The notes beneath the pieces are model-generated. The model made no database searches. It saw only the letters and a list, made by a program, of their open reading frames with translations, and was not told where the DNA came from. Positions 1 to 64,000 of a stretch of DNA of 64,000 bases are shown here, in pieces (the stretch's first letter is position 1; the number at the start of each line of letters is the position of its first letter). A program made the position numbers and the translations under genes. Origin of the DNA: Marinobacter sp. LQ44 (lineage in GTDB: Bacteria; Pseudomonadota; Gammaproteobacteria; Pseudomonadales; Oleiphilaceae); NCBI RefSeq assembly GCF_001447155.2, contig NZ_CP014754.1, positions 1,798,001-1,862,000 of the forward strand, read 5' to 3'.

Positions 1-732
1 GCTGCCTGGGCGGGGGTCATTCTGATTCTGTTCCAGTGGCCTTTAGAAGCTGGTTACCTTGGGGGCGGCAATATATCTGCTGCAACCAACCCAATGCTGC
101 TCGGAATCGTGTTTGAGGGTGCGTCCGGGGGCCGGCTAATGCTGGCGGTAGCTGGCTTGCTGCTGGTTCAGGCGATTCAGCTTAATAACTTAGCGCTCTC
201 GAAAACAGCCAACAGCGTGAGCCTAGTAGGCGTTTTATTGGTGATGCTGGCATTCGTGCAGGTGGGGCATACAGTAAACACCCCACGCCTCGTTCTGGCT
301 GGTTTGCTGAGCGTTCACCTGATGGCGGCAGCATTTTGGGTGGCCTCGCTTTGGCCGCTGTTCCATTTAGTAGGACGGGGTCACAACCAGGACAATACCG
401 CCCACATTCTGACCCGTTTCGGGAAAATCGCCATGGGCGGAGTTGGCGTGTTGGTACTGGCGGGTGTTACTTTGGCCACGCTGCTAACGGGCGGTCTCAA
501 GCCACTACTCACCACGGCATACGGACAGTTCTTGATCGGCAAGGTATTGATTGTCGCGGTGCTGCTGTTATTTGCTGCCGCGAACAAGTGGCGGCTTGTG
601 CCGGCCTTTGAGAGCGGCGACGCAACAGCCCCACGACGGTTACAGCGAAGTATTGCGCTGGAGATGGTGCTGGTCGCGGTTATCCTGCTGATCACGGCGG
701 TGCTGACAAGGGTGACATCGCCGAATGGGTGA
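1..732 (+). CDS. CopD family membrane protein, 3' part (5' end outside window)
   Basis: The reading frame is open from base 1 and ends at the TGA at 730-732, so 243 residues of the C-terminal part are visible and the true start lies upstream. The protein is almost entirely hydrophobic, with about six membrane segments, and contains a stretch reading HTVNTPRLVLAGLLSVHLMA, where the histidines sit at segment edges as in the CopD/YcnJ family. CopD-type proteins are inner-membrane proteins linked to copper uptake or copper loading of periplasmic proteins. A partner CopC domain or gene would have to lie left of the window. The stop is followed after about 50 bp by an insertion-element end, so its original downstream neighbour has probably been displaced. 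The family call is from overall pattern and is moderately sure. Confidence 0.65.
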   Translation, partial: AAWAGVILILFQWPLEAGYLGGGNISAATNPMLLGIVFEGASGGRLMLAVAGLLLVQAIQLNNLALSKTANSVSLVGVLLVMLAFVQVGHTVNTPRLVLAGLLSVHLMAAAFWVASLWPLFHLVGRGHNQDNTAHILTRFGKIAMGGVGVLVLAGVTLATLLTGGLKPLLTTAYGQFLIGKVLIVAVLLLFAAANKWRLVPAFESGDATAPRRLQRSIALEMVLVAVILLITAVLTRVTSPNG

Positions 733-781
733 TCGACAGGACAACTGCCTTGGGAAGTTAAGAACCCAGCTTACTAGCTTT

Positions 782-1669
782 TGCATATTCCGGCCCATCG
801 TGAACACCCATTCCGGACGAACGTGAACACCTATTCTGGTTCAACGTGAACAGTCATTCCGGTCGAAGATGAACACTTTCTGGTGATTTTCCGGAATCGG
901 TGTTCACCATGCCGGAATCCGTGTTCACGTTCCCGGAATCGGTGTTCACGTTCAACCAGAATCTTTCTTAACGCATTGTTTATTCAACCGTTTGCTACTC
1001 TGGTTCCTTTTTTTGGGGATCAGGGTCATGGCAGCAAAGAGAATTCCAATGCGCAAAATCAGAGAATTGCTTCGCCTGAGGCTGGACGCCGGGCTCTCGA
1101 TCCGGCAGATCAGCGCCAGCACCAAGACCAGTGTCGGAGCCATCCAGAAGCTCCTGGCCCGGGCCGATACCCTGGAAATCACCTGGCCATTGCCAAAGGA
1201 CTTGGACGACGGCCGCCTGGCGGCCATGTTCTATCCCGGCTCCGATCCCACCTCGTCCGTCCGCTATCAGCAGCCGGACTGGGCGACAGTCCATCAGGAA
1301 CTCAAACGCAAAGGCGTGACCAAACAGTTGCTGTGGGAGGAATACACGGCCCAATATCCCAATCGATGCTATAGCTACTCACAGTACTGTGACCGCTTCC
1401 GGCACTGGCAGAAGCAGCAAAAGCGCTCCATGCGCCAGATCCACAAGGCCGGTGAAAAATGCTTTATTGACTACTGCGGCCCCACCGTACCGATCATCAA
1501 CCCGAAAACCGGTGAAATCCGCACGGCTCAGGTGTTCGTCGCCGTGCTAGGTGCCTCCAATTACACCTACGCCGAAGCCACCTGGAGCCAGGGGTTGCAG
1601 GACTGGCTGCTGAGTCACGTGCGCACCTTCGAGTACTTCGGCGGTGTTCCGGAAATGGTGATTCCGGAT
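782..1669 (+). mobile_element. IS21-type element, left arm (5' half only)
   Basis: The outer end starts with TGCATATTCCGGCCCATC, matched by TGCATATTACGGCCCATC in inverted orientation at 6077-6094, and TG...CA ends are usual for IS21 elements. Inside follow a tandem array of terminal repeats and the first half of istA. The istA 3' half and istB are missing, because the RIT element begins at about 1664. No target duplication is seen between the 5 bp outside the left end (GCTTT) and the right end (ATAGG). That fits two arms derived from different insertion events. Confidence 0.8.
784..960. repeat. IS21-type terminal repeat array (left)
   Basis: About seven degenerate copies of a unit like CGTGAACACCCATTCCGG occur here. 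The first four read in one orientation (GTGAAC...TTCCGG) and the last three in the other (CCGGAAT...GTGTTCAC). Multiple short terminal repeats of this type are transposase-binding sites in IS21-family elements. A very similar inverted array is at 5918-6080. Confidence 0.75.
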
Positions 1670-1741
1670 TATGTGCCGGGACACATAATCCGGCTTATGT
1701 TCCCTATCCCATTATGTTCCGTTCACTTTGGAAGACCTTGA
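1028..1741 (+). pseudogene. istA: istA transposase, 5' half, truncated by RIT insertion
   Basis: The start ATG at 1028 gives MAAKRIPMRKIRELLRLRLD, an N-terminal helix-turn-helix typical of IS21-family IstA. The start of the integrase core follows (CFIDYCGPTVPIINPKTGE, with the first catalytic Asp of DDE). The family sequence breaks at VIPD, bases 1661-1669. The last 24 codons to the stop at 1739 are read from the RIT terminal repeat. IstA is the DDE transposase and normally has about 500 residues with an istB ATPase gene behind it; neither the C-terminal half nor istB is here. It cannot be functional. Its mirror copy is at 5136-5849, about 90 % identical by eye. Confidence 0.85.
1664..1693. 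repeat. RIT core recombination site, left copy
   Basis: Two 12-bp inverted arms, CCGGATTATGTG and CACATAATCCGG, flank a 6-bp centre, CCGGGA. The geometry resembles tyrosine recombinase core sites. The same 30 bp occurs unchanged and in the same orientation at 5184-5213. The first six bases also match the interrupted istA codons (CCGGAT). Confidence 0.7.
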
Positions 1742-1754
1742 ATCCATAGGGAGG
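1694..1754. repeat. RIT terminal inverted repeat, left
   Basis: This 61-bp repeat pairs with 5123-5183 in inverted orientation, with 58 of 61 positions identical by eye. It begins TTATGTTCCCTATCCCATTA after one variable base and ends CCATAGGGAGG. It probably holds recombinase-binding sequences. Confidence 0.8.
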
Positions 1755-1834
1755 ATCCCGTGTAAAAGGACACATAACGACAGATGCCGTTTGGGCGCAT
1801 GATTTCCTTTCCTACATCCAGAAAGGAGATTGTC

Positions 1835-3097
1835 ATGTTAGAACATTACTTCGTTAAGCCCGATACCATCGATGCGATCCGCGCTTCCTGGATCGCGGAA
1901 CCGATTGAGCAGTACGTTGCGTGGTTAGCCGGGCACGGATACAGGCCCAGGGTAATCTTGCGGCGAGTCCCACTCCTGAGGCAGTTTGGCGAGTTTGCTC
2001 GCGATCATGGTGCCACGCAGTGGAGCGAGCTTCCGACTCATGTCGAGCCTTATGTAAAGCACTGGGTAAAGGTTCACGCCAAGAACGCATACCAGGCAAA
2101 GCGATGGGTGGCTAATGATGCTCGTACACCGATCGAGCAATTGCTGTCCCTGATGTTGCCCGATTTCCGCGGAACAGGTCGGAGACGGACCAGTCAAGAT
2201 CCCTTCCTGGTTCAGGCACCGGGGTTCTTTGTTTATCTGCGTGAAGAACGGGGCCTGCGCGAGCTGTCTCTCCGGCACTATGGCCATTATCTGCATAACC
2301 TGGAAGCCTACCTGGCGCGAATCAACCTGCTGCATTTGTCCGAGCTCACTCCAGCCATACTCAGTGCATTTGTGGTGGAGAGCGGTCGCCGATTGAGCCC
2401 GCATTCTATGACGGGGCTGTGCAGCTCCTTGCGAGTCTTCCTGCGCTACCTGTACCGCGAGCAGCTGATCAATCGCGATCTCGGCGCTACCGTAGAGTCC
2501 CCGCGTCGGTATCAGCTGGCCGATCTCCCGCGTTCGATCTCCTGGGACGACGTCCGGCGCATGCTAGATGTTGTTGATCGGCGCAGTGCTCTGGGCAAGC
2601 GCGACTATGCCATTCTACTTTTGCTCGTCACGTATGGACTGCGCGGCCATGAGGTGGCCGGATTGACACTGGAGAATATTGACTGGAAGAGAGAACGCCT
2701 GTTGGTGCCGCAGCGCAAGGCGGGACACACCACTGCGTACCCTCTCTCTTCAGTGGTAGGCGAAGCTATTCTCGACTACTTAAAAAATGCACGCCCACAC
2801 GTCGAGGAGCGAAGGCTGTTTTTCCGGGTTCTGGCGCCCGTCCGACCTGTGACGGCGGTTACTGTGTCCAGCCGCGCGACGCACTACCTGCGCAAAGCGG
2901 GTATTAATGTCCGTCGCCCAGGTTCGCACACCTTGCGCCACACTTGCGTACAGCGATTGGTCGATGCCGAGTTCAACTTCAAGGTCATCGGCGATTACGT
3001 TGGTCATGCATCGCCAAGTTCCACCCGCATCTATACCAAGGTGGACGTGGAAACCCTGCGCATGGTGGCGCTGGGCCACGAGGAGGTGCTGCCATGA
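1835..3097 (+). CDS. ritA: RIT tyrosine recombinase A
   Basis: This 420-residue phage-integrase-type recombinase has an N-terminal SAM-like core-binding domain (about residues 130-240) and a C-terminal catalytic domain. The catalytic set is visible: Arg270 in YGLRGHE, His365 and Arg368 in HTLRH, His391 in VGHAS and the nucleophile Tyr400 in RIYTK. The start at 1835 is chosen because AAAGGAG lies a few bases upstream; an in-frame ATG at 1784 has no such site. The first 130 residues are an extra N-terminal region also seen in other first genes of RIT trios. It is translationally coupled to the next gene by ATGA at 3094. All key residues are present, so it is probably active. Confidence 0.85.
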   Translation: MLEHYFVKPDTIDAIRASWIAEPIEQYVAWLAGHGYRPRVILRRVPLLRQFGEFARDHGATQWSELPTHVEPYVKHWVKVHAKNAYQAKRWVANDARTPIEQLLSLMLPDFRGTGRRRTSQDPFLVQAPGFFVYLREERGLRELSLRHYGHYLHNLEAYLARINLLHLSELTPAILSAFVVESGRRLSPHSMTGLCSSLRVFLRYLYREQLINRDLGATVESPRRYQLADLPRSISWDDVRRMLDVVDRRSALGKRDYAILLLLVTYGLRGHEVAGLTLENIDWKRERLLVPQRKAGHTTAYPLSSVVGEAILDYLKNARPHVEERRLFFRVLAPVRPVTAVTVSSRATHYLRKAGINVRRPGSHTLRHTCVQRLVDAEFNFKVIGDYVGHASPSSTRIYTKVDVETLRMVALGHEEVLP

Positions 3098-4083
3098 CCG
3101 CCTCCTTCCACAGCGTACTGGGCAAGGATTTTTCGGCTTACTTGAGTTACAAGCGCGCGCTGGGCCGAAAATTTGATACTGAAGAGCTCGCCTTGCAATT
3201 ATTCGATCGCTTTTTGGTCGAGGAACGGGTGAGTGATGCGGCGTTAGTGCAACCGGCGTTGATTGAGGCCTTTCTCGCTTCGCGGCCACGCACTCGCCCA
3301 CGCAGCTATAACCACCTCTTGGGGGTGCTCCGCTGCTTTTTTGCCTGGCAGGTGGCCCAGGAGCGGCTAGCGCATTCTCCGGTTCGTGCTCACCCTCAGC
3401 CGGTGACTTCCCAGCTTAAACCCTTCCTGTTCGAACCGGCTCAGGTGGAAGACATCCTGACGTTGGCGTCACAGCTTCCGGACAATTCCCGGGCACCCTG
3501 TCGTGGCATGGTCTACCGAACAATCTTCTCGCTGATGTACGGTTTGGGCCTGCGTGTCGGCGAGATTGTGCATCTTCGGTATCGCGACGTCGATTGCCAG
3601 CGCAGCCTTCTGGTGATCGACAAGAGCAAGTTTGGCAAGACGCGTTTGGTCCCCTTTGGCCCGCGCATGGCGCAACAGATCGCTGTCTATCTACAGTTTG
3701 GCGTTGATCGGTATGGGCCATGGCAGCCGGATGATCCGGTATTTTCTTTCAGCTTTTTCCCAGAGCGCAAGCCAATGCGTATTGAGACGGTCAGTCAGAC
3801 ATTTCACCACTTGATACTGAAGATGGATCCGTACGTGCCACCTGGCGTACGCCAACCTCATCTGCACTGCCTGCGCCATTCCTTCGCGGTCGCAACTCTG
3901 CTCCGCTGGTATCGCACCGGCGTGGATCCCAATCAACGGCTCTTTCATCTATCAACCTTCATGGGCCATGCCGACCCGGCATCGACTGCCTGGTATCTGA
4001 CCATCACCGAAGCACTGCTCCGGGAGGCGAGCCAACGGTTCGAGCGATTCGCCGATCCCCGCAGAGAGGAGGAGCTATCATGA
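3094..4083 (+). CDS. ritB: RIT tyrosine recombinase B
   Basis: This second recombinase has 329 residues. Catalytic motifs are MYGLGLRVGEIVHL (first Arg), HCLRHSFAVATLL (His and Arg), FMGHADP (His) and STAWYL (Tyr). The ATG at 3094 overlaps the ritA stop. A longer in-frame extension back to 2944 would overlap ritA over its catalytic end and is rejected. The middle protein of RIT trios differs from its partners in sequence, so the three are not recent duplicates. All three are thought to be needed for movement, though how they share the work is not known from this sequence. Confidence 0.85.
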   Translation: MTASFHSVLGKDFSAYLSYKRALGRKFDTEELALQLFDRFLVEERVSDAALVQPALIEAFLASRPRTRPRSYNHLLGVLRCFFAWQVAQERLAHSPVRAHPQPVTSQLKPFLFEPAQVEDILTLASQLPDNSRAPCRGMVYRTIFSLMYGLGLRVGEIVHLRYRDVDCQRSLLVIDKSKFGKTRLVPFGPRMAQQIAVYLQFGVDRYGPWQPDDPVFSFSFFPERKPMRIETVSQTFHHLILKMDPYVPPGVRQPHLHCLRHSFAVATLLRWYRTGVDPNQRLFHLSTFMGHADPASTAWYLTITEALLREASQRFERFADPRREEELS

Positions 4084-5096
4084 CGGATCAATTGGGGCGT
4101 CTCGTCTTTGCCTTCGTAGAGGATCACCTTAAATGCCAACGGGGGCTGCGCCCGGCCAGTATCCGAAGTTATAAGGAGAGCCTGCGCCTGTTCTTGCAAT
4201 TCGCTGCAAAGGATAAGCATTGCCGGATCACCCGCTTGGAACTGGCTGATCTCACTGGCGAGCGAGTGCGCCATTTTTTGCAACACCTTGAACAGGAACG
4301 TGGTAATGGGGTTAGAACCCGAAACCAGCGCCTGGCGGCGCTGCATACCTTCTTCGAGTATCTTGCCGGCCGTGAGCCCTGCGTGCTCGGGGAAGCACAG
4401 CAAATTGCTTCCATTCCCGTCAAACGCTGGCAACCGGGCGAGACTCTGTATCTCGAACGCGACGAGATTAATGCTCTGTTCGCTGCCTTGCCCACCGACC
4501 ACCCTCAGGCTCTGCGCGACCAAGCCTTGCTTCGCTTCCTTTATAACACCGGAGCACGCGTACAGGAGGTAGCGGATCTGCGCGCAACGCACCTGGAACT
4601 CGGTTCTGAGCCCCGAGTACGGCTGCATGGTAAAGGTGACAAATGGCGTACCTGTCCTTTGTGGACGCGAACGGCGGGTCTGATGCAGGACTTACTGGAG
4701 CAAAATCGGCAACGACGCCACTCCAATGACGCTGTCTTCCTAGCCCGCAACAGTGCGCCGCTGACCAGATTTGGTATCTACAAGATCGTGCGGCGTCATA
4801 CCGTCAAGGTGGTGAAGAAAAGCGCAGATGGCACAGTGCGGCACATCTCACCCCATGTCTTACGCCACACGACGGCCGTGCATTTGCTTGAAGCAGGTGT
4901 CGAGGTCAACGTCATCCGCGCCTGGCTTGGACACGTCAGTTTGGAGACCACCAACCGATACGCCGAGATCACCCTCCGAATGAAAGTGGACGCGCTCCGC
5001 ACCTGTGAGCCTATTTGGGATTCTCCGGCGGAGTCCCACCGAAAGCCAGTATGGCGATCCAATTCCGAGCTGCTGCAATGGCTGGAATCCCTGTGA
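4080..5096 (+). CDS. ritC: RIT tyrosine recombinase C
   Basis: This third recombinase has 338 residues, starting in an ATGA overlap with ritB. An N-terminal core-binding domain (about 1-110) precedes the catalytic domain. Motifs are YNTGARVQEVADLR (Arg), HVLRHTTAVHLLEAG (His and Arg), WLGHVSLETTNRY (His and Tyr). It is the most XerC/D-like of the trio. The stop at 5094-5096 is only 26 bp before the right terminal inverted repeat. Confidence 0.85.
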   Translation: MTDQLGRLVFAFVEDHLKCQRGLRPASIRSYKESLRLFLQFAAKDKHCRITRLELADLTGERVRHFLQHLEQERGNGVRTRNQRLAALHTFFEYLAGREPCVLGEAQQIASIPVKRWQPGETLYLERDEINALFAALPTDHPQALRDQALLRFLYNTGARVQEVADLRATHLELGSEPRVRLHGKGDKWRTCPLWTRTAGLMQDLLEQNRQRRHSNDAVFLARNSAPLTRFGIYKIVRRHTVKVVKKSADGTVRHISPHVLRHTTAVHLLEAGVEVNVIRAWLGHVSLETTNRYAEITLRMKVDALRTCEPIWDSPAESHRKPVWRSNSELLQWLESL

Positions 5097-5122
5097 TCGT
5101 TATGTGCCCCAGTGCAAGGGGG

Positions 5123-5183
5123 CCTCCCTATGGTTTCAAGGTCTTCCAAAGTGAACGAAACATAATGGGATAGGGAACATAAT
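5123..5183. repeat. RIT terminal inverted repeat, right
   Basis: This is the inverted partner of 1694-1754, with three mismatches over 61 bp. It is followed at once by the right core site. Confidence 0.8.
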
Positions 5184-5849
5184 CCGGATTATGTGCCGGG
5201 ACACATAATCCGGAACGACCATCTCCGGAATGCCACCGAAGAACTCAAAGGTACGCACGTGACTGGATAGCCAGTCTCGCAAACTCTGGCTCCAGGTGGC
5301 TTCAGCGTAGGTGTAGTTGGAGGCCCCAAGCACCGCCACGAACACCTGAGCGGTGCGTACCTCACCGGTCTGCGGGTTGATGATCGGCACGGTCGGGCCG
5401 CAGTAATCCACGAAGCACTTCTCCCCGGCCTTATGGGTCTGGCGCATGGAGCGCTTCTGCTGCTTCAGCCATTGCCGATAACGGTCACAGTACTGGGAGT
5501 AGCTGTAACAGCGATTGGGATACTGAGCTGTGTATTCCTCCCACAACAGCTGCTTGGTCATCCCTTTACGCTTGAGTTCCTGATGAACGGTGGCCCAGTC
5601 AGGCACCTGGTAGCGAGTCGATGTGGTGGGATCGACACTGGGATAGAACAGGGCCGCAAGGCGGCCATCGTCCAAATCCTCGGGCAACGGCCAGTTGAGG
5701 TTCAGGGCATCGGCCCGGGCTAACAGCTTCTGGATGGCCCCGACACTGGTCTTGGTGCTGGCACTGATCTGCCGGATCGAGAGCCCGGCTTCCAGCCTTA
5801 GGCGAAGCACCTCTCTGATTTTACGCATTAGAATTCTCTTTGCTGGCAC
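5136..5849 (-). pseudogene. istA: istA transposase, 5' half, second inverted copy
   Basis: A GTG start at 5849 gives MPAKRILMRKIREVLRLRLE; the ATG of the left copy is GTG here. The reading frame follows the left copy to VVPD at about 5208-5213 and then runs into the RIT end. The same N-terminal helix-turn-helix and the first catalytic Asp (CFVDYCGPTVP) are present, while the C-terminal half and istB are absent. Differences from the left copy are scattered, so it comes from a diverged IS copy and not from a recent duplication of the same arm. Confidence 0.85.
5184..5213. repeat. RIT core recombination site, right copy
   Basis: This 30-bp sequence is identical to 1664-1693, including the asymmetric CCGGGA centre in the same orientation. 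The two core sites are therefore direct repeats, although the surrounding 61-bp repeats and istA halves are inverted. Recombination between them would excise the trio and leave one core site. Confidence 0.7.
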
Positions 5850-6094
5850 AACTCCGCTCCCCAGAAAAAGGAGTCAGAGTAGCAAACGGTCTAATAAACA
5901 ATGCGTTAAGAAGGATTCCGGTTGAACGTGAACACCGTTTCCGGGAATGTGAACGCTGATTCCGGCATCGTGAACACCGATTCCGGAAAATCCGGAAAAG
6001 TGTTCACCTTCAATCGGAATGACTGTTCACGTTGAACCAGAATCGGTGTTCACGTTCGTCCGGAATGGGTGTTCATGATGGGCCGTAATATGCA
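5208..6094 (-). mobile_element. IS21-type element, right arm (5' half only, inverted)
   Basis: This arm mirrors 782-1669. It contains the istA 5' half, a terminal repeat array at 5918-6080 (units such as GAACGTGAACACCG and GTGTTCACGTTCGTCCGGAA) and the outer end GGGCCGTAATATGCA closing at 6094. Together the two arms form a long imperfect inverted repeat of almost 0.9 kb around the RIT element. Confidence 0.8.
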
Positions 6095-6265
6095 ATAGGG
6101 GGATGCGTGTCTTACGGGCACTTTATCGTTACAAATTAGTAACTTACTAACAAAATTGGCCCCACCTGTCGGTGGCCCGACAGGTCCACCCAGCTTGATG
6201 GAAACCTATCAGCCTCTTACAGACCTGACAACGACGCGCAGGAAATTAGTCGTCGATCACATCAA

Positions 6266-6295
6266 TTGACACACAGACAAAAGCCTGACTACACT
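6266..6295 (+). promoter_or_regulatory. Sigma-70-type promoter of TAXI TRAP operon
   Basis: TTGACA at 6266-6271 and TACACT at 6290-6295 are separated by 18 bp. The predicted transcription start is near 6302, so the 17-bp operator at 6316-6332 lies just downstream of it, a position suited to repression. Confidence 0.6.
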
Positions 6296-6315
6296 AAATC
6301 TTAATTCAGAATTCT

Positions 6316-6332
6316 ATTCTGCACAGCAAAAC
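6316..6332 (+). promoter_or_regulatory. Shared operator, site 1 (before TAXI TRAP genes)
   Basis: ATTCTGC-ACA-GCAAAAC lies 24 bp before the start codon at 6356. It matches the palindrome consensus ATTCYGC-NNN-GCRRAAY shared with sites at 18417, 19608, 22064, 26064, 26256, 37142 and 39623. Confidence 0.55.
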
Positions 6333-6355
6333 AATAACCTCAAAAGAGCGCATAC

Positions 6356-7510
6356 ATGATGACAACAAAAAATATCATTTTAATTTCTCTTCTTGCCGGG
6401 AGCGCAACCACTGCGTGGGCTGCAGAAAATGTCGATCTGCCAGCCACCATCGGAATGACTGCCTATGGCACCAGCTCAGCAGGTTATAGCCAGATGGCTT
6501 CTATCGGCAATCTACTACGCAATGAGTACGGCGTATCACTGCGGATCCTGCCCGGCGAGAACGACGTTTCTCGGATGACACCACTTAAAACCGGGCGCGT
6601 ACCGGTTTGTTCCTGTGGCATTGCCGCTTATTACGCCGCCGAGGGCGTACTGATGTTCTCCGAGGACAACTGGGGGCCGCAGCCGGTTCGGGTTATTACC
6701 ACATCCATTGCCAGTTTTGGCCTGAGCATTGCTGTAGCCGGCGATATCGGCGTAGAAACCCCCTATGACCTCAAGGGCAAACGCATTTCCTACATTCGTG
6801 GTGACGATGCCCTGAACCTCGGCACCGAAGCCATGCTGGCCTTTGGCGACCTCACCTGGGATGACGTGGAGCGGGTAGACTTCCCGGGATACGGCCGTGC
6901 CTTTGACGGCATCGTCGCCAATCAAAGCGATACCGCATTTACCGTTTCTGTCGCCGGCGGCCCACAACAGCTTTCCGCCAGTCCGCGCGGTATATCCTGG
7001 CTGGAGCTTGATCCTGAAGACACCGAGGGCTGGGAGCGACTGCGCTCCGTGGCTCCCTATTTCCAACCGCACCTGGTTACTTCCGGCGCCGGCATCAGCA
7101 AGGATGAGCCGTGGATTGGTTCCAGCTACCCCTACCCCATCATCATCGCCAACGCCGATGCCGATAAAAAACTGGTGGACGGGCTGATTCGTGTCTTCAC
7201 CGAGGATTACGACAAGTACAAGGACTCCGCACCGGGCAATGCAGGCTATGCGCTGGAGAACCAGAATCTCAACTGGGTCATCCCACTGCATGATGTGGTC
7301 GTCGACTACTACAAGGAAATCGGCCACTGGACGGAAGATATGCAACAACACCAGGACATGCTGGTACAGCGTCAGAATATCCTCCTGGACACCTGGGAGA
7401 GCTACACCAAGGCCAACCCGCCTGCCGACAAGGAAGCCTTCAAAAAGGGCTGGATGACGGCGCGGGCAGAAGCACTTCAAGCGGCGGGCATGAATCCGGT
7501 ATTCCGGTAA
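6356..7510 (+). CDS. TAXI-family TRAP transporter substrate-binding protein
   Basis: This 384-residue periplasmic binding protein has a signal peptide of about 23 residues ending ATTAWA, followed by AENVDLP. The mature protein has the TAXI-type fold signature: GTSSAGYSQMASIGNLLRNE near the start and GNAGYALENQNL towards the end. TAXI proteins deliver organic acids to a fused TRAP permease, which follows at 7594. Two ATG codons in a row (6356, 6359) are possible starts. A promoter and the shared operator lie directly upstream. The ligand cannot be named; the neighbourhood suggests an organic acid or a partly oxidised hydrocarbon. Confidence 0.85.
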   Translation: MMTTKNIILISLLAGSATTAWAAENVDLPATIGMTAYGTSSAGYSQMASIGNLLRNEYGVSLRILPGENDVSRMTPLKTGRVPVCSCGIAAYYAAEGVLMFSEDNWGPQPVRVITTSIASFGLSIAVAGDIGVETPYDLKGKRISYIRGDDALNLGTEAMLAFGDLTWDDVERVDFPGYGRAFDGIVANQSDTAFTVSVAGGPQQLSASPRGISWLELDPEDTEGWERLRSVAPYFQPHLVTSGAGISKDEPWIGSSYPYPIIIANADADKKLVDGLIRVFTEDYDKYKDSAPGNAGYALENQNLNWVIPLHDVVVDYYKEIGHWTEDMQQHQDMLVQRQNILLDTWESYTKANPPADKEAFKKGWMTARAEALQAAGMNPVFR

Positions 7511-7537
7511 AACCTGCTGTCCTGGTTGAAACCTGAT

Positions 7538-7571
7538 TCCGGTGTAAAGACAAGGGGTCTGTTACACCGGA
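7538..7571 (+). promoter_or_regulatory. Intercistronic hairpin in TAXI TRAP operon
   Basis: TCCGGTGTAA and TTACACCGGA form a 10-bp perfect stem with a 14-nt loop in the 83-bp gap between the binding-protein and permease genes. No T-run follows, so it is more likely a processing or mRNA-stability element than a terminator. It would allow more binding protein than permease. Confidence 0.5.
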
Positions 7572-7593
7572 GTTCTTTCAGGAGTCTTACTGC

Positions 7594-9591
7594 ATGTCTG
7601 AAACACACAACAGTGAACCGTCGAAAGAAAACGTCAGCGGCATCCGGCGGCTTTCCGGCGGATGGCCATGGGTCCCCAGGGTTGCAACCCTTGTCCTGAC
7701 ACTGCTGACGATTGACTACCTGTTCAATTTGCAGCTGATCAATATTGTTACCAAAGTGGAAAGCCAGTTTTTCTATGTGGTGGTGGCACTTATGCTACCA
7801 CTGGTTTTTCTGCTTTGGCCAATGTCACGCCACGCTTCCCGGAACAAGGTTCCCTGGTACGACATCATCCTGTTCCTTGCCGCCTCGGTTATCTGCGGGT
7901 TCTTTGTCTACAACGCGGAAACTATTCTGGATTACGGCTGGGAATACGCGGCACCACAATACGCCGTAGTGTTCAGCTTCCTGTTCTGGGTTACCGTCAT
8001 CGAAGCCATTCGTCGGGCCGGCGGCCTGCCGATTGCCATGATTGTCGGTGTCGCCAGCCTGTACCCGATATTTGCAGACAAGCTGCCGGGCCCCATCCAG
8101 GGGTTTCCATCCGCCCCCGACCAGACCGCGATCTACATGGCCATGAGTCGAGAAGGCATCATGGGCGTGCCCTTACAAGCCTTTGCCAACATCGTGATCG
8201 GCTTCCTTCTGTTTGGCGTCGCCCTGCAGAAAACCGGCGGCGGTCGTTTCTTTATCAACCTGGCCTTCGCATTGCTGGGCCATGTTCGGGGCGGACCGGC
8301 CAAGGTTGCGGTTTTCTCCAGCGGCCTCATGGGATCCATGAGCGGCAGCGTAATCACCAATGTGATGACTACCGGAGTGATGTCAATTCCGGCAATGCGC
8401 CGAGTCGGCTTCAGCCGTTCCTACGCAGCCGGCGTAGAAGCCTGTGCTTCTACGGGCGGTGTTCTGATGCCACCGGTTATGGGTGCCACCGCGTTCATCA
8501 TGGCCGCGTTCCTGAATATTCCCTACGGCACCATTGCACTGGCGGCAGTAGTGCCCTCCGTACTGTATTTCCTCGGCCTGTTTATCCAGATTGATGCCTA
8601 TGCTGCGCGCAACAAACTTCAGGGCCTGCCGGCCAGCGAATTGCCGTCACTCAGGCAGACATTAAAGGAAGGCTGGTACTTCATCTTCGTGTTTGCCCTG
8701 CTGATCTGGATGCTGTTCTTCCTGCGACGGGAGGCCACGGCACCATTCTTTGCAACGGTTCTCTTGCTGGTGATCAACCAGGTACTGCCCTACCAGCGCT
8801 GGAAGTGGCAAGACGTTAAGGACTTCTTCGCAGAGTCAGGGAAGCTGTTTGCAGAGCTGATCGCAATCCTCACCGGTGTTGGCTTGCTGGTAGGTGCACT
8901 GTCGGTTACCGGACTGTCAGGCACTATTGCCAATGACCTGATCTACCTTGCCGGTGGCAACACCCTGGTACTGCTGTTGATGGGAGCACTGACCAGCTTT
9001 GTGCTCGGCATCGGCATGACAGTTACAGCTGCCTATATTTTCCTGGCGGTTGCGCTGGCACCGGCCCTGATAAACGGCGGCGGCATGGATCCTCTGGCCG
9101 TTCACCTGTTCATCCTTTACTGGGGCATGCTCAGTTTCATCACCCCACCGGTTGCCCTGGGCGCCTTTGCCGCTGCAACGGTTGCCGGCTCCAATGCAAT
9201 GAAAACCGGTGTGGAAGCCATGCGGCTGGGCAGCGTGATCTACTTTATCCCGTTCCTGTTTGTGCTTAATCCGGCGTTGATCTTCCAAGGCACCTGGAGC
9301 GAGATTCTCCTGGTGATTGTACAAGCACTGATCGGGGTAACGTTGATAGCATCGGCCATGCAAGGCTGGCTGATCGGGGTAGGCTCTCTGGCAGCAAGCA
9401 AGCTGTTGCAATGGCCAATCCGGCTGGGACTCATTGCCGGTGGCATGATCCTTGCCATCCCCGGTGGCGGACCGGTTCCGCTGACCAATCTGGAATTGTC
9501 TCTTATTAGTGCTGCGTTGATCATTCCTGCGGTCGTCGCCGCCGCACTGACGCACAAGAAATACGAAAGAAGGGAAAAGGCCCTGGCCTGA
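7594..9591 (+). CDS. TRAP transporter permease, fused small and large subunits
   Basis: This protein has 665 residues and about 16-18 membrane segments. The first part (to about residue 120) corresponds to the small DctQ-like subunit and the rest to the DctM-like large subunit, the fused form typical of TAXI-type TRAP systems. A family motif is seen in GSMSGSVITNVMTTGVMSIP and in SITPPVALGAFAAATVAGSN-like sequence (FITPPVALGAFAAA). It works with the binding protein at 6356 using the sodium or proton gradient. TCAGGAG lies 13 bp before the ATG. The substrate is unknown. Confidence 0.9.
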   Translation: MSETHNSEPSKENVSGIRRLSGGWPWVPRVATLVLTLLTIDYLFNLQLINIVTKVESQFFYVVVALMLPLVFLLWPMSRHASRNKVPWYDIILFLAASVICGFFVYNAETILDYGWEYAAPQYAVVFSFLFWVTVIEAIRRAGGLPIAMIVGVASLYPIFADKLPGPIQGFPSAPDQTAIYMAMSREGIMGVPLQAFANIVIGFLLFGVALQKTGGGRFFINLAFALLGHVRGGPAKVAVFSSGLMGSMSGSVITNVMTTGVMSIPAMRRVGFSRSYAAGVEACASTGGVLMPPVMGATAFIMAAFLNIPYGTIALAAVVPSVLYFLGLFIQIDAYAARNKLQGLPASELPSLRQTLKEGWYFIFVFALLIWMLFFLRREATAPFFATVLLLVINQVLPYQRWKWQDVKDFFAESGKLFAELIAILTGVGLLVGALSVTGLSGTIANDLIYLAGGNTLVLLLMGALTSFVLGIGMTVTAAYIFLAVALAPALINGGGMDPLAVHLFILYWGMLSFITPPVALGAFAAATVAGSNAMKTGVEAMRLGSVIYFIPFLFVLNPALIFQGTWSEILLVIVQALIGVTLIASAMQGWLIGVGSLAASKLLQWPIRLGLIAGGMILAIPGGGPVPLTNLELSLISAALIIPAVVAAALTHKKYERREKALA

Positions 9592-9599
9592 AACCATGT

Positions 9600-9628
9600 G
9601 CCCGGAGGGTGATGCACCCTCCGGGCTA
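9600..9628. terminator. Hairpin between convergent genes
   Basis: CCCGGAGGGTG and CACCCTCCGGG form an 11-bp stem with a 3-nt loop in the 42-bp gap between the TRAP permease stop and the convergent oxidoreductase stop. The T-tract is poor (CTATTCATTT on the plus strand). It probably serves both directions. Confidence 0.6.
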
Positions 9629-9633
9629 TTCAT

Positions 9634-10608
9634 TTACAAAAAGCCGGCAAGTCTCTGGCGCACAATCCCTTCAGCCTCTTCCATGATTCTGCTGACCAGC
9701 TCATCGCATGAAGGGATATCATTAATCAACCCAACAACCATGCCACAACTCCAGGCGGCTTCATCCATCTTGCCTTCCTGCAGTACCAGCTTACCCTTTG
9801 CGCCTGTGACCAGGTGGCGGATATCGTCAATGGTTTCCTGGTCACCCTTTTCACTCTCAATCCGGATAATTTCCCGCACGGCGGCGTTATCCATCACCCG
9901 CTCGGTGTTCTTCAGGTTACGCATGATCAGCCGGGTCTGCAGTTCATTGGCGTCCACAATTGCCTGCTTCACGTTCTCATGAACCGGCGCTTCTTTGGTA
10001 GCCAGAAAACGGGTGCCCATATTCATGCCTTCGGCACCCAATGCCATAGCCGCTACCAGGCTCCGGCCATCGGCCATCCCGCCAGATGCAATGAAAGGTA
10101 TCTTCAGCTCTTCGGCTGCACGAGGCAGCAGGATGAAGTTTGGCACATCATCCTCACCGGGATGTCCGCCGCATTCAAAGCCGTCCACACTGACGGCATC
10201 ACAACCGATTCGCTCGGCCTTCAAAGCGTGGCGAACAGATGTGCACTTGTGGATAACCTTGATACCCGCAGCCTTCAACTGCGCCATGTACTGTTCAGGA
10301 CTGCGGCCAGCGGTTTCAACCGCCTTGACACCGCTGCGGATGATGACGTCAATGTACTCGGGATAAGGCGGCGCGTTGAAGGACGGCAGGAAGGTCAGGT
10401 TGACGCCGAAGGGTTTATCCGTCATCTGCTGGCAGCGGGCGATTTCACTGGCGAGATGTTCAGGCGTAGGCTGGGTCAGGGCGGTAATCATGCCCAGACC
10501 ACCGGCATTGGAGACTGCCGATGCCAGTTCGGCAAAGCCTACGTTGTGCATGCCACCCTGTACGATCGGGTGCTCGATTCCAAATAATTCCGTAATTCGT
10601 GTTTTCAC
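9634..10608 (-). CDS. NPD-type FMN oxidoreductase (nitronate monooxygenase family)
   Basis: This 324-residue TIM-barrel flavoprotein of the 2-nitropropane dioxygenase family has the N-terminal IEHPIVQGGM, the FMN-loop GGHPGEDDVPNFILLP, ASGGMADGRSLVAAMALGA and GMNMGTRFLATKEA. Members are nitronate monooxygenases or NADH:quinone reductases of the PA1024 type; the sequence alone does not decide. It is the last gene of the minus-strand group, 84 bp after the aldehyde dehydrogenase gene, with a hairpin between. In beta-oxidation clusters such proteins often lie next to acyl-CoA genes with no proven role. Confidence 0.75.
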   Translation of the reverse strand: MKTRITELFGIEHPIVQGGMHNVGFAELASAVSNAGGLGMITALTQPTPEHLASEIARCQQMTDKPFGVNLTFLPSFNAPPYPEYIDVIIRSGVKAVETAGRSPEQYMAQLKAAGIKVIHKCTSVRHALKAERIGCDAVSVDGFECGGHPGEDDVPNFILLPRAAEELKIPFIASGGMADGRSLVAAMALGAEGMNMGTRFLATKEAPVHENVKQAIVDANELQTRLIMRNLKNTERVMDNAAVREIIRIESEKGDQETIDDIRHLVTGAKGKLVLQEGKMDEAAWSCGMVVGLINDIPSCDELVSRIMEEAEGIVRQRLAGFL

Positions 10609-10654
10609 GGCATCACTCTTTTGTTGTTGATAAACATTTCCGGCCCTTAAACGT

Positions 10655-10680
10655 GAAGGAGCCGCTGCTGCGGCTCCTTC
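10655..10680. terminator. Hairpin between aldehyde dehydrogenase and NPD genes
   Basis: GAAGGAGCCG and CGGCTCCTTC form a 10-bp stem with a 6-nt loop. On the minus strand it follows the aldehyde dehydrogenase stop at 10693. There is no good T-run, so it may act as a weak attenuator or stability element. Confidence 0.4.
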
Positions 10681-10692
10681 GTTGTCTTGCGA

Positions 10693-12108
10693 TTACAGCT
10701 GCAGCGAACGCACTTCCAGAAACTCCTCAAGCCCCCACTTGCCGAACTCTCGCCCGATACCGGAATGGCCAAAACCACCAAAGGGAGCCAGCGGGTTGAA
10801 GCCGCCACCGTTCACCGTCACCTGTCCGGTCCGGAGTTTTGCGGCAAAAGCCTTTGCCTTTTCCCGATCCGCCGACCAAACCGCTCCAGACAGCCCGTAG
10901 GCAGTGCCATTGGCGATACGCAAGGCTTCTGCCTCATCGTTGTAGGGAATCACGCACAGCACCGGGCCGAAAATCTCTTCCTGGGCGATTGTGCTGTTCG
11001 GGTCTACATTGCCAAACACGGTTGCCTGTACAAAGTAACCCTTGTCCAGGCCTTCCGGCGCGTCCGGGCCGCCGGCTACCAGGGTGGCGCCTTCCGCAAC
11101 ACCGAGCCGGATGTAATCCACTACCCGGTCCCGCTGCTGCGCGGAGGCCAAGGGGCCCAAACGGGTGGCTTCGTCCAGCGGGTTGCCCGGGGTCATTCTG
11201 GCCGCGGCTGCAGCCGCCAGCTTGCACGCCTCGTCATGGCGATCGGCGGGCACCAGCAGCCGGGTCAGGGCGGTGCAGGTTTGTCCGGAGTTGAGCAGGC
11301 AGTTGCTCACTGTGCCTTTTACTGCGGCTTCCAGGTCAGCGTCCGATAAAACAACCGATGCCGATTTGCCGCCCATTTCCAGCGCAATCCTCTTGAAGTC
11401 ATCCGCAGCGGCATGGGCAATGGCATGACCGGTGCGGGTGGAGCCGGTGAATGACAGCATGCGCACATCCGGATGCCGGATCAGGGTTTCACCAACGGTT
11501 TGCCCGGCCCCGCATACCATGTTGAACACACCCGCCGGCAGGTCGGTTTCATCCAGAATGTCAGCGAGGATAAAGGCTGCCTGCGGCGCAATCTCAGAGG
11601 GCTTCAGCACGACGGTGCAGCCGGCAGCAATCGCGGGTACTACCTTCAGAATGATCTGATGCAGCGGGTAGTTCCAGGGAGTAACACAGCCCACCACCCC
11701 GACCGGCGCATATTGCACTTCCGAGTTACCAGACTGCTCAACGAACGGAAACTCCGGCAACATATCGGTATAGGTCTTGGTTACAGTTGCTGGCAGGCCA
11801 GCCTGGATTGCCGTGGCAAGCTTCAGTGGCATGCCCACTTCCCGGCTGACCGCTTCCGCAATTTCCGGTGCCCTTTGCTTGAGTCCAGCATGCAGCTGGC
11901 CAAGCACGTTCACCCTTTGCTCTACAGAACTTTCAGACCAGACCTCAAATGCTGCATGCGCAGCGGCAATTGCCAGCTCCATCTGTCCCGGATCGGACAT
12001 GGGCACCCGGGCAATCACGTCGCCGGTGGCCGCTTCATGCACATCCGCCATGTCGCCGTTCCAGTCGACCCAGCTACCATTGATGTAGTTCTTGTTCAGA
12101 ATCTTCAT
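10693..12108 (-). CDS. NAD(P)-dependent aldehyde dehydrogenase
   Basis: This 471-residue aldehyde dehydrogenase superfamily protein has TPWNYPLHQI (about 143-152), FTGSTRTG (220-227), general base Glu244 in LEMGGKS and catalytic Cys278 in NSGQTCTA. It would oxidise an aldehyde to an acid. Its start lies 10 bp after the stop of the alcohol dehydrogenase gene, so the pair probably performs alcohol to aldehyde to acid. The operon continues upstream with acyl-CoA dehydrogenase, thiolase and FadB-like genes, which suggests the acid is then degraded by beta-oxidation. The aldehyde is unknown. Confidence 0.85.
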   Translation of the reverse strand: MKILNKNYINGSWVDWNGDMADVHEAATGDVIARVPMSDPGQMELAIAAAHAAFEVWSESSVEQRVNVLGQLHAGLKQRAPEIAEAVSREVGMPLKLATAIQAGLPATVTKTYTDMLPEFPFVEQSGNSEVQYAPVGVVGCVTPWNYPLHQIILKVVPAIAAGCTVVLKPSEIAPQAAFILADILDETDLPAGVFNMVCGAGQTVGETLIRHPDVRMLSFTGSTRTGHAIAHAAADDFKRIALEMGGKSASVVLSDADLEAAVKGTVSNCLLNSGQTCTALTRLLVPADRHDEACKLAAAAAARMTPGNPLDEATRLGPLASAQQRDRVVDYIRLGVAEGATLVAGGPDAPEGLDKGYFVQATVFGNVDPNSTIAQEEIFGPVLCVIPYNDEAEALRIANGTAYGLSGAVWSADREKAKAFAAKLRTGQVTVNGGGFNPLAPFGGFGHSGIGREFGKWGLEEFLEVRSLQL

Positions 12109-12117
12109 GTTTTTCCC

Positions 12118-13224
12118 TCAGTCGAAGACAATCACGCCACGCGCGTTCTTGCCGGAGATCATGTCGTCAAAGGCCTGAACAGCTTCATCTATGGAGTAAG
12201 TCTGGGTGATCAGCTCATCGAGTTTAAGCTTACCCGCACGGTACAAACCTAGAAGCCGCGGGAAATCGTGTTGCGGCCGGGCTGAACCCAGCCAGCTGCC
12301 CTTCAGGGTGCGCTCGTCGGCCGGCAGGGTGAGCGTAGTAATCGAGGTTTTGTCTTTCGGGTCAGCAACGCCCACCACGACGGCGGTACCACCGCGCCCG
12401 AGAGACTTATAGGCTTGCTCAACCACGGCACCGGCACCAACACACTCAAAGGCGTAATCCACGCCGCCGGTCAGTTTTCTGATGGCCTTGGCGGCATCGT
12501 CCACTTCATTGAGGTCAATCGTGTGGGTGGTACCGAATTCCCGCGCCATGGCGAGCTTTTTCGGGTTGTTGTCCACCGCCACAATCATTTCGGCACCGGC
12601 GGTTGCGCAGCCCTGAACGGCGTTCAGGCCAACACCGCCAATACCGAACACCGCAGCCCTGGAACCCGGCTCCAGCCCGGCAGTATTAAATACAGCACCC
12701 ACACCGGTCATCACGGCACAGCCCACCAATGCGGCGTTCTGTAGTGGCACATCCTCTGCAACCTTCACGCAGTTATCCACATGCAGGGTTGCATACTCCG
12801 CCATCACGCCACAGGCGCCGAACACATTCAAGGGCTCGCCCTGGCTGTCGCGGGTTCGAACGGTTCCATCGGGCAGTGTAAACATCGCCTTGCGGGCGTT
12901 TTCGCAAAGAACCGGATGGCCACGCACACACTGGCGGCACTTGCCGCACATTGAGATAAACGAACTAACAACGTGGTCGCCTTCACTGAAGCCTTCCACA
13001 CCCTCGCCAACTTCAACCACCACACCGGCCGCCTCGTGGCCCAGCACCAATGGCGGTGGATACTGAATCTTTCCAGTGGTGGCTGAAAGGTCGCTGTGGC
13101 ATACGCCGCAGGCGGCAACCTTGATGGTTATCTCGCCCCGTTTTGGTCCGTCCACCGTAATCTGTTCGACCTGTACCGGCTTGCCCCACTCCCGGCAGAC
13201 CACCGCCTTTGCTTGTCTGTCCAT
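12118..13224 (-). CDS. Zinc-dependent alcohol dehydrogenase
   Basis: This 368-residue medium-chain dehydrogenase has the catalytic zinc ligand Cys39 (CGVCHSD) with His63-Glu64 (GHEAAG). The structural zinc lobe is complete at Cys93, Cys96, Cys99 and Cys107. The nucleotide-binding motif is GIGGVGLNAVQG. The length and lobe pattern fit the class III-like bacterial aryl- or alkyl-alcohol dehydrogenases. It lies between an acyl-CoA dehydrogenase gene (gap 49 bp) and the aldehyde dehydrogenase gene (gap 9 bp). It probably supplies the aldehyde for its downstream neighbour. Confidence 0.85.
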   Translation of the reverse strand: MDRQAKAVVCREWGKPVQVEQITVDGPKRGEITIKVAACGVCHSDLSATTGKIQYPPPLVLGHEAAGVVVEVGEGVEGFSEGDHVVSSFISMCGKCRQCVRGHPVLCENARKAMFTLPDGTVRTRDSQGEPLNVFGACGVMAEYATLHVDNCVKVAEDVPLQNAALVGCAVMTGVGAVFNTAGLEPGSRAAVFGIGGVGLNAVQGCATAGAEMIVAVDNNPKKLAMAREFGTTHTIDLNEVDDAAKAIRKLTGGVDYAFECVGAGAVVEQAYKSLGRGGTAVVVGVADPKDKTSITTLTLPADERTLKGSWLGSARPQHDFPRLLGLYRAGKLKLDELITQTYSIDEAVQAFDDMISGKNARGVIVFD

Positions 13225-13273
13225 TACCCTGACTCCTGTTGTTTTTGTGTTGATTCAGAGTTGGCGAGGCCGG

Positions 13274-15076
13274 TCAGAATGCCTCGTCAAACATATCCAG
13301 TGCCGTTGAGTCCACCGATTGCAGCAACTCAGCCGTTGCTAGCACGCCCGGCAATTCATACCGGCAAAAATAATCACAGGCGCGTAACTTGCCCTGATAG
13401 AAGGACTCAGGCTGATCACCGGCCCCACTGACTCCAGCAAGGGCTTTCAGGGCCTGTCGCAGCCAGAGCCAGCCGACAATTACCTGCCCGAAGGCATCCA
13501 GGTAAAGAGTGGCATTGGCCAGTGCTTTTTCCTTATCACCAGAGGCCTTTACTTCATTAATCACCCGGGTAGCTTCAACCATTGCGGCCAGGGACCGTTC
13601 AAGCAACCCGGCATTAGAAGCCAGCCGTTCCTGCTTGCGGGCCTCGGCAATAGTGGCTTCGATCCTGCTCACCAGTTCGCAGTAGTAACGGCCATCGGCC
13701 ATGGAAACCTTGCGACCAAGCAGGTCGATGCCCTGAATACCATGGGTGCCCTCGTGGATCGGGTTAAGCCGGTTATCCCGGTAGAACTGTTCCACCGGAT
13801 ATTCCCGGGTGTAGCCGTAGCCACCATGCACCTGAATTGCCAGACTGTTAGCTTCGAGACAATAACGGGAAGGCCAGGACTTGATCACCGGCGTGAGCAA
13901 GTCGAGCAGCCCGGCGGCAAGCTCGCGCTGCTCGCCAGTTTCCGCAAACTTCTTCTCGTCCACCAATACTGCACCCTGCAGACAGAGCGCCAGCCCACCT
14001 TCCACATAGGCCTTCTGGGCCAGCAGCATGCGCCGGATATCAGCATGGCGGATCAGAGGCACCTGGGGGCTTTCCGGATCCTTCTCTCCAACCGGACGCC
14101 CTTGCTGCCGCTCGCGGGCATACTCAAGCGCATGAAGATAGCCGGTGTAACCCAGCATCACCGAACCCAGACCAACACCAATCCGGGCTTCGTTCATCAT
14201 GTGGAACATGGCAGCCAGGCCCTGGTGGGGCGAGCCAACCAGATACCCGACCGCCCCCGCTGCCTCACCAAAGTTCAACATGGTAGACGTCGTGCCACGG
14301 TATCCCATTTTGTGAATCAGACCAGCCAGGGCGACATCGTTGCGCCCACCCAAAGAGCCATCTTCGTTAACGAGGACCTTCGGCACCAGAAACAGGGAAA
14401 TTCCTTTTACGCCGGCCGGGGCCCCAGGTAAACGCGCGAGTACCATATGAATGATGTTCTCGCTCAGCTCGTGATCACCACCGGAGATGTAGATCTTGTT
14501 ACCAAATAACCTATAACTGCCATCTGCCTGTGGCTCTGCTCGAGTGCGCAGATCTCCCAGAGAGGAACCTGCATGGGGCTCGGTCAGGCACATGGTGCCG
14601 AAAAAACGCCCCGCCAACATCGGCTCGGCGTAGCGGCTTTTCTGCTCGTCGGAGCCATGGGCGAGAATCAGGTTAGCTGCCGCAATAGTTAGCCCGGCGT
14701 AGCCCTGAGTCCCTACGTTGGCTCCTTTGAGCATCCCCACACACATCTGGGCAACCGCACTGGGCAGCTGCATGCCACCGCGCTCGTAGTCCTGACTGGC
14801 CGCCATCAGACCAGTACTTTTCAGTACGTCCAGCGCCTTGTGAACTTCCGGCCGCATGTGCACACGGCCATTCTCGAAGGTCGGCTCTTCTTCATCCACC
14901 AAGCGAGCATGGGGTGCGAACTCCTCTGCGGCAACTTTCAGCGCCAGGTCCAGCGCCGCCTGCAGCGTTTCACGACTATGGTCCTGATAGCGCTCAAATC
15001 TGAGCACCTTCTCTACTTCATGAAGTTCATAAAGCTGGAAAGCCAGGTCCCGGGTACTGACGATTTTCTGCTGCAT
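13274..15076 (-). CDS. Acyl-CoA dehydrogenase with C-terminal extension (DmdC/FadE-like)
   Basis: This 600-residue protein is longer than the usual 380-400 because of a C-terminal extension domain. Core motifs are GTMCLTEPHAGSSLGDLRT, NKIYISGGDHE, and the catalytic region HGGYGYTREYPVEQFYRD with IHEGTHGIQ, where the Glu acts as base. This long type includes 3-methylmercaptopropionyl-CoA dehydrogenases and general FadE-like enzymes; the substrate cannot be assigned here. It lies 15 bp after the thiolase stop, in an operon with a FadB-like protein and thiolase that would complete a beta-oxidation cycle. Confidence 0.85.
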   Translation of the reverse strand: MQQKIVSTRDLAFQLYELHEVEKVLRFERYQDHSRETLQAALDLALKVAAEEFAPHARLVDEEEPTFENGRVHMRPEVHKALDVLKSTGLMAASQDYERGGMQLPSAVAQMCVGMLKGANVGTQGYAGLTIAAANLILAHGSDEQKSRYAEPMLAGRFFGTMCLTEPHAGSSLGDLRTRAEPQADGSYRLFGNKIYISGGDHELSENIIHMVLARLPGAPAGVKGISLFLVPKVLVNEDGSLGGRNDVALAGLIHKMGYRGTTSTMLNFGEAAGAVGYLVGSPHQGLAAMFHMMNEARIGVGLGSVMLGYTGYLHALEYARERQQGRPVGEKDPESPQVPLIRHADIRRMLLAQKAYVEGGLALCLQGAVLVDEKKFAETGEQRELAAGLLDLLTPVIKSWPSRYCLEANSLAIQVHGGYGYTREYPVEQFYRDNRLNPIHEGTHGIQGIDLLGRKVSMADGRYYCELVSRIEATIAEARKQERLASNAGLLERSLAAMVEATRVINEVKASGDKEKALANATLYLDAFGQVIVGWLWLRQALKALAGVSGAGDQPESFYQGKLRACDYFCRYELPGVLATAELLQSVDSTALDMFDEAF

Positions 15077-15091
15077 GACGGCGCTCTCCGT

Positions 15092-16276
15092 TTATACCAC
15101 TTCGAACAGGCCGGCTGCGCCCTGACCGCCGCCAATGCACATGGTGACCACCACATATTTGGCACCCCGGCGCTTGCCTTCAATCAGGGCATGGCCGGTA
15201 AGGCGGGAACCGCTCACACCATAGGGGTGACCCACAGAAATAGAGCCGCCATTCACGTTGAGTTTTTCCATCGGAATACCCAGACGGTCGCGGCAGTAGA
15301 CCACCTGGGATGCAAAGGCTTCGTTCAGCTCCCACAGGTCAATGTCGTCCATGGTCAGGCCGTTACGGGCAAGCAGGCGTGGAACAGCAAACACCGGGCC
15401 GATGCCCATCTCGTCCGGCTCACAGCCTGCAACAGCAAAGCCACGGAAAATGCCCATGGGCTCGATGTTATGCTTTTCGGCATAGGTGCTGTCCATGACC
15501 GTACACACAGAGGCGCCATCAGAAAGCTGGCTGGCGTTTCCCGCGGTAACAAACTGACCCGGGCCACGTACCGCGTCCAGTGAGGCCAACCCTTCCAATG
15601 TAGTATTCGGGCGATTGCATTCGTCCCGGTCCAGAGTTACCTGTTTTTCGCTCACTTCACCGGTTTCTTTGTCTTTAACCAGCATAGTGGCGTCAAAAGG
15701 CACAATTTCGTCGTCAAACTTGCCGGACTGCTGGGCCGCGGCGGTGCGCTGCTGGGAAATCAGTGCGTACTCATCCTGCGCTTCACGGCTTACGTTGTAA
15801 CGCTGGGCGACAATATCGGCCGTTTCGATCATCGACAGGTACAGTTCCGGCTTGTTCTTCATCAGCCATTCGTTAGTAGCACGGAAGCCATTAAGTTTGT
15901 CGTTCTGAACCAGGGAGATGGACTCTACGCCACCAGCCACGATGGCAGGTACCTTCTCCGACATCACGCGCTGCGCAGCAATAGCAATGGATTGCAGGCC
16001 GGAGCTGCAGAACCGGTTAATTGACAGCCCGGCCGTGGTTACCGGGAGCCCGGCACGAATAGCCGCCAGGCGTGCCATGTTCTTGCCCTGACAACCTTCG
16101 TGAAAGGTTGCGCCCAGAATGACATCTTCAACGATGGCAGGGTCGATTCCTGCACGCTCAACGGCGTGCTGGATAACGTGCCCGGCCAGATCAACACTGT
16201 GCGTGTTGTTCAGGGCACCACGATAGGACTTGCCAAGGCCGGTACGCGCGGTCGAAACGATGACAGCATCAGACAT
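15092..16276 (-). CDS. Acetyl-CoA acyltransferase (thiolase, FadA-like)
   Basis: This thiolase has 394 residues. The nucleophile is Cys90 in [10 protein letters not shown]. The other active-site blocks are [19 protein letters not shown] (His) and [12 protein letters not shown] (Cys). It would cleave 3-ketoacyl-CoA to acetyl-CoA and a shortened acyl-CoA. The gene follows the FadB-like gene by 18 bp, the usual fadBA order, and precedes the acyl-CoA dehydrogenase gene by 15 bp. Confidence 0.88.
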
Positions 16277-16294
16277 AAGATGAACTCCTTATAA

Positions 16295-18388
16295 TTATAG
16301 ATCGCTGAACTTGCGGCCTTCCGCCACCAGCTTCTCGAGCAACGGCGCAGGCTTCCACTGCTCGCCACCCACTGTGTTGTTGTAGTTCTTCACTGCCGCC
16401 AGAATATTGTCCAGCCCAACCTGATCTGCCCAGAACATGGGGCCGCCACGATACGCGGGGAAACCATATCCGTAGATCCAGACCACATCGATGTCCAGTG
16501 ACCGGTCGGCAATGCCTTCTTCCAGGATCTTGGCACCTTCGTTGACCATTACATACATGCAACGCTCAAGGATTTCCTGGTCGGTAACCTCCCGGGCTAC
16601 GATCCCCTGTTCCGCGCGGAAGCTTTCAATCAGCTGTTCCACTTCCGGGTCGACAACCGGCGCGCGGCTACCTTCCTCATATTTGTATACCCCAGCCTGG
16701 GTTTTCTGTCCCAGACGACCCTGCTCAACCAGCTTGTCCATCCAACTGGCCGGCACATCTTCACCGGCGTTACGACGCTCTTCACGAATACGATAACCGA
16801 CATCAATGCCGGCCAGGTCAGACATCGCAAACTGCCCCATCGGGAAGCCGAGGTCGGTCAGTACCTTGTCCACCTGCTGCGGCGAAGCACCCTCGTTTAC
16901 AAGCGCCATGGCCTCGGCACCGCGTTTATGCAGCATCCGGTTGCCAACAAAGCCGTGACAGTTACCGACCATGACTCCGACTTTGTTAATTTTCTTCGCT
17001 ACGGCCATCACAGTGGCCTTCACCTCGTCAGACGTCTTGCTGCCACGAACATTTTCCAGCAGCTTCATTACGTTAGCCGGGCTGAAGAAGTGCATACCCA
17101 CAACGTCTTCCGGGCGTTTGGTAGCAGAGGCAATTTCATCAATGTCGAGGGTGGAGGTGTTGGACGCCAGAATAGCGCCCGGCTTGCACACTTCATCCAG
17201 CTTGGCGAAGATCTCTTTCTTGACGGCCATGTTCTCAAAGACGGCTTCAATCACCAGGTCGACGTCGCGGAAGTCATCGTAGCTCAGGCTGGTTTTGATC
17301 AGCCCCATGCGCTCTTCCACCTGCTCGGCGGTGAGCTTGCCTTTTCTGGCAGAGTTCTCGTAATTGCGGCGAATGACTGCCATTCCGCGATCCAGGGCTT
17401 CCTGCTGAACTTCAACGATGGTGGCCGGAATGCCCACATTGGCAAAGTTCATGGCGATTCCACCACCCATGGTGCCGGCACCGATAATGCCCACACTCTT
17501 CACCTCACGCACCGGCGTGTCCTTGGCCAGACCTTTGACCTTGGAAACCTCACGCTCGGCAAAGAACGAATGGACCAGGCCTGCACGCTGCGGTGATTCC
17601 ATGCACTCTTTAAACAGTTCACGCTCTCGCTTCAGGCCCTCGGCAAACGGCAGGGTGAAAGCGGCTTCTACAGCGTCGACACACTTGAATGGCGAGAACA
17701 GGCCGCGGGCCTTTTTGGCCAGGCCAGCACGGAACTGGTCAAAGACATCGCTGCCTTTGTCAGCTTCAACCTTGTCGGCAATATCACGCACCCGGCGTAC
17801 CGGAGCACCTTCACCTGCCAGTTTCTGCGCATAGGCCAGGCCAACCTGGCGGATATCGTCGCCGGCTTCAACGGCATCAACAATGCCCAGAGCCAGCGCG
17901 TCTCTGGCGCCTACGAAGTTGCCAGACGTAATCATTTCCAGTGCCTTCTGGGCACCCACAAGGCGAGGCAGGCGCTGGGTACCGCCAGCACCGGGCAACA
18001 GACCAAGCTTTACTTCAGGCAAGCCCACCTTGGCAGACGGCAGGGCAACCCTGTAATGACAACCCAGGGCCGTTTCCAGGCCACCGCCCAGTGCGGTGCC
18101 ATGAATAGCGGCAACAATGGGCTTGTCGCTTGATTCATAGGCATTGATCACATCGGGGAGGCCCGGCTCCTGCAAAGGTTTGCCAAATTCGCGGATGTCC
18201 GCGCCAGCAATGAACGTACGGCCTTCACATACCAGCAGGAGGATATCTGCTTCTGCATCCTTCTGGCCCTGCTCCAGGGCGGAAACCAGACCGGCACGCA
18301 CAGCATGGCTCAAGGCATTGACCGGCGGGTAGTTTACGGAAATGACACCAACATTCCCTTCACGGGTATAAGCAACAACCTCTGACAT
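16295..18388 (-). CDS. Bifunctional enoyl-CoA hydratase / 3-hydroxyacyl-CoA dehydrogenase
   Basis: This protein has 697 residues. An enoyl-CoA hydratase domain (about 1-190, with [16 protein letters not shown] and [20 protein letters not shown]) is joined to a 3-hydroxyacyl-CoA dehydrogenase (from about 300, [33 protein letters not shown]). The layout resembles peroxisomal multifunctional enzyme and FadB/FadJ types. The start at 18388 has GGGGAG just upstream, while a longer in-frame start at 18436 lies across the operator and is rejected. It is the first gene of a five- or six-gene operon. The shared operator at 18417-18433 lies 28 bp before the start, preceded on the minus strand by a possible TTGAAA/TTAAAT promoter. 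Confidence 0.9.
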
Positions 18389-18416
18389 AATCTCCCCTCG
18401 CCTTTTATGAAATATG

Positions 18417-18433
18417 GTTTTATCTAGCGAAAT
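18417..18433 (-). promoter_or_regulatory. Shared operator, site 2 (before fadB-like operon)
   Basis: On the plus strand this reads GTTTTAT-CTA-GCGAAAT. It matches one half of the consensus well and the other poorly, and its closest relative is the site at 37142. It lies 28 bp before the start at 18388. Confidence 0.45.
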
Positions 18434-18488
18434 CAATTAACGATTTAATACAAGTTTAGCCCTTATTTCAACCACCGTTTCGGTTCAG

Positions 18489-18530
18489 GCATAAAAAAAC
18501 CGCAGACTTTCGTCTGCGGTTTTTTTATGC
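18489..18530. terminator. Bidirectional rho-independent terminator
   Basis: ACCGCAGAC and GTCTGCGGT pair around a TTTC loop, with A-runs before and T-runs after, and the symmetry extends to GCATA...TATGC. It ends the iclR-type gene on the minus strand and insulates it from the operon at 18388. Confidence 0.9.
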
Positions 18531-18567
18531 CTTTCTGTCTGATCCGGCCGGCTACCGGCAGCCTGGC

Positions 18568-19395
18568 CTAGACACCGAGCGATTCAATATCCCGGGCTAA
18601 CATAGCCAGCTGGTGAGCATAGGAGTCGCGCAACTTGTCGCCAGGCACCAGGTACGACGGCGCCGCACAGGTCAGAACCATCGTAGTGCCATCCTGCAGG
18701 TGGATAGGTACACCGGCGGAGTTAATGTTCCGATCCCAGTCTCCCAGCGACAGGCAGAAACCGTGCTCCCGGTAATCTTCCATGGCCTGGTCCAGGCCTT
18801 CTTTAATTACCGGCCATTTTTCACCGTACTTCTTCGCCATGGCATCGTCGATCAGCTTGCGGGCCGGGTCGCTGATCGCGCAGTAATAGGCGCGCCCTGC
18901 AGAGGTTGTCGACATAGGCAGCTTCAGGCCAATATCCATCCGCAGGAGGGTTGCTTCAGGCGGCAGCCGGTTTTCTACATAAATCATGTGCAAGCGGTCG
19001 CGACAAGTCAGACCAACCGACATGTTGGTTTGCCGGGCGAACTCGTCCATGTAGGGCTTGGCCAGCTGACGCACCTTCAGGTTTGATACATAGGCGTAAC
19101 CCAGAGCCAGCACGCCGGAACTAAGCTGATACTTTTCCAACTGCTGGTTGTAGCCCAGATAACCCAGCTTGGTCAGCGTATAGGTCATGCGCGAAACGGT
19201 GGGCTTGGGAAGGCCGGTAATTCTGGCAATGTCCTGGTTGCCGAGTATGACAGACCCCTGACTGAACGCGCGCAGAACATCCAGCCCCCGGGACAATGCC
19301 TCCACAAACTTGCGATCCTTACCCGGCTGAACCGGCTCACCATCACCGGATGCCACTTGCAACTCCGGTGAGTTGTCCTGCTGTTTTTTTGCCAT
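18568..19395 (-). CDS. IclR-family transcriptional regulator
   Basis: This regulator has 275 residues. The winged helix-turn-helix spans about residues 30-90 (ALSRGLDVLRAFS; ITGLPKPTVSRMTYTLTKLGYL), and the C-terminal effector domain includes MSTTSAGRAYYCAIS. IclR proteins bind short palindromes and respond to small carboxylates or aromatics. It sits centrally among genes that carry the shared 17-bp palindrome and is the only DNA-binding regulator seen within the catabolic region, so it is the prime candidate to bind that motif. No clear copy of the motif lies before its own gene. Binding itself is an inference. Confidence 0.85.
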   Translation of the reverse strand: MAKKQQDNSPELQVASGDGEPVQPGKDRKFVEALSRGLDVLRAFSQGSVILGNQDIARITGLPKPTVSRMTYTLTKLGYLGYNQQLEKYQLSSGVLALGYAYVSNLKVRQLAKPYMDEFARQTNMSVGLTCRDRLHMIYVENRLPPEATLLRMDIGLKLPMSTTSAGRAYYCAISDPARKLIDDAMAKKYGEKWPVIKEGLDQAMEDYREHGFCLSLGDWDRNINSAGVPIHLQDGTTMVLTCAAPSYLVPGDKLRDSYAHQLAMLARDIESLGV

Positions 19396-19607
19396 AACTT
19401 GCCTATTTCCTGAACTGCGTTGCCTGTCACGGATAGCCTGGCGAACCGTGGGCGTGAAAAGTGGACATATTCTAGTCTATGAGAAACTCAAGAACCACAA
19501 TCTGCCATCAAATTTCATGCCAGATTCGAAACACTGGCATTACCCGATGCCACGAAATAGCCATGACGGAAACCCGGGCAACCTTTACCATAGTATAGCG
19601 ATACTTT

Positions 19608-19624
19608 ATTCTGCAATGCGGAAC
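19608..19624 (+). promoter_or_regulatory. Shared operator, site 3 (before 2-hydroxyacid dehydrogenase)
   Basis: ATTCTGC-AAT-GCGGAAC lies 41 bp before the start codon at 19666. It is a near-perfect match to the consensus. Confidence 0.55.
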
Positions 19625-19665
19625 CAAGTCATATGCACGACAACAAACCATACTCAGGAGCATGT

Positions 19666-20595
19666 ATGAAGGTACTTTTTGTAGCGGGCGATCCCAAACC
19701 AGAGCGCTGGACCGTACCTATCAAACAACTGCTACCAGAAGCAGACATTTATGTCTGGGATCCGGACGGACCGGCGATTAATGCAGACTACGCCATCGTA
19801 TGGCAGCCCCCGGCGAAGCTGTTCGAGCGTGAAACCCGCCTGAAGGCCGTGTTCAACCTGGGCGCCGGTATCGACGGATTGCTGAAAGTCCCCAACCTGC
19901 CGGCAGACCTTACCGTGGTAAGACTGGAAGATGCCGGCATGTCGGTACAGATGGCCGAGCATGTACTGCACCAGATACTGGAAGTCAGCCGGCAGATGGA
20001 GCTGTACCGGGATCAGCAACGCCAGCGGCTGTGGAAGATACACCGCCCCATCAGCCGGAAAGAGTGGCCCATCGGCATTATGGGGCTTGGGCACATCGGC
20101 AAGCGTGTGGCCAGCACACTGGCAAGCCTCGACTATACGGTAAACGGCTGGGCCAGGAGTGAGCACACAGTAGATGGCGTGCGCACCTTCGCAGGCAACG
20201 GGCAACTCGGAGAATTCCTGGGGGCAACCAGGGTGCTGGTTAACACTCTGCCTCTGACCAGCGAAACCGAAAATATCCTTAACTACGACCTCTTCAGCCA
20301 ACTCCAGCCAGACGCGGTACTGATCAACGTTGGCCGGGGTGAACACCTTGTCGAAGACGATCTGCTTCGTGCCCTGAACGAGGAAAAACTTCAGCGCGCC
20401 TCACTGGATGTATTCCGCAAAGAGCCCCTGCCCGTGGGACACCCTTTCTGGGAGCGAACCGACATCACAATCACACCTCACATTTCAGCGCGCACCCTTC
20501 GGGATGCGACCCTGGAGCAGATCACCGGTAAAATCCGCGATCACGCCAAGGGTCTGCCTGTCACAGGCATTGTCGACGTCACCCGCGGCTACTGA
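19666..20595 (+). CDS. D-2-hydroxyacid dehydrogenase (GhrA-like)
   Basis: This 309-residue NAD(P)-dependent reductase is of the glyoxylate/hydroxypyruvate reductase type. The Rossmann motif is GIMGLGHIGKRVAS, the substrate-binding Arg is in NVGRGEHLVEDDL, and the catalytic Glu and His are in FRKEPLPVGHPFW and ITPHISA. The start at 19666 is preferred (CAGGAGCATGT before it) over 19633. It stands alone between operons and carries its own shared-operator site. It may reduce or oxidise a short 2-keto or 2-hydroxy acid made by the pathway. Confidence 0.8.
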   Translation: MKVLFVAGDPKPERWTVPIKQLLPEADIYVWDPDGPAINADYAIVWQPPAKLFERETRLKAVFNLGAGIDGLLKVPNLPADLTVVRLEDAGMSVQMAEHVLHQILEVSRQMELYRDQQRQRLWKIHRPISRKEWPIGIMGLGHIGKRVASTLASLDYTVNGWARSEHTVDGVRTFAGNGQLGEFLGATRVLVNTLPLTSETENILNYDLFSQLQPDAVLINVGRGEHLVEDDLLRALNEEKLQRASLDVFRKEPLPVGHPFWERTDITITPHISARTLRDATLEQITGKIRDHAKGLPVTGIVDVTRGY

Positions 20596-20616
20596 TTCGC
20601 CTGCGAATTCTGCCGG

Positions 20617-21978
20617 TCAACCCAGGACCGGCAGAAGTACCGCAAACACCGCCAGCAATAACAGCAACAGCGGCACCACCAGCAAGACAAAAACACCGTT
20701 CCACTGAAAGGCCACTACGTTACGGGAAACCTGACCAAACCGTGACAGCAACATCACCGACGGCCCGAACGGCGACACCATCATTGCCAGTGAGAAACCA
20801 ATAACCAGGCCAATTGCCACCAGCATCGGGTCAGCCCCGCTAGCCACAAGTTGCGCAAGCATGCCCGACTGCACGCTGAGCACGGTAATCGGAATCACCC
20901 CAGCCATGGAGAACAGCGGCATGATCAGCAGCCCTGCGGCTGCAATCAGGTAACTACCCCAGCCGCTCACCACAAGTCCGCTCAACAGATCTGCCGGCAC
21001 CACAGTGGCAATCGATACCCCAAGCATGGCTGAGCCGGCAAAGATCGCCATTTCGTTGGACATCACCGCCAACTGCCCTACCCCTTCTGCCAATGCCGCC
21101 ACCGGAGAGCGTTCCTGCAACAACATATAAGACAAAGTGACAGCCGGAACAGCCAACATGGCAGCCACCGACACCTTCACGCCCGCCAAGGCAACCAGCA
21201 AAGCCATACAGGCAAACACCACCAGAACCAGAAGCGTCAGTTTGCCCGTTCCTTCTGGCCAGCCGTCGAGCGCAACCCGTTCACTACTGATTTCCCGGAA
21301 GCGCTGCCTTTCCAGCACCCAGCCAACCACGATCATCAGTAACGCTGCGACAAAACCAAAAGGCAAAATCGAGGACCAGCTCAGCTGCGGCAGCTCCCGG
21401 GTCAGAATGGCCACCGCCACACTGGTGGGTGCCACCAATGGCACCAGGGCAAACCCCCGCAAGGCGCTGATCAGCACGCTCCTGAGCCACTGCAGCCGCG
21501 CCGCGCCCTCAATGCCCCGCTCTTTGAGACTGTCCGCCAGGGTGCCGCATAAAAGGCTCATCATCCCGAAGCTGAGTACCGAGGCAATACCGCAGCTCAC
21601 CGCCGCATACTTTGGGTATAAAAGGGATACCCGACCCCCGAGCAGCACATCGTGGATACGCCTGAGGACTTCAAAGCGGCGCACCAGGCACTGCATCATC
21701 CCCAGGCTGCCCAAAAACGCCGAATAGAACGCTGCATCCGACAACGCATCAAGGGCACCGTCCATTCCGAGACGGCCGGTCACAAACAAACCAGCACTAA
21801 ACGTGAGGGAAAGCAGGAACAACGTCCTTGCATAGACCTGAAGGCGCATCGCGCCCAGAACAAACACCAGGATGAATACCAGCCCGGCAGAGGCGCTAAG
21901 GGCTTTGCTCTGCAGACAAATCGCGACAAGCTCCATGACCACGGCACAAGCCAGCAGCCAGCGAAGAGTTCCATTCAT
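20617..21978 (-). CDS. Polytopic membrane transporter, ion-transporter-superfamily-like
   Basis: This protein has 453 residues and about 11-12 hydrophobic segments. The second half holds the pattern MAGVIPITVLSVQSGMLAQ and SLAMMVSPFGPSVMLL, which recalls citrate/dicarboxylate-type secondary carriers and the large subunits of TRAP systems. I cannot place it in a named family. The start is uncertain: ATG at 21978 is chosen, but GTG at 21993 and TTG at 21996 are in frame and no clear ribosome-binding site separates them. It faces the hydroxyacid dehydrogenase tail to tail and is divergent from the thiolase at 22111, so site 22064 might also control it. Confidence 0.7.
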   Translation of the reverse strand: MNGTLRWLLACAVVMELVAICLQSKALSASAGLVFILVFVLGAMRLQVYARTLFLLSLTFSAGLFVTGRLGMDGALDALSDAAFYSAFLGSLGMMQCLVRRFEVLRRIHDVLLGGRVSLLYPKYAAVSCGIASVLSFGMMSLLCGTLADSLKERGIEGAARLQWLRSVLISALRGFALVPLVAPTSVAVAILTRELPQLSWSSILPFGFVAALLMIVVGWVLERQRFREISSERVALDGWPEGTGKLTLLVLVVFACMALLVALAGVKVSVAAMLAVPAVTLSYMLLQERSPVAALAEGVGQLAVMSNEMAIFAGSAMLGVSIATVVPADLLSGLVVSGWGSYLIAAAGLLIMPLFSMAGVIPITVLSVQSGMLAQLVASGADPMLVAIGLVIGFSLAMMVSPFGPSVMLLSRFGQVSRNVVAFQWNGVFVLLVVPLLLLLLAVFAVLLPVLG

Positions 21979-22009
21979 AAACCAGTCAGCCACCAATGAT
22001 GAACAATTC

Positions 22010-22038
22010 TTGCAATTGAGATAGACCCAGATTAGTCT
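22010..22038 (+). promoter_or_regulatory. Candidate promoter before thiolase gene
   Basis: TTGCAA at 22010-22015 and TAGTCT at 22033-22038 are 17 bp apart. As at the TAXI TRAP promoter, the shared operator (22064) would lie just downstream of the predicted start. Confidence 0.4.
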
Positions 22039-22063
22039 TTTCCAATATCATTTACAAAACTAT

Positions 22064-22080
22064 ATTCCGCAGTTCGGAAT
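22064..22080 (+). promoter_or_regulatory. Shared operator, site 4 (before thiolase/gcdH operon)
   Basis: ATTCCGC-AGT-TCGGAAT has one mismatch in an otherwise perfect 7-3-7 palindrome. It is 30 bp before the start at 22111. Confidence 0.6.
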
Positions 22081-22110
22081 TACCTAACCATAATCGATAC
22101 GGCAATTCTT

Positions 22111-23316
22111 ATGAACGCATACATCTATGATGGCTTGAGAACACCATTTGGGCGGCATGCAGGCGCCCTGGCCAAGGTTCGCCCCGACGACCTGCTGGCC
22201 GAGGTCATTCGCGCACTCATTGAGCGCAACGCCTTTGCTCCGGAGAATTATGAAGACGTGATTGCCGGCTGCACCAACCAGGCCGGTGAAGATGCCCGCA
22301 ACCTGGCGCGGCACGCCGGACTGCTGGCAGGCTTGCCGGTTGAAACCGGTGGCCAGACCGTTAACAGGCTGTGCGGCTCAGGCCTTGCCGCCATCATCGA
22401 TGCTGCCCGCGCTATCCGTTGTGGCGAAGGCGACCTGTTCGTAGCCGGCGGTGCCGAGAGCATGAGCCGCGCGCCGTTTGTGCTGGCCAAGTCCGAATCA
22501 CCTTACAGTCGTGAATTCCGCGCCTTTGACAGCACCATTGGTGCCCGCTTCCCGAACCCGCTGATCGAACGCCAGTTCGGCTCGGACACCATGCCGGAAA
22601 CCGCAGACAACATCGCACGCGAGCTGAATCTGTGCCGACTGGAAGTGGATCGCTTTGCCGCACAAAGCCAGGCCCGCTATGAAGCCGCCCGCCAGGACGG
22701 TTTTTTCAAAGACGAGATCCTGCCCATTTCTGTACCTCAGGGCCGCAAACAACCGCCACTGACCGTACAGGACGACGAGCATCCAAGGCCTACATCCAAC
22801 CTCGAGGCGCTTTCCAATCTTCGCTCGCTGGCTGAAGATGGCGTGGTTACTGCCGGCAACGCCTCCGGCGTGAACGATGGCGCTGCCGCCCTGATTATCG
22901 GCTCCGAAGAAGCCGGCAAGCGGGCTGGCATCCAGCCCCGCGCACGTATCGTATCGGCTGCCATCGCCGGCGTTGCGCCCAATGTAATGGGCTACGGCCC
23001 GGTTCCGGCAAGCCAGAAAGCCCTGGCCCGGGCAGGCCTGACACTAAAAGACATGGATGTAATCGAGATCAACGAGGCGTTCGCCGCCCAGGTTCTCGGT
23101 TGCACCACCAAACTGGGAATCGATCCTTCCGATTCCAGACTCAACCCGAACGGCGGCGCCATCGCCGTGGGGCACCCTCTTGGCGCTTCCGGCGCCCGGA
23201 TTGCCCTGACGGCGGTACGCCAACTCGAACGTACCGGTGGCCGTTACGCTCTGATCAGCATGTGCATTGGTGTAGGCCAGGGCATTGCTGCTGTAATTGA
23301 ACGGGTTTCCAACTAA
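22111..23316 (+). CDS. Acetyl-CoA C-acyltransferase (PcaF/PaaJ-like thiolase)
   Basis: This thiolase has 401 residues. The nucleophile is Cys88 in VNRLCGSGLAAI. The GGAESMSRAPFVLAK block, NPNGGAIAVGHPLGASGAR and CIGVGQGIA are as in 3-oxoadipyl-CoA thiolases, which usually have 400-401 residues. It forms an operon with the glutaryl-CoA-dehydrogenase-like gene 18 bp downstream. It could cleave 3-oxoadipyl-CoA or acetoacetyl-CoA; the neighbouring gene favours a dicarboxyl-CoA route through glutaryl-CoA to acetyl-CoA. Confidence 0.85.
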   Translation: MNAYIYDGLRTPFGRHAGALAKVRPDDLLAEVIRALIERNAFAPENYEDVIAGCTNQAGEDARNLARHAGLLAGLPVETGGQTVNRLCGSGLAAIIDAARAIRCGEGDLFVAGGAESMSRAPFVLAKSESPYSREFRAFDSTIGARFPNPLIERQFGSDTMPETADNIARELNLCRLEVDRFAAQSQARYEAARQDGFFKDEILPISVPQGRKQPPLTVQDDEHPRPTSNLEALSNLRSLAEDGVVTAGNASGVNDGAAALIIGSEEAGKRAGIQPRARIVSAAIAGVAPNVMGYGPVPASQKALARAGLTLKDMDVIEINEAFAAQVLGCTTKLGIDPSDSRLNPNGGAIAVGHPLGASGARIALTAVRQLERTGGRYALISMCIGVGQGIAAVIERVSN

Positions 23317-23334
23317 CTTTTCAGGAGAACAACA

Positions 23335-24504
23335 ATGGCTTCCGCACCTTGGGACGACCTGCTGAACTTTGAATCACAACTGGACGAAACCGAGCGTCAG
23401 GTACGCGACAGCATTCGCAGCTTCTGCGATAACCGTCTGATGCCCGGCATCGTCGAGGCAAACCGCCACGAAAAATTCGACCGCAGCATCTTCACCGAAA
23501 TGGGTGAACTGGGCATGCTGGGTGCCACCCTGCCGGAAGAGTACGGCGGCCCCGGCCTGAACCACGTGTGCTACGGCCTGATCGCACGGGAAGTTGAGCG
23601 GGTCGACTCCGCCTACCGCTCGGCCCTGAGCGTACAGTCTTCACTGGTGATGTACCCGATCTTCTCTTACGGCAAAGAAGAGCTGAAAAAGCGCATTCTG
23701 CCGAAACTGGCCTCTGGCGAGTTTGTTGGCTGCTTCGGCCTGACCGAACCCAACCACGGGTCTGACCCCGGCGGCATGGAAACCCGCGCCAAGAAAGTTG
23801 ACGGCGGCTACCTGCTGAGCGGCTCCAAGACCTGGATCACCAACTCCCCGATTGCCGACGTTTGTGTGGTCTGGGCCAAGCTGGACGGCGTGGTAAACGG
23901 CTTTGTGATCGAGCGCGAAGGCGCCAAGGGCCTGGAAACTCCGAAAATTCAGGGCAAATTCTCTCTGCGCGCATCCGACACCGGCTCTATCTTTATGGAC
24001 GAAGTCTTCGTTCCTGAAGAAAACCGCCTGGAAGTTGAAGGCCTGAAAGGCCCGCTGAGCTGCCTTACCAAGGCTCGCTACGGCATCAGCTGGGGCGCAC
24101 TGGGTGCTGCGGAATTCTGCTGGCATGCAGCCCGCAACTACACCCTGGAGCGCAAGCAGTTTGGCAAGCCCCTGGCCGCCAACCAGCTGATCCAGAAGAA
24201 GCTGGTAGACATGCAGACTGAAATCACCCTCGGCCTGCAGTCTGTGCTGCAGCTGGGCCGCATGATGGATGCCGGCATTGCCACCCCGGATTCCGTTTCC
24301 CTTCTGAAGCGTAACAACTGTGGCAAGGCCCTGGACATCGCCCGCGTAGCCCGCGATATGCACGGTGGCAACGGTATCGCTGATGAATACCACGTTATCC
24401 GCCACGTTATGAACCTGGAAGCGGTTAACACCTACGAAGGCACCCACGACGTCCACGCCCTGATTCTGGGCCGTGGTCAGACCGGTATTCAGGCCTTCAG
24501 CTGA
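23335..24504 (+). CDS. gcdH: Glutaryl-CoA dehydrogenase-like acyl-CoA dehydrogenase
   Basis: This protein has 389 residues, close to known GcdH. It shows [40 protein letters not shown] and [19 protein letters not shown], and the catalytic Glu in [16 protein letters not shown]. These blocks are characteristic of GcdH, which oxidises and decarboxylates glutaryl-CoA to crotonyl-CoA. TCAGGAG lies before the ATG. A strong terminator follows at 24530. The glutaryl-CoA specificity is an inference from sequence pattern. Confidence 0.85.
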
Positions 24505-24529
24505 TTCCTCCGGAAACAGCACTCCTGAA

Positions 24530-24551
24530 CCCCTCTACGGAGGGGTTTTTT
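24530..24551 (+). terminator. Terminator after gcdH
   Basis: CCCCTC-TACG-GAGGGG is followed by six T residues. Confidence 0.9.
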
Positions 24552-24590
24552 GTGCCCGGCGCCTCGAGTCCTACACTTCTCGCGCGGGCA

Positions 24591-24623
24591 TAAAAAAGCC
24601 CCGGTGTGCAGCGCACCCGGGGC
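24591..24623 (-). terminator. Terminator after DcaP-like porin gene
   Basis: On the minus strand a GCCCCGGGTGC...CACACCGGGGC stem is followed by TTTTTTA, 49 bp past the porin stop. Confidence 0.8.
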
Positions 24624-24671
24624 AAGCGATGAAATACCTGATATTCGTTTTAACTCAACGGAAATCGCTGA

Positions 24672-25985
24672 TCAAAATGACAGCTTCGCGGAAGCCATAA
24701 CCTGCTCATACTGCTGACTGCCGCTGCCGGCGATCTCGCCAAAGTCCCAGTAGGCATACTCAAGACCCAGAGTCAGGTTCTTATGAGCGGACCACAGCAG
24801 GTTAGCGTGGACTGAGGTGGAGGAGTCGAAATAGCTGAGAGTCCCTGCAGGAGAGAATTCCAGATCGTCCACAATCTCGGTATGGGAAACCGTCAGGTTA
24901 CTTCTCCAGGTTGAACTCCAGAAGTGACGGTAGGCCGCAGTCACCCCGTAGGTATTCAGCGGCTCAACCTTTCCAGCCGCCTGCTCGGCCCGGTCCACAT
25001 CCGGGTAGGTGAACAGTCCCATGTAACGGCCAAGCGCTCCATAGCTGTACTGCAGACGCAGGTCATCACGGCCAAACGTAGGAATACGGGCACTCAGAGA
25101 TACAGCACCGGCTGCCTTGGTGTCCTCCGCAGCATCATCTTCCAGATGGCGCAGCAGGGCCGCAACAGAGTAGATACCGTAGTTGCCGCGAGTCTGATAG
25201 CGCGCTACGAGATCCGGATAGGACTGATCGCCATAGGATTCAGAGCCAAAACCATCTTCCGGGTTTTCGAGGGCGACCATCAACTTGCCACCCGGAGCGG
25301 ACATGTTATAGCGGAGCATCGGCTGTCGGGTATAGATAAAGGCAGCCTGTTTACCTTGGTCCAGAATCTCTGGCAATGCAGCCAGATCGGTAAAGGTTGT
25401 GAAGGTCTGGCCAAAATCCCAACCATTCCAGGAGCCATACGCCTGCCGCATGCGCGGATTATAGCTGTTTGAGACAACTTCATTGCCGGGAGCATCAGCC
25501 GCGGTGTTGAAATCCATTTCGATGTACGTGGTCAAATCATGGCCGGCAACATCCTCGGTCTTGGTACCAATGCTGATACGAGATTCACGGGCAGAGAAGC
25601 CTGTTTTCCAGTCGCTTTCACCTTCATTGGCCGCCTTGGCAAGCGTCCGGGGCAAACCAATGGAGTAACCGTTGCTGATTCCATTACCGTTGGATCCGAA
25701 AATCACATCGGCCTTGATGAACCCGCCAAATGAAATCGTGGTGTCACCAATCTTGATGCCTTTGCCATCACGCAACAGATAACGGCTATCGTCCCGCGTT
25801 TCAGGGGCAGTCGACACAGCACCTTCCAGCTTTCCTTCCAGAACCTGGATGCGCTCACGCAGCTCTTCCAGCTCTGTGTTGCTCTGCGCCTGGGCAGTTA
25901 CCGAGCCAAGCATCAGCAGAGGTGCACCCGCCAGGGCTACGGCGCGGACCAGCGGATGGGTGGCAAAACGGGTTGTTGTTGTCAT
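24672..25985 (-). CDS. DcaP-like outer-membrane porin
   Basis: This 437-residue protein has a signal peptide of about 34 residues ending SVTAQAQ. A short coiled-coil stretch rich in Leu/Glu (LEELRERIQVLEGKL) precedes the beta-barrel, as in DcaP trimers. The C-terminus ends in Phe (SAKLSF), the outer-membrane assembly signal. DcaP channels were first linked to dicarboxylic acid uptake in Acinetobacter. The start at 25985 is chosen because it begins the signal peptide and has GAGG upstream; a frame-open extension to 26126 is not a signal sequence. A perfect shared-operator palindrome lies 79 bp upstream. It probably admits the pathway substrate. Confidence 0.82.
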   Translation of the reverse strand: MTTTTRFATHPLVRAVALAGAPLLMLGSVTAQAQSNTELEELRERIQVLEGKLEGAVSTAPETRDDSRYLLRDGKGIKIGDTTISFGGFIKADVIFGSNGNGISNGYSIGLPRTLAKAANEGESDWKTGFSARESRISIGTKTEDVAGHDLTTYIEMDFNTAADAPGNEVVSNSYNPRMRQAYGSWNGWDFGQTFTTFTDLAALPEILDQGKQAAFIYTRQPMLRYNMSAPGGKLMVALENPEDGFGSESYGDQSYPDLVARYQTRGNYGIYSVAALLRHLEDDAAEDTKAAGAVSLSARIPTFGRDDLRLQYSYGALGRYMGLFTYPDVDRAEQAAGKVEPLNTYGVTAAYRHFWSSTWRSNLTVSHTEIVDDLEFSPAGTLSYFDSSTSVHANLLWSAHKNLTLGLEYAYWDFGEIAGSGSQQYEQVMASAKLSF

Positions 25986-26063
25986 CTTGAAAAACCTCGC
26001 ATCGGAGTTGGTTAGCGTCTTTATTGTTAAATCTCCGGGACTGGTACAGACCCTACCGCAAAA

Positions 26064-26080
26064 ATTCCGCACAGCGGAAT
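26064..26080 (-). promoter_or_regulatory. Shared operator, site 5 (before DcaP-like porin)
   Basis: ATTCCGC-ACA-GCGGAAT is a perfect 7-3-7 palindrome, the best copy in the window. Confidence 0.65.
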
Positions 26081-26255
26081 GGTGGGTTATTTGCATTTCA
26101 TTATGCAGTACCATCTTCCACGACAACGAATATAGATGAAGAATTTTAGATCAACAAGTCCATTTATCTTTTTGCATGTCTACAACGATGCATTTTTTTG
26201 ACAGTTGATTCCGTTAGCATTGACATCCACCGTTTGGTTGATGGATCATGGAACA

Positions 26256-26272
26256 ATTCTGCTATGCGGTAT
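26256..26272 (+). promoter_or_regulatory. Shared operator, site 6 (before paired acyl-CoA dehydrogenases)
   Basis: ATTCTGC-TAT-GCGGTAT lies 33 bp before the start at 26306. It shares a divergent intergenic region with site 5. Confidence 0.55.
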
Positions 26273-26305
26273 ACATTTTCGCTAAGAGCACGGTGAGGGT
26301 TACCT

Positions 26306-27502
26306 ATGAACATGAATTACACAGCCGAGGAATTGGCTTTCCGCGATGAAGTTCGCGCATTTCTGGATGCCAAGCTGCCTGAAGACATCGCAGCCAAGGT
26401 GAAAGGCTTTCGCAAGCTGAGCAAGGAAGACCACCAGCGGTGGCAAAAAATTCTCAGCGAGCAAGGCTGGTACGCCACGCACTGGCCGGAACAGTACGGG
26501 GGTGTCAGCTGGACACCGGTCCAGAAGCACATCTGGGATGAAGAGTCCTGCCGTTACGGTGTGCCCCGCTCCATTCCCTTCGGCGTAAATATGGTGGCTC
26601 CGGTCATCATCAAGTTCGGCTCCGAAGAACAGAAGCAGCAATACCTGCCCCGGATTCTGAGCGGCGAAGACTGGTGGTGTCAGGGTTATTCCGAGCCAGG
26701 CGCGGGTTCTGACCTGGCTTCCCTGAAAACACGGGCTGTGCGCGAAGGCGACCATTACATCGTTAATGGCCAGAAGACCTGGACCACGCTGGGCCAGCAC
26801 GCCAACATGATCTTCTGCCTGGTACGCACCAACACAGAAGTGAAGGCGCAGGAAGGCATCTCATTCCTGCTGATCGACATGAACACCCCGGGTATTACCG
26901 TTCGTCCGATCATCACGCTGGACGGTGAGCATGAAGTTAACGAAGTCTTCTTCGAAGACGTGAAGGTTCCCGTCGAGAACCTGGTGGGTGAAGAAGATAA
27001 AGGCTGGACCTACGCCAAGTACCTGCTCACCTACGAGCGTACCGGCCTGGCGGGCATCGGCCTGTCCAAGGCAGCACTGACACACCTCAAGCAGCTGGCC
27101 AGCCGTCGGGTGAAGAACGGCAAACCCCTGATTCAGGATCCGACCTTCAGCCAACGTATCGCGCAGGTCGAAATCGACCTGATGGCAGCAGCGATCAGCA
27201 ACCTGAGAATTGTTGCCTCGGTAGAAGGCGGCGGCGTTCCGGGAGCGGAAAGCTCTATGCTGAAAGTGCGCGGCACCGAGATTCGCCAGGCTATCAACGA
27301 CCTGGCACGCCGGGCGATCGGACCTTACGCCATTCCGTTTGTTGAAGAAGAGATGGACCAGGCCTATGACGGCGAATTCTTGTCTGACCCGGATGCTGCG
27401 CCCCTGGCTGCCCATTACTTCAACAACCGCAAGCTGTCTATTTTCGGTGGATCAAACGAGATCCAGAAGAACATCGTTTCGAAAATGATTCTGGGACTTT
27501 AA
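26306..27502 (+). CDS. Acyl-CoA dehydrogenase, large-type partner of a pair
   Basis: This protein has 398 residues. Motifs are WCQGYSEPGAGSDLASLKTR (flavin/substrate loop), NGQKTWTTLGQHANMIF, and the C-terminal SIFGGSNEIQKNIVSKMILG. It resembles the larger subunits of heteromeric acyl-CoA dehydrogenases that act on ring-bearing or branched acyl-CoAs. The next gene, 10 bp downstream, encodes a second shorter acyl-CoA dehydrogenase, the usual arrangement for such alpha2-beta2 enzymes. The start at 26306 follows GGTGAGGGTTACCT; a second ATG at 26312 is possible. Confidence 0.85.
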   Translation: MNMNYTAEELAFRDEVRAFLDAKLPEDIAAKVKGFRKLSKEDHQRWQKILSEQGWYATHWPEQYGGVSWTPVQKHIWDEESCRYGVPRSIPFGVNMVAPVIIKFGSEEQKQQYLPRILSGEDWWCQGYSEPGAGSDLASLKTRAVREGDHYIVNGQKTWTTLGQHANMIFCLVRTNTEVKAQEGISFLLIDMNTPGITVRPIITLDGEHEVNEVFFEDVKVPVENLVGEEDKGWTYAKYLLTYERTGLAGIGLSKAALTHLKQLASRRVKNGKPLIQDPTFSQRIAQVEIDLMAAAISNLRIVASVEGGGVPGAESSMLKVRGTEIRQAINDLARRAIGPYAIPFVEEEMDQAYDGEFLSDPDAAPLAAHYFNNRKLSIFGGSNEIQKNIVSKMILGL

Positions 27503-27512
27503 GGAGGCGACC

Positions 27513-28655
27513 ATGGATTTCCGACTCAACGAAGAGCAGCAAATGCTGCAGGACACCGTGGCTCGTCTGGTTCGCGGTGAGTACAGCTTCGAAAAACGGC
27601 TGGAATACAGCGAATCAGAGCTTGGCTTCAGTGAAAGTTTCTGGAAGCAACTGGGCGAACTGGGCCTGATGGCGGTGCCATTCCCCGAGGAACTCGGCGG
27701 CTTTGGCGGCACCGGTGTTGAAGTTCAAAGCGTGATGACCGAGCTGGGCCGCGGCCTGTGCATCGAGCCGTACCTTCAATCTGTGGTTCTTGGTGGCGGG
27801 CTGATTAGTCAGGCCGGCAATGAACAGCAGAAAGAACAGTGGCTGGCGGGCATTGCAACAGGCGAAACCCAGCTTGCCGTTGGCCTGCAGGAGCCCCAGA
27901 GCTTCTACAACACCAATGACGTAGAAACCACCGCCGAGAAAACCGACAGCGGCTATGTTCTTAACGGCCGCAAAGCGGTCGTAATCGGTGGTCATAGTGC
28001 CAACCTGCTGGTGGTTTCTGCTCGCACCTCTGGCAGCAGCCGTGATGCCTCTGGCATCAGCTTGTTTGTCATCGACGCCAACGCTGATGGCCTGGAACGT
28101 CGCAGCTACCCGACTATTGACGGCGCCAAGGGCTGCGACCTGCTCCTGAACAATGTCAAGGTGGGTGCAGACGCTCTGCTGGGAAGCGAAGGCGAAGCGG
28201 CCGATGCTATTGAATACCAGGTTGGCCGTGCCATTTCCGCTCTGTGTGGTGAGGCGGTCGGCGTTATGGAAGTCGCCTGTGACCTGACCCTGGACTACCT
28301 CAAGCAGCGCAAGCAGTTTGGCGTGCCCATCGGTAAGTTCCAGGTACTTCAGCACCGGATGGCTGACATGATGTCCGAACTGGAGCAGGCTCGTTCAATG
28401 GCCATCCTTGCCGCCAGTGTGGCTGATGAGCCTCAGAGCGACGAGCGCCGTCGGGTAATTGCGGCCGCTAAAAACGTAATTAGTCGCAGCGCCCAGTTTA
28501 TTTCCGAAAAGGGCGTTCAGTCCCACGGAGGTATCGGCATGACCTGGGAATACAACTTTGCCCACTACGCCAAGCGCCTGGTGATGATCAACCACCAGCT
28601 GGGCGATGATGACTTCCATCTTGAGCGCTATGCCGCTCTGCTGGAAGCCAACTGA
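27513..28655 (+). CDS. Acyl-CoA dehydrogenase, small-type partner of a pair
   Basis: This 380-residue acyl-CoA dehydrogenase fold protein starts MDFRLNEEQQMLQDTVARLV. The middle loop is degenerate (QLAVGLQEPQSFYNTNDVE where canonical enzymes have a TEPxAGSD motif), while the C-terminus keeps QSHGGIGMTWEYNFAHYAKR. In known heteromeric enzymes one subunit loses part of the flavin site, and the altered loop here suits that role. AAGGAGG lies just before the ATG and the gene is 10 bp behind its partner. A terminator follows. Confidence 0.82.
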   Translation: MDFRLNEEQQMLQDTVARLVRGEYSFEKRLEYSESELGFSESFWKQLGELGLMAVPFPEELGGFGGTGVEVQSVMTELGRGLCIEPYLQSVVLGGGLISQAGNEQQKEQWLAGIATGETQLAVGLQEPQSFYNTNDVETTAEKTDSGYVLNGRKAVVIGGHSANLLVVSARTSGSSRDASGISLFVIDANADGLERRSYPTIDGAKGCDLLLNNVKVGADALLGSEGEAADAIEYQVGRAISALCGEAVGVMEVACDLTLDYLKQRKQFGVPIGKFQVLQHRMADMMSELEQARSMAILAASVADEPQSDERRRVIAAAKNVISRSAQFISEKGVQSHGGIGMTWEYNFAHYAKRLVMINHQLGDDDFHLERYAALLEAN

Positions 28656-28709
28656 TACCAAATCAGTGAACCTTGGGTCTGTCTCCACATCAGTCAGGAC
28701 CCTCTTTCG

Positions 28710-28734
28710 GGGTGGCCTATGCCACCCTTTTTTT
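28710..28734 (+). terminator. Terminator after paired acyl-CoA dehydrogenase genes
   Basis: GGGTGGC-CTAT-GCCACCC is followed by seven T residues. Confidence 0.9.
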
Positions 28735-28780
28735 ATGCCCCGAATAACCCTGAGCAACCATTCTCTGCGGAGGAACAATC

Positions 28781-29542
28781 ATGATAAAAAACCATCCGGA
28801 CGAAATGCAGGCTGATCTGAGAAAGGCCGAGTGGAAAGTAAGGACCGAACTGGCTGCCGCCTATCGGCTGGTGGCCCTTTTTGGCTGGGACGACCTGGTG
28901 TTTACCCACCTGTCGGCCCGGGTGCCCGGCCCGGAGCACCACTTTCTGATCAATCCCTATGGATTGCTGTTCCATGAAATGACCGCCTCATCCCTGGTGA
29001 AAGTCGACCAGGATGGCGAAGTCGTGGAAGCCGGCGGGCTGCGCAGGGTTAACCCGGCGGGGTTTACCATCCACAGCGCCGTACATATGGGGCGCGAAGA
29101 TGCCGGAGCCGTCATGCACCTGCATGCAGCAGATGGTGTTGCAGTATCAGCCCACCGTGATGGCCTCCAGCCCCTGAGCCAGACCGCCATGCTGTGCCTT
29201 GAGCACCTGAGTTACCACGAATATGAAGGCGTAGCGCTCAACCTTGATGAGAGGGAGCGCCTGATCCGGGATCTGGGTAACAAATCCATGATGATCTTGC
29301 GCAACCACGGCATTCTGACCGTGGGCCGCGATGTGCCGGAAACCTTCACTTACCTCTACTTCCTGATGAAGGCCTGCGAGATACAGGTAAAAGCGCAGAG
29401 CTGTGGCCCGGTATATATGCCCGCCCAACAGGCTATCGACACCACGGCGGATCAATCAGGCTCACTCGGCAAGGCAGCAAAGCTTACCTGGCCCGCCCTT
29501 CTGAGACTGCTTGATGCCAGGTCTCCTGGCTACAACGTTTGA
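28781..29542 (+). CDS. Class II aldolase/adducin family protein
   Basis: This 253-residue protein has the zinc-aldolase fold of fuculose/ribulose-phosphate type. It shows FTHLSARVPGPEHHFLINPY, AVMHLHAADGVAVSAH (two zinc-type His) and MILRNHGILTVGRDVPE (third His). Members are retro-aldolases, or decarboxylases of 2-hydroxy or 3-keto compounds. The gene lies 47 bp behind a terminator, with CGGAGG before its ATG, so it may have its own promoter. Together with the MaoC gene behind it, it could cleave a hydroxylated acyl intermediate. This role is not shown by sequence. Confidence 0.75.
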   Translation: MIKNHPDEMQADLRKAEWKVRTELAAAYRLVALFGWDDLVFTHLSARVPGPEHHFLINPYGLLFHEMTASSLVKVDQDGEVVEAGGLRRVNPAGFTIHSAVHMGREDAGAVMHLHAADGVAVSAHRDGLQPLSQTAMLCLEHLSYHEYEGVALNLDERERLIRDLGNKSMMILRNHGILTVGRDVPETFTYLYFLMKACEIQVKAQSCGPVYMPAQQAIDTTADQSGSLGKAAKLTWPALLRLLDARSPGYNV

Positions 29543-29574
29543 GCCCGTCATCAATCCACTTTCAGGAAGGTTCT

Positions 29575-30030
29575 ATGATTACTGTTGATATTAATGATCT
29601 TGAAGCCTATCAGGGCATGCTCATTGGCCACAGCCCCTGGGTAACCGTGAGCCAGGCCATGATAAACGCCTTTGCCGAAGCCACCGGCGACCATCAGTGG
29701 ATCCATGTGGATGTCGACCGGGCCAGCCGGGAGTCACCCTGGAAGAGCCCGGTAGCCCATGGCTACCTGACGGCGTCACTGATCCCCAAGCTCAACAGCG
29801 AAGTCATCAAGGTGACGGGAACTTCAGCCACCATCAACTACGGCTTGAACAAACTCCGCTTTCCCGCAGCCGTCAAGGCTGGGTCAGATATCCGGTCCCG
29901 GGTTGAGCTGGTATCAGTGAAGCGGGTGGATGATCACCGCCTGCTGGCTACTTACCAGACAGTGGTGGAAATCAGACATGAAGATAAGCCGGCCTGTGTC
30001 CTGGAAAATCTGGCCATGTACGTGGTCTGA
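29575..30030 (+). CDS. MaoC-like hot-dog hydratase
   Basis: This 151-residue single hot-dog domain carries the R-specific hydratase signature FAEATGDHQWIHVDVDRA and the helix VAHGYLTASLIPKL. Such proteins hydrate enoyl-CoA to (R)-3-hydroxyacyl-CoA. The start at 29575 has CAGGAAGG upstream; a longer in-frame ATG at 29539 overlaps the aldolase stop and is less likely. It is 32 bp after the aldolase gene, in the same direction. Confidence 0.82.
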   Translation: MITVDINDLEAYQGMLIGHSPWVTVSQAMINAFAEATGDHQWIHVDVDRASRESPWKSPVAHGYLTASLIPKLNSEVIKVTGTSATINYGLNKLRFPAAVKAGSDIRSRVELVSVKRVDDHRLLATYQTVVEIRHEDKPACVLENLAMYVV

Positions 30031-30048
30031 GTTTTCCGGTCAGTGCAA

Positions 30049-30097
30049 AAAGGCGGCAAGCCCTGAGGGTGGGGGGGGAGCCGCCTTCCTAACTTCC
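30049..30097 (-). terminator. Terminator between convergent genes (minus strand)
   Basis: On the minus strand AAGGCGGC and GCCGCCTT enclose a long loop with a C8 tract, followed by TTTTTGC. It ends the ligase operon whose last stop is at 30111. Confidence 0.65.
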
Positions 30098-30110
30098 AGT
30101 GTTGTACAAG

Positions 30111-31769
30111 CTACTTCTGCCACTCCTGCTCCTGAAGTGCCCGCCACATCAGCTTTCCGGTCGGTGATTTTGGCAACTCATCAACAAATTCAATGATGGT
30201 TGGCACCTTGTAGGCCGCCATTTGCTCCTTACACCAACTGATGATGTCATCCTTGGTTGTTGTGCTTTCAGCCTCAGGCGTTAGTACAATACAAGCCTTG
30301 ACCGTTTCACCACGCTTGGGGTCCGGGGCAGAGATAATGCAGACTTCGTGGATGGATGGGTGACGGTACATCAACCCTTCTACCTCAGACGGCCAGACCT
30401 TGAAGCCAGACGCGTTGATCATGCGTTTGACCCGATCCACCATGAAGAAGTAACCATCTTCATCGTAGTAACCCAGATCGCCGGTGCGGAAGAAACGCTT
30501 ACCATCGATTTCGACGAACGAGGCCTCGGTATCCACGGGTCGATTCCAGTAGCCCAGAGTGACCTGAGGCCCGCAGGAAACGATCTCGCCGGTTTCTCCC
30601 ACGCCTTTTTCTTCAAGTGTGTCGACATCGATAATCCGGCTGTCAACATCAAATACCGGAATCCCCAGGCATTGCGGTTTAGGGTTGTTACCGGGGTTGA
30701 TGTGGGTAGCTGCCATGGTTTCAGACAAACCGTATCCTTCGATGTAATCAAGGCCTGTCAGCTTTTTGAGCTTTTCCGCCACCGCAACAGGCATCGCGGC
30801 ACCACCACCCCCGATCATGTTCAGGCTGCTGATGTCGTAGCTACCCAGCTCCGGGTTTGACAGAAAATCCACCGCCATAGTGACGATATTGGTCCAGCCG
30901 GTGACCTTGTAACGCTCAATCAAACGTGCCGCTGTGGTTCTGTCCCAACGGGTCATGATGACAGAAGTGGCACCGCAGAATATGGGACCGTTCATGGAGC
31001 CAGTCATGCCGGTTACGTGGAAGAACGGCAGCGTGGATAGCTGAACACTATCCGGAGTGGACAGATTCCAGAATACCCGGTGCACGGCTGTCGCCATCAC
31101 CGACCGGTGAGTGTGCATGCAGCCCTTGGGTGCCCCGGTGGTACCGGAGCTGTACGGAATAACGGCAAGGTCATCCGGGCCGGCAGTATGTTCACCGGGC
31201 TTGTGTCCGGCTTCCAGGGCCGCCTCCCAGGTAACCACTCCCGGTATATCCCTGGACCACGCGGGCGCAGCAACTTCAGCCGGCAACGTCAGGTCGGTTT
31301 CCGGATTAATGTAGGTGTTGTAAGACGCAACAATCACTTGTTCCAGGTTGGTCTCACCAATCAACGGCGCGATGAAGCCCGCCAGTTCCTGGCCCGCCAT
31401 GCACACCGTGGAGCCAGTATCCGAAATATAGTGCTCAAGCTCCGCCGCGCGGTTCATGGGATTCACAGGAATAACCACGGCGTCGGCCCGCAGGATGGCA
31501 TAGTAGGAGATCACATACTGCGGGGAGTTCTGCATATAAAGCAGGACCCGATCACCCTTCTTGACCCCCTGGGCCTGCAGGTAACCTGCCATAGTATCGA
31601 CTTCTCGCTTAAGCCGGGCATAGGTCATGGGCGCATCGTAGAAAACGATGGCATTGTGGTCCGGATAACGCAGTGCCGAGACATCCAGGTTGGTGTACAG
31701 ACTGGTTTTCGGCAGGGTCATGGTTTTGGGCAGATCTTTCGGCCAAACCTTGTAGTGGCGTGTAAACAT
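30111..31769 (-). CDS. Long-chain fatty acid-CoA ligase-like AMP-binding protein
   Basis: This 552-residue acyl-CoA synthetase has the P-loop-like motif IPYSSGTTGAPKGCMHTH, the adenine motif EGYGLSETMAATHINPG, the GDLGYYDEDGYFFMVDR hinge and the catalytic Lys in PTGKLMWRAL at the C-terminus. The start at 31769 is supported by GGGGGAG upstream; an in-frame extension to 31889 overlaps surE. It is the last gene of the operon starting at 37040. It would activate an organic acid as the CoA ester. The equivalent activity in the levulinate (lva) pathway is also encoded beside the kinase and dehydrogenase genes. Confidence 0.88.
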   Translation of the reverse strand: MFTRHYKVWPKDLPKTMTLPKTSLYTNLDVSALRYPDHNAIVFYDAPMTYARLKREVDTMAGYLQAQGVKKGDRVLLYMQNSPQYVISYYAILRADAVVIPVNPMNRAAELEHYISDTGSTVCMAGQELAGFIAPLIGETNLEQVIVASYNTYINPETDLTLPAEVAAPAWSRDIPGVVTWEAALEAGHKPGEHTAGPDDLAVIPYSSGTTGAPKGCMHTHRSVMATAVHRVFWNLSTPDSVQLSTLPFFHVTGMTGSMNGPIFCGATSVIMTRWDRTTAARLIERYKVTGWTNIVTMAVDFLSNPELGSYDISSLNMIGGGGAAMPVAVAEKLKKLTGLDYIEGYGLSETMAATHINPGNNPKPQCLGIPVFDVDSRIIDVDTLEEKGVGETGEIVSCGPQVTLGYWNRPVDTEASFVEIDGKRFFRTGDLGYYDEDGYFFMVDRVKRMINASGFKVWPSEVEGLMYRHPSIHEVCIISAPDPKRGETVKACIVLTPEAESTTTKDDIISWCKEQMAAYKVPTIIEFVDELPKSPTGKLMWRALQEQEWQK

Positions 31770-31794
31770 ATTCTTGTTCTCCCCCTGGGTTAAT

Positions 31795-32577
31795 TCAGTC
31801 AACCGCTTGAGCGGACAAATCAAAATAATCAACAGCCCCGGGCAAGGGCTCGTCATGGCGTAACGGTGAAATGGCAACGGCTTTTTCACGAAGTACGGTC
31901 ACATCCGCATCCGGCGCCACAATGTGGCGTGAGCTCCGGTCAAAACCAAGCCACCAGTAAGGCAGGCTGCGCGCATCACGGCCAGCGACCAGTGTTGGCT
32001 TCTGGATAGAGCCGTTGGACTGCCGACACCATCGGGCTGCGGTAATATCGGCCGCTTCACAGGCTGGAAAGTTCACATTCCACGCCAGAACCTGGCCGGG
32101 GTGGTAAAGCCTGCGAATGACCGCTTCAGCAAAGGTTTCCACCGGCGACCAGCGGACGTCGTCCCGGTTCAGGTAAGCCTGGCTCAGCGCAATGGCCGGA
32201 ATGTTCATGTGGTGGGCACTCAGTACCGCTCCAACGGTACCCGAGTACTGGACCGAATCACTGATGTTCGCTCCGCAATTCACACCGGAGAGCACCAGGT
32301 CTGGCGGTGTTTCCCCGAACCACTCGGCCAGGGAATACAACACACAATCGGCCGGTGTGCCTGACACCGAATAACGATTAGCCCCAACCTGATAAACCCG
32401 TAACGGACTGTGAATGGATATGCTCTGGCCAGCTCCGCTGCGATCATGTTCCGGAGCCACAACCCAAACCTCATCGGCCAACCGCCGGGCAATGGCTTCA
32501 AGGATAGCGATACCCGGCGCATTGATGCCGTCATCGTTGGTAATCAGAATTCGATTGGCAATCTTTCCCTGCATCAT
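31795..32577 (-). CDS. SurE-like 5'/3'-nucleotidase family phosphatase
   Basis: This 260-residue protein has the SurE signature RILITNDDGINAPGI, with the metal-binding Asp pair, LVLSGVNCGANISDSVQYSGTVGAVLSA and the domain-swap tail. SurE enzymes hydrolyse nucleoside monophosphates and other phosphoesters. The usual neighbours of housekeeping surE (pcm, rpoS, truD) are absent, and the gene lies between a kinase and a CoA-ligase gene. It is therefore probably a paralogue with a pathway role, perhaps dephosphorylation. The start is chosen at 32577 (GGAGAAG before it); 32592, in ATGA overlap with the previous gene, is equally possible. Confidence 0.8.
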   Translation of the reverse strand: MMQGKIANRILITNDDGINAPGIAILEAIARRLADEVWVVAPEHDRSGAGQSISIHSPLRVYQVGANRYSVSGTPADCVLYSLAEWFGETPPDLVLSGVNCGANISDSVQYSGTVGAVLSAHHMNIPAIALSQAYLNRDDVRWSPVETFAEAVIRRLYHPGQVLAWNVNFPACEAADITAARWCRQSNGSIQKPTLVAGRDARSLPYWWLGFDRSSRHIVAPDADVTVLREKAVAISPLRHDEPLPGAVDYFDLSAQAVD

Positions 32578-32588
32578 CGCTTCTCCGC

Positions 32589-33653
32589 TCATGGCTTCCG
32601 GCCTTCACAAGCAATCTGCCAGCCGATATCCGCCAGCAGGCTGGCACGCTTGCCAACTTCCAGCGCATTGGCGTTGGCAGCATTGCCATCCAGGGCCCGC
32701 TTGTAAACGCCCTGAAGAATGGCCGCCAGCCGGAATAACGAGAACGACAGGAACACGTGCCAGTCATCGATGCCGTCCCGGCCGGTTTTCACGCAGTACC
32801 GGGCAATGGTTTCCTGCTCGCTTGGTATACCAAGCTCCTGCAGATCTTCACCATTCAGGCCTCGCATACCGGGCATGTCAGCAGGCAGGTGGTATGGCAG
32901 GCAGTAATAGGCGAGGTCTGCCAAAGGATGCCCGAGAGTCGACAGTTCCCAATCCAGAATCGCGATTACGTCCGGGCGGTCCGGTGCCAGCATCAGGTTG
33001 CCAAACCGGTAGTCACCGTGGGCAATCGAAGTCTCATCCCTGGCCGGGAGGTTCTCCGGCAACCAGGCCATCAGCTTGTCCATAGCCGGCAGGTCATCCG
33101 TCCGGGATGCGAGATATTGCTTGCTCCAGCGAGCCACCTGGCGGGACACATAGCCCTCCGGACGGCCGTAATCTGCCAGTCCAATAGCGTTGACATCCAC
33201 AGAGTGCAAAGCTGCCAGCGTGTCGATAGCTGAGTGATGAGCCCTCATTCGCTCTTCACGCTCCAGCTCTTTGAGTGCTGAATGGGAGTGAATCCTGCCT
33301 TCCAGAAAATCCATCACGTAGAAGGGAGTGCCAATGACCTCACTGTCTTCACACAGTACGCGAGCATTGGGTACCGGAACGGACGTGTGTTCAGCGAGCG
33401 CGCGCATAACGCGGTATTCCCGCTCCACCATGTGAGCCGAAGGCAGCGTCTTTCCCGGGGGCTTCTTCCGCAGTACATAACGCCTGTTGCCGGTATCCAG
33501 CAGAAAGGTAGGGTTGGATTGCCCGCCCTGAAACTGCTTCACGTCCATCTGGTTACCGAAGTCCGGCAATGCCTGCTGAAGCCAGTTGAGCAGGCGGGCT
33601 TCATCGAATTTGTGGGCTGGCAGAACCGCTACCAGCTCTGGAGTCATGCTCAT
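32589..33653 (-). CDS. APH-family kinase, ACAD10/11 N-domain-like (LvaA-like)
   Basis: This 354-residue aminoglycoside-phosphotransferase-fold kinase has FQGGQSNPTFLLD (nucleotide loop), YVLRKKPPGKTLPSAHMVER (Lys), the catalytic loop IAHGDYRFGNLML and the metal motif ILDWELSTLGHP. The RKKPPGK...SAHxVEREYRV stretch is characteristic of the kinase domain of mammalian ACAD10/ACAD11 and of bacterial relatives such as LvaA. That family phosphorylates the 4-hydroxyl of 4-hydroxyacyl-CoA. The matching ACAD11-type dehydrogenase gene is two genes upstream (34537). It is not a drug-resistance gene. The substrate chain length is unknown. Confidence 0.85.
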   Translation of the reverse strand: MSMTPELVAVLPAHKFDEARLLNWLQQALPDFGNQMDVKQFQGGQSNPTFLLDTGNRRYVLRKKPPGKTLPSAHMVEREYRVMRALAEHTSVPVPNARVLCEDSEVIGTPFYVMDFLEGRIHSHSALKELEREERMRAHHSAIDTLAALHSVDVNAIGLADYGRPEGYVSRQVARWSKQYLASRTDDLPAMDKLMAWLPENLPARDETSIAHGDYRFGNLMLAPDRPDVIAILDWELSTLGHPLADLAYYCLPYHLPADMPGMRGLNGEDLQELGIPSEQETIARYCVKTGRDGIDDWHVFLSFSLFRLAAILQGVYKRALDGNAANANALEVGKRASLLADIGWQIACEGRKP

Positions 33654-33734
33654 GATTATCTCTTGTCGTTATGTTCTGACTACCCCTGGCGCCAGACAGG
33701 TGCCCGGCGGCAGGGGTGTTCCGGTTTCCCGGTA

Positions 33735-34502
33735 TCAGCAGATGGTTTCACCACCGTCGGCAACAATCACCTGCCCGGTAATGTAGGCACTGGCCGGGGT
33801 CGCCAGGAAAACAGCCAGGCCGGCAATATCGATCGGATCACCGATGCGCCGAAGCGGGGTTTTGTCTTCTGCCCGCTTTACGCGAACCGGGTCTTCCCAA
33901 AGCGCTTTGGCAAAATCGGTCTTGATCAGGCCCGGCGCAATGCTGTTTACACGGATACCCTTCGGCCCCCACTCAACGGCCAGGTTGCGCGCCAGGGCAG
34001 CTTCTGCCGCCTTGGACACACCGTAAGTGCCGATAGTGGTGTTGCCGCGAATACCGGCAATACTGGACAGCAGCACCACAGAACCTGAGCCTTTTTCGGC
34101 CATCTGTGGCAGCACCATATTGGTGAGCCAGAAGGTTCCCTTGACGTTGGTGTCCATGATCTTGTCCCAGGCATCGTCGGTCATTTCCGCGGTCGGACCA
34201 TACACCGGGTTGGTCGCGGCGTTGCAAACCAGAACGTCGATGGTGCCCCAGGCTTCGTTAGTTTTGTCGACCAGGTTTTGCAGGTCCTCCTTCTTGCCGA
34301 CGTGGCAAGCGATGGCCATGGCATCAAAGCCCTGGGCCCGCATTTCACTGGCTACCTGTTCACAGGCTTCCGCCTTACGGCTGGAGATCACAACCCGGGC
34401 ACCACAACGGGCCATTTCTTCGGCAATGGCCCGGCCAATGCCCTTGGTGGAGCCTGTGATAACAGCCACTTTCCCGGTCATATCAAATAATGGATTAGTC
34501 AT
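33735..34502 (-). CDS. Short-chain dehydrogenase/reductase (first of two in operon)
   Basis: This protein has 255 residues. It shows the coenzyme motif TGSTKGIGRAIAEE, an NAAT motif (CNAATNPVYGP), and Ser-Tyr-Lys in LLSSIAGIRGN and YGVSKAAEAAL. The C-terminal ITGQVIVADGG is typical of classical SDRs. Charge pattern after the second strand (VVISSRKAEA) favours NADP(H). The start at 34502 is taken because family sequence begins there; an upstream frame to 34559 overlaps the previous gene. In a 4-hydroxy/4-keto acid pathway such an enzyme could interconvert the keto and hydroxy forms. Confidence 0.85.
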   Translation of the reverse strand: MTNPLFDMTGKVAVITGSTKGIGRAIAEEMARCGARVVISSRKAEACEQVASEMRAQGFDAMAIACHVGKKEDLQNLVDKTNEAWGTIDVLVCNAATNPVYGPTAEMTDDAWDKIMDTNVKGTFWLTNMVLPQMAEKGSGSVVLLSSIAGIRGNTTIGTYGVSKAAEAALARNLAVEWGPKGIRVNSIAPGLIKTDFAKALWEDPVRVKRAEDKTPLRRIGDPIDIAGLAVFLATPASAYITGQVIVADGGETIC

Positions 34503-34536
34503 TTCCGAATCCTTATTACTCTGGGTAACAGCTGTT

Positions 34537-35739
34537 TCAGCGGTATTGACGCAGTTCAAGCTTGGCTACGGAATCCAGGTGAACCTCATCCGGGCCATCG
34601 GCCAGGCGCAGGGTACGGACCTTGGCCCAGGCAGATGCCAGGAAGGTGTCCTGGCTAACACCGGCACCACCGTGCACCTGAATTGCACGATCGATAACTT
34701 TCAGGGCCATGCTCGGGGCAATCACCTTGATCATGGCGATTTCCTGGCGGGCCACTTTGTTGCCAACGGTGTCCATCATATGGGCCGCCTTGAGGGTCAT
34801 CAGGCGAGCCTGCTCGATGTCGATGCGACTGCGGGCAATGTCTTTCCGGATGGAATCAAATTCGGACAGCGGGCGACCAAAGGCCTCACGGGCATTCGCG
34901 CGCTTGCACATAAGTTCAAGGGCACGCTCGGCGACACCGATGGTGCGCATGCAATGGTGGATACGGCCCGGCCCGAGGCGACCCTGAGCAATTTCAAAGC
35001 CGCGACCTTCACCCAGCAGGATATTGCTGACCGGCACCCGCACGTTGTCGTAGTGAATCTCGGCGTGGCCGTGCGGCGCATGGTCATAACCGAATACCGT
35101 CAGCGGGCGAATCATTTTCACCCCGGGTGCATCCAGTGGCACCAGAATCATCGACTGCTGCTGGTGCTTGGGAGCGCTGGGATCGGTTTTGCCCATAACG
35201 ATGGCAATCTTGCTGGTGGTGGTCATGGCACCTGAAGACCACCACTTACGACCGCTGATAACGTACTCGTCACCTTCACGACGGATCTCGCAAGCAATGT
35301 TGGTTGCGTCAGAGGAAGCGACGTCCGGCTCGGTCATGGAAAAGCAGGAACGGATTTTTCCATCCAGAAGCGGCTTCAGCCACTGTTCCTGCTGCTCCTC
35401 GTTTCCGTAACGTGCAATGGTTTCCATGTTGCCGGTGTCCGGCGCGGAGCAGTTGAATACTTCAGGAGCCATCTCGGATCGGCCCATAATCTCGCACAGA
35501 TGCGCGTACTCGAAGTTTGTCAGCCCGGCACCCAGGTCACTCTCTGGCAGGAACAGGTTCCACAGCCCGGCAGCCTTGGCCTTATCTTTCAGCTCTTCAA
35601 TGATCGGAACCGGTGCCCAGCGGTTTTCTGCGGTTGCCACCTGATGGTGATGCTTCTCTTCATTCGGGTAGATGTAGGCATTCATGAACTCGGTTAATTC
35701 GGCCTGCAGTTTCTTGGCCTTGTCAGACAGCTCGAACAT
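34537..35739 (-). CDS. ACAD11-type acyl-CoA dehydrogenase (LvaC-like)
   Basis: This protein has 400 residues. Several blocks are almost those of the ACAD11 dehydrogenase domain: [78 protein letters not shown] and [24 protein letters not shown]10/11 and LvaC remove phosphate from 4-phosphoacyl-CoA to give an enoyl-CoA for beta-oxidation, with the flavin kept in use. Here the kinase domain is a separate gene (32589). The two SDRs and thioesterase in the operon fit a 4-oxygenated acyl-CoA route. The enzyme class is confident and the exact reaction is inferred. Confidence 0.88.
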
Positions 35740-35805
35740 ATCCGCTTCCTCTTTGTTCAGTTATTTGCGACCGCCACTAACGCCGGCAATCGCGTTAGCA
35801 GGCAT

Positions 35806-36246
35806 TCAGACGGGAACGCCTTCAGGTTTCTCACTACCAGAACGTATCCGGAAAGTACCCTCACCGATTGCAAGCAAATTGCCCTGCTCGTCGTGAACTT
35901 CACCGGTACTGTTAAAGATCCGGCTTCCACCCGCGCGCTTACGACCGGTCACCCGGATTACGCCCCCGGTGCACTGCCCGGTAAACGTGGTGGTCAGCGA
36001 AAGCGTAATAGCCTTGCGCATGCGCCCGGGATAGGGGCAGTAAGTGCCGGCCTCGGCCATGGCAATATCCAGCAAGGAGGTAAGTACTCCGCCATGGATC
36101 ACACCACCCAGATTCAGGTGATCGGCCTGGATTTCCAGCTCGATCACGGCCTCGCCCTCTTCCCACGACACCTGCCGGTAGCCCAACATGTTGTGAAAAC
36201 CCGGCAAGTCTTTGCCACCGGTAATGTGCAGACTACTGTTGCTCAT
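35806..36246 (-). CDS. PaaI-family hot-dog thioesterase
   Basis: This 146-residue single hot-dog domain has the family motif NLGGVIHGGVLTSLLDIAMAEAG, in which the HGG and Asp/Glu region forms the active site. It would hydrolyse acyl-CoA thioesters, probably releasing stalled intermediates and free CoA. Its start overlaps the stop of the upstream SDR gene by one base (position 36246), so translation is likely coupled. Confidence 0.82.
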   Translation of the reverse strand: MSNSSLHITGGKDLPGFHNMLGYRQVSWEEGEAVIELEIQADHLNLGGVIHGGVLTSLLDIAMAEAGTYCPYPGRMRKAITLSLTTTFTGQCTGGVIRVTGRKRAGGSRIFNSTGEVHDEQGNLLAIGEGTFRIRSGSEKPEGVPV

Positions 36247-37040
36247 CAGACTTTCATTCCAGGCAGGTTGAGGGACGCGGTGTTCCCGCCATCAACGGCC
36301 AGGGCCTGGCCGGTAATGTAACTTGCGTCGTCACTGGCGAGAAAAAGGATGGCGGCAGCAATTTCTGCAGGGTCGCCATAACGGCGGAGTTCACAACGGG
36401 AGCCAAGTTTGTGGGCTTTTTCGTGTGCCCGGGCATAGTCAAAGACTTTCTGGGTCATACCGGTTTCAACCAGCCCCGGACAAACAGCGTTTACCCGCAC
36501 GTTGTCCATCCCCAGGTCACAGGCTGCGGTCATGGTCAGATTGATCACGCCGGCCTTTGATGCGCTGTAGGCATTGCCTCCAGCCCCCGAACGAATACCA
36601 GCAACCGATGCAGTATTGACAATGCTGCCCTTCTTGCGGGCCTGCATGTGAGGTGCAACGTGCTTTATCGTCAGCATGGTTCCCAGCAGGTTTACAGCGA
36701 GCACTTTCTCCCACTCGTCACGACTGTTCTCGGTGACCGGCGGATGGGCTCCGGAAATACTGGCGATACCGGCGATATTGCACAGCACATCAATCTGGCC
36801 AAAGGTCTTCATGGTTTCGGCTACCAGGGCAGTTACCGCAGCCTCATCAGCAACATCTGCCACCCGACGCAGCACAGATACACCATCAGCCATCTGATTC
36901 TCGGTTTCGAGCAAGCCGCCCTCGGCGACATCAACAAGCACAACGGATGCCCCTTCGCGACCCAGCCTGAGTGCGGTTGCCCGCCCGATACCACTTCCGG
37001 CCCCGGTGACGATTACCACTCGCTGATCAAATCGCCCCAT
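36246..37040 (-). CDS. Short-chain dehydrogenase/reductase, first gene of operon
   Basis: This protein has 264 residues. TGAGSGIGRATALRLG binds the coenzyme; VDVAEGG after the second strand suggests NAD. NTASVAGIRSG and YSASKAGVINLT give Ser-Tyr-Lys, and the C-terminal end has ITGQALAVDGG. The start at 37040 follows GGGGAGAATTTC; the in-frame extension to 37112 crosses the intergenic region. It heads the seven-gene operon that ends at 30111 and is divergent from the ligase gene at 37181, with the shared operator at 37142 between them. Confidence 0.85.
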   Translation of the reverse strand: MGRFDQRVVIVTGAGSGIGRATALRLGREGASVVLVDVAEGGLLETENQMADGVSVLRRVADVADEAAVTALVAETMKTFGQIDVLCNIAGIASISGAHPPVTENSRDEWEKVLAVNLLGTMLTIKHVAPHMQARKKGSIVNTASVAGIRSGAGGNAYSASKAGVINLTMTAACDLGMDNVRVNAVCPGLVETGMTQKVFDYARAHEKAHKLGSRCELRRYGDPAEIAAAILFLASDDASYITGQALAVDGGNTASLNLPGMKV

Positions 37041-37141
37041 GAAATTCTCCCCGCTAACATGATTTATTTTTGTGTGTTCTATTTTGCTTTCCAGATAATT
37101 TGTCACGCGCAACGGTTATGAGTCAATATAATTGGAAGTTA

Positions 37142-37158
37142 ATTTCATCTAGCAAAAC
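37142..37158 (+). promoter_or_regulatory. Shared operator, site 7 (divergent SDR operon / acyl-CoA ligase)
   Basis: ATTTCAT-CTA-GCAAAAC has the right half in consensus and the left half degenerate. Read from the other strand (TTTTGCTAGATGAAA) it is very close to the fadB-operon site (TTTCGCTAGATAAAA). It is 22 bp before the start at 37181 and about 100 bp before the divergent start at 37040. Confidence 0.45.
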
Positions 37159-37180
37159 TACAACATCAAAGGATGACAAA

Positions 37181-38773
37181 ATGAAAACGCAATTTGACGA
37201 AATGCCCGTATACGCTCCCACTGACTCCGGCGAAGCCATGGAGGCCATCGGTTTTCGTATTCAGGCCTTTGCCAGCGGACAAGGCGACAAGACCGCGATC
37301 ATCGACGAAAAGGGAGCGCTCAGCTGGGCCGGTCTGCTGCATGAGGTCAACCGCATTGCCAACAGGCTGCGACAAACCGGCCTTAAAAAAGGCGACTGCG
37401 TTGCGGCCTTGTCGGAAAACAGCAGGGAAATGGTGGCCCTCTATCTGGGAACCCTGGTGGCGGGTGGCTGCATGGTGCCGCTTTCCGGTATGGCCAGCGG
37501 CGAATCCCTGGCTCTGATGATTCGTGACTGCGGCTCCAGGTTCCTGTTCGTTTCCCGTAAAAACCTCGATATCTGGGCCGAAGCCAGCCCCAGGGCCGGC
37601 CTGAATCACGATGAGGTGATCGGGCTGGACAACGATGCTGCCGGACAGCATTTAAAGGACTGGCTGGGCTCGATTCCCGCCGAGCCAGACCCGGCGCCGG
37701 TAACACTGAACGATCCGTTCAACATCATTTACAGTTCAGGCACGACCGGAACTCCCAAGGGCATACTCCACGACTACCGGTTCCGCCAGCGGCAAATGGT
37801 CAGGATGAGCCGGTTCGGGCTCAACGGTGAAGCCGTTAACCTTGTATCGACACCAATGTACTCCAACACCACCCTGGTATCGGTGCTACCGACCATTTTC
37901 TATGGCGGCACCCTCGTGCTGATGGCCAAGTTTGATGCCCGTCGCTTCCTTGAACTGGCAGAACAGCACAAAGTCACCCACGCCATGCTGGTGCCCGTGC
38001 AGTTTGAGCGCATATTGGCGGTTCCGGACTTCGACCAGTTTGACCTTTCAAGCTTCAAGCTCAAGCTCTGTACCAGTGCGCCGCTCCGGGCCCATGTGAT
38101 CGCCGAAACCATGAAACGCTGGCCAGGCAATATCCGGGAGGTCTATGGCCTCACAGAAGGCGGGATTTCCACCAGCCTCGACTGCGCTGCCTACCCGGAC
38201 AAATGGGATACCGTCGGAGTGCCCACCGAAGGGGCTGAAGTAAGGGTGGTCAGCGAAGATGGCAAGGAGCTGCCTCAGGGTGAGATCGGCGAGATTGTCG
38301 GGCGCGCGATTTCCATGATGCGGGGTTACGTAAACCGCCCGGAGCAGACCAGGGAGATGCTGTGGCAAAGCCCCGATGGACTTGCCTTTTATCGCAGCGG
38401 CGATATGGGCCGCATTGACGAAGACGGCTTTGTTCATATTCTCGACCGCAGGAAAGACATGATTATTTCCGGCGGTTTCAACATCTACGCCGTAGACCTG
38501 GAAAAAGTCGTCCTCAGCCATCCTGCGGTATCCGATGCTGCGGTTATCGGCATACCCAGCAGCCAATGGGGCGAAACTCCCCTCGCTCTGGTGGTAAAGA
38601 AATCCGGATGCCAGGAAACAGAAGAGGAAATCCGGGACTGGGCCAACCAGCATCTGGGCAAGACCCAGCGCCTCAGTGCCGTAGAGTTCCGGCAGGAACT
38701 GCCTCGCTCTACCATTGGCAAGGTCTTGAAGCGGGAGCTAAGAACGCCTTACTGGGATAACAGCGCCGGTTAA
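37181..38773 (+). CDS. AMP-binding acyl-CoA ligase
   Basis: This protein has 530 residues. It shows IIYSSGTTGTPKGILHDY (ATP/AMP motif), REVYGLTEGGISTSL, the SGDMGRIDEDGFVHILDRRKD hinge region and the C-terminal Lys of STIGKVLKREL. It is a second acid-CoA ligase of the region, different from that at 30111, so the region may activate two acids or one acid at two stages. The start at 37181 is chosen because AAAGGATG precedes it and the longer frame to 37070 overlaps the operator. It converges on the enoyl-CoA hydratase gene with a 4-bp overlap. Confidence 0.87.
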   Translation: MKTQFDEMPVYAPTDSGEAMEAIGFRIQAFASGQGDKTAIIDEKGALSWAGLLHEVNRIANRLRQTGLKKGDCVAALSENSREMVALYLGTLVAGGCMVPLSGMASGESLALMIRDCGSRFLFVSRKNLDIWAEASPRAGLNHDEVIGLDNDAAGQHLKDWLGSIPAEPDPAPVTLNDPFNIIYSSGTTGTPKGILHDYRFRQRQMVRMSRFGLNGEAVNLVSTPMYSNTTLVSVLPTIFYGGTLVLMAKFDARRFLELAEQHKVTHAMLVPVQFERILAVPDFDQFDLSSFKLKLCTSAPLRAHVIAETMKRWPGNIREVYGLTEGGISTSLDCAAYPDKWDTVGVPTEGAEVRVVSEDGKELPQGEIGEIVGRAISMMRGYVNRPEQTREMLWQSPDGLAFYRSGDMGRIDEDGFVHILDRRKDMIISGGFNIYAVDLEKVVLSHPAVSDAAVIGIPSSQWGETPLALVVKKSGCQETEEEIRDWANQHLGKTQRLSAVEFRQELPRSTIGKVLKRELRTPYWDNSAG

Positions 38774-39510
38774 CGGCGCTGCATGCGACTCAAAGCATTA
38801 CGGCAGTCGTCGGAACGCAAGCGCTCACTGAACACACCGCGCTCCCGCTCCAATGCCTGCTGCACCTGGTCGCGCCATGGCGCCTTCATTAAACGCTTGC
38901 TGGCCCGCAATGCGTCTCGGGGCTTTTCTCCCAGCCTGCCCGCCAGGGCCAGGGCCGAATCCACAGCCCGTCCATCATCTACCACGCGGCTTACCAGGCC
39001 ACACTCACCGGCCTGGGTGCCATCCAGGGTTTCACCAAGCAACAGCAATTCAGCAGCCATCCGGGAGCCAAGGTGCAATGGCATGGTCACAGTTGAAGCA
39101 GCCTCCGGCACCAACCCCAAATCGACAAAGGCAGTTTTGAACCTGGCCGAGCGCCCCGCAAATACGCTGTCGCAATGGAGCAACATAGTGGTGCCAATAC
39201 CAATCGCCAACCCTTCCACCGCCGCTATCACCGGAGTATCACACGCCATCAATTCTTCAATGAATGCAAGGCCGGCAGAGGGTTTCGGGTTTTCGTCCGT
39301 AGCCCGCGCCCGGAAATCATCAAGATCGTTGCCGGCGGTAAACACACCTTCAGCACCCGAGATGACGATGGCATGCACATGCTGGTCAGAACTTGCCTCC
39401 CGCACATAACCTGCCAGCTGCTCATACATGTTTCGGTTCAGGGCGTTCTTTTTGTCCGGACGATCTATGACAAGATGGATCGTTTTTTCTTGGCTATATT
39501 TCTTGATCAT
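38770..39510 (-). CDS. Enoyl-CoA hydratase/isomerase family protein
   Basis: This 246-residue crotonase-fold protein has VISGAEGVFTAGNDLDDFRAR (oxyanion-hole residues), AAVEGLAIGIGTTMLLHCD and KTAFVDLGLVPEAAST. The usual two catalytic Glu of hydratases are not both obvious, so isomerase or hydrolase activity is also possible. The start at 39510 lies 6 nt after CAGGAG; an ATG at 39516 directly touches that site. It is divergent from the DctP TRAP gene, so the operator at 39623 may serve both. Confidence 0.8.
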   Translation of the reverse strand: MIKKYSQEKTIHLVIDRPDKKNALNRNMYEQLAGYVREASSDQHVHAIVISGAEGVFTAGNDLDDFRARATDENPKPSAGLAFIEELMACDTPVIAAVEGLAIGIGTTMLLHCDSVFAGRSARFKTAFVDLGLVPEAASTVTMPLHLGSRMAAELLLLGETLDGTQAGECGLVSRVVDDGRAVDSALALAGRLGEKPRDALRASKRLMKAPWRDQVQQALERERGVFSERLRSDDCRNALSRMQRR

Positions 39511-39622
39511 GTACATCTCCTGGGTGTCGCCCTCCCCCTCTGAAACAGGAGAAAAACGTCCTATTGCAAATGGCAAATCTTGTGATAAAGTCGAACAACA
39601 AAAGTTCACGGTGCAGTCTTAT

Positions 39623-39639
39623 ATTCTGCACTGCGAAAC
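39623..39639 (+). promoter_or_regulatory. Shared operator, site 8 (before DctPQM TRAP operon)
   Basis: ATTCTGC-ACT-GCGAAAC lies 38 bp before the start at 39678. It fits the consensus at all but one or two positions. Confidence 0.55.
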
Positions 39640-39677
39640 ACGAGCAATGCAACTATAACAAATACTGGAGCAAACTT

Positions 39678-40724
39678 ATGAGCTTCCTTGCCACATTCAG
39701 AAAAAACCTTACTACCTATGCATCCGCGTTAACACTGGGTGTATCTGCTGTTATCGCCAGCGCACCTGTATACGCTGAAAAAACCTACACCTGGAAGGTT
39801 CAGTCCCACTGGCCAGGCTCCAGCAGCTCCTACCAGGACAGCCTTGGTCGACTGAAGGATGTGATCGAAGAACGCTCTGAAGGCCGGATCAAGCTCCAGC
39901 TGTTTGAAGCAGGCGCTATGTTCAAGGCCACAGAAACCTTCAATGCCGTGAGTCGTGGCATTCTGGAAATGGGTACGATTTCTCCCGGTTATGCCCAGGA
40001 CAAGATGACTCTGGCCGGAATTGCTTCTGGCCTGCCCTTCGCATTCCGAAACGTTTGGGAAGCCGCCTACTTCCACCAGAACATGGGCTTCGAACAAATG
40101 CTGCGGGATGAAGCCGCCAAGTCTGGCGTTTACTGGGCAACCGACAAGGTTTACCCGACCGAAATGGTTACCAGCAAACCCATCAACAGCTGGGAAGACT
40201 TCACGGGGCTGAAAATCCGTTCCTCCGGTGCGCTTCAGAAGTTCCTGACCGAGGCCGGTGCTTCCGCTTCCTATATCCCGGGCAGTGAACTGTACACCGC
40301 ACTGGATTCCGGCATTGTAGACGGCGCCCACTGGGGTGCTGCCCAGGGTGCTGCGAGCATGGGCCTGTATGATGTTGCCAAATACCACGTTCAGCCTGCG
40401 CTGAACATCGCCGGCACTGATGTCATCATCGTCAGCCAGAAGGCCTTGGACAAACTTCCGGAAGACCTGCAGCAGGTGGTGAAACAGGCTCTGGATGAGC
40501 AATTCTGGATCCGCACCAACCAGTATCTGTACAAAGAGCGTATCGCCCTTGCCAAAGCCGTTGCTGATCAAGGTGTTGAAGTAAACGTGATGCCTGAAGA
40601 TGTTCAGCAGAAGCTTGCCCAGACAGCCCAGGGCATGTGGGATGAAGAAGCCAAGCGCAGCGATGAGGCCAAGAAGGCTCTGAGCCTGCTCAAGCAGTTC
40701 CTTGGCGAACTTGGCTACCTCTGA
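39678..40724 (+). CDS. TRAP transporter substrate-binding protein (DctP family)
   Basis: This 348-residue protein has a signal peptide ending near SAPVYAEK. The mature part begins YTWKVQSHWPGSSSSYQDSL and contains NSWEDFTGLKIRSSGALQKF, where the conserved Arg contacts the ligand carboxylate, then GSELYTALDSGIVDGAHWG. It resembles the binding proteins for mono- or keto-acids. The start at 39678 follows CTGGAG. It is the first of three TRAP genes. Confidence 0.88.
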   Translation: MSFLATFRKNLTTYASALTLGVSAVIASAPVYAEKTYTWKVQSHWPGSSSSYQDSLGRLKDVIEERSEGRIKLQLFEAGAMFKATETFNAVSRGILEMGTISPGYAQDKMTLAGIASGLPFAFRNVWEAAYFHQNMGFEQMLRDEAAKSGVYWATDKVYPTEMVTSKPINSWEDFTGLKIRSSGALQKFLTEAGASASYIPGSELYTALDSGIVDGAHWGAAQGAASMGLYDVAKYHVQPALNIAGTDVIIVSQKALDKLPEDLQQVVKQALDEQFWIRTNQYLYKERIALAKAVADQGVEVNVMPEDVQQKLAQTAQGMWDEEAKRSDEAKKALSLLKQFLGELGYL

Positions 40725-40740
40725 TCTTAAACGCAACACC

Positions 40741-40773
40741 ACAGGCCCCGATTAACCCCCGGGGCCTGTTTTC
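40741..40773 (+). terminator. Internal terminator-like hairpin after dctP
   Basis: ACAGGCCCC and GGGGCCTGT form a 9-bp stem with an 11-nt loop followed by TTTC, inside the 81-bp gap before the small permease gene. It probably lets part of the transcripts read through, giving more binding protein than permease. Confidence 0.65.
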
Positions 40774-40805
40774 TCAGTTCACACCCAAGTCCCCCGGAGA
40801 GTGCC

Positions 40806-41357
40806 ATGAGCGTAGTCAGCGCATTCATGAAAGGCGTCACCAGGCTCAACGAGTACGTTGGCCGATGTATAGCCCTGATCGTCTTTCCCATGTTTGTCTT
40901 TCTGATACTTGAAGTAGCTCTGCGCTATTTTTTCAATTCACCTTCGGTGTGGACAAATGAACTGACACAGCTGCTGTTCGGTGTATACGCAGTAATGTCT
41001 GGCGGATACATCATGGCCCACCGCGGGCACGTGAATGTCGATCTGCTGCACTCGACGCTGAAGCTGAGAGCCCAGGGCTTTGTCGACATTTTCACCTCCA
41101 TTCTGTTTTTCATTTTCATGCTGGCACTGGTCTGGTTCAGCTTTGACATGGCATCTGAGTCATTCGAAAGCCGGGAAACCTCCTTTTCTGCCTGGAACCC
41201 GCCTATCTGGCCAGCCAAGGGAGCCATCTTTGTTGCCTCTGTTTTGATGCTGCTGCAAGGCATTGTGAGGTTGCTGGAGGATATCGCCATCGCATTTAAC
41301 CTGAGCTATTACGACCCCGCCGAGCGGAAAAGCCATTCTGAAGAAGGAGAAGCATAA
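40806..41357 (+). CDS. TRAP transporter small permease (DctQ family)
   Basis: This 183-residue protein has four membrane segments. The motif LRYFFNSPSVWTNELTQLLFG around the second segment and HRGHVNVDLL after the third are family hallmarks. It joins the large subunit to form the channel of the DctPQM system. CCGGAGAGTGCC precedes the ATG. The stop TAA and the next ATG share one base. Confidence 0.88.
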   Translation: MSVVSAFMKGVTRLNEYVGRCIALIVFPMFVFLILEVALRYFFNSPSVWTNELTQLLFGVYAVMSGGYIMAHRGHVNVDLLHSTLKLRAQGFVDIFTSILFFIFMLALVWFSFDMASESFESRETSFSAWNPPIWPAKGAIFVASVLMLLQGIVRLLEDIAIAFNLSYYDPAERKSHSEEGEA

Positions 41358-42667
41358 TGAGCATTGAAGTCATGACGCTTCTTTTCTTTGGTTCGCTGCT
41401 GTTTTTCCTGTTACTTGGCCTGCCACTGGCATTCGTGCTGGGTGGTGTGTCTGTTGTTTTTCTTTATTTCACCTGGGGCTTTGACTCCTTCTACATGGTG
41501 GTTTCCCAGATCTGGGGCACCATGGAAAGCTTTACATTGGTGGCCATACCTCTGTTTGTATTTATGGCGATGATTCTCGAACGCACAGGCGTTGCGCGAG
41601 ACTTGTACCGCATGATGTATCTCTGGTTCGGTGGCCTCCGGGGCGGCCTGGCCATCGGTACTCTGGGCATTTGTGCGGTATTTGCAGCCATGGTGGGCAT
41701 CAGCGGTGCAGCCGTGGTCGCTATGGGTGCGATCGCACTCCCATCCATGCTGTCCCGGGGTTACGACAAGCAGATGGCACTCGGGGTTATAAATACCGGT
41801 GGCGGCTGGGGCGTTCTGATCCCGCCAAGCATCCTGATGATTCTGTACGCCCTGATAACGGGAGTATCCGTAGGCAAGATGTTTGCCGCAGGTGTTATGC
41901 CCGGCATCATGCTGATGATTCTTACCACGCTCTACATCATTATCCGCTGCACCCTGCAACCGGACCTGGCACCGGCGCTTCCTAAAGACGACCGGGCATC
42001 CTGGCCTGAAAAGTTCCGCGCCCTGCGCTCTGTTCTCCTGCCGATCAGTGTGGTGGGAATGGTACTGGGCTCCATCATGGGCGGACTCACTACACCCACA
42101 GAAGCCGCAGCCATGGGTGTCCTCGGTGCGCTGATTTCAGCAGCGGTCTACGGCGAGTTCAAATGGTCAGTACTGAATGAAGCCGCGATCCGCACCCTCA
42201 AGCTGACTGGCTTGACCATGTGGATCCTGTTTTCGGCCCACGCATTCAGCTCTGCCTATCAAAGCATGGGAGCCCAGGCCCTGATTGAAAGCATTATGGC
42301 CATGATCCCGGGTGGAGCCTGGGGAACTATTATTGCCATGATGGTCATCATCTTCTTCCTGGGGATGGTTCTGGACCCTGTCGGCATTATGATGATCACT
42401 CTGCCGGTATTTATTCCGATTATCACGGCATTAGGGTTTGACCCAATCTGGTTCGGCATTCTGTTCGTGATCAACATGGAGATCGGTTACAAGACACCAC
42501 CCTTTGGTTTCAACCTGTTCTACCTGAAAGGTGTAGTGCCTCCGTCGGTCACAATGAACGATATCTACAAGTCGATCATTCCGTTTGTACTGGTAGAAAT
42601 CGTTGGGATCATACTGATTATGATCTTCCCGGAGATCGCAACCTGGTTGCCGGAATTACTCTTCTGA
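41357..42667 (+). CDS. TRAP transporter large permease (DctM family)
   Basis: This protein has 436 residues and about 12 membrane segments. It shows GISGAAVVAMGAIALPSMLSRGYD, GGWGVLIPPSILMILYALITGVS, GGLTTPTEAAAMGVLGA, and LGMVLDPVGIMMITLPVFIPI. It is the transport subunit, driven by a sodium or proton gradient. It is the last gene of the operon, with a terminator 7 bp after the stop. Confidence 0.9.
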   Translation: MSIEVMTLLFFGSLLFFLLLGLPLAFVLGGVSVVFLYFTWGFDSFYMVVSQIWGTMESFTLVAIPLFVFMAMILERTGVARDLYRMMYLWFGGLRGGLAIGTLGICAVFAAMVGISGAAVVAMGAIALPSMLSRGYDKQMALGVINTGGGWGVLIPPSILMILYALITGVSVGKMFAAGVMPGIMLMILTTLYIIIRCTLQPDLAPALPKDDRASWPEKFRALRSVLLPISVVGMVLGSIMGGLTTPTEAAAMGVLGALISAAVYGEFKWSVLNEAAIRTLKLTGLTMWILFSAHAFSSAYQSMGAQALIESIMAMIPGGAWGTIIAMMVIIFFLGMVLDPVGIMMITLPVFIPIITALGFDPIWFGILFVINMEIGYKTPPFGFNLFYLKGVVPPSVTMNDIYKSIIPFVLVEIVGIILIMIFPEIATWLPELLF

Positions 42668-42673
42668 GATATC

Positions 42674-42709
42674 AAGAAGGCCTGAACGACCTCAGGCCTT
42701 CTTGCTTTT
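42674..42709 (+). terminator. Terminator after DctPQM operon
   Basis: AAGAAGGCCTGA pairs with TCAGGCCTTCTT (12 bp), and GCTTTT follows. Confidence 0.85.
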
Positions 42710-42755
42710 ATTAATTGCAAATCGACCTGTCAGAGTCGCTCACAAGCAAAGGAAC

Positions 42756-42899
42756 TTATTTGCCCGCTCCAATCCAGGGGTCTTCAAGTTGCCCTGCTCG
42801 CTGCAGCCAGTTCATAGACCGATGAACCCGCAGGCTGAGATTGGCGGGGCAGCCGCCTCGCTCATCGCGGTGGCACTGCTTGAGAGTGTCATAATTCAT
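42756..42899 (-). pseudogene. Short truncated gene, HEPN-like N-terminus
   Basis: A 47-codon frame from ATG at 42899 to TAA at 42756 gives MNYDTLKQCHRDERGGCPAN followed by a helix with LRVHRSMNWLQRA. The helix pattern recalls the N-terminus of HEPN-fold proteins in pseudomonads, normally several times longer. It may be the remnant of such a gene cut off after residue 40. It lies behind another broken gene in the same direction. The assignment is weak. Confidence 0.35.
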
Positions 42900-42938
42900 G
42901 GTTCGGTCTATCCGTTCATACAGTCCTGGTTTTCGGTT

Positions 42939-43375
42939 TCAATCCTTCACATATTCCCAAATCAGCTTCAACGCTTCTTCCATATGCTCAACCCGGTGGC
43001 TGCCACCCTCAAAGCTATAAACCGGAAAATAATCCCCAAGCGCCCCGACGGTGTCATTCCACGGAAGCAGTTCATCCCCTGATCCAGCAGCAACAGCCCG
43101 CTGCCCCAGCGGGTGAAAGAATAGTAGCCAGAAACCACTTCGTCTGTCAGTTGATAGGCCTACCCTGATGATCGACATCCGGGCCTATCCAGGACGTGAA
43201 AGTGTGGGCAGAATCCGTCACAGGATTGATGGCGACAACCGGAATACCGGCTTCGGCTCACAGAATGCCCGCCAGCCATCTTCCCATCGACGTCCCAACC
43301 AGAAGATCCGGATTCACTTGCATCAGCTTAGCCAAGCTCTCTTCGATAACGTCTTCCGATCCTTGGGCTAATCAA
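42939..43375 (-). pseudogene. Decayed alpha/beta hydrolase (YqiA/UPF0227-like)
   Basis: Reading the minus strand from about 43360 gives SEDVIEESLAKLMQVNPDLL, then VGTSMGRWLAGIL with the nucleophile elbow GxSxG, a stop, AEAGIPVVAINPVTDSA, another stop, and after a frame change GDELLPWNDTVGALGDYFPV and GGSHRVEHMEEALKLIWEYV, which carries the catalytic Asp region and His. The order matches small YqiA-type esterases of about 190 residues. At least two stops and one or more frameshifts make it a pseudogene. The N-terminal part is not recognisable. Confidence 0.6.
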
Positions 43376-43769
43376 TGTCGTTATGAGGACACGACATACG
43401 CATTAGCTTGATGACGATATCTTGCTGTGTTCTTGAGCTCATAGTTTAGCCGGCCGTTGGTGCTGAAGAGTGCCCACCTTTTTGCTAGGTAGTACTGACA
43501 CCATCGGGAATTACGGCTGGCTTCCGGGCTAAAAGAACGTGTCGAACTCAAGCAGCATAACTATGGAGTGGGCGCCCCAGCGATTGGCAGAGGTACAAAC
43601 ACAAGCTACGGTCGCAAAGCGGACATTCGAGTAAGACGAATAGCGCTTGCAGTATGCGCGCCCATGGAATGGAACCGAAGGCGCAATGAAATGGGCTTCG
43701 TCGCGCCTGCGCTTAATGGGTTCTACCCCGTTACTGTGGACATTCCTAAAAAGAGGCCTGACACGCTGC
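43376..43769. other. Non-coding stretch with possible IS3 orfA scrap
   Basis: No intact gene is seen. On the plus strand near 43490-43580, DTIGNYGWLP in one frame followed by KERVELKQHNYG in the next recalls the middle of IS3-type OrfA, but only over about 25 residues. A 21-bp motif at 43609-43629 recurs at 49844-49864. Confidence 0.3.
43609..43629 (+). repeat. 21-bp dispersed repeat, copy left of metal block
   Basis: CGGTCGCAAAGCGGACATTCG differs at one base from 49844-49864, in the same orientation. The two copies enclose the chromate and Ni/Co-type genes. Confidence 0.5.
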
Positions 43770-45221
43770 TCACAGGCTCGGCGTGCCTCCGAACAACAGG
43801 TAATAAGCGATGCCCAGTAGCGAACTGACTAAGATCACCGGCAACATGCCCACCTTGAAGCGTAACATGGCAATAAAGGCGGCCAGTGCAAGCACCACAC
43901 TGGCGATCTGAATACTGCCCCATGTCGGCACCATTAACTGCATGCCAAAGGTCCGAACCGTATCTACTTCGGCGAAAGCGACATGCACCGCGAACCAGAT
44001 AGCCAGGTTCAGCATCACGCCCACAACGGCGGCGGTGACCGCCGATAACGCAGCACTCACCGCCTGGTTCCCGCGCAGCCTTTCTACATAGGGTGCGCCC
44101 AGGAATATCCACAGAAAACAGGGAACAAAGGTCACCCAGGTAGCCAGAATCGATGCAAGAATGCCCGCTGTAAAAGGATCGAGGGGGCCTGCGTCACGGA
44201 AAGCGCCCATGAAGCCCACGAACTGTACTACCTGAATCAAGGGGCCGGGCGTGGTCTCTGCCATGCCCAAACCATCCAGCATTTCCCCTGGCGCAAGCCA
44301 GCCATAGTTCTGTACGGCCTCCTGTGCCATATAAGCCAATACTGAATAAGCACCACCGAAGGTGACGACGGCCAGCTTGCTGAAGAAAAGCCCTATCTGG
44401 GTGAAGACATCGTCAAAGCCCAGCGATACAGCCAATACAACTAGCGGTGTGAACCACAGCGGTAGCCAGACCGCGAGTACCTTGAGCGCCCGCTTGCGCG
44501 TTGCCTTGGTATGATGTGCGGCACCGCCATCCATCATGGTGTCGATCGCCCGTTCACCATCCTCGGGCGTGTCATGTCCCTTGATGACCACGAATCGTTC
44601 CGGGTCCATGTACCGCCCCAGCAGGCCAATAACGGCAGCAGTCAGGATCACTACCGGGAACGGGACAGCGAACAAAAAGATGGCAATGAAAGCAAGGGCC
44701 GCCAAGATGTACATATAGGCATTCTTGAGCGCGCGCTTACCGATCCGGATGACGGCCTGAATCACGATCGCCAACACCGCCGCTTTAATCCCGAAGAAAA
44801 GCGCCTGCACCAGGGTTGCATCCTGAAAGCCCGCATAAAGCACGCTCAACACCAGGATGCTCAAAAAACCCGGCAACACAAACAGTCCGCCGGCCACGAG
44901 CCCACCCTTGACGCCATGCAGCAGCCAGCCGATATAAGTAGCCAGTTGTTGGGCTTCCGGCCCGGGCAGTACCATGCAGTAGTTCAGGGCGTGCAGAAAC
45001 CGGCTTTCGCTGACCCATCGCTTTTCATCCACCAGAATACGATGCATGACGGCGATTTGGCCGGCAGGACCGCCGAAACTCAGCATTGCAATCCGTAGCC
45101 AGACGCGCACCGCTTCCCCAAACGTAATCTCATGACCAAACTCGTTGCGATCGCCACCCGATGGCACGGTGTCTTGTTGGGTTCTGTGGGCTGTATCGGT
45201 GGAGTGGGACGACTCCGGCAT
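43770..45221 (-). CDS. chrA: Chromate transporter ChrA
   Basis: This 483-residue long-chain CHR-family protein has two homologous membrane halves. The N-half has SFGGPAGQIAVMHRILVDEK and NYCMVLPGPEAQQLATYIGW; the C-half has TFGGAYSVLAYMAQ and ETTPGPLIQVVQFVGF, each with the family PGP motif. ChrA exports chromate from the cytoplasm, driven by the proton gradient. It is in an operon with chrB, whose stop lies 2 bp before its ATG. Confidence 0.93.
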   Translation of the reverse strand: MPESSHSTDTAHRTQQDTVPSGGDRNEFGHEITFGEAVRVWLRIAMLSFGGPAGQIAVMHRILVDEKRWVSESRFLHALNYCMVLPGPEAQQLATYIGWLLHGVKGGLVAGGLFVLPGFLSILVLSVLYAGFQDATLVQALFFGIKAAVLAIVIQAVIRIGKRALKNAYMYILAALAFIAIFLFAVPFPVVILTAAVIGLLGRYMDPERFVVIKGHDTPEDGERAIDTMMDGGAAHHTKATRKRALKVLAVWLPLWFTPLVVLAVSLGFDDVFTQIGLFFSKLAVVTFGGAYSVLAYMAQEAVQNYGWLAPGEMLDGLGMAETTPGPLIQVVQFVGFMGAFRDAGPLDPFTAGILASILATWVTFVPCFLWIFLGAPYVERLRGNQAVSAALSAVTAAVVGVMLNLAIWFAVHVAFAEVDTVRTFGMQLMVPTWGSIQIASVVLALAAFIAMLRFKVGMLPVILVSSLLGIAYYLLFGGTPSL

Positions 45222-45223
45222 GC

Positions 45224-46153
45224 TTACTTCCCCTTCGTATAGGTTGTGTACAAACTGTCGAACACCTGATTGGCAGCCAGTAACAGCTGATCATCGTTAT
45301 GATGAGACTCGCGAAAGCCCATCAATACGCATTCAACTCCAGTGGCCGCCGGTGGCTGATGGCCGCCAACATCGAGGTAATGCACCAGTTCCGCGATCCG
45401 CTGCAGTGCCACCTGGCGCAGGCCAAAGCTCGCCAGTAACGTTTCAAAGGTGACCTTGTCAGCTACATGGGTGAAGGCCGCTCCATCGAAATCAAAACCC
45501 AGCGCGTGATCAGGGCAATCAGCTGGAGAGCTTAACCATAGAAAATTCGCTTCCGGATCGATGAATCGCTTAATCAACCAGGCGCTGGCCAGGCGGTCCA
45601 CCCACGGTCGGCGACGAGTTGCCCATACCCTTCCCAGGTAGTCGGCACGGTTGAGGAGAGCGACCGTGCCTGAAACAGGTAGCGGCTCATCAGGCGACAG
45701 CACCCGATTTGCGTCGGTTTCCAGTTCCTGCAACGCCCGATCGACCCGTTCACGGGCAGCACCTGGAAAAAAATCAATCTGTGACACGCGCGTGAAGCGC
45801 TTACGCAGTTTCCGGGTCTCCCTAATAACCTCCATGGCCGATTCTGGCAGCAGCGTTGCCCGTAGTTCTGCGATGTCCGAGTGCAAGGCCTCATAGTCGT
45901 CCGCACGATCGAATAAAGCGGGGAATTCATGAGCATCCGGGCCGTCAGTGGGTACAACATGGGCGACACCGCCGGCTTCACGCACGTCATGGGCCACAGC
46001 CTCCAACTTCTCGACGTGATCGGGGTGAGCTGGCAGTAAATAGACGCCGTCGCGAAGTGAAGCCGCGCCCCATGCCTTAATAGAGCGCCAGGCCCGCATA
46101 CGCACCGTCGCATTTTCTGTAGGAAGTGACAGAATCAGTAGAAGCCATGACAT
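45224..46153 (-). CDS. chrB: Chromate resistance regulator ChrB
   Basis: This 309-residue protein has the ChrB N-terminal domain, beginning MSWLLLILSLPTENATVRMR, and the C-terminal chromate-resistance domain (WVDRLASAWLIKRFIDPEAN, VGGHQPPAATGVECVLMGFR). In known systems ChrB senses chromate and controls chrAB. The start at 46153 matches the family N-terminus; a frame extension of 10 residues to 46183 is unlikely. It precedes chrA and forms a two-gene operon. The promoter lies in the gap to the divergent dmeF gene. Confidence 0.9.
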   Translation of the reverse strand: MSWLLLILSLPTENATVRMRAWRSIKAWGAASLRDGVYLLPAHPDHVEKLEAVAHDVREAGGVAHVVPTDGPDAHEFPALFDRADDYEALHSDIAELRATLLPESAMEVIRETRKLRKRFTRVSQIDFFPGAARERVDRALQELETDANRVLSPDEPLPVSGTVALLNRADYLGRVWATRRRPWVDRLASAWLIKRFIDPEANFLWLSSPADCPDHALGFDFDGAAFTHVADKVTFETLLASFGLRQVALQRIAELVHYLDVGGHQPPAATGVECVLMGFRESHHNDDQLLLAANQVFDSLYTTYTKGK

Positions 46154-46245
46154 TCTGTAGAATCTACTACGTGTTTGTAGCAATCACAACACTTTTATGG
46201 CTGAACGGTTGTGATGGCCACCTGACTACAGTAGCATTCTCATAT

Positions 46246-46262
46246 ATCCCCCCACGGGGGAT
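46246..46262 (+). promoter_or_regulatory. CsoR/RcnR-type operator before dmeF
   Basis: ATCCCCCCACGGGGGAT is a pair of C and G tracts as bound by CsoR/RcnR-family repressors. Its reverse complement is identical, over all 17 bp, to the site at 47575-47591 between csoR and the HupE operon. It lies 62 bp before the dmeF start. Confidence 0.75.
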
Positions 46263-46324
46263 AGGTTAAAAGCTGGTTTTGACCCCAGACTTACCAAATC
46301 ATCAGCCACGCTAGGAACACTGTG

Positions 46325-47253
46325 ATGCACCACGAACGACTCGATCATTGGCAACATAAGCATGTCTTTGGCCAGGATCGGAAGCGCCCCGGAGAAATCC
46401 GAACGCTCATCGTGGTGGCCTAACGCTGGCGATGATGGTCTGGGAAATCCTGGCCGGGATCGTTTATGGCTCGATGGCCTTGCTGGCCGATGGGCTGCAC
46501 ATGGGGTCGCACGCGGTGGCCCTTGGTATTGCCGCCTTCGCCTATGCATACGCCAGGAAAAACGCAGGCAACGCCCGATTCTCTTTCGGGACGGGGAAGG
46601 TCAATGCGCTGGGCGGCTTTACCGGAGCCATTCTGCTGGCTGTCTTTGCGCTCTACATGGTCATCGAGAGTGTTGGGCGTTTTATCCAGCCCGTCCCCAT
46701 TTCTTTCGATGGGGCCATATTTGTGGCCATCATAGGCCTGGTGGTCAACGGGGTGTCAGCGTGGATACTGGGGGATGCAGGTCATGACCATGGTCACAGT
46801 CACGGGCATAATCACGGTCACCACCATCATCACCATGACCACAACCGACGGGCCGCTTACCTGCATGTGCTTGCAGATGCGTTGACGTCAGTCCTTGCCA
46901 TTGTTGCCCTTCTGGCGGGTAAATATGCCGGGTGGAACTGGATGGACCCGATGATGGGGATTATCGGTGCGATTCTGGTAACCCGTTGGTCCTGGCAACT
47001 TTTAAGAGACACCTCAAAAATCCTTCTCGACGAGCAACATCAGGACATGGAGGACGCTGTTAAAGAGGCCGTCGAAGACGACGATGCCAAAGTCAGTGAT
47101 CTGCATGTGTGGGCAATAGGCCCAAACATTCATGCCGCTATTGTCTCAGTCGTCTCGCATCAGCCCGAGTCGCCCGCAGTTTATAAGGAGCGCATTCAGG
47201 CACACTGCCAGTCCCTGGTCCACGTGACGGTGGAACCTCTTCGCTGTGATTAA
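46325..47253 (+). pseudogene. dmeF: DmeF-like cation efflux protein (CDF family), frameshifted
   Basis: From ATG 46325 the frame gives MHHERLDHWQHKHVFGQDRK and continues to LIVVA, then stops at 46421-46423. The next frame, from 46420, continues without a gap as LTLAMMVWEILAGIVYGSMA. Loss of one C in the run at 46419-46420 explains it. The rest is intact: ADGLHMGSHAVALG with the HxxxD metal site, a His-rich loop at about 46778-46845 with more than ten His, and the C-terminal domain ending TVEPLRCD. DmeF exports Co(II) and Ni(II). If the deletion is real, only an N-terminally short product from 46432 could be made, losing part of the first membrane helix. A sequencing error is the alternative. 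Confidence 0.8.
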
Positions 47254-47284
47254 CGGAGAGAACGCAAATTAGAGAGTAACGAGA

Positions 47285-47563
47285 TCAAAGATAACGGGCG
47301 ATTGCTTTGAACTCGTCGACGCGCCGCTGCTGCTCCGGCTCCAGCGGTCCGATGGCATCGTCCAGGCAGTGTTCAATGTGGTCCTGTACCAAGACGCGCT
47401 TGGCCTGCTGGATGGCCTTTTCCACAGCGTGAAGCTGCTGTGCCAGCTCCAGGCAGGGCTTCCCCTGATCCATCATGCCAATCACGCTTTCAAGATGGCC
47501 GTTGGCCCGCTTCAGGCGTTTGATGATATTCGGATGCGATTGATGCGTGTGATCATTTATCAT
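47285..47563 (-). CDS. CsoR/RcnR-family metal-sensing repressor (DmeR-like)
   Basis: This all-helical repressor has 92 residues. The N-terminus is His-rich (His5, His7, His10). The metal-site residues are Cys37, His62 and Cys66, the Cys-His-Cys pattern of copper-sensing CsoR, with an additional His65. RcnR-type Ni/Co sensors use His-Cys-His-His, so the metal is open. DmeR proteins paired with dmeF belong to the same family. Two identical operators, before dmeF and before its own gene, suggest it represses both. Metal binding would release it. Confidence 0.85.
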   Translation of the reverse strand: MINDHTHQSHPNIIKRLKRANGHLESVIGMMDQGKPCLELAQQLHAVEKAIQQAKRVLVQDHIEHCLDDAIGPLEPEQQRRVDEFKAIARYL

Positions 47564-47574
47564 GTTTAATTCCT

Positions 47575-47591
47575 ATCCCCCGTGGGGGGAT
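47575..47591. promoter_or_regulatory. CsoR/RcnR-type operator between csoR and HupE operon
   Basis: ATCCCCCGTGGGGGGAT is identical to the reverse complement of 46246-46262. It lies 11 bp upstream of the regulator start and 52 bp before the divergent gene at 47644, so it can control both. Confidence 0.75.
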
Positions 47592-47643
47592 GGTATCCTC
47601 TTGCTTCGTTGAAATCCAACCACCGACTCGACCATTGAGACTG

Positions 47644-48027
47644 ATGATTTCGGCCCTCCATCAAAGAAAACTGCTTCCGACGCTCGTCATGCTGTTCGCA
47701 TTGGCGGGCCTGTCGCTGTCGGTGATTGGCGAGTCATTCTCTCACGGTGTGGCCAACTTGGCAGGCGATTGGGAATCGCAGCCTGACGGCCACCCAGGCA
47801 GTTATGGTGCGCATGGACACACCCACGATTTTGACGAAGAGCCAGAGACATCCTCAGTGCATCATGATGCTGGCAATCATACTCACGAGACCGTGGACCA
47901 GCTCAGGGTTCCGTTTGTTTCCCAAAGCCTGACCGTTCTCCGGCAGCCCGTGCCCTTTGCCGGAGGTTCTCCCCGCAGTTTGCGCTATCGGCTTGAACGC
48001 CCTCCAAAAGCCTCTATTCCCGCTTGA
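47644..48027 (+). CDS. His-rich exported small protein of metal locus
   Basis: This 127-residue protein has one hydrophobic N-terminal segment (LLPTLVMLFALAGLSLSVIG), a signal peptide or anchor. The rest is periplasmic and rich in His and acidic residues (HGHTHDFDEEPE; HHDAGNHTHE), a likely metal-binding stretch. I do not recognise a named family. It heads the operon with the HupE-like and anchor genes and sits behind the CsoR-type operator. It may buffer or deliver Ni/Co/Cu in the periplasm. The start at 47644 is chosen over 47590, which overlaps the operator. Confidence 0.65.
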   Translation: MISALHQRKLLPTLVMLFALAGLSLSVIGESFSHGVANLAGDWESQPDGHPGSYGAHGHTHDFDEEPETSSVHHDAGNHTHETVDQLRVPFVSQSLTVLRQPVPFAGGSPRSLRYRLERPPKASIPA

Positions 48028-48075
48028 TTCTTGCCGCTTACGTGGCCCGAGAAAACAAATTCAATTGGAGTCTTT

Positions 48076-48810
48076 ATGTTGTCAAGCTTGCTTGGCGGTT
48101 GCCGTGGTGTGCCCTCAACGGGCACAGGCAGTCGTCTGTTCTGGACATTTCTGACCCTGGGCTTTCTGGGTATGAGTACCGATGTGCTTGCCCACGCAGT
48201 CGCTCAGGGCGACAGGGGCTACATCCAGGAAATTACCGGGATAAACCTTATTGCGTTCATCTATCTGGGGGCCAAACACATGGTCACCGGCTATGACCAC
48301 CTGCTGTTCCTGCTGGGTGTCATTTTCTTTCTTTACCAAATGAAGCACATCGCGATCTACGTGAGCCTGTTTGCCCTGGGGCATTCCACCACAATGCTGC
48401 TGGGGGTGTACTTCAATGTGGGCATCAACAGCTACATCATTGATGCGATTATCGGCCTGTCCATCGTCTATAAGGCACTGGACAACATCGGTGCCTACCA
48501 GCGGTGGTTTGGCTTCCAGCCCAACACCAAGGCCGCCACGTTGATTTTCGGGTTCTTCCATGGTTTCGGCCTGTCCACCAAGATCATCGAATACGACATC
48601 TCGCCGGACGGCCTGATTCCGAACCTCCTCGCCTTCAACGTGGGCGTGGAAATCGGACAGTTGATCGCCCTGGCCATGATCCTGATTGCCATCAGCTTCT
48701 GGCGTAAAACCGACGGCTTTTTCCGCCACGCCTATACAGCCAACGTTGCCATGATGAGTGCAGGTTTCCTGCTCTTTGGCTATCAGCTCACGGGTTACTT
48801 TGTCGCCTGA
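48076..48810 (+). CDS. HupE/UreJ-family membrane protein
   Basis: This 244-residue protein has a signal-like N-terminus and about six further membrane segments. Conserved His/Asp motifs are KHMVTGYDHLLFLLG, ALGHSTTMLLG and FGFFHGFGLSTKI, typical of HupE/UreJ proteins, which are nickel or cobalt permeases. A start at 48076 with GGAGTCTTT before it is preferred over 48031. Its place in an operon with an efflux-type regulator is notable, because import and export functions would share control. Confidence 0.82.
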   Translation: MLSSLLGGCRGVPSTGTGSRLFWTFLTLGFLGMSTDVLAHAVAQGDRGYIQEITGINLIAFIYLGAKHMVTGYDHLLFLLGVIFFLYQMKHIAIYVSLFALGHSTTMLLGVYFNVGINSYIIDAIIGLSIVYKALDNIGAYQRWFGFQPNTKAATLIFGFFHGFGLSTKIIEYDISPDGLIPNLLAFNVGVEIGQLIALAMILIAISFWRKTDGFFRHAYTANVAMMSAGFLLFGYQLTGYFVA

Positions 48811-48825
48811 TTCTGGAGATTTGCT

Positions 48826-49527
48826 ATGTACAACACCGATATACCCAACCGTGAAGAACTGCCCAGCACTGCCAAACTTATTCGATCAACCATCATCGCA
48901 GCTATTGTGGCGCTGATTCTGCTGGTGACCGTGGTCATGCCCGCCGAGTACGCCCTGGACCCGACCGGTGCCGGCAGATTGCTGGGGTTGACCGAAATGG
49001 GCGAAATCAAGGAACAACTGGCTGATGAAGCTGCCGCTGACGAGGAGGCACAGATGGTTGCCGTGCAATCCTCAAGCGATCAGCAGGAAACCGAAGCAGT
49101 ACAGCCTGAAGCCGAAGAACCCGCTCAGGAAGCTGCCCCAGAGCCAGAACCAGAACCAGAACCTGCGGCCGTGCAAGAACAACAAGCATCAGAACCAGCA
49201 CCTGCAGAAACACAATGGCAGGACGAAGTGCGAGTGGTTCTTACGCCTGGCGAAGGTACTGAGTTTAAGCTCACCATGGAAGAAGGTGCTGTGGCTCGCT
49301 TCTCTTGGGTATCCGAGGGTGGCCCAATCAACTTTGATACCCATGGCGATGGAGGCGGCCAGTCAATTTCATACGAGAAAGGCCGGGGCGTACCGGAAGA
49401 CGAAGGCCAACTGGAAGCCGCTTTTACCGGCAACCATGGCTGGTTCTTCAGAAACCGGAATGACAATGACATTACTCTCGTCCTTCGTACCGGTGGAGAC
49501 TACGGACAACTGAAGAAAATGCTTTGA
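48826..49527 (+). CDS. Single-pass transmembrane anchor protein of metal locus
   Basis: This protein has 233 residues. A cytoplasmic N-terminus of about 25 residues is followed by one membrane segment (STIIAAIVALILLVTVVM), then a long acidic linker with repeated Glu-Pro units, and a C-terminal beta-rich domain with FSWVSEGGPINFDTHGDGGG and GNHGWFFRNRNDNDITLVLR. Proteins of this build are often found beside HupE-like genes in metal loci. Their function is unknown to me. ATG at 48826 is 15 bp after the HupE stop, with GGAG upstream. Confidence 0.7.
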   Translation: MYNTDIPNREELPSTAKLIRSTIIAAIVALILLVTVVMPAEYALDPTGAGRLLGLTEMGEIKEQLADEAAADEEAQMVAVQSSSDQQETEAVQPEAEEPAQEAAPEPEPEPEPAAVQEQQASEPAPAETQWQDEVRVVLTPGEGTEFKLTMEEGAVARFSWVSEGGPINFDTHGDGGGQSISYEKGRGVPEDEGQLEAAFTGNHGWFFRNRNDNDITLVLRTGGDYGQLKKML

Positions 49528-50158
49528 TCACGCAGGCATAAATTGCAATTTTTTTTGGAGCCGGTCAGACAATGGCCGGCTGCGAGAAGAAGCGAAGGTT
49601 CATGAAATGGAGCAAAACCAGAGGTTATGAATCAGCTCATGAATGTCATGCATACAGCAATTAATTAGGCTACTGAAATACCGCGTTATTCATAATTTTC
49701 CATATCATCGGTGATCGCCGGGTCGGAATAGTTATTCCACTTTATCGTTAGTGCATCCGATTAAGCGGTACCAGCCTTCAAAATTGAATCGAAAGCCGAT
49801 TCGAAGCTGAGAGCTGCAAATGTCCGCTTTTGTTTAGGTGCTTCGGTCGCAAAGCGAACATTCGGATTTGGGGATAACTCCCGGCTCACTCGCTGCCTCC
49901 ACGCCTATTCCAGACAGATTCGCGCCGTGCATTTCGTCGTTGACGTATGGCTACACAATAAAAATATGGCGAAAGCGCCTCATTTTTCGTAACACTTCCA
50001 CGAATTCGGTAATAATTTAATCCGCGTCGTTACCACCGAAACAAAAATGTCACACCGCTGACACATTTCAGGACGACTCTATTACTGTATGGAATTTAGT
50101 CAGCCTCGCATCGAAAACATTCCGCGCATGAAGCTTCATGCAGCAGGGGAGGCCAGAA
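49528..50158. other. Long intergenic region after metal block
   Basis: About 630 bp without a credible gene. It holds an imperfect inverted repeat around 49817-49864 and a possible AGCCGG...CCGGCT hairpin at 49559-49582 after the anchor gene. It also contains the promoter region of the pyruvate-kinase-like gene. Nothing else is recognisable. Confidence 0.5.
49817..49864. repeat. Imperfect inverted repeat with dispersed motif
   Basis: AAATGTCCGCTTTTG at 49818-49832 faces CGCAAAGCGAACATT at 49848-49862. The right arm is part of the 21-bp motif also at 43609. The left arm recurs as GAATGTTCGCTTTTGTTTA at 62091-62109. Confidence 0.5.
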
Positions 50159-52039
50159 ATGGACGAAATAACTCCGAGAGCCCTCACTGCATCAGAGATT
50201 GAGTACATGGGTGAGCTACTGGAAGATCTCACCAATCTTCGAGATAGCCTTTGCTCTATAGCTGCCCACCCCCCATTTAGCCTCAACGAACTCGACTCTG
50301 GCTATCGTATAAGCGCCGAAAACCTTCTGCATTACCTCGCGTTGCGCCGACAGGATATCCGACTGCTCCAGCAGCGCCTTGTTACGCTTGGATTTTCCTC
50401 ATTGGGTCGTTCGGAATCCTGCGTACTGCCGACACTAGACATCATCATCCGCACACTTTCCTTACTACTCGGACAGCCACCAAAAGCAGATTGCGGCGAA
50501 ACCTCCACGATCACGATTCAGGATGGCCCCCTGTTACTGCTGCAGCATTCGAAAGAACTACTTGGGGCCACGCCCGAAGCTAGAAATGTACGGATCATGG
50601 TCACCATGCCAACGGAATCGGCACAAGATCCCTCAATCATTCGCGATTTGCTGAAAGCCGGGATGAATTGCATGCGCATAAATTGCGCCCATGATGACCC
50701 AGAAACCTGGCTGGAGATGATCAATAATCTGCAAACTGCAAAAGAGGAGTTCGGACAGAGTTGTCAGGTTTTTATGGATTTGGGTGGGCCGAAGATACGC
50801 ACGGGTGAGATCGAACCCGGACCGCACGTTGTGCATGTACACCCCAAACGTAATGAATACGGAATCACCGTTTTCCCTGCGCGCATACTGCTGGTGCCGG
50901 AGGGAAGTTCAGCACCGGAAATTAGCGATAACCAGACTGTTTTCGGTGTTCCAAAGAGTTTTCTACAAAAGCTCAAGAGATTTGATGAGATCCGGCTCCT
51001 TGATGCACGCCACAAGCCCCGGAAATGGACCGTTGTTGAAGTTAGCGACTTTGGATGCCGGGTTGAGAGCATCAAAACCTGTTACGTAGTGCCCGGAACG
51101 CCCCTTCAGCTGAAAGAAAAACAACGCCCGAAAATCACAGCCAAGATTACCAGTGTCCCCAAGCAACCCGGGTTTATAGTCCTCCGCCAAGGCGATTGTC
51201 TTGTAGTTACGGCCGACTCGAATGCCGGACATTCCAAGCATTTAGACACCCAGGGAAATCTTGTTACTCCCGCTACGATAAGCTGCACGATGCCCGAGGT
51301 CGTTTCTCAAGTTCATCCGGGCGAGAGCGTCTGGTTTGATGACGGGAAAATTGGTGGTGTCATTGAAAAAGTAGAGACAGACCGATTCTGGGTAAAAATC
51401 CAACACGCTCGTCCAGAAGGCAGCAAACTTAGAGCCGGTAAAGGCATGAACCTTCCGGATAGCCAGCTTAACGTCAGCTCTCTGACGCCGACCGACATCA
51501 GCCACCTGACATTCATCGCTAAGCATGCAGATGCCGTCCAGATGTCATTTGTAAACTCCGCACATGACGTCACATTGCTTGACGAAGCACTGTCCCGGGT
51601 AAAGGGGGATCACTTAGGCATCGTCCTCAAGATCGAAACCCGAAGAGGATTTGAGAATTTGCCCTCTATGCTGCTGACCGCTATGCGCCGACCCAAGGTG
51701 GGCGTCATGATTGCAAGGGGCGATCTTGCTGTTGAGTGTGGATATGAGCGACTGGCAGAAGTCCAGGAAGAGATATTGTCAGTGTGTGAAGCCGCCCATG
51801 TACCCGTTATCTGGGCGACTCAAGTACTAGAAAACCTGGCTCAGAAAGGCATGCCCTCTCGCGCAGAGATTTCAGATGCAGTCATGGCGCACCGTGCAGA
51901 GTGCGTCATGCTGAACAAAGGGCCGCACGTTATCGAAGCGCTTGGTGTGCTCGACAGCATTCTCAAGCGCATGGAACAGCATCAAACCAAAAAACGGGCA
52001 CTACTCAGGGCACTGAGATTGGCCCAGAACGGACGGTAA
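50159..52039 (+). CDS. Divergent pyruvate kinase-like protein
   Basis: This protein has 626 residues against about 480 in normal pyruvate kinase. An unfamiliar N-terminal region (about 140 residues) precedes the barrel: MVTMPTESAQDPSIIRDLLK, CMRINCAHDD, VFMDLGGPKIRTGEIE, a large B-domain, then VLKIETRRGFENLPSML with the catalytic Lys and GVMIARGDLAVECGYERLAE. The canonical ATQMLESM and GETA sites read WATQVLENLA and MLNKGPHVIEA, so GETA is lost. The C-terminal regulatory domain is absent. It may be a non-glycolytic relative. The start at 50159 follows GGGGAGG. A CoA-transferase gene follows after 3 bp. Confidence 0.75.
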   Translation: MDEITPRALTASEIEYMGELLEDLTNLRDSLCSIAAHPPFSLNELDSGYRISAENLLHYLALRRQDIRLLQQRLVTLGFSSLGRSESCVLPTLDIIIRTLSLLLGQPPKADCGETSTITIQDGPLLLLQHSKELLGATPEARNVRIMVTMPTESAQDPSIIRDLLKAGMNCMRINCAHDDPETWLEMINNLQTAKEEFGQSCQVFMDLGGPKIRTGEIEPGPHVVHVHPKRNEYGITVFPARILLVPEGSSAPEISDNQTVFGVPKSFLQKLKRFDEIRLLDARHKPRKWTVVEVSDFGCRVESIKTCYVVPGTPLQLKEKQRPKITAKITSVPKQPGFIVLRQGDCLVVTADSNAGHSKHLDTQGNLVTPATISCTMPEVVSQVHPGESVWFDDGKIGGVIEKVETDRFWVKIQHARPEGSKLRAGKGMNLPDSQLNVSSLTPTDISHLTFIAKHADAVQMSFVNSAHDVTLLDEALSRVKGDHLGIVLKIETRRGFENLPSMLLTAMRRPKVGVMIARGDLAVECGYERLAEVQEEILSVCEAAHVPVIWATQVLENLAQKGMPSRAEISDAVMAHRAECVMLNKGPHVIEALGVLDSILKRMEQHQTKKRALLRALRLAQNGR

Positions 52040-52042
52040 CAA

Positions 52043-53368
52043 GTGGATACCGATGAAGGATTGCTAGCCAGCTATCTAAAACGGAAGTTGTCTGCCCATG
52101 AAGCGGTCGAGACCATTTCAGGCTGCAGAAACCTGATTCTCGGAATGAGCGCCGCGCAACCGCCGGCATTGATGGCAGCCACTGCAGATGCCCTCAGAGA
52201 TCGATTGATTGGTCCGTTAAACGTCTATTATCTGCATGGTACGGAACATCTTCAGCAAACTCTTTTAGCTCCAGATCTCATTGATCTCGTAACACCCCGT
52301 CCACTCTTTCTAAGCCATTCAGACAGGGCTGCCATTGCACAATCTCACTCTACAAACTGGATTGAATTCGTACCCGCAATGCTTCACCAGGCCGGCCGCC
52401 TGCTGACAGAGCACATAGATCCGGAATGTTTTTTTGTGACCGTATCGCCGATGGATCGCCATGGATATTTCAGCCTCGGCACCAACGCTGATTACGGTGC
52501 GTCGGTGATCCGAAAAGCAAGGAAAGTCATTGTCGAGGTCAACCGGTATATGCCTCGAACCTTTGGTGAATGTTCCGTCCATATTTCAGAAATAGACCAC
52601 ATCGTTGAGCACGATCAACCGCTGGTAGAGGCAATCCCCAAGGCGCCCACAGAGGTCGATAGAAAGATTGCGCAGCAGATCATCGAACGGATTAACGATG
52701 GGGACACCTTACAGATCGGAGTGGGCGGGGTGCCAAATGCCGTGCTTTCAGGCTTGAATCAGCATAAAGACCTGGGGCTACACAGCGAACTGTTTTCCCC
52801 GGCAATGGTTCCCCTGATTCAGACTGGGGTCTTGAATGGTCGACGCAAGACATGGATGCAACACAAGCACGTTTTCACCTTCGCTCTCGGAGACCGTGCG
52901 CTCTACGAGTTCCTTGACGATAACCCTGCTATCGTTGGATACCCTGCGTCCTGGGTAAACAATCCAGACATCATTCGGCTTAACGACAACATGGTGTCTG
53001 TAAATTCAGCACTCGAAATAGATCTGACTGGCCAGATCAATTCTGAACAAATTGGCGATCGCCCCTTTTCAGGCACCGGTGGCCAACTCGATTTTGTTCG
53101 TGGTGCTTACGCTGCAAGAAACGGCCGCTCTTTCATTGCATTAAGGTCAACCGCTCAATCGGGCTCTGTCAGCCGTATCGTCCCGCGTCTACTCAGCGGT
53201 GCCGTCACAGACCCCCGGAATGATGTGCAATTCGTAGTGACGGAATATGGCTGTGTTAACCTCAAAGGCCTTTCTATTCCTCAAAGAGCCAAGGCTCTCA
53301 TACAACTTGCATGCCCCGAATTTCGCGAGCAACTTGAGCGAGAGGCAACATCACTTGGATGGATATAG
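52043..53368 (+). CDS. Acetyl-CoA hydrolase/CoA-transferase family protein
   Basis: This 441-residue protein of the acetyl-CoA hydrolase/4-hydroxybutyrate CoA-transferase family has an N-domain MSAAQPPALMAATADALRDR, a middle segment GDTLQIGVGGVPNAVLSGL and a C-terminal GGQLDFVRGAYAARNGRSFI. The catalytic Glu expected near VVTEYGCVNLKGLS is present in TEYG. It would move CoA between acyl groups. The start is GTG at 52043, 3 bp after the kinase-like stop, so translation is probably coupled. The pairing with a pyruvate-kinase relative suggests a joint step on a C3/C4 acid, which is inference. Confidence 0.82.
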   Translation: MDTDEGLLASYLKRKLSAHEAVETISGCRNLILGMSAAQPPALMAATADALRDRLIGPLNVYYLHGTEHLQQTLLAPDLIDLVTPRPLFLSHSDRAAIAQSHSTNWIEFVPAMLHQAGRLLTEHIDPECFFVTVSPMDRHGYFSLGTNADYGASVIRKARKVIVEVNRYMPRTFGECSVHISEIDHIVEHDQPLVEAIPKAPTEVDRKIAQQIIERINDGDTLQIGVGGVPNAVLSGLNQHKDLGLHSELFSPAMVPLIQTGVLNGRRKTWMQHKHVFTFALGDRALYEFLDDNPAIVGYPASWVNNPDIIRLNDNMVSVNSALEIDLTGQINSEQIGDRPFSGTGGQLDFVRGAYAARNGRSFIALRSTAQSGSVSRIVPRLLSGAVTDPRNDVQFVVTEYGCVNLKGLSIPQRAKALIQLACPEFREQLEREATSLGWI

Positions 53369-53415
53369 GCACTATAGATCGGACCACTGAAATCAGAGCG
53401 CTGGATAATACCAAG

Positions 53416-54297
53416 CTAGTTGTTTAGAACGGCCTCAATCGCCCGGTAATCATCATATGTCACGAGGTTTATTCCCACCGCTCGCTGAGTATTCAGGTAT
53501 TCCGAGAGCATTGGCGAAGGCGTTGTCAGTAGATTAATTACCCGGCTCCGAACGTCCTCGCAAATTCCACTGCGGAATACAAAAGGGTCATAGTGTAACG
53601 GTACCGAACGCCAGAGAACCGTTAGGGTGTCCTCTGCAATCATGCCGCGCCTGAGCGCTTCATCTGCTCTTGAGCTGGAGACAAAGGCAGCCTCCGCCTT
53701 GTTGTCCAGCAACGCCATCAATGCCTTGTCATGGCTACCCGCGTATATGTTGGCTCCAAAGAAATCGGAGAATGGCTCGCCGATCGTGGTTGCAAACTCG
53801 TTTTTGGGAATGAGAGCCCCTGATGTACTGGAAGGATCAGTCAGCAGTATCCTGGCATTTCTCAGGCCCTCAATGCTGTTTATCCCCGCTGCCGTTGGAA
53901 CTACCAGTAACGAATAATAGAAACTCCCCTCGGGTGTAAAGAGCCCGGCCTCGGTGGTTAAAGAAGCGAAGGCATCCAGCCCCGGGTCTGTTCGATGAGC
54001 GATAACATAGGATGCCGGCCCCATAACGGCCAGGTCGACACCGCCCGAAAGTACGCCATCCATCACACTCTCGTAAGACGTAGCTCTGACCAGCTCTACC
54101 GGCATTCCAAGCCCCTGTTCCAGAAGAGCTATCAATGATTGATATTCAGAGGCCTGCTGGTCGATATCTTTTTTTGGGATCATCGTGAAGGTCAATCTGT
54201 TCATGTTGCAGTTTTTGACCTCTCGGACGGCTCCCGAACTATAAAACGATGCAAAGGCGAGCGATGCGAACGCGAGAATTAACGTCAGCAACCTCAT
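53416..54297 (-). CDS. PhnD-like periplasmic substrate-binding protein
   Basis: This 293-residue protein has a signal peptide (LLTLILAFASLAFASFYSSG). It belongs to the phosphate/phosphonate ABC-type binding family: TFTMIPKKDIDQQASEYQSL, GVDLAVMGPASYVIAHR, LTDPSSTSGALIPKNEF, and AEAAFVSSSRADEALRRG. No ABC permease or ATPase genes are nearby. Its ATG overlaps the stop of the GGDEF-EAL gene (ATGA at 54294-54297), which suggests it serves as a sensory ligand-binding partner and not as a transporter part. Confidence 0.82.
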   Translation of the reverse strand: MRLLTLILAFASLAFASFYSSGAVREVKNCNMNRLTFTMIPKKDIDQQASEYQSLIALLEQGLGMPVELVRATSYESVMDGVLSGGVDLAVMGPASYVIAHRTDPGLDAFASLTTEAGLFTPEGSFYYSLLVVPTAAGINSIEGLRNARILLTDPSSTSGALIPKNEFATTIGEPFSDFFGANIYAGSHDKALMALLDNKAEAAFVSSSRADEALRRGMIAEDTLTVLWRSVPLHYDPFVFRSGICEDVRSRVINLLTTPSPMLSEYLNTQRAVGINLVTYDDYRAIEAVLNN

Positions 54298-56618
54298 GCT
54301 CTTGCTTCCTCTTCTGCGAAGGTTCTCAGGAACTCAGGAATCTTCTCCGCTGGCATCGGGCGCCCCAGGTGATAGCCCTGTGCAATGTCACAGCCGGCGA
54401 CTTTCAGGTGAACCAGCTGCTCACGGGTTTCCACGCCCTCGGCCACCACTTTGAGCGCCATGCGCTTGGCCAGAATAATGGTAGAGGACACGATCGGACT
54501 GTCATCATGGCTGTTTGAGATGCGGTTAATCAGGCTTCGGTCAATCTTGAGCTTGTCTACCGGTACCGCCTCCAGGTGGGCGAACCCCGCGTAACCGGTG
54601 CCGAAATCGTCAAGACTGAGGCGGATACCTGCCGCCTTGAGGCAATGCAGGCTCTCAACTGCCCGGCCTTCCAGCATAGCAGTTTCCGTGATTTCCAGTT
54701 CCAGCAAGTCGGTGGTCAAACCGTAGTCCGCCAACGTCGCCAGAACGTCTTTGCAGAAACCCGGCTGAGCAAGCTGTATCGGAGAAACATTGACTGCGAC
54801 TGGCTTCGAAATCCCATGTTTCTGTTGCCAGTCGGATATCTGGGCACAGGCCAGTCGAACCACTTCCATGCCCAGGGCCACGACAAAGCCGGTTTTCTCG
54901 GCCACCGGAATAAATCGGTCTGGATACAGCAGGCCGAAGCCCGGATGTTGCCATCGCACCAGAGCCTCGTAGCCAATAATTTCCATAGTCTCCAGGCAAA
55001 CCTGGGGTTGGTAATGCAGAACAAACTCCCGGTTTCTGAGGGCCTCCACAAAGGCTTGTTCCAGGTGAAATTCTTCCACATCACTCACATTCAGTGACTG
55101 GTCGAAAAAGCGATACTGGCCACGACCGGCTTTCTTGGCCGAATACATAGCGGCATCAGCACATTTGGTCAGTTCATCAATACTCTGGCCGTCCCGAGGG
55201 CTGATAGCGATACCAATGCTGGGACTGGTATTCAGCTCTGTTCCTTCCAACATGTAGGGGGCGGACAAATGCGCGGTTAAAGCTGCGGCCCACTGCTCGA
55301 TGTCGGCCTCACTGCGATCACCCGCCAACAGCACCACAAATTCATCACCGCCGAAACGAGCGGCAATGTCACCTTTGCCCAGCATGCGTTGAATGCGACC
55401 GGCGACGGCCTGCAGCAGCAGGTCACCGATGTGGTGGCCCAGGGAATCATTAATGGATTTAAAGCGATCCAGATCGATAAACAGCATGGTTGACAGCTTT
55501 CGCTGTCGACGCTGTTCCAGTACCAGCGAATCTGCCACATCCAAAAACTGGCGCCGGTTGAACAGACCACTGAGATGATCAATCGAAGCGGCACGGCTAC
55601 TGCGGGCATGCTCGGTTTCAAGGCGCTCAATCAGTTGCTGGTTGTTCCGCTCGGACAACCGCAATGCCTCCAACACTCTTTGCTGTCCGGTCAAACTCCG
55701 GATCAGCCAGAACACAATACCGAAAACCAGTAAGGTCATTACGCTGTTGGCAATCAGTTGCTTATTCTGGGCAGGCGTCAGCGGCGCAAAGATCTCGTAG
55801 TAAGGCTGGGCCACACTGACTGTAAAACCATTCGCTGGACGGGTCACGAAAACATATTGGTATTGCTCGCCCGCCAACTCCACCGTGGCTTCACCGGTCA
55901 CAACACGGCCTTCAGCCGCAATCTGCACTTTCGGCACCTGAGGCCCTCCAACCACAATGCCGCTTTCATTGGCCCGCATCCACTCATCCCCCCTGGAATC
56001 CAAAATCTGAATAAAGCCCGAGCCCAGCTCAACATTCTGTAGAAGCCCAGCCAGGTAGGCGATGTCCAGCTCAATCAAGATCAATCTTGAGGAACGGGAC
56101 AAATCTGCCAGTCTGAGCGGAACCAGGAATGGCAATCGCCAGGCAGGCTCTTGTGGCACGTAAGCCGGATCCGCAACTCGTTCGGGAAGCACAGGCACAA
56201 ATCCAGCTCCGGCAAAGTGGTCTTCAGTTCCAGACAACCAACTACCAAGGTTTGAGCGTGCCGAACCCAGATGGCTGGTGTAAATCAGTTCTCCCGACAG
56301 ATTGTAAACACTGAGCCGGTTGAACACGGGATCTTCTGCCAGAAGCGTCAAGAGCCTGGTCTCTGCTTCTTGATGCGCGATGACATCGTCATTCACCAGG
56401 CTACCCATGGCCTTGGCTCGATCAGTCATCTGCTTGAGGCTCTCCGACACAATCAATGCCAGATTGCGGTTCTCGGAGAGTCTTGCATTGAGGGTTTCCG
56501 CCCTCGTTGCAGATGCCTGCCAAAGGAATAACACCCATAGGAACAAAACGATAACAACCCCGAGTGCCAGCATGGTTAGCTGAACGCTATTCAGGGGAGT
56601 ATCAGATTTCGCTGTCAT
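54294..56618 (-). CDS. Membrane sensor with GGDEF and EAL domains
   Basis: This protein has 774 residues. A first membrane helix (about 9-30) and a second (about 290-310) enclose a periplasmic Cache-like sensor. GGDEF follows, with an intact active site RFGGDEFVVLL near residue 422, then EAL with YEALVRWQHPGFG near residue 551, plus NVSPIQLAQPGF, ELEITETAML and LDDFGTGYAGFAHL. Both cyclic-di-GMP synthesis and breakdown motifs look complete. The start at 56618 gives a normal membrane-helix N-terminus, and the open frame runs further to 56711. It is translationally coupled to the PhnD-like gene. Confidence 0.88.
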   Translation of the reverse strand: MTAKSDTPLNSVQLTMLALGVVIVLFLWVLFLWQASATRAETLNARLSENRNLALIVSESLKQMTDRAKAMGSLVNDDVIAHQEAETRLLTLLAEDPVFNRLSVYNLSGELIYTSHLGSARSNLGSWLSGTEDHFAGAGFVPVLPERVADPAYVPQEPAWRLPFLVPLRLADLSRSSRLILIELDIAYLAGLLQNVELGSGFIQILDSRGDEWMRANESGIVVGGPQVPKVQIAAEGRVVTGEATVELAGEQYQYVFVTRPANGFTVSVAQPYYEIFAPLTPAQNKQLIANSVMTLLVFGIVFWLIRSLTGQQRVLEALRLSERNNQQLIERLETEHARSSRAASIDHLSGLFNRRQFLDVADSLVLEQRRQRKLSTMLFIDLDRFKSINDSLGHHIGDLLLQAVAGRIQRMLGKGDIAARFGGDEFVVLLAGDRSEADIEQWAAALTAHLSAPYMLEGTELNTSPSIGIAISPRDGQSIDELTKCADAAMYSAKKAGRGQYRFFDQSLNVSDVEEFHLEQAFVEALRNREFVLHYQPQVCLETMEIIGYEALVRWQHPGFGLLYPDRFIPVAEKTGFVVALGMEVVRLACAQISDWQQKHGISKPVAVNVSPIQLAQPGFCKDVLATLADYGLTTDLLELEITETAMLEGRAVESLHCLKAAGIRLSLDDFGTGYAGFAHLEAVPVDKLKIDRSLINRISNSHDDSPIVSSTIILAKRMALKVVAEGVETREQLVHLKVAGCDIAQGYHLGRPMPAEKIPEFLRTFAEEEARA

Positions 56619-56853
56619 CAAGCTAGAACCTGGAGAAAAGGGATAGGTAAACGTCAGCCTCTCCAGTGGCCGGATAAATCCTGTGAGTCGGGTGAGGCAT
56701 TTCGCCACCAAAACCCATACCCCTCAAAGGCTAGCGGTCAAGTATGGCAGCTACATGACAGGCCAGATTCGTTAACGGGTTCACACATATGACACAGGAA
56801 CTTCATTTCTCAATGTTAAGTGTATGGCTCCCATCCATAACGGAGCAGCAGTA

Positions 56854-58434
56854 ATGTCCGGTCAATCATCCCTTCTGGTAGAAAAGCTCTGGCGCCTTAA
56901 ACGCCGCATCGACAAAGGCCAATGCCCCGGTGTCGACTTTATTCATCTGAACGTCCTGCTTAGAGAGCCTGCTTATCGGGCCGATGTTCTCAGGCGGGTA
57001 GAAACAAACGGCTCACCCGAGCTCCAGGCGCTTGCCCGGGAAATTATGGCAAACGATCCTGGTGAGCCGCTAATGGCGAAGTCTCCAACAGAAACATTGA
57101 CGAAAAAGCAGACTAAAAAGGAGAAACAACGTGGTTGGCTGACTCGCAATGGTATCGTCGTGATTCCGATATCTGCGGCCTTCGTCGCAGCAATTGCCGG
57201 TTTCACTGCGTTTGAGAACCGTGCGGTCCGGGTCACTGACGATATTGTCTATGATACCGTTTGGCAGAGTGGCCGCCGTTACATTCTGGATGATGTTATC
57301 TACGTGGATAGCGCCAGGCTCACCATTGAACCGGGCGTAACCATCGAAGGTGAACGCGGTTCTGCTCTGATCGTCACCAAAGACAGCCGACTCTTCGCCC
57401 GGGGAACCCGGGAACAGCCCGTCGTGTTCACCAGCCACCAACCCGAGGGCCAGAGAACCCGAGGCGACTGGGGCGGCCTGGTTCTGCTCGGCAAAGCGCC
57501 GGTTAATCAGCCCGCCGCAGCCATAGAAGGTGTACCGGAGGCGGATCTACGTGGCCAGTTTGGTGGTACCGACCACAGCCACAGTTGTGGCGTACTGCAA
57601 TTTACCCGCATCGAATTCGCCGGCTTTGAGGTGTACAAAGACAACGAGCTGAATGGTCTTACGCTGGGTGGTTGCGGCTCAGACACCATTGTCGAAAACG
57701 TGCAGGTACATCGCGCGCTGGACGATGGCATTGAGATGTTCGGTGGTACCGTAGACCTGAAAAACATTCTGATAACCGGCGCCGCTGATGACAGCATCGA
57801 TTGGGACTGGGGTTGGACAGGTAACGTCCAGTTCGCGGTCATCCAGCAATACGGGGATGTGGGCGACAATGGCTTTGAGGGTGACAGCAATGGGTCTGAT
57901 CACAACGCCACGCCCCGGTCAGAGCCCACCTTCTACAATGTCACGATGTACGGCGCCGGCCGCTCGGCCAAACAGCACCGTGCCATGGTTCTGCGAGAAG
58001 GTTCCGGTGGCCATTTCCACAACATGATCATCGACAGCTTTGCCATCGAGGCACTTGATACCAGGGATGAGGTCCGGTCTTTGGTGGCCATGGACAAGCT
58101 GACATTCAGCCACAACCTTATCTCCAACAATGGCCGCCTCGGCAATCTGGCAACCGAACCAGAGGCTGACGATGATGATTTTGGCTTCCAGGAGGACGTG
58201 TGGATTCAGGACCCGACCAACCGCAATCATCAGCTGGCGGAAAGTGGCTTGCAGCCAACCGTGACAAGCACGACTTCACCAAATTTCCGCTCCAGAGGCC
58301 TCATTCGGAATATGGAAGCAACACGGCCACCCAAGTCGGAGTTTTTCGACGAATCTGCGGACTACCTGGGCGCTATTAATCCTCGCTCCAGTGACACCTG
58401 GCTGGATGGCTGGACCGCGTTTCCGGAGTCATAA
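56854..58434 (+). CDS. Membrane-anchored beta-helix protein with cytoplasmic N-domain
   Basis: This protein has 526 residues. The first 98 look cytoplasmic, with charged helices and a Lys-rich stretch (TKKQTKKEKQR). One membrane segment (about 99-120) follows. The large exported part is a right-handed beta-helix: RLTIEPGVTIEGERGSALIV, GDWGGLVLLGKAPVNQ, FTRIEFAGFEVYKDNELNGL, DDGIEMFGGTVDLKNILITG, DDSIDWDWGWTGNVQFAVIQ. Exported proteins with this helix occur in many marine bacteria without known function. The start at 56854 has CGGAG upstream; 56824 is the alternative. It is divergent from the GGDEF-EAL gene. Confidence 0.7.
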   Translation: MSGQSSLLVEKLWRLKRRIDKGQCPGVDFIHLNVLLREPAYRADVLRRVETNGSPELQALAREIMANDPGEPLMAKSPTETLTKKQTKKEKQRGWLTRNGIVVIPISAAFVAAIAGFTAFENRAVRVTDDIVYDTVWQSGRRYILDDVIYVDSARLTIEPGVTIEGERGSALIVTKDSRLFARGTREQPVVFTSHQPEGQRTRGDWGGLVLLGKAPVNQPAAAIEGVPEADLRGQFGGTDHSHSCGVLQFTRIEFAGFEVYKDNELNGLTLGGCGSDTIVENVQVHRALDDGIEMFGGTVDLKNILITGAADDSIDWDWGWTGNVQFAVIQQYGDVGDNGFEGDSNGSDHNATPRSEPTFYNVTMYGAGRSAKQHRAMVLREGSGGHFHNMIIDSFAIEALDTRDEVRSLVAMDKLTFSHNLISNNGRLGNLATEPEADDDDFGFQEDVWIQDPTNRNHQLAESGLQPTVTSTTSPNFRSRGLIRNMEATRPPKSEFFDESADYLGAINPRSSDTWLDGWTAFPES

Positions 58435-58815
58435 AGCAAAGTCGTCCGTGCGTCTATGGTTAGCCAAGGTATAGCCTGCCCTAAAATCGTCAGAAATGTG
58501 GACGAGATAGTAGCAGGGCGAGCGTGGGCTGAGCGGTACAAGGACTCCCGGTTCTGCCTCTGCAATGGTTGTCACAAAAATATCATCAAATAAGCTTACC
58601 GTGGCAACCGGCGAGTCTGTTCAAGTCTGGAGCCGCAAAACGCGCAGCGAACTCGGCGGACGGGCACATCCAGCCAGACACGATATTGGAATAGGTCTAG
58701 TTCGCAAACCAGCGATGAACCATAAAAAAGCCCTACACGGAGGCAGGGCTTCTTTACGTATAGCTAGCAACAAAGTATCCGGACTCTTACCGGATACGGC
58801 GCGCTATATGGCAGT
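58435..58815. other. Intergenic region between beta-helix gene and small Lys-rich gene
   Basis: No gene is supported in these 380 bp apart from the terminator at 58723-58750. An open plus-strand frame from 58565 runs antisense through the small gene and is not credible. Confidence 0.5.
58723..58750 (-). terminator. Terminator of small Lys-rich gene
   Basis: On the minus strand GCCCT and AGGGC enclose a 10-nt loop and are followed by TTTTTTATG, 66 bp past the stop at 58816. Confidence 0.7.
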
Positions 58816-58941
58816 TTATGCCGCTTTCTTGAGCTTCTTTTTCAAGCTCTTCAGCTTGCCTTCCTGCTTGGCGATCTTCGCCTTACGGGCTTTGATTTCT
58901 TTTTTCAGGCTGGTTACTTTCTTCGTAGTTTTCTTGGCCAT
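58816..58941 (-). CDS. Small lysine-rich coiled-coil protein
   Basis: This 41-residue protein starts MAKKTTKKVTSLKKEIKARK and ends KSLKKKLKKAA. About 45 % of residues are Lys, with no Pro and one Gly, and Leu/Ile spacing suits an amphipathic helix. AGGAG lies 7 nt before the ATG and a terminator follows, so it looks like a real expressed gene. The charge suggests nucleic-acid or membrane binding. I do not recognise a family. Confidence 0.7.
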   Translation of the reverse strand: MAKKTTKKVTSLKKEIKARKAKIAKQEGKLKSLKKKLKKAA

Positions 58942-58978
58942 GATTCACTCCTGGTGTGTGATTGCTCGATTACCGCCC

Positions 58979-59179
58979 TCAGTCGTCCTTATGGGTTCGC
59001 ACGAAGTTGCGTATGAACTTTCGTACCTCTCTGGCGGCACTGGTATCCAGCTCTTCACACAATGAAATGAATTCATCGCGCTCTGCACTGTTGATCCGAA
59101 TCAGTAGCTGAGAGTCTTTTTTCCCTGCCTTTTTCTTGCGTGGCTTCAACTGCTTTTCGGAAATACTATCGGCTGCCAT
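58979..59179 (-). CDS. Small ribbon-helix-helix-like protein
   Basis: This 66-residue protein has a basic N-terminal tail (KPRKKKAGKK) followed by SQLLIRINSAERDEFISLCE and ELDTSAAREVRKFIRNFVR, which matches the strand-helix-helix pattern of Arc/CopG-type DNA-binding proteins. It is likely a small transcription regulator or an antitoxin-like protein; no toxin gene is seen beside it. A 7-3-7 palindrome lies 31 bp before the start and could be its operator. Confidence 0.6.
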   Translation of the reverse strand: MAADSISEKQLKPRKKKAGKKDSQLLIRINSAERDEFISLCEELDTSAAREVRKFIRNFVRTHKDD

Positions 59180-59209
59180 GGGTCATCCACTCACTGAGAA
59201 CACTTTTAG

Positions 59210-59226
59210 TATATACACTGTATATA
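59210..59226. promoter_or_regulatory. Palindrome before ribbon-helix-helix gene
   Basis: TATATAC-ACT-GTATATA lies 31 bp upstream of the start at 59179. It may be an autoregulatory site or part of an AT-rich promoter. Confidence 0.4.
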
Positions 59227-59260
59227 GAAAAGATAGACTCAGGCGCCCAAGTTGTCGCAG

Positions 59261-59503
59261 TCAGATGTCGTGTTGCTTTCGAAAGCTGTTGATCTCTTCC
59301 ACGACTTTGCGGGCGACTGTGTAGTGATCCAGGCGATCAAAAAGCCTTCTAAGAATTTCCTTTTCTTTGTCGTCGACTACGCCGTCTTCCAAAGCTAATC
59401 GCTCGATCATGGCGAGCTCTTTCTCGTCTATGGTGTCGTCGTTGGCGAAGACCACCAGGAAGGAATACCCCACCAGTTCTTTTGCCCGTGATTTCTCTGT
59501 CAT
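59261..59503 (-). CDS. Small acidic helical protein, unknown
   Basis: This 80-residue protein has acidic helices: VVFANDDTIDEKELAMIERL and EDGVVDDKEKEILRRLFDRL. The repeated D-x-x-I/V-D-x-K-E pattern resembles part of TerB-like domains, but it is only half their length. ATG at 59503 follows AGATAGGGTGACGTT. It lies 21 bp before the start of the next unit and probably forms an operon with the gene at 59525. No function is assigned. Confidence 0.6.
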   Translation of the reverse strand: MTEKSRAKELVGYSFLVVFANDDTIDEKELAMIERLALEDGVVDDKEKEILRRLFDRLDHYTVARKVVEEINSFRKQHDI

Positions 59504-59524
59504 AACGTCACCCTATCTGATGCA

Positions 59525-59749
59525 TCATAAATGCCCAGCAGGCAACGCCAAGAGCATTTCCAGGTATCGCCTGGCTGCATATTCGCTTTCCGATTGATAC
59601 AGCGGTTCCTCACCAGGTATGCGCACCTCGTATCGAAACGGCCGGCAAAAGCCGCTCGGCTCTTTGAAGCTTAGCTCAAGAAGTTCAACCGGTAGTTCTT
59701 CACAGGACCAGCAACAACGAATTTCAACGGCTTGGATAGCCTTACTCAT
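59525..59749 (-). CDS. Small hypothetical protein with CWSC motif
   Basis: This 74-residue protein begins MSKAIQAVEIRCCWSCEELP, with three Cys close together, and contains PFRYEVRIPGEEPLYQSESE. The Cys cluster could bind metal. A GTG start at 59785 would add 12 residues; ATG at 59749 is preferred because the family-like sequence appears to begin there. The gene is 21 bp upstream of the 80-residue protein gene, in the same direction. The function is unknown. Confidence 0.5.
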   Translation of the reverse strand: MSKAIQAVEIRCCWSCEELPVELLELSFKEPSGFCRPFRYEVRIPGEEPLYQSESEYAARRYLEMLLALPAGHL

Positions 59750-59895
59750 ACCAGACACATATGCCCCCAGGTGGATCAGTTGCACTACAAAAGCAACAGA
59801 GGGCTCATCCTGAGCAGTACACGCGGATTGCGTTCCGCCTCATCTAGGCGATGACAGAATTAAAGCAAGGTGATGTTGCGGTGGCGTGACGGGGA

Positions 59896-59927
59896 TAAAA
59901 AAACCGAGCCCCGGGACAGGGACTCGG
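59896..59927 (-). terminator. Terminator downstream of 60012-60479 gene
   Basis: On the minus strand a stem CCGAGTCCC/GGGGCTCGG with a short loop is followed by seven T residues, about 85 bp past the stop at 60012. Confidence 0.8.
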
Positions 59928-60011
59928 CAAACAATCATGATCCTAATCCTGATTGGCCGACAATCGTAACCTTCAGCTGTTTCAATTTCATTTCAGGAGA
60001 ACAGGGTTCAT

Positions 60012-60479
60012 TCACCAATCCTGTTTCTGCTTGAGGAGCTCATTGTTGTAGGGACCAATGGTTTCAAGCAAAACGGATGATCTTGAGAACTGGCCTCGAC
60101 CCCAGGCAATGTCATTTTGCCATTCGTCCTTCAACGCCGATTCAATGGTCCACTGCTTCAGGGATGAATAAACAAGCCGCGCCTGAGCCGTAACACGGCT
60201 TTCTGTCAGGTTCTGGAATGGGAAGAATTCAAACTTGTCGCACTGAACCAGAAGGGTCGTCTCAAGAGTACCCGCTGCCAAAAACGACGCATCATAGAGT
60301 AGCTGGAAAATGATGGACTCTTTCACTGTGCCCAATGGAGAGCAGGAAAAGGCGTTGAGACGGACGGACAGGGAACACTGGCTATCTTCCAGTTCAATGT
60401 GCGGCCTAATCCATGGGCCTACGAACGTAGATCTGTGAAACGCCAATAGGGCTCGGTAGTGGTCCTCTCTGGGGTTCAT
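60012..60479 (-). CDS. Hypothetical protein, 155 residues
   Basis: This soluble protein has no signal peptide. It has alternating strand-like blocks (IELEDSQCSLSVRLNAF; ETTLLVQCDKFEFFPFQNL; TESRVTAQARLVYSSLKQW). I do not recognise a family. It is followed by a good terminator and stands alone, so it is probably its own transcription unit. ATG at 60479 has GAGGTTAATGAA upstream. Confidence 0.55.
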   Translation of the reverse strand: MNPREDHYRALLAFHRSTFVGPWIRPHIELEDSQCSLSVRLNAFSCSPLGTVKESIIFQLLYDASFLAAGTLETTLLVQCDKFEFFPFQNLTESRVTAQARLVYSSLKQWTIESALKDEWQNDIAWGRGQFSRSSVLLETIGPYNNELLKQKQDW

Positions 60480-60533
60480 TTCATTAACCTCAGATCGGGA
60501 CTGTCAACGTCCTTTTGAACAGACCTTGGGGGA

Positions 60534-60561
60534 GAAAAAACGCCGGGGTTGAACCCCCGGC
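60534..60561 (-). terminator. Terminator downstream of 60648-60905 gene
   Basis: On the minus strand GCCGGGG and CCCCGGC pair around a short loop and are followed by GTTTTTTCT. Confidence 0.8.
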
Positions 60562-60647
60562 AATGCGAGAGCACCTGGTACTTATCGTACTTCAGGAACC
60601 CTCACTATAGGGTTCTAACGTTACAAACGAATTTCAGGCTACGTTCC

Positions 60648-60905
60648 CTAAGAGACCTTGCGCCTTTCCCTCATGACCTTCCAGTCAATGACGTTTCCCG
60701 CAGAGTCGAAATGGACATAGCCAGCATAACCATCCGATTCTTCCCAGGTTTTGATAAAGCCAACAACCTCGCCGTTCTCTGTGCACATTTCGTAGGACGT
60801 TTTACTAGGGTCTATCTGGCGCGATTCATCGACTTCAGGCTCGACCTCCCGGAGTATCTGGTCTTTTTTGAGAGACAAGGTGGTTTCAATCCAATCGGAA
60901 CTCAT
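60648..60905 (-). CDS. Small hypothetical protein, 85 residues
   Basis: This 85-residue protein is acidic and soluble: LKKDQILREVEPEVDESRQI, then ENGEVVGFIKTWEESDGYAG and YVHFDSAGNVIDWKVMRERR. The second half looks like a small beta-sheet. GAGGTG lies 7 nt before the ATG and a terminator follows, which supports expression. The plus-strand frame covering the same bases has no such signals. Confidence 0.6.
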   Translation of the reverse strand: MSSDWIETTLSLKKDQILREVEPEVDESRQIDPSKTSYEMCTENGEVVGFIKTWEESDGYAGYVHFDSAGNVIDWKVMRERRKVS

Positions 60906-61041
60906 GGGGCACCTCTTTACTGGGTAAGGGACAGCACTTATCTGGCTGTTTATTCTATGCTCAATTTAATCGGCTATTTTGATGTGTCTCAAGTTGATTT
61001 TGGTCTTAAAAATTGATCTGAAATAGCCTGCATTCGGTTGC

Positions 61042-61824
61042 CTAGTAGCCCAGATAACCGTAGCCGACCGTATCCCGATATTTTTCAATGTGTCGTACGT
61101 TGATTGCTCGGACAACGCCTTCTGCTTCAAGCTCACTGAAGCACGCATTGAATGCATCACGGTGTTCTTTTTTACGAAACGAGGCTCTATAGGGCGTCGG
61201 GGCAAAAATCGGAATGAACATCACTTTCTGGTGCAAATCAGCCTTATCCGCATAGGTTCGGTCCGCGCGCAAACGGTGGTTAATCTCCGCAAAGATAAGA
61301 CCATCCGCAAGCACCACATCCACGCGATTCAGAAAGAGCATTCGCGAGTGGATGCGCTGGTCTGCAAACTCGGAATATGAGGCAAAAGACTCAATGTGAG
61401 ATTCAATACCCAGCAATTGGGACGCACCGGCAAAGGAAACAACACGCAGCCCTTTTAAATAGCGAAGATGGTAAGGCTTGATGTTCGTGGACTCCAAAAC
61501 GGCGGCGCCATTCTGATAATACACGTAGGGAGTGCTTTCAAAACTTGGCGTGTCCATATCGGGAGGCACGGTCATTACCGCATCGCCCAGCCCCTCATGA
61601 GTGAAATTCCGGAGGTGCCGTTTGAAGGGGTAGAAATGAAAGTGAACATCTATGTCACATCGATCCATGACTGCAGCGAATATCTCGATATCGCGCCCAG
61701 CCGGCCCCTGTTCTGATGTTGCCGGGAGGTAGGGAGCTAGTACGAGAAGTGGCTCTGGCTCTGATGCTGCATTGGCCTGAGTGGCCAAAGTGCCAATAGC
61801 GAACGCCAGAAGTAACCATTTCAT
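61042..61824 (-). CDS. Periplasmic solute-binding protein, family 3-like
   Basis: This 260-residue protein has a signal peptide ending ATQANAASE. The mature part has the layout of amino-acid-type binding proteins used as sensors or orphan receptors: GPAGRDIEIFAAVMDRCDID, FYPFKRHLRNFTHEGLGDAV, RVVSFAGASQLLGIESHIES, and RVDVVLADGLIFAEINHRLR. No permease genes are adjacent. It may be an orphan sensor domain. The ligand is unknown. Confidence 0.75.
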   Translation of the reverse strand: MKWLLLAFAIGTLATQANAASEPEPLLVLAPYLPATSEQGPAGRDIEIFAAVMDRCDIDVHFHFYPFKRHLRNFTHEGLGDAVMTVPPDMDTPSFESTPYVYYQNGAAVLESTNIKPYHLRYLKGLRVVSFAGASQLLGIESHIESFASYSEFADQRIHSRMLFLNRVDVVLADGLIFAEINHRLRADRTYADKADLHQKVMFIPIFAPTPYRASFRKKEHRDAFNACFSELEAEGVVRAINVRHIEKYRDTVGYGYLGY

Positions 61825-62163
61825 TTAGATGCCACGTGATTATCGAGAAACTACAACTACTTCCCTGCACCTAAACTCAAGGTTACCGCTAATTCCATTT
61901 TCAGAATCACGATATTACTACATTAGTGTTTCAGCTCTGTGACAGTGACGCGCTCGCCTTGTTTACCACACTGATGAATACCTGGCTGGTCACGGTTCTT
62001 ATCGATTCGTTCCGCAAATCGCCGGCCCCAACGTGTCCACAAAGTGTCAGCCGTGTTTAGCGTAGAGACTCTGGAAGAAAGCCCTGTTTCGAATGTTCGC
62101 TTTTGTTTAACAGCGGGAACAAGCGCCACCACATCCCGTAAGCAACGGTCAAAACCAACCTTT
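61825..62163. other. Intergenic region with one dispersed-motif copy
   Basis: GAATGTTCGCTTTTGTTTA at 62091-62109 matches the left arm of the inverted repeat at 49817. An open minus-strand frame at 61923-62303 runs into the LpxR gene in another frame and is not supported. Nothing else is seen. Confidence 0.4.
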
Positions 62164-63162
62164 CTACAATGCCCAAGAAACTGACAGCGTCCCAAAGCTG
62201 AAGTTGTCTTTATGACGCTCGTCTTCACTGGTTGAGGCACGCAGTGTGACCGAGGCCAGCAGGTGATCCCACTGCCAGGCAGCGCCCAGACCAAGCTGAC
62301 CAATCAGCGGCCCTTCGTCAAAACGATAAGCCCCGGCATTGTCGTCGATGTAGGAATAGCCTACAGACTCCACGCCCAGCCCCACATATACTGACCAGCT
62401 ACTGCCTGAATCCTTGAACGAGCCCGGCAAAGCGATGGTTGAGGATGTACCAGCGTAGTCCGGCACAAAGTTTATAGGAAGGTGTCTGCCAAGCTGCCAG
62501 ACCAACCCGGTTTTAGCGGAGGTCCGAAAACTCGACAGTAGTCCGGATCCAACCACCGACACACGCTGTTCAATGTTGCCGCCCTGCCCGAGTTGCAGGA
62601 GTTTTCGGCCATGCGCAGCCTGAATGCCACCCACCACATCGGTTCCAAGCTGACTCCCCCACCCTTGCGGCTTGTCGCTTCCCGTGGCTTTGTGCACCCA
62701 TTTCTGAACCGACTCGGCACCGCTTTCGGGCCCAATAACACCAATGTGAGCACCAAAGCCGGTAATCGTATCGGCGTTCCAGCTCCATAGTGTGCCGCTG
62801 AGCGACAGGTGGCCGGCATAGGGAATGTCGTCGAACTGCGGACCTTTAACGGTAATATCTTCAGGCGTAACCATGAATTGCCGCAAACTCAGGCTTACCG
62901 CCTGCTTTGAATCGACAGTTCCAATACCTGGCAGAAAGCGCAGCTCATCACGCAGAACCCGGGCAAATCTTGCCGACTTTCCATCGCTCTCATCAGCGGT
63001 GTCCGTCAAATACGAAAAGCGTACCCCGTTTGTATAGCCGCGATCGGTTCCGGTAAGCAGGTCGTTATCCCAGGACAGGTTAACAACTTCTGCCCTGAGA
63101 CTGGCGGGCAAAACACTAATAACGAAGAGCAACAGGAAGGCATATTCGCAGCGACGACTCAA
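62164..63162 (-). CDS. lpxR: Lipid A deacylase LpxR family protein
   Basis: This 332-residue outer-membrane barrel has a signal peptide ending PASLRAEV. The N-terminal signature LSWDNDLLTGTDRGYTNGVR, with the Asn-Asp pair, and FDDIPYAGHLSLSGTLW, with the catalytic-type His, are diagnostic. LpxR removes the 3'-acyloxyacyl chain of lipid A. The C-terminus ends in Leu after SVSWA. It stands alone, and no lipid A genes are near. Confidence 0.88.
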   Translation of the reverse strand: MSRRCEYAFLLLFVISVLPASLRAEVVNLSWDNDLLTGTDRGYTNGVRFSYLTDTADESDGKSARFARVLRDELRFLPGIGTVDSKQAVSLSLRQFMVTPEDITVKGPQFDDIPYAGHLSLSGTLWSWNADTITGFGAHIGVIGPESGAESVQKWVHKATGSDKPQGWGSQLGTDVVGGIQAAHGRKLLQLGQGGNIEQRVSVVGSGLLSSFRTSAKTGLVWQLGRHLPINFVPDYAGTSSTIALPGSFKDSGSSWSVYVGLGVESVGYSYIDDNAGAYRFDEGPLIGQLGLGAAWQWDHLLASVTLRASTSEDERHKDNFSFGTLSVSWAL

Positions 63163-63875
63163 ATCCAGTCTCTCCGGTTAATACTATGAGTTAACGAGCA
63201 TGGCCTACTGTCGAGTCATACCTGTTACAACGGCCACTCAATCCAGATGTGGAGACTAAGTCGCTTTCCCTTGCTTTTCTAGTTCCCTCCCATCGACGCA
63301 GTCAGCTCTTACGGATTAACGTGCCGCCAGACTAGGTAAGAACACCCGATTACTTTGAAAGTTCAGCTGTAGTCAATCGACTTTACAGGCACCGGTTCTT
63401 TGCTGTCAGGTAAGCCTGAATTACTAAACTTTATTCTAATCGCCCCAAGTGTCAGCCAGGTGGTTAGCCGAACATCCCCCGTCATTCCCAATGACCTGTG
63501 ATGCGGCCAACCCTTGACTATTAACGAGTGCCGATGGGTGATACTCTCTCGCAAAATATAGCTTTCTACAGGCGGACTTTCGGACTACCCCGCTCGACTA
63601 CTGTCCAATTTCGGACAGTTAAAACCAGACATTTTTTCTGAGCTTGAAGTTCGCATAGTAAACTGCAAAACTAGAAATTAAGCAGTTGGGGCAGCGGTCA
63701 TTCTGTCCAGTTAAAGCCATCTCTAACCTGACAAGTGTGTGCCCAAACTTGGGATAAATCGTGTAACTAGCGGTGTTAAAAGAACTTTTCGCGAGCTTCC
63801 GCCCGACCTGCAAGTTACTGACGAACAACGATTTAGACCCACCGACCTCACTCCAAACCGACCCCAATCGGCGCC
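63163..63875. other. Long region without supported genes
   Basis: About 710 bp with stops in all frames at short intervals apart from 60-residue frames that look accidental. A palindrome is present at 63600-63619. The region could be the degraded end of an integrated element. Confidence 0.4.
63600..63619. repeat. Palindrome ACTGTCC-N6-GGACAGT
   Basis: Seven-base arms are spaced by AATTTC. No gene start is close, so a regulatory role cannot be assigned. Confidence 0.35.
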
Positions 63876-63920
63876 CTCCGGAGGCAGAGGTCAGAGGTTC
63901 GAATCCTCTCGGGCGCGCCA
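63876..63920 (+). pseudogene. 3' half of tRNA-Arg (anticodon loop to CCA), probable att site
   Basis: From the anticodon loop CTCCGGA (anticodon CCG) the sequence follows a tRNA: stem strand GGCAG, variable loop, T-arm AGAGG-TTCGAAT-CCTCT, acceptor strand CGGGCGC, G, CCA. The 5' acceptor, D-arm and most of the 5' anticodon stem are absent to the left. A 45-bp tRNA 3' end without its 5' half is the usual mark of an attachment site duplicated by integrase insertion. Confidence 0.75.
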
Positions 63921-63929
63921 TGAATATCA

Positions 63930-63962
63930 AGGACTTGCGTGAAAGCGCAGGTCCTTTTTTTT
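63930..63962 (+). terminator. tRNA-type terminator
   Basis: AGGACTTGCG and CGCAGGTCCT pair with one G-T pair around a 6-nt loop and are followed by seven T residues, directly after the tRNA fragment. Confidence 0.8.
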
Positions 63963-63967
63963 GGCTT

Positions 63968-63995
63968 GTGCCCAAATGGTGCCCTGACAGTGCCC
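63968..63995 (+). repeat. Three GTGCCC repeats spaced 11 bp
   Basis: GTGCCC starts at 63968, 63979 and 63990, that is, exactly one helical turn apart. Short phased direct repeats beside a tRNA attachment site are typical arm-type binding sites of integrases. The integrase gene would lie right of the window. Confidence 0.55.
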
Positions 63996-64000
63996 GGCAT

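Follow-up and report, generated by a model that had tools for sequence, protein, structure and literature searches.

A putative 4-oxo/4-hydroxy-acid operon of Marinobacter sp. LQ44 in which an ACAD10/11-type kinase gene adjoins a SurE-family gene

Closest described systems

A kinase/elimination route brings 4-hydroxy acids into beta-oxidation in bacteria and in mammals. In the mammalian enzymes ACAD10 and ACAD11 the kinase and the acyl-CoA dehydrogenase (ACAD) are parts of one gene product. The HCMR motif of ACAD11 (R626, H634, R637) is essential, and exchange of the ACAD Asp for Asn abolishes the ACAD step, according to the available text of PMC12440821. In ACAD10 a phosphatase-fold HAD domain adjoins the kinase; in the available part of PMC11342911 this domain is missing the full DxD motif and its function is left open. 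The same source describes a Burkholderia pseudomallei kinase (Q63VL0) and ACAD which are encoded by separate genes, were assayed with the ACAD10 halves and were shown to replace them.

The lvaABCDE cluster of Pseudomonas putida KT2440, as described in the available parts of PMC6692424 and PMC12440821, also has separate genes for a kinase and an LvaC-type ACAD, together with genes for a short-chain dehydrogenase (SDR), a CoA ligase and a transporter. Pseudomonas citronellolis LA18T has an lva cluster for which no homologue of lvaB was detected, and in which a phosphatase-family gene adjoins that of the kinase (PMC6692424, available part).

Gene organization of the operon

The host is a marine bacterium and the gene set is of an already known kind. 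Within the window, by which is meant the whole stretch of 64,000 nucleotides analysed, the operon consists of seven open frames on the minus strand, running from 37040 to 30111, with Pfam supporting the family of each. The two SDRs, thioesterase, CoA ligase and SurE listed in a preliminary description of this DNA are thus all present. The operon genes, followed by the conserved neighbours, are:

36246..37040, minus strand: SDR1, a short-chain dehydrogenase with whose gene the operon begins (PF13561, E 7e-65, longer TTG frame scored; NCBIfam BudC model 251 bits, below the cut-off of 270)
35806..36246, minus strand: HOT, generic hotdog-fold thioesterase (PF03061, 26.3 bits, above the cut-off of 20.6; TIGR00369 above cut-off)
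34537..35739, minus strand: ACAD, acyl-CoA dehydrogenase of the ACAD10/11 type, for which phosphate elimination from 4-phosphoacyl-CoA is predicted (best PDB match ACAD11 8v3u; signature residues)
33735..34502, minus strand: SDR2, in the PRK07035-like range, predicted to act as a 4-oxoacyl-CoA reductase or a 4-hydroxyacyl-CoA dehydrogenase (PF13561, E 8e-68; PRK07035 model 256 bits, below the cut-off of 373)
32589..33653, minus strand: KIN, small-molecule kinase of the ACAD10/11 type with an APH fold, predicted to phosphorylate 4-hydroxyacyl-CoA (PF01636, E 5e-54; 3dxp and ACAD11 matches)
31795..32592, minus strand: SurE paralogue, predicted active phosphatase (PF01975, E 8e-56; over the cut-offs of TIGR00087 and NF001490)
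30111..31769, minus strand: LIG, acyl-CoA ligase of the PRK08314 subfamily, named long-chain type (NF006181, 874.7 bits, cut-off 705, longer 592-aa frame scored)
37202..38773, plus strand: FADD2, divergent second acyl-CoA ligase, conserved neighbour and not core (PF00501, E 1.5e-74)
38770..39609, minus strand: enoyl-CoA hydratase/isomerase family protein, conserved neighbour (PF00378, E 9e-45; synteny)
39564..42667, plus strand: TRAP transporter DctP-DctQ-DctM, probable carboxylate uptake (PF03480, PF04290, PF06808)

Gene starts are our own reading of the sequence, made without a start-calling tool, with ATG taken at 37040 for SDR1 and at 34502 for SDR2; for LIG, a 592-aa GTG frame overlapping SurE was rejected and the ATG frame 30111-31769, with GGGGGAG upstream, preferred. 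The stop of KIN and the start of SurE share ATGA, a 4-bp overlap, and 81 bp separate KIN from SDR2 on the other side, so that no gene fits the place of LvaB beside KIN. The lack of an obvious LvaB had been remarked upon earlier; it would be no peculiarity of this operon, since none was detected for the LA18T cluster either (PMC6692424, available part). HOT reaches 31.6 bits with the PaaI model TIGR02286 (cut-off 118.9), and is thus a generic hotdog enzyme: its description as a thioesterase stands, while an identity with PaaI is not demonstrable.

Compared by description with lvaABCDE (PMC6692424 and PMC12440821, available parts), the operon adds SurE and the hotdog thioesterase, has two SDRs and no gene in the LvaB place, and is accompanied by a TRAP transporter instead of one of the acetate-symporter type. 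It differs from the LA18T cluster in the phosphatase gene, which is SurE here and of the histidine-phosphatase family there, as it is in the second cluster of the present genome (PMC6692424, available part).

DctP is present in 34 of 60 family loci and in 44 of 56 named SurE loci, counted in stretches of limited length, and adjoins the operon in three Stutzerimonas loci too (L174, L175, L191); the nearest solved structure to the TRAP substrate-binding protein is 2zzv (E 9e-28). FADD2 was not found in seven of eight SurE-less operons.

Kinase and dehydrogenase

The genes at 32589 and 34537 had been matched to the kinase and dehydrogenase halves of ACAD10/11, and both PDB matches and signature residues confirm this; the quoted peptides are also present, RKKPPGKTLPSAHMVEREYR in P0001 (KIN) and pieces of 18 and 14 letters in P0002 (ACAD). 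Among solved structures, ACAD aligns best with ACAD11 (8v3u, E 2e-147; 2wbi, 2e-144), followed by the putative acyl-CoA dehydrogenase 4hr3 (2e-134), with an ordinary short-chain ACAD at only 2.5e-39, and KIN matches 3dxp (2e-104) and ACAD11 (6e-86). The family assignment is thus well beyond chance: ACAD lies far closer to ACAD11 than to ordinary ACADs, and KIN far closer to it than to any other kinase whose function is known.

The two proteins carry all signature residues of ACAD10/11; their HCMR motif and their two catalytic Asp are also those of mammalian ACAD11. ACAD has R254, the HCMR motif (H262, C263, M264, R265) and a catalytic D381 in LADGPDEVH, which replaces the usual ACAD Glu and aligns with the mouse position changed to N in 8v3v, an inactive mutant. 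KIN has the motifs HGDYRFGN, with the catalytic D214 aligning with mouse D220 (A in 8v3u), and ILDWE, whose D234 we take to be the metal Asp. Of 109 aligned ACAD rows, among them mouse ACAD11 and the protein from the window, 106 show the signature of R, HCMR and Asp; the other three have Glu and resemble ordinary ACADs.

The preliminary description presented the locus as a split ACAD11. The genes are separate, but this is not news, because bacteria commonly encode the kinase and the dehydrogenase in genes of their own: a separate kinase gene lies in the stretch in 41 of 80 sampled ACAD loci, a non-random sample hand-picked from listed places, and the Burkholderia pair is another instance (PMC11342911, available part). 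Altogether 110 loci were surveyed, of which 45 were without a kinase in the stretch, and the kinase tree left out one of 67 kinases for its shortness. A 747-aa open frame in Thalassobaculum was considered as a natural kinase-ACAD fusion and rejected, its locus being without a kinase match.

Predicted pathway

A catabolic route for a 4-oxo or 4-hydroxy acid had been proposed, and the operon very probably encodes one; the ligase, the SDRs and the company of the TRAP transporter fit it, and we infer the substrate and each reaction in the host from the gene families and catalytic residues. The acid, which could be levulinate-like, a 4-hydroxy fatty acid or an opened gamma-lactone, would be channelled to beta-oxidation after import, probably by the TRAP transporter, and conversion to its CoA thioester by LIG. 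A 4-oxo group would be reduced by an SDR, and SDR1 and SDR2 may jointly set the stereochemistry at C4. KIN would phosphorylate the 4-hydroxyl and FAD-bound ACAD would remove the phosphate, giving 2-enoyl-CoA.

Alternatively, the operon could degrade a specific larger 4-hydroxyl compound (a terpenoid, a branched or a dicarboxylic acid) together with an adjacent pimC/pimD-like ACAD pair (ACADx/ACADy), an aldolase-II (ALDO) and a MaoC protein (MAOC). These genes border the operon both in the window and in numerous loci of Marinobacter, the best NCBIfam models for ACADx/ACADy are pimeloyl-CoA dehydrogenase subunits (below cut-off), and LIG is named as a long-chain type. We nevertheless regard this as decidedly improbable: in other Marinobacter loci the four genes lie farther off or outside the stretch, the Stutzerimonas loci L174 and L175 keep SDR2-kinase-SurE-ligase without any of them, and the TRAP transporter suggests a small acid.

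SurE and its linkage to the kinase

SurE is the less ordinary part of the operon; its linkage to the kinase, and the other phosphatase fold that takes its slot in the paralogous cluster, were not part of the preliminary description. The genome holds two PF01975 matches, the other being a canonical SurE located elsewhere, at C1:726356, beside ORFs which by size and order we take to be truD and pcm; the operon gene was therefore rejected as the cell's canonical copy. In 59 of the 60 family loci retrieved, a same-strand SurE gene lies at most 150 bp from the kinase gene, and the one other locus is without an adjoining kinase; a chance neighbourhood was rejected on this count. Among 80 named kinase loci (the best 80 of 136 relatives), SurE is present in 56 and at most 150 bp away in 53. 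Fourteen of the 75 SurE-bearing genomes were not taken as wide loci.

SurE proteins are 5′/3′-nucleotidases and polyphosphatases, and we know of no SurE that acts on acyl-CoA phosphates. The operon copy could be an ordinary nucleotidase which clears AMP or polyphosphate arising from ligase and kinase action, unrelated to 4-phospho intermediates. Its score over the cut-offs of TIGR00087 and NF001490, families named 5′/3′-nucleotidase, is consistent with this, as is its place between kinase and ligase in most family loci (at most 300 bp from a ligase in 57 of 59). However, in two rearranged loci of Ectothiorhodospiraceae MAGs (L182, L184) SurE is divergent and SDR2 lies between it and the kinase, which is about 1 kb off, and the ligase is 8.5 kb away in L184 and not found in the L182 locus; L178 and L101 keep kinase-SurE with no ligase found in the locus. 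SurE thus follows the kinase more closely than it does the ligase, with the limit that some of these stretches stop at contig ends. Next to the paralogous kinase, the corresponding slot is taken by a histidine-phosphatase-fold gene, which suggests that the kinase is what the two arrangements have in common. A nucleotidase of this kind seems to us unlikely.

SurE is absent from eight of 68 complete operons by three independent losses, in a tree from which three loci with incomplete operons were excluded. The remaining operon was kept, and the matched stretches of kinase and ligase then lie 36-63 bp apart, which makes SurE accessory rather than core. Its residues D20, D21, S52 and N105, presumably the Asp-Asp-Ser-Asn metal site, do not vary in any of the 72 operon rows (from 71 loci; 70 distinct sequences, the window's copy being included twice) and also occur in the canonical copy, and its median dN/dS is 0.112 (12 loci). 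An AlphaFold model made from one sequence had a mean pLDDT of 31.7 and was discarded.

From the conserved linkage and the repeated loss with the core kept, we infer that SurE, co-produced with KIN, may be an accessory phosphatase on 4-phosphoacyl-CoA, or on the free 4-phospho-acid that HOT would leave on releasing CoA by thioester hydrolysis. It would keep CoA and carbon from being trapped if KIN outpaces ACAD. To this role of limiting or recycling 4-phospho intermediates we give not quite even weight; the combined reading, a 4-oxo/4-hydroxy-acid operon whose kinase is paired with a phosphatase, appears a little better than even.

Beyond the family, the SurE-linked form is rare. In the class sample, SurE at E <=1e-45 was found in four of 274 genomes, and beside the kinase only in the own genome and G171. 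In the phylum sample, such a SurE was found in 52 of 249 genomes, and is 38-45% identical except in four genomes of the own genus and in G607; in none of 25 such 38-45% identical loci inspected was there a kinase match within about 1.5 kb. The kinase-linked SurEs (17 rows, holding two genes twice) lie on one side of a branch of the SurE tree, with a weak support of 59, and the pairing may therefore be a single recruitment inherited with the operon. Accessory SurE genes also occur on plasmids: the annotated neighbours in L219 and L220 are without kinase or ACAD, and tblastn of L219-L223 (L221, L222 and L223 carry no annotation) with KIN, KIN2, ACAD, LIG, HISP and SurE matched SurE alone. Among the papers listed in literature searches, titles and abstract starts showed no pairing of SurE with an ACAD10/11-type kinase.

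Other phosphatase-fold partners

The second kinase/dehydrogenase cluster of the genome, whose PRK07035-type SDR is 40% identical to SDR2, has a His_Phos_1 gene in the slot filled by SurE in the operon, even though the genome has no more than four PF00300 and two PF01975 matches. SurE or a histidine-phosphatase-fold gene lies within four genes in 18 of the 41 kinase-bearing loci of the ACAD-based sample, and neither does in 23. In the histidine-phosphatase partners the first catalytic His motif is intact, but SGG stands where CobC has HGG, and hence they may not be phosphatases; the subfamily without the second His occurs in two separate parts of the kinase tree. A weak histidine-phosphatase match (E 2e-5) was also seen in a kinase-less locus, L261.

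Six loci grouping with 3dxp in the kinase tree have neither SurE nor a histidine phosphatase within four genes; directly upstream of their kinase lies a gene that was considered as a further phosphatase and rejected, as it encodes a Crp-like regulator. Among 72 scanned neighbours of phosphatase-less kinases, no phosphatase family was present in the 25 listed of 101 Pfam families.

SurE might also be a non-catalytic binding partner or governor of the kinase, like LvaB for LvaA and seemingly HAD for the ACAD10 kinase. The ATGA overlap and the altered motif of the histidine-phosphatase partners agree with this, as do the interaction of LvaB with LvaA in a pulldown (PMC6692424, available part, citing Rand 2017) and the ACAD10 HAD domain, which restrains its kinase with negligible phosphatase activity (PMC11342911, available part). 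Against it, the four invariant metal-site residues of SurE would be needless for pure binding, and we think it quite unlikely.

Significance

The HAD fold is unrelated to SurE. It is conceivable, though doubtful, that 4-hydroxyacyl-CoA kinases have repeatedly been paired with phosphatase-fold partners from unrelated families (SurE, the histidine phosphatase with lost second His, the ACAD10 HAD), in a slot, also occupied by LvaB, for a governor that keeps 4-phosphoacyl-CoA low, whether by hydrolysing or by binding it; in that case the bacterial pairs would serve as models of the ACAD10 HAD. If bacteria repeatedly set unrelated phosphatase-fold genes beside the kinase, this would suggest a shared need to limit or recycle 4-phosphoacyl-CoA. 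The kinase-phosphatase gene pairing seems to be repeated with phosphatases of unrelated families, and may shed light on the HAD domain of ACAD10. The SurE operon offers a simple test case that can be deleted, and relatives naturally without SurE are there to compare it with.

Operon content and family assignment

The operon lies in C1:1798001-1862000 of a genome of 4.44 Mb. The gene set claimed in the preliminary description (kinase, dehydrogenase, two SDRs, thioesterase, CoA ligase and SurE) is present in full on the minus strand, as identified from open frames with Pfam and NCBIfam matches.

37040 to 30111, minus strand: operon with the gene order SDR1-HOT-ACAD-SDR2-KIN-SurE-LIG (short-chain dehydrogenase, hotdog thioesterase, ACAD10/11-type acyl-CoA dehydrogenase, second short-chain dehydrogenase, ACAD10/11-type kinase, predicted phosphatase, CoA ligase)
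26306-30030, convergent with the operon: pimC/pimD-like ACAD pair, aldolase-II gene and MaoC gene

The KIN and SurE genes share an ATGA overlap, read from the sequence. On one flank, Pfam matches identify a second ligase, divergently transcribed, together with a TRAP transporter and a gene of the enoyl-CoA hydratase family. The closest solved structure to the TRAP binding protein is 2zzv, which we take to be of the lactate-binding type, in keeping with the TTHA0766-named rows of the same match table; this weakly hints at a small hydroxy- or oxo-acid as substrate. The other flank holds the genes at 26306-30030, which possibly form a downstream or partner pathway, and such genes are often near the operon in other Marinobacter too. 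Elsewhere in the window, a 459-aa minus-strand frame (20617-21996) flanked by hydroxyacid dehydrogenase and thiolase genes gave no match in a Pfam search.

The best solved matches of ACAD are ACAD11 (8v3u, mouse ACAD11 according to PMC12440821, E 2e-147; 2wbi, 2e-144) and the putative acyl-CoA dehydrogenase 4hr3 (2e-134), the next being an ordinary short-chain ACAD at only 2.5e-39. KIN matches 3dxp (2e-104) and ACAD11 (6e-86), and in the scan of named genomes is 100% identical to its counterpart in Marinobacter sp. SS5-14b and 99% to that of M. vinifirmus. PMC12440821 names as ACAD10/11 residues R626, H634, R637 or HCMR and a catalytic Asp (replaced by Asn in 8v3v). Alignment with ACAD11, part of the check that had been proposed, located every signature residue in the window ACAD (R254, H262-R265, D381) and placed KIN D214 against mouse D220, so that the ACAD10/11 type suggested for both proteins is borne out by structure matches and residues alike. 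The signature occurs in 106 of 109 aligned ACAD rows, mouse and window counted, the remaining three having Glu. Three Marinobacter genomes (G362, G367, G382) have six ACAD10/11-type ACADs each (E up to 1e-100), whereas most genomes of the family have one or two.

That kinase and ACAD are separate genes is nothing special, since 41 of 80 loci found through ACAD alone have a separate kinase gene and separate Burkholderia proteins stood in for the ACAD10 halves in PMC11342911. Two alphaproteobacterial MAG loci (L195, L201) have two genes of KIN's family, either in tandem or separated by a single gene, with an ACAD nearby on the opposite strand.

Linkage of SurE to the kinase

Within the family Oleiphilaceae, an operon-type ACAD (E up to 1e-100) was found in 146 of 151 genomes and an operon-type SurE (E up to 1e-45) in 75. 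Neighbourhoods were fetched for 60 of the 74 other genomes with SurE, and in 59 of these SurE lies on the same strand as KIN, at most 150 bp away. The sixtieth (G387) has the operon without KIN and ACAD, and another KIN-ACAD pair 54 kb off. In this genome (L081, L115) HOT-SDR2-SurE-LIG is left; the missing ACAD and KIN are non-adjacent genes, and the distant pair is a different one, with SDR1.

In the kinase scan of named genomes, limited to the 80 best of 136 loci, SurE occurs in 56 of those 80, namely in Marinobacter, three Stutzerimonas species and Ectothiorhodospiraceae MAGs. Two MAGs (L182, L184) have a rearranged cluster with SurE divergent next to SDR2-KIN; no ligase was found in L182, and that of L184 is 8.5 kb distant. 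Two further loci (L178, L101) have KIN-SurE without a ligase in the locus. SurE therefore follows the kinase more than the ligase, although some of the stretches stop at contig ends. The operon of S. azotifigens (L174) and S. nosocomialis (L175) is reduced to SDR2-KIN-SurE-LIG without an ACAD in the locus, the nearest ACAD10/11-type ACAD (65%) lying elsewhere in the genome. Another Marinobacter-type operon, without SurE (kinase 81%, LIG 86%), lies on contig NZGD01000217.1, which is assigned to a Rhodopirellula MAG and is probably mis-binned.

Outside the family, kinase-linked SurE is rare. At E up to 1e-45, SurE was found in 4 of 274 class genomes, beside the kinase in LQ44 itself and G171 and not in G091 and G213 (42%). 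It occurs in 52 of 249 phylum genomes, of which four are Marinobacter and one more (G607, L255) is also kinase-linked; the remaining phylum SurEs are 38-45% identical, and none of the 25 examined among their loci showed a kinase match within about 1.5 kb.

Eight of 68 complete operons are without SurE, with 36-63 bp between the matched KIN and LIG stretches, and on the loss tree this takes three changes, each of them imposed by starred branches. Median dN/dS over 12 loci is 0.112 for SurE, 0.082 for KIN and 0.051 for ACAD, so SurE is constrained, yet least of the seven operon genes; it is accessory but conserved. All 72 linked rows, which represent 71 loci and 70 distinct sequences, have the same four metal-site residues. 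Between the window SurE and the canonical SurE of the genome, identity is 27.5%. A branch of the SurE tree sets the 17 kinase-linked rows, from 15 genes, apart from the other 33, among them the canonical copy and plasmid SurEs, but its support is only 59. This would fit a single recruitment, and the many SurE loci would then not be independent events.

Phosphatase-family genes beside related kinases

Because a histidine-phosphatase-family gene is reported to adjoin an LvaA homologue (PMC6692424), a phosphatase was expected beside the kinase of the second such cluster of the genome.

C1:3.676 Mb: second cluster with ACAD (56% identical), SDR, kinase (36%), 229-aa gene and another SDR

The 229-aa gene matches His_Phos_1 (E 1.3e-22, above the Pfam cut-off). 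PF00300 has only four matches in the whole genome and PF01975 only two, and one gene of each family lies directly behind one of the two kinases.

A wider survey of 110 loci, with genes called by our own script, found the kinase in 65; 80 loci had been picked by the analyst among ACAD matches and 30 came from other searches, partly selected for kinase or SurE. Among the 41 kinase-bearing loci of the 80, a phosphatase lies within four genes in 18 (17 of histidine-phosphatase type, one SurE), directly adjacent in 12 of them, and neither type was found within four genes in the other 23. Over all loci, 20 of 21 genes of the histidine-phosphatase subfamily have a kinase at most four genes away, against 483 of 1412 positions, a result favoured by the definition of the subfamily from kinase neighbours; a further, weaker match (E 2e-5) lies in a locus without kinase. 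Unlabelled genes on the same strand beside kinases that lack a phosphatase were scanned as well; for these 72, none of the 25 Pfam families listed of 101 is a phosphatase family.

The 66 labelled rows of the kinase tree (no phosphatase in 38, histidine phosphatase in 19, SurE in nine) require seven label changes, where shuffled labels require 24.7 on average; long branches and open forks leave the deep order of the tree unsure. SurE is confined to one region and histidine phosphatase to two, with 13/13 in the second-cluster clade and 6/17 in another; a group of 14 labelled rows, which includes the 3dxp relatives and some alphaproteobacteria, has no phosphatase label.

The histidine-phosphatase subfamily keeps RH(G/A)QA and has SGG where CobC has HGG (20/21 by pattern; the last, its start clipped by the gene caller, likewise in alignment). 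The His of HGG is presumably catalytic in the superfamily, and catalysis may be altered or lost.

Possible role of SurE

The families, signature residues and neighbours of the genes make it very probable that the operon would serve a 4-oxo/4-hydroxy-acid pathway, in which the kinase would phosphorylate a 4-hydroxyacyl-CoA and ACAD would eliminate the phosphate. A role of SurE in limiting or recycling 4-phospho intermediates is put forward tentatively, from its linkage to the kinase, its intact metal site and its dispensability, together with the leak of 4-phospho acids that is known to occur. It seems unlikely that SurE works in the operon as an ordinary nucleotidase. In ACAD10 a HAD domain with an incomplete DxD motif lies beside the kinase; according to PMC11342911, its phosphatase activity is negligible, yet mutating it yields more of the 4-phospho product, both in cells and in vitro. 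That SurE is likewise a governor or binding partner of the kinase, and not a catalyst, is rather improbable, and action on 4-phospho intermediates is the reading we prefer.

Our literature search, thin on subscription papers, found no recurrent kinase-phosphatase pairing save the single gene in PMC6692424. Since SurE, histidine phosphatase and the ACAD10 HAD domain each adjoin such a kinase, the phosphatase-fold neighbours of ACAD10/11-type kinases span three unrelated folds, one of which restrains its kinase. The kind of pathway is already known; what is new is an lva/ACAD11-type pathway operon that carries SurE.
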